From a virus: a stretch of 32,622 bases of DNA. A model generated the notes under the pieces. That model worked only from the letters and a program-made list of their open reading frames with translations. It made no database searches and had not been told where the DNA came from. The first letter of the stretch is position 1. Every line of letters starts with the position of its first letter. The DNA is taken from positions 1-32,622 of the IMG/VR virus record IMGVR_UViG_3300049617_000191; one strand, given 5' to 3'. The position numbers and the translations under genes are program-made. This document shows, piece by piece, positions 1 to 32,622 of this stretch.

Positions 1-1
1 C

Positions 2-904
2 GCTGGCGGCTACGATGAAACAGGGTCGCGCGGCGCGACCTCGCTGCCGTCCATCAGCGCAGGGACCAAGGCCGCCGTGGTTCAGAACCGCAAGCGAGTG
101 CCCGCCTCCGGCCTGAAGGCCAAAGACCTGTGCGGGATTCCATGGCGGGTGGCGTTCGCGCTACAGGCGGATGGTTGGTGGCTGCGCAGCGACATCATCT
201 GGCACAAACCGAATCCGATGCCTGAGAGCACGACGGATCGGCCCACCAAGGCGCACGAGTACATTTTTCTGATCAGTAAGTCGGCGCGGTACTACTACGA
301 CGCGGTGGCGATCAAGGAGGCTGCCAGTCTCGACACGAATCCGCGCCGCGCTGGTAACGGGAAGATCAAGATGCCGGATGGCTGGGACACCGGCACGGGC
401 GGGCACGGCTCGTTTCATCGCGAGGGTCGCGAGGCCGGAAAGACTTCGTGGAAGGGATCGAGTTTCAACAAGGGCGAAACCGCCGAGCATCAACTCTTCC
501 GCTCGCAGTCGAACGAATCGCGCAAGTTGGCGGAGCCAGGCAGCGGTACAAAGAACAACTCGGCTTTCGATGCGGCGATGGCGGTCATGCCCGACGCGCG
601 AAACAAGCGGAGCGTGTGGACGATGGCCACGCAGGCGTTCCCCGAGGCCCATTTCGCCACGTTCCCCGAGGCCCATTTCGCCACGTTCCCGGAGGAGTTG
701 CCGAAAACCTGCATCCTGGCGGGGAGCAAGCCGGGCGATACGGTGCTCGATCCGTTTGGAGGCAGCGGGACGACGGGCAAGGTGGCGCTGGAGCTGGGCC
801 GCTCCGCCATCCTGATCGAGAAGTCCGAGCCCTACGCCGCCATGGCGCGACGGCGCTGCCACGTGACGCCGGGGTTTGTGTTTGGAAGCGAGGTGGGCGC
901 GTGA
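2..904 (+). CDS. DNA methyltransferase, beta class (N4-cytosine/N6-adenine), 5' end outside window
   Basis: The frame is open to the left edge, so the start and the catalytic (D/N/S)PPY motif lie upstream; the GTG at 77 is only an internal codon. Visible parts are a WHKPNPMPES segment, typical of the stretch after the catalytic motif, the TKAHEYIF segment, and near the C-terminus the AdoMet-binding motif DPFGGSGTTG. The motif order (catalytic before AdoMet-binding) defines the beta class. It should transfer a methyl group from S-adenosylmethionine to an exocyclic amino group of A or C in DNA. The family's conserved stretch before the AdoMet motif (FPEAHFATFPEEL) carries an extra in-frame copy of eight residues here. 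The stop overlaps the GTG of the next gene (GTGA), so the two are probably translationally coupled. A role in self-protection against host restriction is inference. Confidence 0.9.
   Translation, partial: AGGYDETGSRGATSLPSISAGTKAAVVQNRKRVPASGLKAKDLCGIPWRVAFALQADGWWLRSDIIWHKPNPMPESTTDRPTKAHEYIFLISKSARYYYDAVAIKEAASLDTNPRRAGNGKIKMPDGWDTGTGGHGSFHREGREAGKTSWKGSSFNKGETAEHQLFRSQSNESRKLAEPGSGTKNNSAFDAAMAVMPDARNKRSVWTMATQAFPEAHFATFPEAHFATFPEELPKTCILAGSKPGDTVLDPFGGSGTTGKVALELGRSAILIEKSEPYAAMARRRCHVTPGFVFGSEVGA
636..683 (+). repeat. Perfect 24-bp tandem duplication inside the methyltransferase gene
   Basis: Two identical 24-base units lie head to tail (636-659 and 660-683), followed by the first seven bases of a third (684-690). 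The duplication is in frame and doubles the peptide FPEAHFAT. Family members normally have a single copy just before the AdoMet-binding motif, so this looks like a recent slippage event or an assembly artefact. Confidence 0.9.
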
Positions 905-1965
905 ACGACCAATCCACTTTTTGGGACGCGGAGCGTCAGACCATGACGGCCGCCATCGAACTAACCGTGCAGTCGATGCTGGCCTACGGCAGCAACTATA
1001 AACACTGGGTCATTGCGTTCAGCGGAGGCAAAGACAGCTCCACGGTTCTCACACTGATCGTCAGCTTGATCGCACGAGGACTTATACCCCGGCCTGAGAC
1101 GCTCCGCGTGCTTTACGCCGACACCCGCATGGAGCTGACGCCGCTTCATTTCGCGGCGATGGGTATTCTGGCCGAGTTGGAGCGGCGCGGCATCAAGACA
1201 GAGGTGGTGCTACCAGTGCTCGAGGACCGATTCTTCGTCTACATGTTCGGGCGCGGCGTGCCTCCGCCGAGCAACACCTTCCGCTGGTGTACCTCGCAGA
1301 TCAAGATTGAGCCGATGCTGGCCGCGTTGGAGCGGATCAAGCAGCAGCACGACGGAAAATTCTTGATGCTGACGGGCGTTCGACTCGGCGAAAGCGCCGC
1401 CCGCGATGCTCGGATCACGGTCTCATGCTCAAAGGACGGAGCAGAGTGCGGCCAGGGCTGGTTCCAGACCGCGACGCCAGAGGCCATCGCTGACACGTTG
1501 GCACCGATCCTTCACTGGCGGGTCTGTCTCGTTTGGAAATGGTTGGAGACCTACGCCCCCGAGCTGGGCTTTCCCACCAAGGTGATTGCCGACGCCTACG
1601 GCGGCGACGAGGCGGAGGAGATTAATGCGCGAACAGGGTGCGTGGGGTGCAATTTGGCCAGCCGAGACACGGCGCTGGAGTCGGTGATCAAATCGCCGTC
1701 GTGGTCGTACCTCGCGCCCTTACTTGATCTCCGGCCGCTCTATGCCGAGCTGAAGAAGCCGCACAACCGACTTCGCAAAGACGGAACGGAGCGCCGGAAG
1801 GATGGGCAGCTGGTGGCGAATCCTCAGCGGATGGGACCGTTGACAATGGAAGCGAGGCGCATGGGACTGGCCCGCGTGCTCGATATTCAGAACCGGGTGA
1901 ACGCTACAGCCCTCGCCGCCGGACGGCCGGAGATCAGCCTGATCAACCCCGAGGAGCATGAGTGA
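901..1965 (+). CDS. DndC/PAPS-reductase-like PP-loop protein
   Basis: A 354-residue protein started at the GTG that overlaps the methyltransferase stop. An in-frame extension to 448 exists, but it overlaps the methyltransferase and is arginine/glycine-rich shadow sequence. The PP-loop SGGKDSS is at residues 41-47, typical of ATP-pyrophosphatase sulfur-transfer enzymes. A GVRLGESAARD segment (159-169) and cysteines C130 (RWCTSQIKIEP), C247 and C250 (GCVGC), with C176 and C183 as extra candidates, resemble the Fe-S ligand pattern of DndC rather than plain assimilatory CysH. DndC-type proteins activate the DNA backbone for sulfur insertion; CysH-type proteins reduce PAPS. No other dnd genes are visible here. 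Pairing with a methyltransferase suggests DNA modification, but the substrate is not proven. Confidence 0.82.
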   Translation: MNDQSTFWDAERQTMTAAIELTVQSMLAYGSNYKHWVIAFSGGKDSSTVLTLIVSLIARGLIPRPETLRVLYADTRMELTPLHFAAMGILAELERRGIKTEVVLPVLEDRFFVYMFGRGVPPPSNTFRWCTSQIKIEPMLAALERIKQQHDGKFLMLTGVRLGESAARDARITVSCSKDGAECGQGWFQTATPEAIADTLAPILHWRVCLVWKWLETYAPELGFPTKVIADAYGGDEAEEINARTGCVGCNLASRDTALESVIKSPSWSYLAPLLDLRPLYAELKKPHNRLRKDGTERRKDGQLVANPQRMGPLTMEARRMGLARVLDIQNRVNATALAAGRPEISLINPEEHE

Positions 1966-1968
1966 ATT

Positions 1969-2106
1969 GTGCAACTGATCGCCGCCAACCAGTGGCCCGA
2001 TGGCTGGAGCGGAACCGAGGCGATCGCAACGGAGGTTATGGACGACGTGCTTCCCGGCGGAGACGTGCAACCAGTCATGAGGTCGGTCCTCGAGGAGGCG
2101 GCGTGA
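1969..2106 (+). CDS. Small hypothetical protein (45 aa)
   Basis: GTG start three bases after the upstream stop, with GAGGAG at 1951-1956 as a possible ribosome site. The codons show the high third-position GC of neighbouring genes, while the competing frame (from 1962) gives an arginine-rich shadow. The product is acidic, starts MQLIAANQWPDGW and ends VLEEAA; I recognise no domain. The stop overlaps a GTG at 2103 that could open an 18-residue peptide ending at 2159, directly before the next gene. That peptide may only be a translational bridge and is not called. Confidence 0.55.
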   Translation: MQLIAANQWPDGWSGTEAIATEVMDDVLPGGDVQPVMRSVLEEAA

Positions 2107-2159
2107 TCCGTCGCTCACACCGTTTTGGAAAAGCCAGCGTCGGAAGGGAGCATTGCTGA

Positions 2160-3065
2160 ATGAACTGGATCAAGGTGCGCCACGATCTTCGCGAAGACCC
2201 CGACACGGTCGAGATGGCCGGTCGGCTAGGTATGGATGAATTTGGAGTGGTCGGGCGGCTGCATGCCGTCTGGTCATGGCTCGACAAACATTCCGACGAC
2301 GGACTCAACGTCCGCACCACGTCCGCATTCCTGGACCGCCTCGCGGCCTGTCCCGGTTTCGCCGATGCGCTGCGCGCGGTGGGTTGGCTCGACGGACGCG
2401 ATGGCGACCTGACCTTTCCCGGCTACACCGACCACAACGGAGGGACGGCCAAACGCCGGGCCCAGGAAGCCATCCGCCAAGCTCGGCAGCGTGACAAAAG
2501 TCACGCAAAGACAGTGACGGAAAGCGTGACTCGACCGTTACCAGAGAAGAGAAGAGTAGAGAAGAGAGATACTACCCCCTTACCCCCTCCGGGGGCTCGG
2601 GCAGTGGGCGCGTGCCCGATTCCGGATTCGTTGAAGGATGAGGGATTCCCTGAGGCATGGGCGGATTGGGTGGCGTACCGGGACGAGCTGGGCGAGTCGC
2701 TTACGTCGTACACCTCGCGGCAGGTGCTGCTCAAATGCGAGCGGTGGGGCCCAAAGCGGGCGGTGGTGCTGATTCGGCGCGCGATTGGAAATTCCTGGAA
2801 GAACATCCGCGATGACCACGAGCTGAACCACGGGCCGGGCGGAAAGCCGCCGGGGCCGCCCGCGAAACCGCGCCCGCCGGACAAGTCGCCGGCCTGGATG
2901 CATGACGCGCGAAAGGTGCGCGACTTCCTCAATGGTGATCAAAGTCTGACGGATGAGCAGGCGCGGGCCCTGGTGCTGGGATTTCCGAGTGATTTCTCCG
3001 TCGTCTGGTTCGCGGATGCGCAGCACCGCAACTGGGTGAAGAGCGTGCTGAGGGAGAAGGCGTGA
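2160..3065 (+). CDS. Replisome-organiser-like phage replication protein
   Basis: A 301-residue protein with ATG immediately after the preceding frame and a purine-rich ribosome site (GGAAGGGAG, 2142-2150). Residues 1-100 (MNWIKVRHDLREDP, LGMDEFGVVGRLHAVW, VGWLDGRDGDLTFPGYTDHNG) resemble the N-terminal winged-helix region of phage replisome organisers. A basic stretch follows (KRRAQEAIRQARQR), then a low-complexity linker encoded by a purine-rich tract (about 2541-2567), and a second domain with EAWADWVAYRDELG. Family knowledge suggests origin binding and helicase loading, but no helicase gene is in view. The stop overlaps a downstream GTG as GTGA. Confidence 0.6.
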   Translation: MNWIKVRHDLREDPDTVEMAGRLGMDEFGVVGRLHAVWSWLDKHSDDGLNVRTTSAFLDRLAACPGFADALRAVGWLDGRDGDLTFPGYTDHNGGTAKRRAQEAIRQARQRDKSHAKTVTESVTRPLPEKRRVEKRDTTPLPPPGARAVGACPIPDSLKDEGFPEAWADWVAYRDELGESLTSYTSRQVLLKCERWGPKRAVVLIRRAIGNSWKNIRDDHELNHGPGGKPPGPPAKPRPPDKSPAWMHDARKVRDFLNGDQSLTDEQARALVLGFPSDFSVVWFADAQHRNWVKSVLREKA

Positions 3066-3070
3066 GCGCG

Positions 3071-3391
3071 TTACAGGCCGCCCAAGCGCTCGAGGACGAC
3101 CTGCAGTGGGCCGCCATTGAGGTTTCCGGTGAAGCCAGTCCCAATTTTTGCGAGCCTGAAACGCCCTTCGACGCGCTCAGCCTGCTCAGAGGCATACCGA
3201 TCCGTCCAGAACGATGCCCACTCGGCCCCGTCTGTGGCAGTGGCCACCACGCCACGGAAAAGAGTCCGCCCGTCGCCACCACTAATTTTGTCGCGATAAA
3301 TCACGGCGATACCTGGCGAGTCCCGCCGGTGATCAAAGAAAGTAACTTTGCAAATTCCCTCGGTGATGTCGATGCGTTCGATTTCTTCCAT
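3071..3391 (-). CDS. Hypothetical protein, antisense to a weak plus-strand frame
   Basis: A 106-residue minus-strand protein starting MEEIERIDITEG, with alternating hydrophobic patterns (ICKVTFF, GIAVIYRDK, TLFRGVVATATDGAEWASFW) that look like real beta-strands. The opposite plus-strand frame from GTG 3062 is open and overlaps the upstream stop as GTGA, but its middle is poor in protein-like pattern (CPLGPVCGSGHHATEKS). The GC content here is lower than in the flanking replication and packaging genes, as in the other minus-strand genes of this patch. An in-frame TTG at 3427 could add 12 residues. Function unknown. If wrong, the alternative is a plus-strand gene 3062-3889. Confidence 0.55.
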   Translation of the reverse strand: MEEIERIDITEGICKVTFFDHRRDSPGIAVIYRDKISGGDGRTLFRGVVATATDGAEWASFWTDRYASEQAERVEGRFRLAKIGTGFTGNLNGGPLQVVLERLGGL

Positions 3392-3445
3392 GGGAACAAT
3401 TCCAATCCGAAACCCGCCGCAAGGCAATACCTGGAGACCAGCAAC

Positions 3446-3889
3446 ATGAGCGAGTCAGAACATCAGCCATTGAACAATCCCAAGGCGGAGATCCCGCACG
3501 ACAAACCGGAGGGCGATTACTCGATTATCGAGTCGAGCCGCGAACTCGAGGAAGCGACCGGCGCGCCGCGGGGTGAATCGCTGGCGGAGGCGCCTTCACC
3601 GAAGCTGAGCGTTGAGACCGCGCGCGATCAGGTGGACGACCTGAGTGAGACGATGGGTCGCGTCAGCCAGGTGATCGTCATCGGCGAACTGGCCGGCGGG
3701 GTGGTGACGATTACGTCGCTGGAATCGGTGACGGGGGAAGGCGAGTCGAAGCAGGCGCTGCAGTTCAGCGTGGAGGAGCCGGTGCTGAACAGCCTGCAGC
3801 ATCACACCGACCATTTCCCGAACGTGAAGGCGGCCTACAATCACCTGTCGATGGTGCTGCACAAAAACGCGATGGTGGTGAAGACCTGA
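3446..3889 (+). CDS. Hypothetical protein (147 aa)
   Basis: ATG at 3446 has GGAG at 3433-3436, nine bases upstream. The protein starts MSESEHQPLNNPKAEIP and has an acidic, disordered first third, then a compact part (VSQVIVIGELAGGVVTITSLESVTG) and a C-terminal helical part (NVKAAYNHLSMVLHKNAMVVKT). The frame continues upstream to GTG 3062, so a longer 275-residue product is formally possible. I prefer 3446 because composition and ribosome site improve there. It converges with the minus-strand gene ending at 3893. No domain recognised. Confidence 0.65.
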   Translation: MSESEHQPLNNPKAEIPHDKPEGDYSIIESSRELEEATGAPRGESLAEAPSPKLSVETARDQVDDLSETMGRVSQVIVIGELAGGVVTITSLESVTGEGESKQALQFSVEEPVLNSLQHHTDHFPNVKAAYNHLSMVLHKNAMVVKT

Positions 3890-3892
3890 AAC

Positions 3893-4096
3893 TCAGCGCT
3901 CCGAATCGTGCGCTTTAGCGTCGAGCTCCGCCTGCAACTTGTGGGCGAGCTTATCGACGTCGAATATCACTTTGGCTAGGTCGGACTTGCCGTCGAAGTC
4001 GGGTGCGGTGGTCACAGCTTTGATGGCATTGCTGAGACGGACGCGCAGGTTCCGCAGGGTGCGCTGGTGAGGTTCGAGCGGTAGTTTCGCGGGCAC
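3893..4096 (-). CDS. Small helical hypothetical protein (67 aa)
   Basis: Starts at a GTG seven bases after the stop of the upstream minus-strand gene, so the two form an operon. The product is charged and largely helical (HQRTLRNLRVRLSNAIKAV, DLAKVIFDVDKLAHKLQAELDAKAH) with heptad-like spacing in the second half, compatible with a short coiled coil. No domain recognised. Confidence 0.65.
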   Translation of the reverse strand: MPAKLPLEPHQRTLRNLRVRLSNAIKAVTTAPDFDGKSDLAKVIFDVDKLAHKLQAELDAKAHDSER

Positions 4097-4103
4097 GGGA
4101 ACT

Positions 4104-4574
4104 CTACGCTGGCATTTCCAGCTTTATCCCGAGCTTCATGGCGACAGCAGCGGGGCTGTTGTCGATAGCAAACTGGCGGCCGTTCGGAATGAAAACGATA
4201 ACCCCGTTTTCGGGCTTCAAGATGAGACTCTTTTCACCGCCGCCCGGATGAAGAAAGATGCGTGTGGCCGACAACGCGGTGTCGAGCGCAACGACGATCG
4301 CCGGATTAATCCATGTCCAGTGGTTCGACGAGATGAGTCTTTCCTGCCGGTTCTGGGCTTCAATGACTGCCAAGCCAAACCGCTGAGGAGTGCACTGACG
4401 TTCCATTGGAGGAAGCGAGGCGAGGTCTAAGGCTATCGTTCCGTCCGATGTGCGAAAGTCGCCCTCGTGCTTGGATGCAATGCAGCGGACAAGCTGTGGG
4501 TTGATCCAAAGACTTTCGGCGGCGCTGCCAACGCGCTCAGCGGGAGCGAGGAGACGGATCATTGTTGTGCTCAT
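4104..4574 (-). CDS. Hypothetical protein with two FlbD-like units
   Basis: A 156-residue protein from ATG 4574; a second ATG four codons in is possible. It has two related segments: MIRLLAPAE...LWINPQLVRCIAS near the N-terminus and WTWINPAIVVALDT in the middle. Each WINP-x-x-V motif is followed by short strands, and the C-terminus reads VIVFIPNGRQFAIDNSPAAVAMKLG. This resembles the small FlbD family (LxG...hxlNPDhI...G..hhV.eSxxEV) in duplicate, but the match is by eye and weak. It is the first gene of a minus-strand operon with 4096-3893. Its promoter should lie in the AT-rich gap 4575-4679. It looks like an accessory (moron-type) gene. Confidence 0.6.
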   Translation of the reverse strand: MSTTMIRLLAPAERVGSAAESLWINPQLVRCIASKHEGDFRTSDGTIALDLASLPPMERQCTPQRFGLAVIEAQNRQERLISSNHWTWINPAIVVALDTALSATRIFLHPGGGEKSLILKPENGVIVFIPNGRQFAIDNSPAAVAMKLGIKLEMPA

Positions 4575-4679
4575 AAGAAAATGAAACTGAGCTCAGCTCG
4601 AAAAGTTGTTCGGTAATTATAACCACACGTGTCAATGCGATTGTTTACATGGTGAAAGGTTTCTGACACTTTCCTTTCT
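4575..4679. promoter_or_regulatory. Divergent AT-rich control region with two palindromes
   Basis: A 105-base gap between the minus-strand accessory operon and the terminase genes, clearly richer in A and T than its surroundings. It holds two perfect palindromes: CTGAGCTCAG at 4587-4596, close to the minus-strand start, and ACACGTGT at 4625-4632. On the minus strand there is a perfect TTGACA and a perfect TATAAT, but only 8 bases apart, so they do not form a standard sigma-70 promoter together. It probably carries promoters in both directions and operators; assignment is inference. Confidence 0.45.
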
Positions 4680-5237
4680 GTGCCGAAGCCGAAGACAACT
4701 GATACCCCACCAAAGGCGACACTCGCGCGCGTGCGCGTGCGCGAGACCAAGCCGCGTTCGGACGGCAGGCCGGGCCGGCCTAACGACCTGAGCTGGCATC
4801 CAGCCTTCATTGCGGCCCTGTCTGAGACTGGTCTGGTGAAGGAGGCGGCCAAAAGCGCGGGGATTGACCGGGGCACGGTCTACGAGCACCGGAAGAAGTT
4901 TGCGGAGTTTGCCCAGGCGTGGGACTACATCGTCGCCGAATGGGTCGAGGTGGCGGAGCGCGAGTTGTACCGACGCGCGGTGGAAGGCAACGAGGAGTGC
5001 GTGGGCTGCAACGACGACGGGCCGGTGATGGCGCGAAAGTACAGCGATCGGCTGCTGGAATTCTACTTGAAGGCGCACAAGCCGTCAGTCTATGGCGACA
5101 AGAGCAAGCTGGAGGTGTCCGGCGCTTTGACGTTGCCGGACGAGGAGGCCGTGGCGGCGGCGGCCAAGGCCGAGTCGGGCCTGCTGCTGACGATCCAGGC
5201 GAGCGCGCTGAACCGGCTGAAGGGGAAAGAGGCGTAG
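4680..5237 (+). CDS. Terminase small subunit
   Basis: A 185-residue protein starting at GTG 4680, the first usable start after an in-frame TGA; no clear Shine-Dalgarno is seen. The N-terminus is basic and disordered. A helix-turn-helix sits at residues 51-73 (GLVKEAAKSAGIDRGTVYEHRKK), as in small terminases that bind the packaging site. The middle helices (EWVEVAERELYRRAVEG) and the KYSDRLLEFYLKAHKP segment are typical of phage small terminases. It is followed closely by a small gene and the large terminase, the usual packaging order. The protein should form a ring that recognises phage DNA and regulates the motor. Confidence 0.85.
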   Translation: MPKPKTTDTPPKATLARVRVRETKPRSDGRPGRPNDLSWHPAFIAALSETGLVKEAAKSAGIDRGTVYEHRKKFAEFAQAWDYIVAEWVEVAERELYRRAVEGNEECVGCNDDGPVMARKYSDRLLEFYLKAHKPSVYGDKSKLEVSGALTLPDEEAVAAAAKAESGLLLTIQASALNRLKGKEA

Positions 5238-5241
5238 TCGC

Positions 5242-5481
5242 ATGACGGTGACGATCACCGGCCGGGGCTGGTTTTTGTTCTGTCCGATCTGGCTGCCGGA
5301 AGGATGGGAAGACGAGGATACGCTCGCCCCGTTGCCTCGCGGAGTCCCCTGGCTGGTGCTGGACGCGGCGCTGGAGGTGCAGCAGTTTCTCAACTTCCTG
5401 ATCAGCTTCTTTGATCCCGACGCGTGCGGGTTCATGGCGATGGTGGAGTCGGTCGAGCCGTTCGAGATGGAGCGGCCATGA
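5242..5481 (+). CDS. Small hypothetical protein between terminase subunits (79 aa)
   Basis: ATG four bases after the small terminase stop; its own stop overlaps the ATG of the large terminase (ATGA). The product is acidic with a hydrophobic, aromatic core (RGWFLFCPIWLPEGW, LEVQQFLNFLISFFDPDACGF). No domain recognised. The strict coupling on both sides supports a real gene that is produced with the packaging proteins. Confidence 0.65.
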   Translation: MTVTITGRGWFLFCPIWLPEGWEDEDTLAPLPRGVPWLVLDAALEVQQFLNFLISFFDPDACGFMAMVESVEPFEMERP

Positions 5482-7304
5482 CCATCGCGGAGGTGAAGGC
5501 GAAGGTGTTGGCGAGCGCGGCGTACTGGCTGGCGGTTTACGGCCAAATCCTGAACGACCTGCGGCAGATCGTGACGCCGGAGCTGAACATTTATCAGATC
5601 CGGATGTGCCAGGCGGTGGAATGGGCGCGGGGGCAGGGCATCCCGGTGCGAATCATCGGCCTGAAACCGCGGCAGGTGGGCGGGACGACGATCGCGGCGG
5701 CGATCATCTACTGGCTGATGCGCAAGGTGCCGATGAACCTGGTGCTGATCGCGGACATCCTGGACCGGTCGAAGAAGATGTTCGTGATGTTCCGGCGGTT
5801 CGCGGAGAGCGACCGGTTTCCGTACTGGGGCTCGACGTTCACCTCGACGGAAAAGACGATCCAGTTCTCGAACAAGAGCCAGGGCGAGATGAAGACGGCG
5901 GAGAACCCGACCGGGTCGCGCGCGGACACGTTGCAGGCGCTGCTGCTCTCGGAGCTGCCGTTCTGGCCGCAGGACGGCGAGCGGCCGGCGGAGGCGACGC
6001 TGCTGGCGCTGGAGGGCTCGCTGGCGGATCACGCGGACACGATCGAGATCATTGAGAGCACGGCGTGCGGCGCCTACGGCGTGTTTCCGGACCGGTTCCG
6101 CGCGGCGCACTGGCCGGGCTACGACGATTATCACACGTTCTACGCGCAGACGCTGCCGCCGGGCAAGGAGGGCAACGCGTTCGTCCGGGTGTTCGCGGCG
6201 TGGTTCGAGTTCGAGAAGCATCGCAAGGTCGTGACGCCGGAGGAGGTGGCGTCGATGCGGGGCAACTTGTCGCCGCGGGAGAAGCGGGGCGTGGAGCTGT
6301 ACCACTGGACGTGGGAGCAGATCGCGTGGCGGCGCTGGGCGCTGGAGAACAAGTGCGGCGGGAAGGAATCGCAGTTCGACCAGGAGTTTCCCGAGGATCC
6401 GGTGAGTTGCTTCCTGGCCTCGGGCAACCCGCGGTTCAGCCAGGAGGGGATGACGTACCTCGAGACGGTGGCGCGGAACACCATCTGGCGCACCGGCGTG
6501 CTGACGGAGCCCCCGAAGAATCGCGGCGGGCGACCGACGTTCATCCCGACCGGCGAGAACGAGGCGTGGTTGCGCGTGCTGGAGGAGCCGAAGGTGGGGC
6601 TGCGCTACCTGATGGCGGGCGACGTCTCCAGCGATCGCGACATGTCGCCGCAGGGCAGCCAGGACCCGGACCGCGACAAGCACAGCTTCGGCGTGTTCCG
6701 CGAGGCTTACACGGACCAGCGCGGTATTTTCTATCGGCGCCGGCTGGTGGCGCGGCTGCAGTTCGACTGCCAGGACGGGCACCGGCTGCTGGCGTGGAAG
6801 CTGGCGCTGATCTCGGCCTACTACGGGAACTGCGTGGCGGCACCGGAGATGAACAATCATGGCCTGGCACTGGCGGTGAAGTTGAACGACCTGAAAGTGC
6901 CGCTGCTGAAGCGGAAGTGGATCGACCCGAAGACGGAGCGGGAGAAGGAGATCATCGGCTGGGAAACGAACCGCGTCACGCGGCCGCTGATCATCGAGGA
7001 GCTGGCGGAGGCGATTCGTTGCGTGACGGACGAGCAGCGGCCGGCGGGGCTGGAGGCGTTCTGCCCGCGCGCGGCGGGCGAGCTGGCGAGCTTCGTGAAG
7101 TATCGGGACGGGTCGGCGGCGGCCGCGGAGGGTTGCCACGATGACGACGTGATGATGCTGGCGATCGGGAATTACCTGTGCCCGAATGCGACGCTGTTCG
7201 AGCGCGAGGCGCCGGTGAACCTGGGGCGCGTGGACAGCTACGCGGATGTGACGGCGAATGGCAACCCGAGCGGGCAGCGGTCGAGCCCGGTGCCGCTGAG
7301 ATGA
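5478..7304 (+). CDS. Terminase large subunit (packaging ATPase/nuclease)
   Basis: A 608-residue protein starting at the ATG that overlaps the previous stop; an upstream in-frame start (5424) only adds shadow sequence. The ATPase domain shows a Walker A variant PRQVGGTT (residues 64-71) and a Walker B-like strand LLLSELPFW (155-163) with E159 as the likely catalytic glutamate. The RNase-H-like nuclease domain shows AGDVSSDRD with D382, an NNHG segment, and HDDDVMM with D555-D557, a plausible two-metal acidic set. It powers DNA translocation through the portal and cuts the concatemer. Length and motif order fit phage large terminases. Its stop overlaps the next ATG. Confidence 0.95.
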   Translation: MTIAEVKAKVLASAAYWLAVYGQILNDLRQIVTPELNIYQIRMCQAVEWARGQGIPVRIIGLKPRQVGGTTIAAAIIYWLMRKVPMNLVLIADILDRSKKMFVMFRRFAESDRFPYWGSTFTSTEKTIQFSNKSQGEMKTAENPTGSRADTLQALLLSELPFWPQDGERPAEATLLALEGSLADHADTIEIIESTACGAYGVFPDRFRAAHWPGYDDYHTFYAQTLPPGKEGNAFVRVFAAWFEFEKHRKVVTPEEVASMRGNLSPREKRGVELYHWTWEQIAWRRWALENKCGGKESQFDQEFPEDPVSCFLASGNPRFSQEGMTYLETVARNTIWRTGVLTEPPKNRGGRPTFIPTGENEAWLRVLEEPKVGLRYLMAGDVSSDRDMSPQGSQDPDRDKHSFGVFREAYTDQRGIFYRRRLVARLQFDCQDGHRLLAWKLALISAYYGNCVAAPEMNNHGLALAVKLNDLKVPLLKRKWIDPKTEREKEIIGWETNRVTRPLIIEELAEAIRCVTDEQRPAGLEAFCPRAAGELASFVKYRDGSAAAAEGCHDDDVMMLAIGNYLCPNATLFEREAPVNLGRVDSYADVTANGNPSGQRSSPVPLR

Positions 7305-7543
7305 CCATGATCGCGGCGGACTGGCAGATCGAGCATGCGGTGACGGTCGAGGTGAACTTTTCGCGCGAGTTCCCGGACCTGGGCTACACGATGCATCGGT
7401 ATCGCGACGGCTGGTGGATGATGTGGCACGTCGCGGTGCGGTCGGACTGGATCGGGAGTCACCTGCGGACGGAGGAGGAGCTGCGGGCGTTCATGGGTGG
7501 GCAGTTTAATCGCGGGGTGAAGATCAACGGGGCGAGTTATTAG
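7301..7543 (+). CDS. Small hypothetical protein (80 aa)
   Basis: ATG overlaps the large terminase stop. The protein begins MTMIAADWQIEHAVTVEVNF and is rich in Trp and Met (YRDGWWMMWHVAVRSDW). It looks like a small mixed alpha/beta fold. No family recognised. Its stop overlaps the stop of the convergent minus-strand gene by a few bases. Confidence 0.65.
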   Translation: MTMIAADWQIEHAVTVEVNFSREFPDLGYTMHRYRDGWWMMWHVAVRSDWIGSHLRTEEELRAFMGGQFNRGVKINGASY

Positions 7544-7854
7544 AACCAGCACGCCGCGGTGACGCGATAGCCGGGTCGAGTCGCGCTGAGCTTCAGCCAG
7601 GCCCGGGCGATCTTCATCGGCGAGCATTTCAGGGTGATTCCTTTCGGCAGATTCAGCGTGCCGTCGTTGGAATCGTAGGCTCGGACGATGCCTCGGCAGA
7701 ACCAGAGGGCGATCAGATGGCAGTGCGGTTCGCCTTCCGCGTCGCGATAGCTGAGCTGGAGCAACTCGGTCTCGTACCCGGCGTCCTCCAGGTAACCCAC
7801 CGCGGCGGACGCATAGACCGCGCACGAATGAGGAAGTGCCTTGGACCGACTCAC
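7540..7854 (-). CDS. Small protein with a possible Cys/His/Asp peptidase pattern
   Basis: A 104-residue protein starting at a GTG that overlaps the glycosyltransferase stop (GTGA), so it is the second gene of a two-gene minus operon. The frame stays open far upstream, but that extension is arginine-rich antisense of other genes. The sequence shows HSCAVYASAAVGYLEDAGYE, then EPHCHLIALWFCRGIVRAYDSNDGTLNLP. The order Cys at a helix start, His before a strand, Asp in a strand end resembles compact transglutaminase-like or C39-like cysteine peptidases. This is pattern-level inference only; it could equally be an unrelated small domain. Confidence 0.65.
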   Translation of the reverse strand: MSRSKALPHSCAVYASAAVGYLEDAGYETELLQLSYRDAEGEPHCHLIALWFCRGIVRAYDSNDGTLNLPKGITLKCSPMKIARAWLKLSATRPGYRVTAACWF

Positions 7855-8924
7855 CGAAGCAGCTTCTCCAGCTTGGCCAGGATGCGGCCGGGCGTGATGG
7901 TGGCGAGGACGTCGCACTGGCGGGAGCGGTTGCAGGGACCATGCGCGGGCCAGTGCTGGCCGCCTCGGGCGTGGTGGAAGCAGGGCTCGCAATCGCCGTG
8001 GCCAGCCATCGCATGGATGCTGGGCGCGTAGGCGGTGCGCAACTGCCACGGAAACGGGCCGTAGAGCGCGAGGGTGGGGATTTCGAGCGCGCCGGCGAGA
8101 TGGGTCAATGCCGAATCGGGCGCGATGAGCGCGTCGCAGGTCGCCAGGATGGCGGCGCTTTCGCGGAAGCTGGGCGGCTGCGGAAGTTGGGTCAGGTTGA
8201 CGAGGCCGGGTCCGGTCTGGCCGCGGATGGAGCCGTGATCGCCGAAGAGGAAGAGTTCGTGGCCCTGGAGAATGATCGACTGGCAGACGTGCTGGCTGAG
8301 CGCTTCGGGATAGGTGCGGCACCGGGCGCTGGCGTAGACCTGCATGGCGATGCGCTTCTTTTCGGTGCGCGGGTACTGCGCGCGGGCGGCGTCGAGCTCG
8401 GCCGGCGCGATGATGTAGCGCAGGCGCTTGTCGGGCAGGTCGCCCAGGTTGAGGCGCTGGGCGAAGAGATCGACGGCGTGGAGCGTGCGTGAGTCGTCGC
8501 CGCGTTCGAGGGCGTTCTCGAGCCAGATTGTGGCGTCGTAGTTGAACCAGGTGTCCAACGGGACGGGGTAGCTGCCCGCGAGATCGACATCGGGATTGTA
8601 ACCGAAGACCTCGGCGTAGCGCGACCAGCAGGCGACATCGACATGGGCACGCGGCCACCGGCGCTTGATCTCGCGCAGGCTGGGCGTGAGGAACAGGAGA
8701 TCGCCAAAGCCGCCGGGCCGGACGATGAGGATGCGCTTGTCGTTGTGGTCGGCGGCGGGATTGAGTGGCCGAGTGCCTGACGTGCGCTCGACGTCGACCA
8801 GTTCCCGCGCCAGCAGTTCCCCGGCGTTGACGTCCTCCAGCAGGTAACGCTTGCCAGCCGTCAGACCGAAGGCGTCCAGACCGGCCGCCTCCCGAGCGGT
8901 TCCGATGTACATTACCGGATACAT
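7851..8924 (-). CDS. GT9-family (ADP-heptosyltransferase-like) glycosyltransferase
   Basis: A 357-residue protein on the minus strand. Residues 1-60 form an extra N-terminal part (MYIGTAREAAGLDAFGL, AGKRYLLEDVNAGE) not in standard heptosyltransferases. The GT9 core begins at about residue 64 with ILIVRPGGFGDLLFLTPSL (RPGGFGD at 69-75), and the C-terminal nucleotide-binding half holds APDSALTHLAGALEIPTLALYG (D270, H274). A cysteine group (DCEPC ... GPCNRSRQC) follows near the C-terminus. The GT-B fold enzyme should transfer a sugar from a nucleotide donor. In a phage it may modify the host surface or phage components. ATG 8924 or the ATG four codons later may start it; neither has a clear ribosome site. 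It is divergent from the structural genes. Confidence 0.88.
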   Translation of the reverse strand: MYPVMYIGTAREAAGLDAFGLTAGKRYLLEDVNAGELLARELVDVERTSGTRPLNPAADHNDKRILIVRPGGFGDLLFLTPSLREIKRRWPRAHVDVACWSRYAEVFGYNPDVDLAGSYPVPLDTWFNYDATIWLENALERGDDSRTLHAVDLFAQRLNLGDLPDKRLRYIIAPAELDAARAQYPRTEKKRIAMQVYASARCRTYPEALSQHVCQSIILQGHELFLFGDHGSIRGQTGPGLVNLTQLPQPPSFRESAAILATCDALIAPDSALTHLAGALEIPTLALYGPFPWQLRTAYAPSIHAMAGHGDCEPCFHHARGGQHWPAHGPCNRSRQCDVLATITPGRILAKLEKLLR

Positions 8925-8978
8925 TATTCATGTTGATTAAATTTGACAAGGACTTTGGTTTCTCGGCAGGATTCGCGC

Positions 8979-9776
8979 GTGATCCCTGCTCCCAGCGGCT
9001 ACTCAGGTTCGGGCGAAACTGATCCGTACACGCTGGGGCTTTTGCGCCGGCGGGCACTTTTTCCGCAGGTGGCGCCGATCCCGCAGCAGGCGAATCCGGC
9101 GATGATTCATTCGCAGCCGGGCATCGCGTCGGGCGTGGGTGCAGCCCAGTCCGCGACTCGGCAGGGCGGCATGGGCGGCGCGCCGGGCATCGCTCCCGGC
9201 CAGGGTTCGACAGGTCAGCCGCAGTCGGGCGTCCCGAATACGCCGCAGGCGGCGATGGCGGCGAATCAGGCCAATATGGGCGTGCGTGCGACCATGAACC
9301 AGGAGAATGCCGCCGCCTACGCGAATGACCCGTCGACCATCGCCAGCAATGCGCGGATCGCGGCGAAGAGCGCGGCCTACGAGCAGGGCAACCGGAACAC
9401 GGTGCAGCAGGCGACGGCGCTTGGCATGGACCCGAGTTCGAGTCAGGACCAGATCCAGCAGAAGCTGAACGGTCCGGTGCACTTGACCGATCCGACTGAT
9501 CACAGCACGCCTTCCGTGACGCAGCCGATGCCGGCGGGTCAACCGACGGCAGGTGCGGGACTGGCGGGCACACCCACGGTGGCCAAGCAGGTCGGCAATG
9601 CGGCGTTGCCGGCCGTCGCCCAGCAGGACGCCGCGCAGAAGACCGCGACAAACACCGCCTACGCGGCAGGTCGCGGCCCGGCTGATCCCTATGTGGTTGC
9701 CGCGCAGCTGAAACTCCGGCGCCTTCAACGGCCGGTGACGGCTCGACCGGACCTGTCCCAGGTTGGTTCGTACTGA
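8979..9776 (+). CDS. Ala/Gln-rich protein, probable virion or ejection protein
   Basis: GTG 8979 is chosen because AGGA lies seven bases upstream; an in-frame TTG at 8943 is an alternative. The 265-residue product is rich in Ala, Gln, Gly, Pro and Asn (GGMGGAPGIAPGQGSTGQ, ANQANMGVRATMNQENAAAY) with no clear globular core until a helical C-terminus (VVAAQLKLRRLQRP). It lies seven bases before the giant polyvalent gene and shares its compositional style, so it is probably co-expressed with it and may be packaged or help package it. No family recognised. Confidence 0.65.
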   Translation: MIPAPSGYSGSGETDPYTLGLLRRRALFPQVAPIPQQANPAMIHSQPGIASGVGAAQSATRQGGMGGAPGIAPGQGSTGQPQSGVPNTPQAAMAANQANMGVRATMNQENAAAYANDPSTIASNARIAAKSAAYEQGNRNTVQQATALGMDPSSSQDQIQQKLNGPVHLTDPTDHSTPSVTQPMPAGQPTAGAGLAGTPTVAKQVGNAALPAVAQQDAAQKTATNTAYAAGRGPADPYVVAAQLKLRRLQRPVTARPDLSQVGSY

Positions 9777-9783
9777 GCCGACC

Positions 9784-12700
9784 ATGTCTGCGTTCAGCTC
9801 TCCTTTTGACGTGGTGGCGGCGCGGCGGGCGCAACTTGCGCAAACCGCCGTTGACCCGACCGCGATCCCGGACACGCCCGATTTCAACACGGAGCGGGCC
9901 AGCGCGGACACGCAGGGCGAACTGAACGTCGACGCGACCGCGATGGGGCAGCAGCAGGAGCAGATCGACGCCGCGAAAGCAGCTGCCGCGCAGGCGAAAA
10001 TCGACCAGGCCAACGCGGCCGCGCAGGCGAAGGCTGACGCCGAGAACGCGAAGGCGAACGGCGTCATCACGCAGGCGCAGGCGGTGCCGGGCCCTTCGGG
10101 CGCGCCGATCATCCAGCAGGTGCCGCAGACGAACCCGGACAACACGGTGGCGTATCAGCGGAAGGACTTTGGCATCCAGAGCGTCAATGGCGACCCTTAT
10201 TCGGTGGCGCGGAATCAGTGGGGCGCGGACATCTACTCCGATCCCTACGATGCGGCGACGGCGAAGCTGGCGCTGAATAAATCCGGCGCGGTGATGGCGC
10301 AGCCGCTGGGCAAAGGCGCGAGCGCGCTGCCGCCGAAGGACGTGACGATGCAGGGAGTCTCGATCAGCGACCCATCGACCACGCAGGGTCCGGGGATCAA
10401 GTCCGACATTAGCGTCGCTCCCGATTCGGCGCTGAACAATCCTTCGATCCAGGGCGCGATTGACCAGCGTGAGCAGCAGGTGGTTGCGCAGGGCGCGAAG
10501 GAGGCCATCGCCGACGGTCCCGGCGCGGATGCCGACGACGCGCAGAGCGCGCTGGCCACCGCCCGGGCCGATCACGAGGCGTCGATCACCAAGCTGGGCG
10601 CGGCGCGCGATGCCGCCAAGGCGGCTCTCGGCACGGACGGCTATGATAAGGCGCAGGCCCAACTGAATCAGGCCCAGTCCGACGCCGTGGACAAGGCGAA
10701 CGCGCTCTCCGCCGCCGCCAAGGCCGCCGCGGCCGCGCAGGATACGGCGCGCCAGGCCAAGGCCGACCCGATCGGCTTCCTCCAAAAAAAAAACGGAGCA
10801 GCGCCCGCCGCGGATGACAGCGACGCGCAACCCCCTTCAGGCACCCCCACAACGCAGATAAGCGCAGGGTCTCCTCCCGCATCGTCCCCTGCCCAGCCTG
10901 CCCCTCCCTCCCAAGCTGGGGGGGTGCCTGATTCACCTTCGACCGATCCCACGGAAGCGGAGGCGCAGCGGGAGATGGCGGCTGCGGGGATCACTCCCGC
11001 GACAGCGCCAACTCCGAGCCCATCCGGTCCCATCGCCGGGGCAACTCCAACTGCACAAACGCCCGCGCCCGATGCGTGGACGAACTTCAAGTTCAGCGAC
11101 GACCCGGCCCTGGCGGCGCGGCAGAAATCGGCGATCGACGAATACCGTCAGGAACAGCCGGCGATCCAGGCCACGCTGCAGAGCGTCAACGCGATCGGCA
11201 CGGCGGCGGACGTCATGTCGAACCCGGCCAACGAGGTCGGGCCGGATGGCAAGCCGTTGCCACCACCCCCCCCGCCTCCGCCTCCCCCGCCGGCACCGGT
11301 CCCGGGCGGTACGATTCCGCCGAATCCGCTGGCCAGCCAGCCGACGGGCACGGTCCAGGACGCGATCGACCGGTTCGACAAAGCGACTGGGACCGGCGTG
11401 GGTCAGGCGATCACCAGCGTCGGACGCATCGCGCAGGACCTCGACCAGTCGAAGGCGAACCCGAGCTATTGGCTGAACAACTTGAGCGATTCGCTGCTGG
11501 GCACGCACACGCTGGAAAAGGAGGCGCAGGGCGACCAGCAGGTGATCGACAAGGGCAAGACGGTCGAGACGAACGCGCAGGACTACATCACCGACCCGAC
11601 GAAGGACAAATCGATCCTGGCGCGCGGGGCGAGCTTTGCGGGCAGCATGGCGCCGTTCATCGCAGCGGGTCCGGCTGCGCCGATCATGGGCGCGTTGTCG
11701 ATGAAGGAGTCGGGTCGAGAGGCGGCGAAGGACAAGGGCGCGAGCGATACCTCCGCCGAGGTTGCCTCCACCGCGATCGGAGTCGTGGGAGGCGGCGCGA
11801 TGGCGTTGCTGGGGCCGACCGCAGGCAAGCTGCTGAACCGCGTGGTGGGTGGCGCGGCGTCGGGCACGTTCTCGAAGCTGATCCTGACGCCGCTGCTGAA
11901 AGCACCGGGCGCAAGCGATACGCTGCCCAAGGCCGCCTACAACTTCGTGCTGGGCTCGGCGCAGAAAGGTTTCCGCACCGCGGCGGACTTGGCCGTCCTT
12001 AACGGCGCGACCAGCGCGATCTCGAACTGGGCGGGTGCGGCCTCCGGCGGCGATCCGTCGAAGCAGACGAACAGCGTGTCGGCTGCGTTCGACAATTTTA
12101 CCGACAACGTGCTGTTCGGGAGCTTCCTGCACGCGCCGGAGATGGCAGCGACGGAGGGCAATAACGCGCTGGTCAATCAGGCGGTGAAGACCGAGGGGGC
12201 CAAGGCGCAGTTCATCCGGCAGACGGCCAACACGTTCGGCGCGATCGATGCGAGTCCGAACCTGACGCCGGCGCAGCGAGCCGACGCCAAGGACCAGGCG
12301 CTGCATTTCCTCTCGCCCGACGTCAAGGCGACCGTGCTGGCGCACGTGAACAACGTGGCCGACGCACAGGCGCAGATGGGTCAGGTGATCACGGGCGCGC
12401 GGAAGACGCTGGCGGGATTGCAGCCCGCCGATGGCAACGTGGCGCGGATGTCGGACCAGGAGCTGCAATCGCGGCTGGCCGATCCGACGCAACTCGAGGA
12501 CCACCAGGCGACGCCGGAATATCTCGGCAAGCTTCAGGCCGAGGCCGCGCGGCGCCAGCAAATCCAGCAGGTGCAGGCTGACGCGCAGGGCAAACTTTCG
12601 GGCATTGCCGCCGACCTGGATGGCGCCACGTCAGCGACCCAGGAACTGGCGAAGCAGCCCGGCGGCACCGAGGCGTTGCGCGGGTTGAACGCCTACAACG

Positions 12701-15700
12701 CGACACTGGACCCGTCCGCACCGCGAGCCGATGCGCGCGACCTGCAGGCGGCGAGCGATCTTTCTCCGCTGGTCGATCCGACCAAGACGGTGCAGCCGGG
12801 CGCGGAGCATTACCTGCCGGTGACGCAGCAGATCGGCGCGCTGCCCGATCCTGACGCGCAGGCGGCGGTGACCGCGGCGTTCAAGGCGGTGAACGGCCGT
12901 TCACTGACCGATGACGAGCGCGCGCTGGTGGTGGGCGATCCGGCGAAGGGCGTTCCGCCGCAAGTGCTGGACTCCAACACGCAACAGCCGTTCGTGAAGC
13001 CGGGTCCGGCGAAAGGCAGCCTGATCCTCACCGACGCCGGCATCGCGCGCATCCGGCAACTGGTGCCGAGCGCGGCGGACGTGCTGCCGCGGAGCGAGCA
13101 AAGCCAGTTGGAAGCGCAGTCGGGTGGAAAGAATGCACGGAAAACCGGTCAGGATCGTGGCGTTTCCGACGCTCCGCCGAATGGCGCATTTGACACGGGT
13201 AGTTCGGGTATGACCCCAACTCCTCCTCCCCTGCCCAACCCGAAGTTCACCAACGTCACTGACGAAACCCTGGGCGTGCGCCGCGACAGCCTGGCCGCGG
13301 TTAAGGCCGCCGCCGAGCAACGCGGAGCGCGGTTTGCGCCGAGCGGCCAAGCCGCACTCGATGAGATCAACGCGGAGATCGCCCGTCGCCAAAGCGCCTC
13401 GGTCGCGACCACGCCGCGAGCGGCGCCTGGCGCCAAGGCCGGTGCCAAGGCCGGCGCCGAGATCGATTACAGCTATCCCGGCGCGGACGGAAAGCCGGTC
13501 GCGAGCCGCGGCGAGGTCACCGAAGTCCACCCCAACCACTATCGGCTCGTGGACGTCAACGACGGCACCGAGCGCGCCGTGCCCATTGCCCATGAAGTCG
13601 AGCAAACCGTTCCCGCTGCACCCGAAGCCGAAAAGCCTGCACCTGTGGCAGGAGAACCGTCGGCGGCTGGCAGCGGAGGGGATGCGGCGCCTGATCGCGC
13701 AGCTGGGGGAACTGAGGCGGAAGGAAGCCTTCCAGGCATCGCGCCTGAGTCGATCACGCCCGAGCTGAAAGGGACGGCTGATCTGGTGGGGCGCCTGTAC
13801 CAGAAGTTCAAGGCGGTGGCGGATCGGCTCGGCGTGAAGGAGTTCTCGGCGGCGACGCATGGGGGTGGGATCGGCTTGGCGGTTGATCCGAACGATCTGA
13901 CGAAGATCCAGCTCGATCTGCCCCGGCTTGCCAAGCAGCTCGCGAAGCTGTCGCCCGACGCGGCTGCGGCGCGCCTCGAGGAAGTGCTGGACGAGGAGCT
14001 GGAACATGTGGCGCTCGACAGGGCGGCCGGCGAAGGGGCGGACGGACACTCCCGCGAGCGCGCGGATGCGGCCTTCGCGCGGGTGTGGCTGAAGGCGAGC
14101 AAGGAGCAGCGGGCGACGGCGATCAAACTTTACGACCAGGGCGCGTCATCGTTCTTCCTGGATGGCGAACGGCCTTCGACCGGAGTGCTCGACACGGCCT
14201 CCGACGCGATCCGCGGCCGCGAGCTGATGCGGATGATCTCGCAGCTTCAACGCCGCGGGCGCACGAGCGAGGCGGTCGAGCTGATGACGCCGGAGACAAA
14301 GCCGCTGTTCCAGAAGCTCATCGACTATTTGCGGAAGGTGCTGCCGCTGAAAGACCCGGCGGCGCAACGGATGCTGGCGCGGGCGGAGCAACTGCGGAAC
14401 CTGCACCCGGACGATTCTGCCGACGGCGAGAATGCGTCGAAATCGCAGCGCGCCGACGTGGCGCTGGCGAACGGCGACAGTCTGCCGGCGAAATACGAAC
14501 TGGCGGAGCTGGGCGACCTGCAGGCGAGTCATCGCAACGGTGCGCCGAATCCCGATTACCCGGCGGGGCTGAACGAGCGGGACTACTCGCTCCCGCAGGA
14601 ACGGGAGAAGAACGAGGCGATGGCTTCGCAGTTCGACCCGCGGCGGGTGCTGACCGACAACCCGGACGCGGTCAATGGTCCACCGATCGTGGACCAGAAC
14701 GGGCTCGTGCTGGGCGGCAACCGGCGAACGATTGCCCTAGGCGATCCGCGCGCCTATGGGCGGTATCGCCCGGCGCTGGAGCAGCAGGCGTCCCGGTTCG
14801 GTGTCGATCCGGAGCAGGTCCGGTCGATGAAGCAGCCAGTGCTGGTGCGCCGCGTGCAGGCAACCCCTGAGCAGCGGCCCGAGCTGATCCGGCGCCTGAA
14901 CGAGACGCCAACGGGCGGGATTGATCGCGCGAATGATGCGGTCAGCGCCGGGAAGCAGCTTTCGCCCGACCTGGTGCGGACGGTGGGCGACCTGTTCCAG
15001 AGCGATCCCGACAAGACTCCTTTGCAGCACCTGACCGACGGCGACACGAAATCGCTGGCGCAGGGTCTTCTGGACGCCGGGGCGATTCGTCCGAACGACC
15101 GCGAGAAGTACGTCGCGCCAAACGGCAACCTGACCCCGGAGGGCGCGCGGTTCGCGCGGACGGTGCTCCTGGGCGGCGTAGTGCCGGACGCGCAACTGTT
15201 GCGGTCGGTGGAAGGCACGCCGACCGAAACGAAGCTGCTGAACGGGCTGAGCCCGCTTTACACGGCGCGGTCCCGCGGCGTCGACCTGACTCCTCTCACG
15301 GAAGCGGTGCGGCTGGAGGCCGACCGGCAGCGCAACGGAATCAAGACGGTGCAGGATCACCAGGCGCAGGGCGCGCTGGATGGGATCGGCGCGGAGGGAT
15401 CGGAGCCCGCGAAGAACGTGCAGACGATCCTCGGCAACATTTCGGCGCGGGACGCGCGGCGGGCGTTGACCAGCCTGCAAGGCATCGTGGCGCCGCTGGA
15501 GCCGGGTCAGACCGGGCTCTTTGGCGAGACGAACCGGAAATCGATCGGCGACATTTCTCCGGGTGAGGCGTTGCAGGTGGTGCGGACGTCCAAGTCCATC
15601 GGCAAGGCGGCCCGCGGTCTGGGCGAAGCGGTGGCGGGCGCGGAGGTGCACCTGGATCAGACGCTGACGCCCGACAACGAGGCGGTGAAGCGCGGCATCC

Positions 15701-18700
15701 TGCCGCCCGGTACCTACAGCCAGGCGAAGTTTCACGAGGCGCTGATCAGCCACTTTCTTTCCAAAGCCGAACCGGTGACCGGGCGTAAGCCGGAGGTCGT
15801 GTTGCTCGGCGGCGGCGGTGGCGCGGGCAAGACGTCGATCCTGAAGAAACTGCAGGCGGAGGGAAAGATTCGCAGCTCGGGGCATGTGGAGGTCAACGCC
15901 GACGAATTCAAGACGCTGCTGCCGGAGTACGAGGCGAAGGTCAAGGCTGGCGATCGTGCAGCCGCACGCGACGTCCACCACGAATCGGCGTTCCTGGCGC
16001 GAGAACTGGCTGCCCGTGCGATGCAGGACAAACGGGATTTGATCATCGACGGGACGATGAAGTCGAAGGAAAGCGGGCTGCAGCTGATTCGTCGGATGAA
16101 GGACGCCGGGTACAAGATCGATTTTGTGGGCGTCACAGCGGACCCGGCTGAGGCAATCCGGCGGGCAGAGGAGCGTGGCGACAAGACTGGGAGGTTCGTT
16201 CCAACCGAGGATTTAGCTCGAGCCCACAGCGGTTTCAACGAGGCGTTGCCCTCATACCTCCGGGCGTTGCAGGACGGCGGCCACACCGCGCGTGTTTTCG
16301 ACAACAGCGGGGCGACGCCCCAGGAATTGCCCGTTGAGGAAATCCGAAATGAAACGTATACTCCCATTAGTGAAAGAGCGCGCTACACCCACCCAGCCGA
16401 ATCCCCCCGAGGATCGGAAGTGGCCGGCGTTCTACACTCCGGCGACGATCGCGGAGCACCTGGCGGCGGAGAAGAAGGCGGGCAAGAAGCTGATCCCGCT
16501 GACCGACGAGGAGCATCACTTGATGATGACCAGCGACTTCGACCCGGACCCGGGCGTCCCCTACGGGGTCCTGGACTAGACTCTACCGCGCACGGCGCGG
16601 CGATCCCCGACCTGTTCGAGCGCCCGGCGACGGACAAACCGCAGACCCGGCCCGATGAGGCGCCGCTGACGCGCACGCAGGCGCTGAACGTCTATCGCAA
16701 GCTGAGCCCGTTGCGGGCGGATGGGACCATCAAGCCCGCGCAATCGGCGGCACTGGAACGTGCTGAGAAGGCGCTGGGCCAGTCGTTCATTCCCGGCACG
16801 GAGCAAGCGGGCGGCCAGAAGCCTTCACGCGAGGAGGCCGCGAGTGAAGAAAACAGCCCGAAATTGCAATCGAGGCCCGGCGATGTGCAGCAATCGATGT
16901 TCGACACGGGGCGCGACCAGGACCGGGGCCAGCAACTGCTGTTCGCGGCCGCGGTGCAAAAGCCGCTGGCGAAGTACATGGATGCGCTGGAGCAACGGCA
17001 GGCAGCGTTGCCGGAGCCGGTGGAAAACCGGCTGAACTTCGCGGATGAGTACCGAACCGACTTCGGCACGCTCCCTTCCCCGGCGCTGGAGGCGCTGGCG
17101 CGGCCGTTCGCGCGGGATGCCGGAGGCACCGGCGAAAACCCGGAGGCGACGCCCCATGGACGGTTCCATGCGCATCTTGATCTGGCCGACCGAATGGCGC
17201 GCAAGTTTCACAACGTCCCGGGGGTCGAGCCGGACGACGTGCGACAGGAGGCGCGGCTGGCGCTCTACAATGCTGCGCAGGACCACGATCCCGCGGTGGG
17301 CACACCGTTCCGCAACCAGGCGGCGCACTACATCCGCAATTCACTGATCGACCGGTATCGGTCGCAGTCGCGACGGGCGGTCGAGCAGCCGACGCTGGAC
17401 GAACCCGTGGGACGCGACCGCGACGGGCTGCAGACGACGGGCAAGGATCTGGTGCGGGATGGCTCGCCGGTGCCTGGCGAAGCCACGGCCCAGGCTGATT
17501 CGCACGACATCCTGCGGTCGGCCGTGTCGAGTCTGCCATCGCACCTGCACGACGTGATGAACGATCTTCTGGCGGGCAAGAGCCAGGCGGAGATCGCCCG
17601 GGATCGGGGCGTCAGCGCCCAGCGGATCAACGCGCAGGCCAAGGTCGGGCTGGACAAGCTGCGCGAGCATTTCACGAAGCAGGGCATCGGCGCGCGGGAT
17701 CTGATCGGTGGCGCGGAGGTCCACACGCCCGACGAGAGCGAATTGCCGGGCGCGGAGTTGATCAAGCCGGAGGACGTGACGATCGATCATGATGGATCGA
17801 CTTGGACCGAAGCGAAGGACAACTACGATCCTGACGACGCGGCGACGTGGCCGTTCGCTAACGCGGACGAGATCGACACCTACAAGCAGGCGGTCGATGG
17901 CTTTGACAAGGACGACCCGGACACGTGGGACGATTTCCTGCCGGCGGAACTGGCCGGCGAGCACGGCAACATCACCGACGCGGCCGATGAGGCTGACAGC
18001 CTGGCTAGCACGCTGGAGGCGCAGGAGGGAATTTCGCCCGCGGTGCGCGAGGCGGCGCGGAAGCTGGAGCAGTCGATCCGCGACCAGGTGAAGGACACGG
18101 TGCTGCCGGTGGCGGAGCGGAACTACAACTACGCGAAGCGGGTGGTGGACGATGCGCAGGCCAAGGCTGACGCCTACTTCGCGGACTCCAATGATCCCGA
18201 CGTGCAAATGTCGCGCCGGGACATCGATGAACCCGACACCTGGCCGAAGGAGTGGAGCGACGAGTACGATGCGGCCCAGAAGCAGGCTGGCCTTGCGGAC
18301 GATGATTACGGCCCCGCGCGCAAGATGATCAACGACGTCTTCGATGCGAAGCACGGGCCGGAGATCGAGGCGGCGAAGGAGCGCGTGGCCGCGAAGAACA
18401 CCGAAGCATCGAAAGCATCGGGAGAATCGCAGGGCACGTTGTACGGCGCAGCCGTCGACGATCCGCCCACCATTGGCAAACGCCTGTTCGGCGACAACGC
18501 GTTCCTGCGGGATGACGTGGCGCCGACGGTGCAGGCCATTGCGGAGACGTTCACCTCGGCGGGCGATTCGCTGATGAAGACCTACGCTCCGGCGCTGCGC
18601 GGGCTCGAGGCGAAGCACACCGCGAACATCCTGCGACAGAACCTGACCGAGATCGCGCGCAACCGGGATCACGCGGAGGCGGCACTGCGCAAGGCGCGGA

Positions 18701-20994
18701 CGTTCTTTGAGGGCCGGCCGGTGCAGGACAACCTCGACTTTATTCACGCGATCGAGACGAACGGCGGGATTAAGGATCCGGCGTTGAACGAGATCGCGCA
18801 GACGATGCGGCGGATCAATAACGCGCGGCGGGATGCCGTGCGGGCGCTGCCGACGGGCGTCTTCAAGAGCTTCATCGAGAATTATTTCCCGCACATCTGG
18901 AAGGGCGGCGAGGTCGAGGACAGCGAGGCGGCGCGCAAGTTCCTGAAGAAGATCGAGAGCTCGCGTGCGTTCCTCAAGCACCGGACGATTCCGACGATCC
19001 AGGACGGCATCGCGCGTGGTCTGACACCGGTATCGTTCAACCCGGTGGACCTGTTCCTGATGAGGTGGGGCCAGATGGACCGGTTCGTGGCCGGACAAAA
19101 GACGCTCGGGATGCTGAAGGACATGGGCATCGCGCAGCATTTCCCGAACGAGGAGGACGCGCCGCTCGGCTGGACGCGGATCGACAAGCGCATCGGGCTT
19201 TCGGAGGAAGAAGTGCCGGTGAAGACCGAGGGGGACCAGATTCCGGGTCTTGAACAGCCGCCCAAGACCGTGCGCAAAAAGGTGCCGTACTACGCACCGA
19301 CGCAGGCGGCACAGGTGCTCAACAACCATCTCTCGCCCGGGCTGCGCGACAAGGCGTGGTATCGCGGCATCGTCGGAGCGGGCAACGCGCTGAATCAGGC
19401 GCAGCTTGGGTTCTCGGCATTCCACCTCGGCTTTACCAGCGTGGACGCGGCGACGTCGAAGCTGGCCTACGGGCTGGAAGAGCTGGCGGCGGGACGACCC
19501 GCCCACGCGCTGAAAGCCTTCGCGCAGGCACCGCTGCAACTCGGCAGCGTGTTTCACCTGCTCGCCGGCCGCATCTCGCCGTCGCTGGACACGGTGGGCG
19601 GCAAGATGCACCGGGAATGGATGAATCCGGGCAGCCAGTCGCCGGAGATTCAGCGGCTGGTTGAGTCGGTGATCAAGGCCGGCGGCCGCGTGCAGCAGGA
19701 CCCGCTCTACAACAACCGGGCGTGGGAAGGCTTCAAAGGCGCGATGCGCCGCGGAAACTACCTGGGCGGGGCGCTGCGCGCGCCGTTCGCCTTGGTGGAG
19801 CGGGCCTCGGCGCCGATCATGGAGTACGTCGTACCGCGCCAGAAGCTATCGGTGTTCGCGGACATGGCGCGCATGGGCATGGAACGGTTGGGCCCGGGCG
19901 CGAGCGATGAGCAGGTGCGTGACGTCATGGCGAAGGCGTGGGACTCGGTGGACAACCGGATGGGGCAGGTCGTCTACGACAATCTTTTCTGGAACAAGGT
20001 CGCAAAGGACCTGGCGCTGGCATCGGTGCGATCGGTCGGCTGGAACCTCGGCACGTTCCGCGAGCTGGGCGGAGGTGCGGTGGATTGGGGCAAAGCGGGC
20101 GTGGCGGCGGCGATGATGAAGCGGCCGGAATTCACGCACCGGATGGCCTACACGATGGCGCTGCCGCTGCTGACGGGCACGATCGGCGCGCTGGTGCAGT
20201 ACCTCTACACCGGGCAGGCGCCACAGGAACCGCGCGACTACTTTTTCCCGAAGACGGGTGAGAAAGACGAGACGGGCCACAACGTGCGGCTGGCGCTGCC
20301 GAGTTACATGAAGGACGTCTACGGCTTTCAGCACGACCCGGTGCACACGCTCACGAGCAAGATTCACCCGATGTTCTCGGCGGTGGCGCAGATGCTCCAG
20401 AACAAGGATTACTACGGGACGGAGATTTCGCACCCGGGCGATCCGCTCTGGCAGCGAATCCTGGACGAGGGGGGATTCGCCGCGAAGCAGTTCCTGCCAT
20501 TCTCGATCACCGGCCAGCAGAAGATGCAGAAGTCGGGGCAGTCGCTGGCGAAACAACTGCTGCCGTTCGTGGGCGTCACGCCGGCGCCGGGCTACGTGGA
20601 CCAGAGCCCGGCCGAGGAGATGGCGGCGAAGTTCGCGGCGGATCGCGCACCGACCGGCTCGCAGACCAAGCAGGCGTTCGACCAGCGCCAGGCGCGCAAC
20701 CTCCTGCTGAACCAGATTTCCAAGGGCGACAATTCCGGCATCCCGGCGGCGGTGAAGGCGGGAACGGTGAAGCCGGGCGAGATCGCTGGCTTGCTGCGGG
20801 AAGCTCGGCAGTCGCCGCTGGAGCGACGGTTCACGCACCTGACGGCAGAGGAAGGCGCGAAGGTGTTCGAGGTCGCCACGCCGACGGAGAAGGCGATCCT
20901 GAAGCCGATGCTGCTGAGAAAAATTCAGGTGGCGGCTCAGCGCGGAACACTGCCCGACAAGCGCCTGCTGAAAGAAATTGCATCCACTAATTGA
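9784..20994 (+). CDS. Giant polyvalent protein: ParB/DdrB-like, zeta-toxin-like and sigma-70-like domains
   Basis: One uninterrupted 3736-residue frame from ATG 9784; an in-frame TTG at 9763 is less likely. Parts in order: Ala-rich coiled coils (53-95, 249-329); a Pro-rich linker with 11 consecutive prolines (493-503); Gly/Ala-rich hydrophobic stretches (616-640, 658-701); a helical domain with EELEH (1404-1408), possibly a degenerate metallopeptidase; a ParB/DdrB-like domain (about 1556-1920, GGNRRT at 1644-1649); a zeta-toxin-like kinase (Walker A GGGGGAGKTS 2009-2018, D2040, D2089); sigma-70 region 2-like (2461-2531, PDDVRQEARLALYNAAQ, IRNSLIDRYR) and region 4-like (2573-2631, SQAEIARDRGVSAQRI) segments; then a long helical C-terminus with FIENYFPHIWK and hydrophobic segments (3186-3226, 3456-3478). 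Polyvalent proteins of phages are known to be delivered into the host with DNA; delivery here is inferred. Two linkers look like coding sequence in another frame, so it may be a fusion of several genes. Confidence 0.88.
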   Translation: MSAFSSPFDVVAARRAQLAQTAVDPTAIPDTPDFNTERASADTQGELNVDATAMGQQQEQIDAAKAAAAQAKIDQANAAAQAKADAENAKANGVITQAQAVPGPSGAPIIQQVPQTNPDNTVAYQRKDFGIQSVNGDPYSVARNQWGADIYSDPYDAATAKLALNKSGAVMAQPLGKGASALPPKDVTMQGVSISDPSTTQGPGIKSDISVAPDSALNNPSIQGAIDQREQQVVAQGAKEAIADGPGADADDAQSALATARADHEASITKLGAARDAAKAALGTDGYDKAQAQLNQAQSDAVDKANALSAAAKAAAAAQDTARQAKADPIGFLQKKNGAAPAADDSDAQPPSGTPTTQISAGSPPASSPAQPAPPSQAGGVPDSPSTDPTEAEAQREMAAAGITPATAPTPSPSGPIAGATPTAQTPAPDAWTNFKFSDDPALAARQKSAIDEYRQEQPAIQATLQSVNAIGTAADVMSNPANEVGPDGKPLPPPPPPPPPPPAPVPGGTIPPNPLASQPTGTVQDAIDRFDKATGTGVGQAITSVGRIAQDLDQSKANPSYWLNNLSDSLLGTHTLEKEAQGDQQVIDKGKTVETNAQDYITDPTKDKSILARGASFAGSMAPFIAAGPAAPIMGALSMKESGREAAKDKGASDTSAEVASTAIGVVGGGAMALLGPTAGKLLNRVVGGAASGTFSKLILTPLLKAPGASDTLPKAAYNFVLGSAQKGFRTAADLAVLNGATSAISNWAGAASGGDPSKQTNSVSAAFDNFTDNVLFGSFLHAPEMAATEGNNALVNQAVKTEGAKAQFIRQTANTFGAIDASPNLTPAQRADAKDQALHFLSPDVKATVLAHVNNVADAQAQMGQVITGARKTLAGLQPADGNVARMSDQELQSRLADPTQLEDHQATPEYLGKLQAEAARRQQIQQVQADAQGKLSGIAADLDGATSATQELAKQPGGTEALRGLNAYNATLDPSAPRADARDLQAASDLSPLVDPTKTVQPGAEHYLPVTQQIGALPDPDAQAAVTAAFKAVNGRSLTDDERALVVGDPAKGVPPQVLDSNTQQPFVKPGPAKGSLILTDAGIARIRQLVPSAADVLPRSEQSQLEAQSGGKNARKTGQDRGVSDAPPNGAFDTGSSGMTPTPPPLPNPKFTNVTDETLGVRRDSLAAVKAAAEQRGARFAPSGQAALDEINAEIARRQSASVATTPRAAPGAKAGAKAGAEIDYSYPGADGKPVASRGEVTEVHPNHYRLVDVNDGTERAVPIAHEVEQTVPAAPEAEKPAPVAGEPSAAGSGGDAAPDRAAGGTEAEGSLPGIAPESITPELKGTADLVGRLYQKFKAVADRLGVKEFSAATHGGGIGLAVDPNDLTKIQLDLPRLAKQLAKLSPDAAAARLEEVLDEELEHVALDRAAGEGADGHSRERADAAFARVWLKASKEQRATAIKLYDQGASSFFLDGERPSTGVLDTASDAIRGRELMRMISQLQRRGRTSEAVELMTPETKPLFQKLIDYLRKVLPLKDPAAQRMLARAEQLRNLHPDDSADGENASKSQRADVALANGDSLPAKYELAELGDLQASHRNGAPNPDYPAGLNERDYSLPQEREKNEAMASQFDPRRVLTDNPDAVNGPPIVDQNGLVLGGNRRTIALGDPRAYGRYRPALEQQASRFGVDPEQVRSMKQPVLVRRVQATPEQRPELIRRLNETPTGGIDRANDAVSAGKQLSPDLVRTVGDLFQSDPDKTPLQHLTDGDTKSLAQGLLDAGAIRPNDREKYVAPNGNLTPEGARFARTVLLGGVVPDAQLLRSVEGTPTETKLLNGLSPLYTARSRGVDLTPLTEAVRLEADRQRNGIKTVQDHQAQGALDGIGAEGSEPAKNVQTILGNISARDARRALTSLQGIVAPLEPGQTGLFGETNRKSIGDISPGEALQVVRTSKSIGKAARGLGEAVAGAEVHLDQTLTPDNEAVKRGILPPGTYSQAKFHEALISHFLSKAEPVTGRKPEVVLLGGGGGAGKTSILKKLQAEGKIRSSGHVEVNADEFKTLLPEYEAKVKAGDRAAARDVHHESAFLARELAARAMQDKRDLIIDGTMKSKESGLQLIRRMKDAGYKIDFVGVTADPAEAIRRAEERGDKTGRFVPTEDLARAHSGFNEALPSYLRALQDGGHTARVFDNSGATPQELPVEEIRNETYTPISERARYTHPAESPRGSEVAGVLHSGDDRGAPGGGEEGGQEADPADRRGASLDDDQRLRPGPGRPLRGPGLDSTAHGAAIPDLFERPATDKPQTRPDEAPLTRTQALNVYRKLSPLRADGTIKPAQSAALERAEKALGQSFIPGTEQAGGQKPSREEAASEENSPKLQSRPGDVQQSMFDTGRDQDRGQQLLFAAAVQKPLAKYMDALEQRQAALPEPVENRLNFADEYRTDFGTLPSPALEALARPFARDAGGTGENPEATPHGRFHAHLDLADRMARKFHNVPGVEPDDVRQEARLALYNAAQDHDPAVGTPFRNQAAHYIRNSLIDRYRSQSRRAVEQPTLDEPVGRDRDGLQTTGKDLVRDGSPVPGEATAQADSHDILRSAVSSLPSHLHDVMNDLLAGKSQAEIARDRGVSAQRINAQAKVGLDKLREHFTKQGIGARDLIGGAEVHTPDESELPGAELIKPEDVTIDHDGSTWTEAKDNYDPDDAATWPFANADEIDTYKQAVDGFDKDDPDTWDDFLPAELAGEHGNITDAADEADSLASTLEAQEGISPAVREAARKLEQSIRDQVKDTVLPVAERNYNYAKRVVDDAQAKADAYFADSNDPDVQMSRRDIDEPDTWPKEWSDEYDAAQKQAGLADDDYGPARKMINDVFDAKHGPEIEAAKERVAAKNTEASKASGESQGTLYGAAVDDPPTIGKRLFGDNAFLRDDVAPTVQAIAETFTSAGDSLMKTYAPALRGLEAKHTANILRQNLTEIARNRDHAEAALRKARTFFEGRPVQDNLDFIHAIETNGGIKDPALNEIAQTMRRINNARRDAVRALPTGVFKSFIENYFPHIWKGGEVEDSEAARKFLKKIESSRAFLKHRTIPTIQDGIARGLTPVSFNPVDLFLMRWGQMDRFVAGQKTLGMLKDMGIAQHFPNEEDAPLGWTRIDKRIGLSEEEVPVKTEGDQIPGLEQPPKTVRKKVPYYAPTQAAQVLNNHLSPGLRDKAWYRGIVGAGNALNQAQLGFSAFHLGFTSVDAATSKLAYGLEELAAGRPAHALKAFAQAPLQLGSVFHLLAGRISPSLDTVGGKMHREWMNPGSQSPEIQRLVESVIKAGGRVQQDPLYNNRAWEGFKGAMRRGNYLGGALRAPFALVERASAPIMEYVVPRQKLSVFADMARMGMERLGPGASDEQVRDVMAKAWDSVDNRMGQVVYDNLFWNKVAKDLALASVRSVGWNLGTFRELGGGAVDWGKAGVAAAMMKRPEFTHRMAYTMALPLLTGTIGALVQYLYTGQAPQEPRDYFFPKTGEKDETGHNVRLALPSYMKDVYGFQHDPVHTLTSKIHPMFSAVAQMLQNKDYYGTEISHPGDPLWQRILDEGGFAAKQFLPFSITGQQKMQKSGQSLAKQLLPFVGVTPAPGYVDQSPAEEMAAKFAADRAPTGSQTKQAFDQRQARNLLLNQISKGDNSGIPAAVKAGTVKPGEIAGLLREARQSPLERRFTHLTAEEGAKVFEVATPTEKAILKPMLLRKIQVAAQRGTLPDKRLLKEIASTN
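10784..10793 (+). other. A10 homopolymer in the giant gene
   Basis: Ten consecutive A residues read as CAA AAA AAA AAC (residues 334-337) in an otherwise GC-rich gene. Slippage by -1 would end at TGA 10815-10817 and by +1 at TAA 10859-10861, giving short products of about 340-360 residues. It may be a transcriptional or ribosomal slippage site, or simply a tolerated linker tract. Confidence 0.5.
10892..10912 (-). other. Potential G-quadruplex motif
   Basis: The plus strand has four C-tracts of three or four bases spaced by loops of 6, 1 and 1 bases, so the minus strand matches the canonical G3+N1-7 pattern. It lies in the Pro-rich linker of the giant gene, about 100 bases after the A10 run. 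It may be only a side effect of proline codons. Confidence 0.35.
13592..13768 (+). CDS. Candidate nested small ORF at a giant-protein linker (58 aa)
   Basis: In a frame different from the giant gene, ATG 13592 opens a 58-residue ORF with protein-like helical content (LWQENRRRLAAEGMRRLIAQ, GELRRKEAF). Its codons end mostly in G or C like real genes here. The giant frame over the same bases loses this bias and reads as a low-complexity Ala/Glu/Pro/Gly linker. No clear ribosome site precedes it, so it could be a remnant of a former separate gene rather than an expressed one. Confidence 0.35.
   Translation: MKSSKPFPLHPKPKSLHLWQENRRRLAAEGMRRLIAQLGELRRKEAFQASRLSRSRPS
16349..16579 (+). CDS. Nested gene inside the giant ORF, just after the zeta-toxin domain (76 aa)
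   Basis: ATG 16349 is preceded by GAGGA (16336-16340) with an 8-base spacer, one of the best ribosome sites in the window. The 76-residue product (starts MKRILPLVKERATP, contains WPAFYTPATIAEHLAAEKKAGKKLIPL and HLMMTSDFDPDPGVPYGV) has balanced composition, and nearly all codons from residue 20 on end in G or C. The giant frame over these bases is a Gly/Asp/Arg-rich low-complexity run (residues 2189-2265) without that bias. Coding signal therefore switches frame here and returns to the giant frame right after the TAG. It could be a partner of the kinase domain, a formerly separate gene between two fused genes, or the mark of a sequence error. No family recognised. Confidence 0.6.
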   Translation: MKRILPLVKERATPTQPNPPEDRKWPAFYTPATIAEHLAAEKKAGKKLIPLTDEEHHLMMTSDFDPDPGVPYGVLD

Positions 20995-21014
20995 TTTAGC
21001 TATGCAAATAGTGC

Positions 21015-23306
21015 ATGGCATTAGTCGTCTCCACTCCGCAGAAGCCAGACTATCCTGACGGCGGGGAGAACACGCATGATGCGCCGCCGTTGCCGGCGGG
21101 GTCGAGTCCAAAGCCGACGCTGAAGCCGCCGGGATCGAGCCTGGCGATGACTGAGGACCAGTTGACCACGCTGGTCGAGTACGTCTGCAACAAGGTCGAC
21201 GAGCTGAAGAAGGAGAAGCACGACCATGGCTGGGACCGCGAGCGGGACGACTACATCGACCAGCACGAGGACGAATTCAAGTTCCGCGAAAAGGAAGAGG
21301 GCTCGATCTTCCGCGACTCGAACCTGAGTTTCAACCAGTCGCGGAGGAACACGCTGCCGATCGTGGCGCGACTGACGAAAGATTATCTCGCGGTCGATGG
21401 GTTTTACGCGATCGAGCCGACGCGCCTGACCGACCAGAGCCTGGCGCCGCGCATCCAGAATTATTCGAAGTACAAGCTGGGCCGGTCGAACCTGCGGGCC
21501 TGCCTGCTCGAGGCCATCGACCGGGCGGCGGTGGTCGGCGAGCGCGTCGTGAAGATCACGCACGCGGAGCGGTCCTCGTTCTACAAGGAGACCGACATCG
21601 TGCTGGTGGACGAGACGGGCTCGCCGGTGCGGACCAGCAAGGGCGATGTCATCTACTCGACGGACGAATGGGTCGCGCCGCAGACGGAGCAGGACGACAT
21701 GCAGAAGCCGCTGACCTTCGTGCAGGGCATCGTGGCGGCGATTTTCCCGGCGAAGGGACCGCTGGTGCTGAAGAAGGACCCGACGGTGGCCAAGCCGGAC
21801 AAAGAAAAGTACGTGAAGTGCACCTACCCGATGAAGCACGTGGCTTACGCCGGGCCGGACTGCTCGGGGGTTCACCACAAGGATTTCCTGTGCGGGTTGC
21901 GGGAGAAGGACGTGCAGACGGCGCCGATCATCGCGCATCTCTACGACCTGGACGTGACCGCGGCGATCGAACGGTACGTGATTCCCTACCAGCCGGCCGA
22001 CCTGGACGACCCGATGGAGAAGGCGTTCATGCTGGACCTGATGTCGCGGGTGAACGCGCTAAAGAATGAGGACAACACGGCTAAGTCGGCCACGCTCCGG
22101 CCGCACCGGGAAGATCACGAGATGGCGGAGCCGGCCCAGGACGATTTCCACGCGCTGACGCAGCTGGCCGAGGCGTACCTGTCGCTCGACGTGGATGGGG
22201 ACGGGATCATCGAGGAGATTTGCATCACGGTCGACCTGAAGAACCGGTTCGCGTACGACTTCGATTACACGCCGAACGTGGTCCACCCCTCCCTCGGGCG
22301 CCCGTTCCGGGTGATTCGCACCCTGCCGTTGGTGGACCGCTGGTACGGGATTTCCGAGTACAAGGTTAACCGACACAAGCAGTGGTTTATCGACTGGTCG
22401 TTGAACCGGCTGGTCTACGACGCCTCGCTGGCCGGGAAAATCCGCGGCTACAACCCGAAGGCGGCGGCGGGCTGGGACCGCAATCCACCCGTCCCGGGCG
22501 ACGTCTGGCACAAGTTCGAGGACCCGGAGCTTTTCGAGAAAGGCGTCGTCACCATCGAGATGCCGACGCTGGACGACAACACGTTCCAGTTGATGCAGAC
22601 GATGATGCAGGCGAGCCAGGCGGAGCGGGGCAACCTGGCGCCAGGCGGCGATACGATCTCGAACCTGCCGTCATCGAAGCTAAAGTATGGGATTGAGGCG
22701 ATCCAGCGCTCCGGCGACGAGCTCTATGCCCTCACGGCGATTCTGATCAAGGAACCGCTGATGTCCGTGGTCGACGCGGCCATGAAGACGATGCTGGCCC
22801 ACATGGACGAGGTGGAGGAGTACGAGTTCACGGAGGGGGATCACACGCTGTCGGACACCATGAACCGGAGCGAGATCGAGGACTTGAAGTTCAACGTCTC
22901 GCTGGACCTGACGCTGGCGCGCGGCGACCAGATCGTGGAGCAGAACGAGGCGGCGATGGACAAGGTGGTGGCCTACCTGCAACAGCCCGCTTTCATGCAG
23001 GCGGTCACGCGGCCCTTTCTGTTGCGCTACTTGCGGGCGATGGAGATTCCCGATCCGGACAAGGCGCTGCCCACGCCCACGCCGGAGGCCATTGCGGCGT
23101 CATTGCAGCCTCCCCAGCCGCCGCAGGGGCCCGGTGGGCCACCGCAACCCGGCGGCGCTCCCGGCGCGCCCATGGCGCCTCCTCCGCCCGGACCGACGCC
23201 AAGTCAGATGCCGACCCAGCCCGCGGCCAACCCCCCACTCCCTTCCGCGGCGGCTGATGCCACGGCAGGCCCGGGCACGCCAGGCCCTGCGCCCAAGCTT
23301 GTATGA
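21015..23306 (+). CDS. Portal protein
   Basis: A 763-residue protein from ATG 21015 after a short AT-rich gap. After a disordered N-terminus it has the features of large podovirus-type portals: WDRERDDYIDQHEDEFKFRE, SIFRDSNLSFNQSRRNTLPIVARLTKDYL, an acidic DGDGIIEEICITVD strand pair, RWYGISEYKVNRHKQWFIDW, and helices toward the C-terminus (ALTAILIKEPLMSVVDAAM). The last 80 residues are a Pro/Gly-rich tail. The portal forms the dodecameric ring through which the terminase packages DNA and the genome exits. Size is close to the large portals of N4-like phages, and the downstream capsid gene is N4gp56-type. Assignment is by overall pattern, size and context. Confidence 0.82.
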   Translation: MALVVSTPQKPDYPDGGENTHDAPPLPAGSSPKPTLKPPGSSLAMTEDQLTTLVEYVCNKVDELKKEKHDHGWDRERDDYIDQHEDEFKFREKEEGSIFRDSNLSFNQSRRNTLPIVARLTKDYLAVDGFYAIEPTRLTDQSLAPRIQNYSKYKLGRSNLRACLLEAIDRAAVVGERVVKITHAERSSFYKETDIVLVDETGSPVRTSKGDVIYSTDEWVAPQTEQDDMQKPLTFVQGIVAAIFPAKGPLVLKKDPTVAKPDKEKYVKCTYPMKHVAYAGPDCSGVHHKDFLCGLREKDVQTAPIIAHLYDLDVTAAIERYVIPYQPADLDDPMEKAFMLDLMSRVNALKNEDNTAKSATLRPHREDHEMAEPAQDDFHALTQLAEAYLSLDVDGDGIIEEICITVDLKNRFAYDFDYTPNVVHPSLGRPFRVIRTLPLVDRWYGISEYKVNRHKQWFIDWSLNRLVYDASLAGKIRGYNPKAAAGWDRNPPVPGDVWHKFEDPELFEKGVVTIEMPTLDDNTFQLMQTMMQASQAERGNLAPGGDTISNLPSSKLKYGIEAIQRSGDELYALTAILIKEPLMSVVDAAMKTMLAHMDEVEEYEFTEGDHTLSDTMNRSEIEDLKFNVSLDLTLARGDQIVEQNEAAMDKVVAYLQQPAFMQAVTRPFLLRYLRAMEIPDPDKALPTPTPEAIAASLQPPQPPQGPGGPPQPGGAPGAPMAPPPPGPTPSQMPTQPAANPPLPSAAADATAGPGTPGPAPKLV

Positions 23307-23581
23307 TCACTGTTCCGAACGCCCAGCGCCCATCGAAAGCCGAGGCACCCGAGGATGTCCTCGACCGCATCCACGCCCTGCGAACAGACCGGAATTTTCA
23401 ATGGTTCATGGACAAGGTGCGGGCGAAGCATCTGGACCAGCAGAAGGCGGCACTTGATCACCGAAGCTCGGAGAAGGACACGTACGAAGCACGCATGCGA
23501 TATTCTTCATTAGATGATATATTAAGCTTGCTTGACTATTTGGAATCTGTGATGAAGGATGAGCTGGCCAAGAAACCGTAA
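23303..23581 (+). CDS. Small helical protein after the portal (92 aa)
   Basis: ATG overlaps the portal stop as ATGA. The product is charged and helical (APEDVLDRIHALRTDRNFQWFMDKVRAKHLDQQKAALDH at about residues 15-53, then SLDDILSLLDYLESVMKDELAKK). Its 3' third, roughly 23500-23550, is strikingly AT-rich for this genome, so it may also hold a promoter for the tail fibre gene. No family recognised; a head-completion or assembly helper role is only a guess from position. Confidence 0.7.
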   Translation: MITVPNAQRPSKAEAPEDVLDRIHALRTDRNFQWFMDKVRAKHLDQQKAALDHRSSEKDTYEARMRYSSLDDILSLLDYLESVMKDELAKKP

Positions 23582-23583
23582 CC

Positions 23584-24846
23584 ATGTCGCTTTTCACCGC
23601 TCTCTACCAGCTTCAGGACAAGCTCGTCCAGGCTGGCCGCGCTTTCGGGGGCGAGCCCACGCTGTCGGTCATGAGTCGCGCGCTGGTGCGAAGGGACAAC
23701 ACCTCGGCCCTGCAGGCGGACGATCTCAATGCGGACACGGTGACGATGTTGGGCATCGAGCCGAATGCCGCCAACGGGCCGGTCAAGCTGGGCTCGGATG
23801 GGAAGCTGCCGGCACTGGATGGATCGAACCTGACCAACGTTTCGGGTGGTGGCGGATCAAGTCTGCCGCTTTCTGGCGGCACGATGTCGGGCGACATCAA
23901 CATGGACGGGAACAGCATTGATGATGCGGCGAATATCGGGACGGCCGCTGCCGCAGCGCTCGATACCGATCCCACGATGGCGGCCGACAGCGACACGCGC
24001 GTGCCGAGCCAGGCGGCGGTCCGGGCCTACGTGGCGGCTAGTTCAGGTTCGCTTGGATACACCTACGAAGCTGTCCCCAACTACGGGGATGGCGTCTCTT
24101 GGTTGTCGCAGCCGGGCACGAAGGAATGGATCGACACCTACAACCATCCCGATGGCGGCGTGTCGGGGATTTTCTCCGTCATACTTCAGGGCGACCTCGA
24201 CGGCACTTTTTCCGGTCCCTATTTTTTTGGGGACTTCGGCAGCCAGCTAGGTTTTATCGACGCGGACTCCTCCGGATCGGTGGTGGCCAACTGGCAGCAG
24301 AGCGCCTGGACATGGACGCCAATCAGCGGGCCTGCCTCGAGCCTGGATGGATTTTACGCCAACCCCGGCACGCCCATCTATTTCGGCGGCGGACCCGCCA
24401 CTCCGATCACCTCGACCATTGGCACTTCCGGCAATCCGATCACGGGCCGCTTCATCACGATCACGCCCGGCGGCAACGGCATCTGGGTGATCAGCAACGG
24501 CGCATCCGCCGTGAATGGCCAATCCGTCCTCCTTTCCAGCTCGCCCACGAGCACTCAGCCGAACACCCGCTACATCATTGGCAACACGGGAGGCATGGCC
24601 GTCCCGCTGCCCACCACCGCCTCGCTGGGCGATACCTTCGAGGTAATCGGTCATTACACATCGTGGACCATCACGCAGGCGGCGGGGCAGCAGATTCTAT
24701 GCGGATCGACCTCTCCCTCATCCACGACCATGGGCACCAGTGGTTATGTCGCCAGCGCCACTGCAACCTCCAGCGCCCGGCTCGTCTGTGTGGCTGTTAA
24801 CACCTGGGTCATTACCTCGCATGAGACTGCTATCACCCTGCACTAA
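23584..24846 (+). CDS. Tail fibre-like protein
   Basis: A 420-residue protein. The segment LPLSGGTMSGDINMDGNSI (about residues 92-110) followed by DTDPTMAADSDTRVPSQAAVRAYV is the classic repeat-like motif of phage tail fibres and appendages. A short collagen-free Gly/Ser linker precedes it. The second half is rich in Gly, Ser and Thr with beta-type strands (NPITGRFITITPGGNGIWVISNGAS, LGDTFEVIGHYTSWTITQAAGQ) and ends in a conserved-looking tip (LVCVAVNTWVITSHETAITLH). It is expected to trimerise and bind the host surface. The short N-terminal part should attach to the virion. Confidence 0.8.
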   Translation: MSLFTALYQLQDKLVQAGRAFGGEPTLSVMSRALVRRDNTSALQADDLNADTVTMLGIEPNAANGPVKLGSDGKLPALDGSNLTNVSGGGGSSLPLSGGTMSGDINMDGNSIDDAANIGTAAAAALDTDPTMAADSDTRVPSQAAVRAYVAASSGSLGYTYEAVPNYGDGVSWLSQPGTKEWIDTYNHPDGGVSGIFSVILQGDLDGTFSGPYFFGDFGSQLGFIDADSSGSVVANWQQSAWTWTPISGPASSLDGFYANPGTPIYFGGGPATPITSTIGTSGNPITGRFITITPGGNGIWVISNGASAVNGQSVLLSSSPTSTQPNTRYIIGNTGGMAVPLPTTASLGDTFEVIGHYTSWTITQAAGQQILCGSTSPSSTTMGTSGYVASATATSSARLVCVAVNTWVITSHETAITLH

Positions 24847-24854
24847 CTCCAACT

Positions 24855-25133
24855 ATGAAAATCTCTGTTCCACCCCCCACTCCACGGCCCCTACCAACAC
24901 CGACGCCTCAAGTCCTCGACCTCGGGAGCGACACGCCGCCCATCGTTATTGATCTCGATGACCCGTTGAACTTGATCGCGAAAGCCGGTGTCCGCGATGC
25001 GAGCGGGAAGGTCGTCTACCGTTTCATCGTGTACTCCGGCGCGACCTACACCGCGGCCGGGGACTATACCCAGGCGCAATTCAACACGGCCGCCATGGCG
25101 ATTCTGAATGGGATGCTGGCACCGGCGAGCTGA
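24855..25133 (+). CDS. Small hypothetical protein (92 aa)
   Basis: ATG eight bases after the tail fibre stop. The first 20 residues are Pro/Thr-rich; the rest looks like a small beta-rich fold (PIVIDLDDPLNLIAKAGVRDASGKVVYRFIVYSGATY) with a C-terminal helix. It is followed two bases later by the receiver-domain gene. No family recognised. Position next to the fibre would fit a fibre accessory protein, but nothing in the sequence shows it. Confidence 0.65.
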   Translation: MKISVPPPTPRPLPTPTPQVLDLGSDTPPIVIDLDDPLNLIAKAGVRDASGKVVYRFIVYSGATYTAAGDYTQAQFNTAAMAILNGMLAPAS

Positions 25134-25135
25134 TC

Positions 25136-25909
25136 ATGGAAATCCTGCTGATCGAGGACAACCGCGAGCACGCGGTGCTGATCACAGAAGCGGTGCGTCG
25201 CGATCCCAAGATCAACGCGACCGTCCGCCATGTTGAAACGATGACGGAGGCGCGGGCGGCGCTGGCTGCCGGGTGTTTCCAGCTCTTCATCCTGGATGTC
25301 AGCCTCCCGGACCTCAGCCCCTCCACGATGCCCGCGGCGGTTCGCGAACTTAGTTCCCACGGACCCGTCATCGTCATGACGGGATCGGAGGACCCGAAGG
25401 GCTGCCTCGCCGCGATGGATGCCCACGCCGCCGACTACATCGGCAAGGACGTCCTGAGCGACCATCGATTACTCGGCCTCAAGATTCTGCGCGCGGTGAG
25501 CAGGCATGCATCACCGGGACTGGCTGACGGCGTCTTCGACAAGCAAATCGAGATCGCCGAAATTCGCGCCTCGATCACCACCACGATCGATCAGAACAAG
25601 GACATCCTGGAGAAGGTCGGCGAGGTGAAGGTCTTGGCCACGGCAACGAATGGGCGCGTGGGAAAGCTCGAGTCCTGGAAGGCGGAAGAGATCGAGCGGC
25701 AAGCCAAAGAGCGGCAGCAGCTCGCCGATCAAGCGGCTTACGGCCGGGGCGCCTCCGACGCGGAGAACGCGGTGAAGCAGGCTCGCGCGGAATTCTCGAA
25801 ACGCCTGCGCGACATCCTCGGCTTGCTGGTCCTTGCGGCGTCCACCATCTCCGCGATCGTCGCCGCGATCACCTTCCTTTTTCACCTGGCCACCGAACAC
25901 CTCAAGTAA
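25136..25909 (+). CDS. Receiver domain fused to coiled coil and C-terminal membrane anchor
   Basis: A 257-residue protein. Residues 1-125 form a complete response-regulator receiver (CheY-like) domain: acidic pair E7/D8, phospho-acceptor D54 in FILDVSLPD, T82 in VIVMTG and K104 in YIGKDV. Residues 133-225 form a long charged coiled coil, and 226-250 a single hydrophobic membrane segment with a short C-terminal tail. The coiled-coil plus C-terminal membrane part resembles XhlA-type phage lysis proteins. No DNA-binding output domain or kinase is present. The gene opens the lysis region, so phosphorylation by a host histidine kinase might influence lysis or membrane signalling. Receiver identity is strong; role is inference. 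Confidence 0.88.
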   Translation: MEILLIEDNREHAVLITEAVRRDPKINATVRHVETMTEARAALAAGCFQLFILDVSLPDLSPSTMPAAVRELSSHGPVIVMTGSEDPKGCLAAMDAHAADYIGKDVLSDHRLLGLKILRAVSRHASPGLADGVFDKQIEIAEIRASITTTIDQNKDILEKVGEVKVLATATNGRVGKLESWKAEEIERQAKERQQLADQAAYGRGASDAENAVKQARAEFSKRLRDILGLLVLAASTISAIVAAITFLFHLATEHLK

Positions 25910-25917
25910 CTCCTACC

Positions 25918-26574
25918 ATGACCCTGACCCTCCAACCACCACCACGCGGCACCGGCCTGATTCTGCTGGTGCTCGCGTTCATCCTGATTTGCGTGCTGAC
26001 CGGATGCTCGCCGACACAGCGCATGGCTGACGCCGAGAAGAGCCAGTCCGCCGCCATCTCGCACGAACGCCAGGGCGACGACCGCCTGGTGGCCACCTAC
26101 AAGGCGAAGCTGGCCAAGGCGGCCGATCTCAACCGCGAAATTGGCGATGCCATCGCCTCGCCGCTGCCCACCGGGCTGCCCGTGGCCACGCAGCTCCTCT
26201 CGCTGCAGTACAACCTGACGGGCAACGCCGAGACCGCGGCGGACCTGCTCCAGCGCCAGGTCGACGTCCTGCTGAAGGACGACAACGCCGCGCATGCGCA
26301 GCTCGCGACCATGGGCGGCGACGTGAACAAGCTGAACGCGGACCTGCGCACGCAGACGGCGGCGCTGGCCGAGGAGCGGATCAAGACCGACGCGGCGACC
26401 GCCAAAGCTACCGCGCTGGCCATGTCCTTCGCCGCCGAGGCGGAGGCTTACTCGCACCTGAAATGGACTGTCGGTTTCTGCATCGCCGGCGTGGTCCTGG
26501 TCGTCGGCTTCTTCATCGCCGCGCGGCTCGGAGTGCTGGGCGCCGGACTGGCCGCCAAGGCCGCGCTGCTCTGA
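25918..26574 (+). CDS. Candidate one-piece spanin (lipoprotein with C-terminal membrane segment)
   Basis: A 218-residue protein with an N-terminal lipoprotein signal: hydrophobic stretch 13-26 and lipobox L27-T-G-C30. The middle (31-180) is a helical, Ala-rich periplasmic domain (ETAADLLQRQVDVLLKDDNAAHAQL, KLNADLRTQTAALAEERIKT). Residues 184-202 form a second membrane segment followed by a short hydrophobic tail. An outer-membrane lipid anchor at one end and an inner-membrane anchor at the other is the layout of unimolecular spanins such as T1 gp11, which fuse the two membranes in the last lysis step. The usual u-spanin is shorter and beta-rich, so a membrane-tethered structural lipoprotein remains possible. 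Confidence 0.72.
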   Translation: MTLTLQPPPRGTGLILLVLAFILICVLTGCSPTQRMADAEKSQSAAISHERQGDDRLVATYKAKLAKAADLNREIGDAIASPLPTGLPVATQLLSLQYNLTGNAETAADLLQRQVDVLLKDDNAAHAQLATMGGDVNKLNADLRTQTAALAEERIKTDAATAKATALAMSFAAEAEAYSHLKWTVGFCIAGVVLVVGFFIAARLGVLGAGLAAKAALL

Positions 26575-26602
26575 TTTCCAACCTCAAACCGAAAGCATCC
26601 CC

Positions 26603-26755
26603 ATGAACGTCGCCGCCATCGAAACCGAAGCCAAAGTCATCGCCGCCAAATTCGTCACCGAATACGGCGTCGTTACCCGCGCCATCGTCGCGCATCCGAA
26701 GACCGCCGCCATTGTGGTCTTCATCCTCGGCGCGGTACTCGGCCACGTGCTCTGA
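26603..26755 (+). CDS. Small membrane protein (50 aa)
   Basis: ATG 26603 opens a 50-residue protein that starts MNVAAIETEAKVIAAKF and ends with a single membrane segment (TAAIVVFILGAVLGHVL). Its codons match the neighbours and its stop overlaps the next gene's ATG (TGATG). The small single-span layout in a lysis region fits a holin or holin-like regulator, but no family is recognised. Confidence 0.6.
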   Translation: MNVAAIETEAKVIAAKFVTEYGVVTRAIVAHPKTAAIVVFILGAVLGHVL

Positions 26756-26943
26756 TGCACTACCACCACCGCACGGACGGTGGGCGCCGGCTTCCGCGTC
26801 ACGAGGAGATCGCGGAGGCGGCGTATTTTCTCTGGGAGTCGCAGGGGCGACCAGGGGGCCGGGACGTTGAGTTCTGGCTGCACGCGGAGTGGCGCCTGCG
26901 CTGGCGCGCGCATCGGCAGCCGGTCTACGGGATCTTCACATGA
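26755..26943 (+). CDS. DUF2934-like small protein
   Basis: A 62-residue protein whose ATG overlaps the previous stop. The segment EEIAEAAYFLWESQGRPGGR followed by DVEFWLHAEWRL matches the DUF2934 pattern (I..RAYELWE..GRP.G.D..HWL.AE..L). The function of the family is unknown. Its stop overlaps the ATG of the next gene, so it is embedded in the lysis operon. Confidence 0.7.
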   Translation: MHYHHRTDGGRRLPRHEEIAEAAYFLWESQGRPGGRDVEFWLHAEWRLRWRAHRQPVYGIFT

Positions 26944-27248
26944 AGGAGAGCGACAAGCTTTGGAAGCACTCCGCGAAGCTGCAAGCCGCTCTCGTCGCCG
27001 GGATCGTCATCGTCTGCATCTGGGTCACGAACCTGCACGACGAGCAAATCGTGCTGCGCGTGCTGGCCATCTGCGAGGCGGTGGTTATCGCAGCCATCGG
27101 CGGGCGCGTGAGCATGCAGGTCGGACAAACGATCATGGACGGTATCCAGCAGATGAAATCCGCCTCCACAGACATTCAGGTGCTCACCGAGCGCCGCGAA
27201 GGCGCCGCGAAGGCTTTCCAAGATGACGATGGACCGCTCGTTCCTTGA
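26940..27248 (+). CDS. Two-span membrane protein, candidate holin
   Basis: A 102-residue protein with ATG overlapping the upstream stop. It has a short charged N-terminus (MKESDKLWKHSAK), two hydrophobic segments at about residues 15-31 (AALVAGIVIVCIWV) and 38-54 (IVLRVLAICEAVVIAAIGG), and a charged soluble C-terminus. This size and layout, immediately upstream of and overlapping the endolysin gene by 26 bases, fits a class II-type holin that would let the endolysin cross the inner membrane. No named family recognised. Confidence 0.68.
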   Translation: MKESDKLWKHSAKLQAALVAGIVIVCIWVTNLHDEQIVLRVLAICEAVVIAAIGGRVSMQVGQTIMDGIQQMKSASTDIQVLTERREGAAKAFQDDDGPLVP

Positions 27249-27663
27249 CGGCTTCGTGCTCAAGTGGGAGTGCGACTGGCCACGCCGGCGCGATGGCGAG
27301 CTGACCGTGGACCCGGACGATCCCGGCGGCGCGACGCGCTGGGGCATCGACCAGTCGAGTCACCCGCATGTGGACGTGCGCAACTTGTCTTACGCCGATG
27401 CCGTGGCCATCTACGCTTCGGAATGGACCGCGGACGGCTGCGATTCGCTGTCCGACAAGGTGGCGCAGGTCCAGTTCGACGCGGCGATCAACTGCGGACT
27501 GTCGCGCGCGCGCACCTTCCTGAGCGGGACCGACTGGTCAGCCGCCATCGATGCCCGCGATGCGTTCTACCGCCGTCTGGCGGCGGCCCGTCCGCGCCTG
27601 GCCAAGTTCCTGCCCGGTTGGCTCAATCGGACAGCCGATCTTCGCCATTTCCTGGCCGGCTGA
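27223..27663 (+). CDS. Endolysin, glycoside hydrolase family 108-like
   Basis: A 146-residue protein. FLDGFVLKWECDW at residues 7-19 carries the family's catalytic glutamate position (E16), and DPDDPGGATRWGI (30-42) is the GH108 signature, followed by VRNLSYADAVAIYASEW and a C-terminal substrate-side helix region (KVAQVQFDAAINCG). GH108 enzymes (for example Salmonella phage lysozymes of the N4 type) cut the peptidoglycan glycan chain. The usual EGG after the tryptophan reads ECD here. No signal peptide is seen, so release depends on a holin. ATG 27229 is an alternative start. It ends the lysis region. Confidence 0.88.
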   Translation: MTMDRSFLDGFVLKWECDWPRRRDGELTVDPDDPGGATRWGIDQSSHPHVDVRNLSYADAVAIYASEWTADGCDSLSDKVAQVQFDAAINCGLSRARTFLSGTDWSAAIDARDAFYRRLAAARPRLAKFLPGWLNRTADLRHFLAG

Positions 27664-27666
27664 GCA

Positions 27667-27684
27667 TTGTTCCACGTGGAACAA
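27667..27684. promoter_or_regulatory. parS: parS-like 18-bp perfect palindrome
   Basis: TTGTTCCACGTGGAACAA is a perfect inverted repeat whose inner 16 bases match the bacterial chromosomal parS consensus TGTTNCACGTGNAACA at every defined position. It lies four bases after the endolysin stop in the gap before the scaffold gene. In bacteria parS loads the CTP-dependent clamp ParB for chromosome or plasmid partition. No T-tract follows, so it does not look like a rho-independent terminator. I see no parA or stand-alone parB here, so host ParB or a phage protein outside the window would be the reader. The giant protein's ParB-superfamily domain is of a different type. Confidence 0.8.
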
Positions 27685-27707
27685 CCATTCATTGTCCACA
27701 TTATTAG

Positions 27708-27736
27708 TTGACATGAACAGTTAGGTGTCCTACAAA
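27708..27736 (+). promoter_or_regulatory. Possible promoter for scaffold and capsid genes
   Basis: A perfect TTGACA (27708-27713) is followed after 17 bases by TACAAA (27731-27736), a 4-of-6 match to a -10 box. The surrounding gap is AT-rich and lies downstream of the parS-like palindrome. If used, transcription would start near the internal GTG at 27743 of the scaffold gene, giving little or no leader. The -10 match is weak. Confidence 0.35.
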
Positions 27737-28852
27737 CGCGCTGTGAACAATCCCAAGGCTGAGGCGTCTGCCCAATCTACGGAGAAGCAAACGTCCGCCG
27801 ATCCCAAGCCGGATGCGGTGGTGAGCAAAGAATTAACCCCGGAACTTTTGCAGCTCGCCGAAGAAGGCGGCATCGAGGCAGTTCGGGAAGCACTGAAGAG
27901 TGGCGCCACGCCCTCTGCAGCCGCGCCCGCGCCCGACGCCAAGCCCCAGGCAGCTCCAGCCCCCCAAGTTACCGATGCGCCCCCGGCTCCCCCTGAGACC
28001 GCGGCGGCCGAGCTGACGCCGGAAGGCGAGGCTCCTGCTGCCGAGACCGAAGAGACGCCGGAAGAGCCGCCGCCCGCCGCCACGCCCGAGGTCGACGAAC
28101 CCGAAGAGAAAGGCATCCCGAAACGGATTCGCCTGGATTCCGAGAAGTTCACCGACACCGAGCGCCATGCGGCGCGGCTGGTCAAGGAAGGCGTGTTCAG
28201 CAACCTGTCCGAAGCGTTGACTCACCTCACCGCGAAGGCCACGCCTGCCACGACGACCACGACCCAGCGCCAGGATCTGCCGGAAGCGGCGGAACTGGCT
28301 GCGGCCAATCAGCGCGTCGAGACTTTGACGAAGCAGTTGGAAGACGCCACGAAAGCGGCGGATTTCGACCAGCAGTCGAAACTATTTCTCGAACTCCGCA
28401 AGGCAGATCGAGACGTGGTGGTGGCGGAGCGCAAAGCGGAAGCCGCGCAATCCTGGCAACGGAATTTCGATACCTCGGCGCAACGCGCCCGGGTGGAGTA
28501 TCCCGAAGCCTCGCGCACCGACAATGCCTTCGGGCTCGCGGTGATGGGACGTCTGGCCAACATGGCCCCGAACGATCCCCTCGCCAACGATCCCGACCAG
28601 GCGTTCAAGGTGACGCAGGAAGTCGCGAAGATGCTCGGCATCAAGGCCCGCTCCGAAGCGGCCGCCACTCCGCCCGCCGCCACGGCCGCCGTCCCTGCGA
28701 CGCAGCCCGCAAAGGTTCCTCAACCGAAGAAAGCACCGGTCCCCGGGTCAGCCCGGACCGTCGTGCCCACCACCCAACCGGAAGAGGAATACACCAAACG
28801 GGCGCGGGAACTTCTGGGCGACGAGGCTCACGTCCTCGAAGCCCTGACTTAA
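27725..28852 (+). CDS. Scaffold protein
   Basis: A 375-residue acidic protein directly upstream of the major capsid gene, the usual place for a scaffold. The first 130 residues are Pro/Ala/Glu-rich and disordered; about 155-175 has ERHAARLVKEGVFSNLSEAL; residues 185-250 form a coiled coil (AAELAAANQRVETLTKQLEDATKAADFDQ); the C-terminus is basic and Pro-rich before a last helix. Scaffolds assemble inside the procapsid and leave or are cleaved. Start is GTG 27725; GTG 27743 (MNNPKAEASAQ) is an equally plausible start given the promoter position. No ribosome site is obvious for either. Confidence 0.75.
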   Translation: MSYKRAVNNPKAEASAQSTEKQTSADPKPDAVVSKELTPELLQLAEEGGIEAVREALKSGATPSAAAPAPDAKPQAAPAPQVTDAPPAPPETAAAELTPEGEAPAAETEETPEEPPPAATPEVDEPEEKGIPKRIRLDSEKFTDTERHAARLVKEGVFSNLSEALTHLTAKATPATTTTTQRQDLPEAAELAAANQRVETLTKQLEDATKAADFDQQSKLFLELRKADRDVVVAERKAEAAQSWQRNFDTSAQRARVEYPEASRTDNAFGLAVMGRLANMAPNDPLANDPDQAFKVTQEVAKMLGIKARSEAAATPPAATAAVPATQPAKVPQPKKAPVPGSARTVVPTTQPEEEYTKRARELLGDEAHVLEALT

Positions 28853-28904
28853 GTCCCCGCGACACTGGCGTTTCCCCTTCCCCATCCCGGAAGGAATCAC
28901 CCCT

Positions 28905-30440
28905 ATGGCAGTCGATAACATGCTGGTCAACGACTATGCAACGTTGACCACGAATTACCCTGGCGCCGAGCAGCAGAACTGGTCCCAGGTCGCGCTTGTC
29001 ACCGCGAAGCGCAACAACATTTTCGCGGACATGGAGGGCCCCGAGCTCTCCAACAAACCCGTCGTTCGCAAGGACGACTTCAAGAAGAGCCGCGGTGACA
29101 AGATCACCTTCACGGTCATCGCCCGCCTCGGCGGCGCCGGCGTGATCGGCGACCAGATCCTGACGGGTCAGGAAGAGAAGATGCAGGCCGGCACGTTCGG
29201 CATGCAGATCGACTTCAAGCGTCACGCGGTCGGCCTGCAGGAGAAGCACGACCTGATGTCGGCCGTGCCCTTCGGGATGTACACCGCGGCGCTGCTCGGC
29301 GAGCACGCCGGCTGGCGCCAGGAGAACGACCTGATGATGACCTTCAAGCTGAACGGTCTTCAGAACGGTCTGAACCTGATCCGCGCGAACAACAAGGGAT
29401 CCCGCGAGGCGCTGCGGTCGGCGGACGTGGTCCAGCCCGGCACCATCTACACGGCGGCCGAGCTCGGCAAGAGCCGGATGATGAAGACGGCCAACGTAGC
29501 GAAAGCCAAGGCCGGCTATCAGATCCCGCGCTTCATCTTCGTCAGCCCGCACCCGGCGCTGACGGCGTTCAAGCAGACCAGCCAGTACCTGGAAGCCGTG
29601 AGCTATGCGGCGGAGCGGGGCGACAAGAATCCCCTCTTCACCGGCGAGTACGCGGACTGGGACGGTCACATCATCTATCCGCACTACACGGAAGACGACG
29701 ACAGCAACGGCCCGGTCGGGTCGGCCTTCGCGCCCAAGGCGCTGCTGGGCAATCCGATCACGGCGAGCTCGGCCTCGTTCAGCATCACCGGCGGCGGCGA
29801 TGCGGAAGGTGCGGCGGTGGTTCCTGCCCCGCTCTACTTCCAGTTCTTCTCGAACTACGACTACCAGTTCGTGCAGGGCCAGACGCCGAATCCGCAGACC
29901 GGCAACCGGTACGTGCTGATCTACAACCTGCAGGATTCCAGCACGGGCGCTGGTGATGCGGGCAAGTGGGGCTTCTACTGCTACCAGACCAACAACGGCA
30001 ACGTGCTCACCACGGCGGCTTACCAGGCCAGCAATCCCGACTCCCTGGCGGGTGCGGGCGGTCCGAGCGGTGGTCGCCTGGGGCCGACCAACCACAGCGG
30101 CAGCAGCACGGATCACACCGTGGTCGGCAACGTCACGTGGAACGGCGCGGTCAACACGCAGAACCACGGGTCCGGCTCGATCGTCCTCGAGACGAACAGC
30201 TACGGCGTGCCGATCGCGCAGAGCCTGTTGCTCGGCGGCGAGTCGATCATGCGCGGCTGGGGCAAGGAGCCGATCAAGCAGATCAAGAACATGCAGGACT
30301 ACGAGGCCGATCAGGGCACCGGGTACCGCGCATGTTACGGCCAGACCCCCTTCAAGGATACGAAGGGGAACATCCGGCGCTTCGTGCTGGTGGAACACGC
30401 CATCAGCTACGCCGGCCTGAATCTGCCGACCGTCTCGTAA
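28905..30440 (+). CDS. Major capsid protein, N4gp56 family
   Basis: A 511-residue protein with a clear ribosome site (GGAAGGA at 28889-28895, nine bases before ATG). The N-terminal half carries the N4gp56 pattern: FKKSRGDKITFTVIARLGGAGVIGD, then MQIDFKRHAVGLQEKHDLMS and a helix with the LLGEHAGWRQENDLMM segment. The end (IKQIKNMQDYEADQGTGYRACYGQTPF, RRFVLVEHAISY) also fits the family. N4 gp56 is about 400 residues; the extra length lies roughly at residues 280-430, a Gly/Asn/Thr-rich stretch with beta character (YYDYQFVQGQ-like strands, GPTNHSGSSTDHTVVGNVTWNG), probably a surface insertion. It forms the HK97-type icosahedral shell. Confidence 0.92.
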   Translation: MAVDNMLVNDYATLTTNYPGAEQQNWSQVALVTAKRNNIFADMEGPELSNKPVVRKDDFKKSRGDKITFTVIARLGGAGVIGDQILTGQEEKMQAGTFGMQIDFKRHAVGLQEKHDLMSAVPFGMYTAALLGEHAGWRQENDLMMTFKLNGLQNGLNLIRANNKGSREALRSADVVQPGTIYTAAELGKSRMMKTANVAKAKAGYQIPRFIFVSPHPALTAFKQTSQYLEAVSYAAERGDKNPLFTGEYADWDGHIIYPHYTEDDDSNGPVGSAFAPKALLGNPITASSASFSITGGGDAEGAAVVPAPLYFQFFSNYDYQFVQGQTPNPQTGNRYVLIYNLQDSSTGAGDAGKWGFYCYQTNNGNVLTTAAYQASNPDSLAGAGGPSGGRLGPTNHSGSSTDHTVVGNVTWNGAVNTQNHGSGSIVLETNSYGVPIAQSLLLGGESIMRGWGKEPIKQIKNMQDYEADQGTGYRACYGQTPFKDTKGNIRRFVLVEHAISYAGLNLPTVS

Positions 30441-30459
30441 GCGGCCAAACGGCCACAGC

Positions 30460-30495
30460 GCCCGGCGGGTCCAATCCCGCCGGGCCTTCACTTTT
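30460..30495 (+). terminator. Rho-independent terminator after the capsid gene
   Basis: A perfect 10-bp GC stem (GCCCGGCGGG, 30460-30469; CCCGCCGGGC, 30476-30485) with a six-base loop is followed by CTTCACTTTT. It lies 20 bases after the capsid stop and would separate highly expressed capsid transcripts from the downstream genes, perhaps with partial read-through. Confidence 0.88.
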
Positions 30496-30513
30496 GAAAA
30501 CAGGAGGTGTCGG

Positions 30514-30972
30514 TTGAAAGCAATTTTTGAACTAGGCAACGCCGGCAGCTCGTCCCAGGTGGACATCATCTCGGGCTATTCCGGGCGCACCTATGCGTTT
30601 TCCAACGGGCGCGACGGGAACGGCTCGCGGTATGTCTTCGACGGCACGACGGAGGATTATCTCTTCGTCATGCGCGACCTTTTGCGCGCGCGGCGGGTGA
30701 TCCCCACCTACGTCATCCCGATCGAGACGCCGAAGGCGGACCCGGTCACCATCATCAAGGAAGTGCCGGTCGACGGGCCCAAGTGCCCGCGGTGCAGCAC
30801 GACGCTTGCGACCATTCCAGGCTACGAGCCCGGGGCCTCGCCGGAGGAGGTTTGCCCGTGCTGCCAGCGGGATGCGCTGAAGGCGCTCCAGAGCGTCAAG
30901 GAGGAGCCGCCGGTCGCGCCACAGGTTGCCCAGCGGAAGGGAGCAAAGAAGGGCTCTCGTGCTCACCAATAA
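30514..30972 (+). CDS. Zinc-ribbon hypothetical protein (152 aa)
   Basis: The start is TTG 30514, fixed by a perfect AGGAGGT at 30502-30508 with a five-base spacer. The N-terminus (MKAIFELGNAGSSSQVDII, RYVFDGTTEDYLFVMRDLL) looks globular; residues from about 88 carry KCPRCSTTL and, 20 residues later, CPCC, a two-knuckle zinc ribbon. The C-terminus is basic. Position between capsid and head-tail genes suggests a virion or assembly protein. No family recognised. It overlaps the next gene by 14 bases. Confidence 0.78.
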   Translation: MKAIFELGNAGSSSQVDIISGYSGRTYAFSNGRDGNGSRYVFDGTTEDYLFVMRDLLRARRVIPTYVIPIETPKADPVTIIKEVPVDGPKCPRCSTTLATIPGYEPGASPEEVCPCCQRDALKALQSVKEEPPVAPQVAQRKGAKKGSRAHQ

Positions 30973-31876
30973 CGACGTCTACTCGATCGCGCTGAGTTAT
31001 TTCGGCCTCGAGGACCCGTCGCATGCCGACGCCGGGCTGAACGAGCGCATCCGGCGCGCGTTCAACTGGGCGTTTCAGCGGCTGTTTTCGCAGGGGCCGG
31101 AATGGCTGCGGCAGCAGGATTTCGCGGCCGTCATCCGCGCGCCGCGGGTGATCAACAACCTGGTGGTGACGCAATACGGGACGGCGACGTCGAGCGGCGA
31201 CATCACCACCGACATGGTGGGGAGCAGCCTGCGGATCGCGGGCGAGATGGCGCTGAACGAGCTGACGTCGACCACGAGCCTGCTCCGGCCCATCCTGCAG
31301 CCGTCCTGCACCACCAGCGCGACGCAATGGGGCGATTGCGTGCTGCTGCCGCCGAACTTCATCGGCGTGGCCGGAAACGTGTTTCTGGACGGGACCAGCC
31401 TCGAGCTGCAGCCGCTTTTTTACCGCGGGAACCAGATTTACAAGACCTGGCCGCATCATCCCCTGGACGGGTACGGCGTGCGCGGCGGCATCGTGGAGCG
31501 CTTCCGGGTCGGCCGGCCGATCGGCTACTGGGTTCAGCCCGCCAACCAGCTGAACGGCACGGGCATCAACCAGCAGCGCCTGCGGGTCTGGCCCCAGCCC
31601 GATGCCGATCACACGGTGCAGTGCGAGATTGAGATCGGTCCGCCGGAGGTGCAGTTGGCCGACCTGCAGACGACGAACCTGGTTTCGGTGCCGGTGGGGT
31701 GGCACGAATCGATTTTCCTGCCGCTGGTGCTGATCAATCTCTCGCAGGACCCGCACTTCCTGCCGTCGAAGAAAGCGGGCCTGGAAACCGAGGAGAGCGT
31801 GCTCCAGACGCTCGGAGCGCTCGATCCGCAGCCCCAGGGCGGCGAACAGATGCGGCTGCCTTACCGGATCGGCTGA
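30959..31876 (+). CDS. Putative head-tail connector / virion structural protein
   Basis: GTG 30959 is chosen over an upstream in-frame TTG (30926), because the protein-like sequence starts at MLTNNDVYSIALSYFGLEDP and AAGGG lies just upstream. The 305-residue product has an N-terminal helical part (NERIRRAFNWAFQRLFSQGPEWLRQQDF) and then mainly beta-type sequence (LRVWPQPDADHTVQCEIEIGPPEVQL, WHESIFLPLVLINLSQDPHFLP). This layout is common in podovirus adaptor and tail-tube proteins between capsid and tail genes. Assignment rests on position and general fold. Confidence 0.72.
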   Translation: MLTNNDVYSIALSYFGLEDPSHADAGLNERIRRAFNWAFQRLFSQGPEWLRQQDFAAVIRAPRVINNLVVTQYGTATSSGDITTDMVGSSLRIAGEMALNELTSTTSLLRPILQPSCTTSATQWGDCVLLPPNFIGVAGNVFLDGTSLELQPLFYRGNQIYKTWPHHPLDGYGVRGGIVERFRVGRPIGYWVQPANQLNGTGINQQRLRVWPQPDADHTVQCEIEIGPPEVQLADLQTTNLVSVPVGWHESIFLPLVLINLSQDPHFLPSKKAGLETEESVLQTLGALDPQPQGGEQMRLPYRIG

Positions 31877-31879
31877 GCC

Positions 31880-32622
31880 ATGGCGAATACGACGATCGAC
31901 AGCTTTTCCGGGGTGAACCTGCGGGACGAGTCGACCGCGCTGGCCGGCCAGCCGAGCTCGCCAATGCGACGCGCCAACAACGCGTACCTGTTTCCCCGCG
32001 GCGCGCTGGCTCGGCCACCGACCTATCAGCGGCTGTGGGGGATGCTAAACCTGAAGAGCTTCCTGCCAGCGCTCGGACTGTCCGCAGTGGACCTGACGGT
32101 GCTGTTGCTGATCCGCAACGAAGGCCAGCTCTATCTCGCCTTTTACGACTGCCAGAACCTGCAGACGCTGGGCGGCTTCTATGCCGGGCTGGACCCGGAG
32201 AGCGAATTCGTCGGCACGCCGACACTGACCGCGGCGAACCCGACCATCGACGTGCTGTGGACCGGCCTGGCGCCGCAGCAGCGGTGGAACGGCGAGCGGT
32301 CGGGTTACCTGACGGTCATGGGGAATGGGTTCGACCCCAACCTGACATTCGAGAGCAACACGCTAACGATCCGCAAAATGGGCGACTCGGTGCGGCCGCT
32401 GCAGCCGGTCGTCTCGGCGGTGGACGTGCGGCTGACGACCGCGAAGGACGCGACGCTCCAGGTCAACAACGTCACTTTCACGGCACTGGAGCCCGGTTTC
32501 CGGCCGCTGCACGATCCGCCCTACCGGCGCGACCGGGGCAATTTCGTGCAGGTGTCGGTGGTGCGCGGCGGCTACACCACCTTCTCTTCGGAACTGACCG
32601 GGCTGGGCGTGACCTACTCGCC
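31880..32622 (+). CDS. Virion structural protein, 3' end outside window
   Basis: ATG three bases after the previous stop; the frame stays open to the right edge (247 codons seen). The product begins MANTTIDSFSGVNLRDESTALAG and continues with PSSPMRRANNAYLFPRGALARPPTYQRLWGM at about 26-56, the kind of opening seen in phage tail or stabilisation proteins with repeated beta structure (LYLAFYDCQNLQTLGGFYAGLD, DVRLTTAKDATLQVNNVTFTAL). It continues the head-tail gene run. Family not recognised with certainty. Confidence 0.75.
   Translation, partial: MANTTIDSFSGVNLRDESTALAGQPSSPMRRANNAYLFPRGALARPPTYQRLWGMLNLKSFLPALGLSAVDLTVLLLIRNEGQLYLAFYDCQNLQTLGGFYAGLDPESEFVGTPTLTAANPTIDVLWTGLAPQQRWNGERSGYLTVMGNGFDPNLTFESNTLTIRKMGDSVRPLQPVVSAVDVRLTTAKDATLQVNNVTFTALEPGFRPLHDPPYRRDRGNFVQVSVVRGGYTTFSSELTGLGVTYS

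Follow-up and report, generated by a model that had tools for sequence, protein, structure and literature searches.

The window, by which we mean the whole stretch of viral DNA that was analysed, is a linear IMG/VR record of 32,622 bases (65% G+C) in which one giant gene sits between the gene for the terminase large subunit (TerL) and that for the portal protein; the features that we could assign are collected in Table 1. The giant protein is 3,743 amino acids long if translation starts at the TTG at 9763, and 3,736 amino acids long if it starts at the ATG at 9784. When the latter is taken as residue 1, residues 2461–2531 fall at positions 17164–17376 and residues 2573–2631 at 17500–17676; these are the places to which an earlier reading of the window, made without database searches (hereafter the sequence-only reading), had assigned regions 2 and 4 of a sigma-70 factor, and its coordinates and residue numbers are right.

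Table 1. Features of the window and the evidence for each (L058 and L115 are loci with related giant genes; positions are those of the window).
Feature	Coordinates	Strand	Basis
Terminase large subunit	5424..7304	+	phrog_24361 'terminase', E=4e-11
Giant polyvalent-protein gene	9763..20994	+	Stop-free frame; G+C by codon position steady
N-terminal region, without known family	9994..13647	+	BLASTP: L115 33%, L058 partial 27–29%
ddrB-like ParB superfamily domain	14470..14856	+	Pfam PF18763, 69 bits vs cut-off 27.6
Zeta-toxin-like kinase domain	15775..16251	+	Pfam PF06414, E=8.5e-36, 123.7 bits
Block conserved in L115 (sigma unit and ~180 aa before it)	16618..17703	+	33%, 388 columns, E=7e-33
Sigma-70 region 2	17164..17376	+	PF04542 above cut-off
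Linker joining regions 2 and 4	17377..17499	+	AlphaFold2 pLDDT < 50, model residues 79–115
Sigma-70 region 4 (helix-turn-helix)	17500..17676	+	PHROG_351 and TIGR02937 coverage; model helices; PF04545 alone weak
C-terminal family-defining domain, ~830 aa, motif ENYFPHIW, LPD38-like by fold	18502..20990	+	Viral and genome relatives; AlphaFold2; BFVD
Portal protein, SU10 type	21015..23306	+	PF23899, 36.3 bits vs cut-off 30
Major capsid protein	28905..30440	+	PF13252 Phage_capsid_3, 63 bits vs cut-off 23

The surroundings of the giant gene can be followed into some of its relatives. Homologues of the window's TerL precede the giant gene in L058 (52% identical) and, directly, in L060 (31%), where a portal homologue also stands immediately downstream. 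The direct order of TerL, giant gene and portal was seen in L060 and L151 only, and the portal homologues are too divergent for general synteny statistics. A scan of 20 relatives with the capsid model PF13252 gave no match, and the control was silent too. Judged from its portal and capsid families, the phage is probably short-tailed. Far upstream, at 448–1965, the window encodes a phosphoadenosine phosphosulfate reductase or DndC-like protein (PHROG_12882, E=4e-150) that scores 123.5 bits with the DndC model TIGR03183, under the cut-off of that model, and that is possibly related to DNA phosphorothioation.

The N-terminal third of the giant protein contains an E-E-x-x-H motif, which reads LDEELEHVALDRA in the window, MGEEAHHLFVERT in L058 and MQEEYLHAATFDL in L115. 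By eye the motif recalls the zincin-like peptidase of polyvalent proteins, minus the first H of HExxH, and this region of the three giants may be a putative self-processing domain.

A two-domain sigma unit inside the giant protein

Profile searches in Pfam, PHROGs and NCBIfam bear out the presence of sigma-70 region 2 and region 4 segments within the giant protein. Specifically, the Pfam model of region 2 (Sigma70_r2, PF04542) scores 35.2 bits (E=1.1e-8) on a segment of 299 amino acids and 38.1 bits on the record, in both cases above the curated cut-off of 24. Region 4 taken alone (PF04545) reaches 15.9 bits in the window, under its cut-off of 24.1; its homology is found within full-length matches to the family. 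PHROG_351, 'RNA polymerase sigma factor', spans regions 2 and 4 (E=5.3e-17), and the NCBIfam model of the sigma-70 family, TIGR02937, scores 51.3 bits against a cut-off of 42.9 and is covered from position 8 to position 164 of its 165.

Likewise, an AlphaFold2 model of the segment, built with four related sequences, consists of two helical domains (model residues 2–78 and 109–177, with pLDDT blocks of 75–91 and 79–90, respectively) linked by a disordered stretch at model residues 79–115, a predicted arrangement that is the two-domain layout of the ECF-type sigma factors. The best 50 PDB matches listed by Foldseek are all sigma factors or sigma-containing complexes, and the leading ones, with a probability of 1.00, are sigma32, sigmaS, sigmaA and the ECF factor SigL. 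The TM-scores of these matches are 0.3–0.4 and the rmsd is large, which we attribute to the two domains being freely placed relative to each other. The sigma fold that the sequence-only reading had left to structure prediction is present in the model, and the spacing that it had called that of a minimal sigma factor agrees with the profiles, with the fold match and with a collinear relative described below. It is nearly certain that positions 17164–17673 encode a complete two-domain ECF-like sigma factor (region 2, linker and region 4), and it is the single sigma factor seen in the window.

A family of giants that share a C-terminal domain

The C-terminal ~830 amino acids of the giant protein define a family with at least 224 relatives among viral contigs, to which genome contigs add 20 loci, in material that is metagenomic except for a few of the genome loci. 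The AlphaFold2 model of this domain has a pLDDT of 80 and a pTM of 0.77, and in BFVD its fold matches viral proteins that bear the name 'Large polyvalent protein associated domain', with E down to 2e-13; there is also a weak fold match to the 'internal virion protein' of Vibrio phage VP2 (E=6e-4), and a fold search of the PDB gave nothing significant. The LPD38 sequence model is marginal (E=0.047, in 2 of 30 members, the window not among them). By tblastn the domain has no relatives in 50,697 phage records, and it shows no sequence homology to SU10 gp24. The sole named isolate among the genome loci is Trichlorobacter thiogenes (L118, NZ_FUWR01000010.1), in which a giant gene carries the same C-terminal domain at 34% identity; no sigma module was found at that locus, and the gene offers an experimental handle on whether the family is packaged. 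The domain itself, with its 224 viral relatives, is a handle for finding further injected effectors.

It is informative to examine what the members carry upstream of this domain. Among 25 of them we find LPD1 (7), LPD5 (6), inorganic pyrophosphatase (5) and GGDEF (4) domains, ddrB-ParB, ART-PolyVal, RadC and SNF2 helicase modules (3 each), MuF_C and LPD23 (2 each), and also Kinase-PolyVal and PBECR1. This set is the polyvalent-protein repertoire of Iyer et al. 2017 (PMC5512222), where such phage proteins are described as likely capsid-packaged and DNA-binding domains are frequent in them. The label of giant polyvalent protein, given in the sequence-only reading, is supported by these domains of the family, and the window's own protein holds ddrB-ParB, zeta toxin and sigma within one 3,743-aa chain, in a phage context with terminase and portal present. 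The likeness to the surveyed class is close, in that we are again dealing with a very large phage protein of many domains, encoded close to terminase and portal and containing ddrB-ParB, from a family whose members carry LPD, ART-PolyVal, MuF_C, PBECR1 and SNF2-methylase modules. However, the word 'sigma' is absent from the text of the survey, whose transcription-related members contain an RNA polymerase or enzymes that modify one, and no sigma factor (PMC5512222). The window adds to this established class a polyvalent protein that has a promoter-specificity subunit among its modules. One relative of 4,240 amino acids (L024:2-12718(+)) combines an SNF2 helicase with an Eco57I-type methylase, and near its N-terminus there is a weak Acb1-like (anti-CBASS) match (E=0.007, under cut-off).

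An in-frame sigma is present in three of the 122 non-redundant members (the window, L115 and L056), 101 of the 122 having at least 400 amino acids upstream of the domain in the same frame; the search covered the loci of the fetched relatives and, for most, the complete records from which these loci come. L115 encodes a protein of 4,188 amino acids, on a contig of a Verrucomicrobia MAG, that is collinear with the window's giant (BLASTP identity of 33% in the N-terminal region and 42% in the C-terminal domain) and has a sigma unit, 39% identical, at the same place in the protein. The L115 sigma exceeds the Pfam cut-offs for both regions (40.5 bits for region 2; 26.4 bits vs 25.7 for Sigma70_r4_2). 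Furthermore, the two units are identical at the core-binding-type residues DV.QEA and at the helix-turn-helix residues AEIA.D.GVS.QR, and the identity over the region 4 helix-turn-helix, ~41% by our own count, is no lower than that over region 2. Between the shared blocks the window has the ddrB-ParB domain and the zeta-toxin kinase, whereas L115 has neither by Pfam. The third giant, L056, is distant (its C-terminal domain is 29–30% identical to the window's) and in it regions 2 and 3 come in succession immediately before the C-terminal domain; region 4 was not detectable in it. The sigma adjoins the C-terminal domain in all three.

In a tree of the C-terminal domain, the window falls in a clade with L115 and L058 (support 0.999), from which L056 is far removed. 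No sigma was found in L058, the window's nearest relative in this tree, and hence the module is dispensable in the lineage; we infer that the module was gained two or more times, or once and then lost many times. The sigma-bearing relatives were recovered through the C-terminal domain only. When viral contigs were scanned with the sigma segment by itself, or with alignments of the window and L115 sigmas, no relatives came back, and tblastn of the sigma block against the 50,697 phage records gave weak matches only, those looked at being a separate sigma gene (RHEph10, 211 aa) and an unannotated frame of 250 aa. A wHTH-like match in L042 was rejected, as it is not a sigma.

Stand-alone sigma genes also occur among the relatives. 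In two of them one lies between a TerS-like gene and TerL (L130:2623-3285(-) and L131:4620-5165(-)), and in a third one lies beside TerS and TerL (L132:1757-2407(+)); the terminase names in L130, L131 and L132 were read from the sequences, those of TerL in L130 and L131 also by homology. L132 contains a second ECF-like sigma at 7309-7869 and, in our own reading, a NusG-like gene at 2894-3439.

Possible roles of the sigma unit

Phages need their first genes to be read by a host enzyme that is tuned to host promoters. The known phage solutions are host-like early promoters, injected RNA polymerases (as in N4 and P23-45) and injected modifiers of the polymerase (as in T4 Alt). An injected sigma, if true, would be a further and cheaper solution to this first transcription: some phages would package a promoter-specificity factor instead of an RNA polymerase, and their early promoters would be freed from dependence on the host sigma.

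We give about even weight, for and against, to the proposal that the unit is a functional ECF-like sigma module in an ejected polyvalent protein and assembles with the host's core RNA polymerase into a holoenzyme for phage promoters. The giant protein would be produced late, within the terminase–portal operon, would be packaged into the capsid via its conserved C-terminal domain, and would enter the next host along with the DNA. Once inside, the sigma module, whether still part of the whole chain or freed by proteolysis, would use region 2 to bind the host's core RNA polymerase, which regions 2 and 4 together would steer to phage promoters on the incoming genome; we infer these to be early rather than late ones. 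We favor this because the sigma unit exceeds curated cut-offs, has the sigma fold and stands in the same place in L115; because L056 has regions 2 and 3 directly before the same C-terminal domain; because members carry the domain set of phage proteins that are likely capsid-packaged (PMC5512222); because the giant gene lies between TerL and portal, in L060 as well; and because precedents exist in the injected polymerases of N4 and P23-45 and in the phiEco32-group sigma that redirects host core polymerase. Against it we set the absence of a sigma from L058, the separate sigma genes of several relatives, the weak score of region 4 alone in the window, the lack of relatives of the C-terminal domain among phage records, and the lack of sequence homology between that domain and either N4 virion RNA polymerase or SU10 gp24. 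Co-delivery with the DNA and early redirection of host RNA polymerase, which the sequence-only reading had put forward, would fit both the position of the gene and the polyvalent class. To the wider proposition that an ejected sigma, fused to a delivery domain, starts early transcription without the host sigma and was gained repeatedly, each time at one and the same docking site beside that domain, we give somewhat less than an even chance.

It is worth considering how the proposed arrangement compares with these precedents. The N4-type virion RNA polymerase (Schitoviridae) is injected transcription machinery (PMC12633501), and it is likewise a giant of ~3,500 amino acids whose phage has a head-gene cluster; a start of early transcription on injected DNA is also what we propose here. 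It differs in that the sigma module of the window's giant would depend on core polymerase from the host, and no RNA polymerase domain was found in this giant by Pfam, PHROGs or NCBIfam. The view of the unit as a counterpart of the N4 enzyme, raised in the sequence-only reading, is no more than an analogy; no sequence homology links the C-terminal domain to N4 gp50, the virion RNA polymerase. In P23-45 a virion RNA polymerase is fused to the tape-measure protein (PMC10770324), so that in both cases transcription machinery is fused to a giant late structural protein, although there a whole RNA polymerase is attached to the tape measure of a long-tailed phage, and here the polyvalent protein of a phage with an SU10-type portal contains a promoter-specificity subunit. 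The sigma factors phiEco32 gp36 and 7-11 gp47 redirect host core RNA polymerase and are encoded by podoviruses of the SU10 group (PMC8948821); in contrast to the unit described here, they are small, separate, unfused proteins that the phage makes in the course of infection to serve its middle and late genes. T4 Alt, an injected ADP-ribosyltransferase that acts on RNA polymerase (PMC5512222), shares with our proposal an injected protein that alters the use of the host polymerase, but it does so by enzymatic modification rather than as a promoter-specificity factor. The nearest published thing that we found to an injected sigma is the stand-alone sigma of SU10, of which one peptide was detected in a particle preparation made without gradient purification (PMC4281155), an observation that does not by itself show packaging. 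No description of an injected sigma of the present kind was found in the open-licence papers searched, just as none had been known to the sequence-only reading.

The strongest rival to an ejected, early-acting sigma is a role in late gene expression, which we regard as unlikely. Here the module would drive the late structural genes in the producing cell, whether within the nascent giant or once released from it as a fragment, and its place in a packaged protein would be a by-product of the fusion of a neighbouring late sigma gene. Such a role is possible because a separate sigma gene is present in several relatives and lies, in two of these, between TerS and TerL; in addition, those sigmas that have been characterised in phiEco32-like podoviruses act at middle and late promoters (PMC8948821), and the window has only the one sigma. 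However, in three divergent giants the sigma adjoins the packaging-type C-terminal domain and is unjoined to TerS or TerL, a sigma made only within a late structural protein would be ill suited to switch on its own operon, and the polyvalent neighbours, zeta toxin and ddrB-ParB, are of effector types. A sigma that is tied into such a chain, in the company of effector domains, seems better suited to act after delivery.

It is slightly less probable again that the injected module serves host shut-off, competing with the housekeeping sigma for core RNA polymerase without initiating at phage promoters. The strongest profile match is to region 2, the main core-binding part, and L056 retains regions 2 and 3 with no region 4 seen, as this explanation would have it; yet the helix-turn-helix is conserved between the window and L115, which suggests selection for DNA recognition, and the state of L056 is no sign of inactivity because phiEco32 gp36 initiates transcription without region-4 homology (PMC8948821). 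Improbable, in our view, is a sigma-derived scaffold or DNA-binding piece that is inactive with RNA polymerase and was kept for packaging or for anchoring the DNA. DNA-binding domains are indeed often found in polyvalent proteins (PMC5512222), but region 2 retains its core-binding motif, and the layout of region 2, linker and region 4 is intact over nearly the whole of TIGR02937. Finally, an assembly chimera or chance frame that fused a sigma gene to an unrelated gene has a negligible probability, for although the window is one metagenomic contig and 65% G+C promotes long spurious frames, G+C by codon position is even along the whole giant frame, the sigma segment and its junctions included, and a chimera is rejected, being refuted in practice by the collinear L115, with its sequence conserved on both flanks of the sigma unit.

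With regard to the promoters that an ejected sigma would serve, a sigma-70 promoter scan of window positions 1–10000 gave no excess over shuffles. The 8-mer ACATTATT, which was not found in L058 or L115, occurs exactly twice in the window (8921–8928 and 27698–27705), each copy in an A+T-rich gap that precedes a block of structural genes on the plus strand. Its expected count is 0.08, and two copies were reached in 0 of 100 shuffles, for an 8-mer that was picked after looking; it is possibly a phage promoter element.
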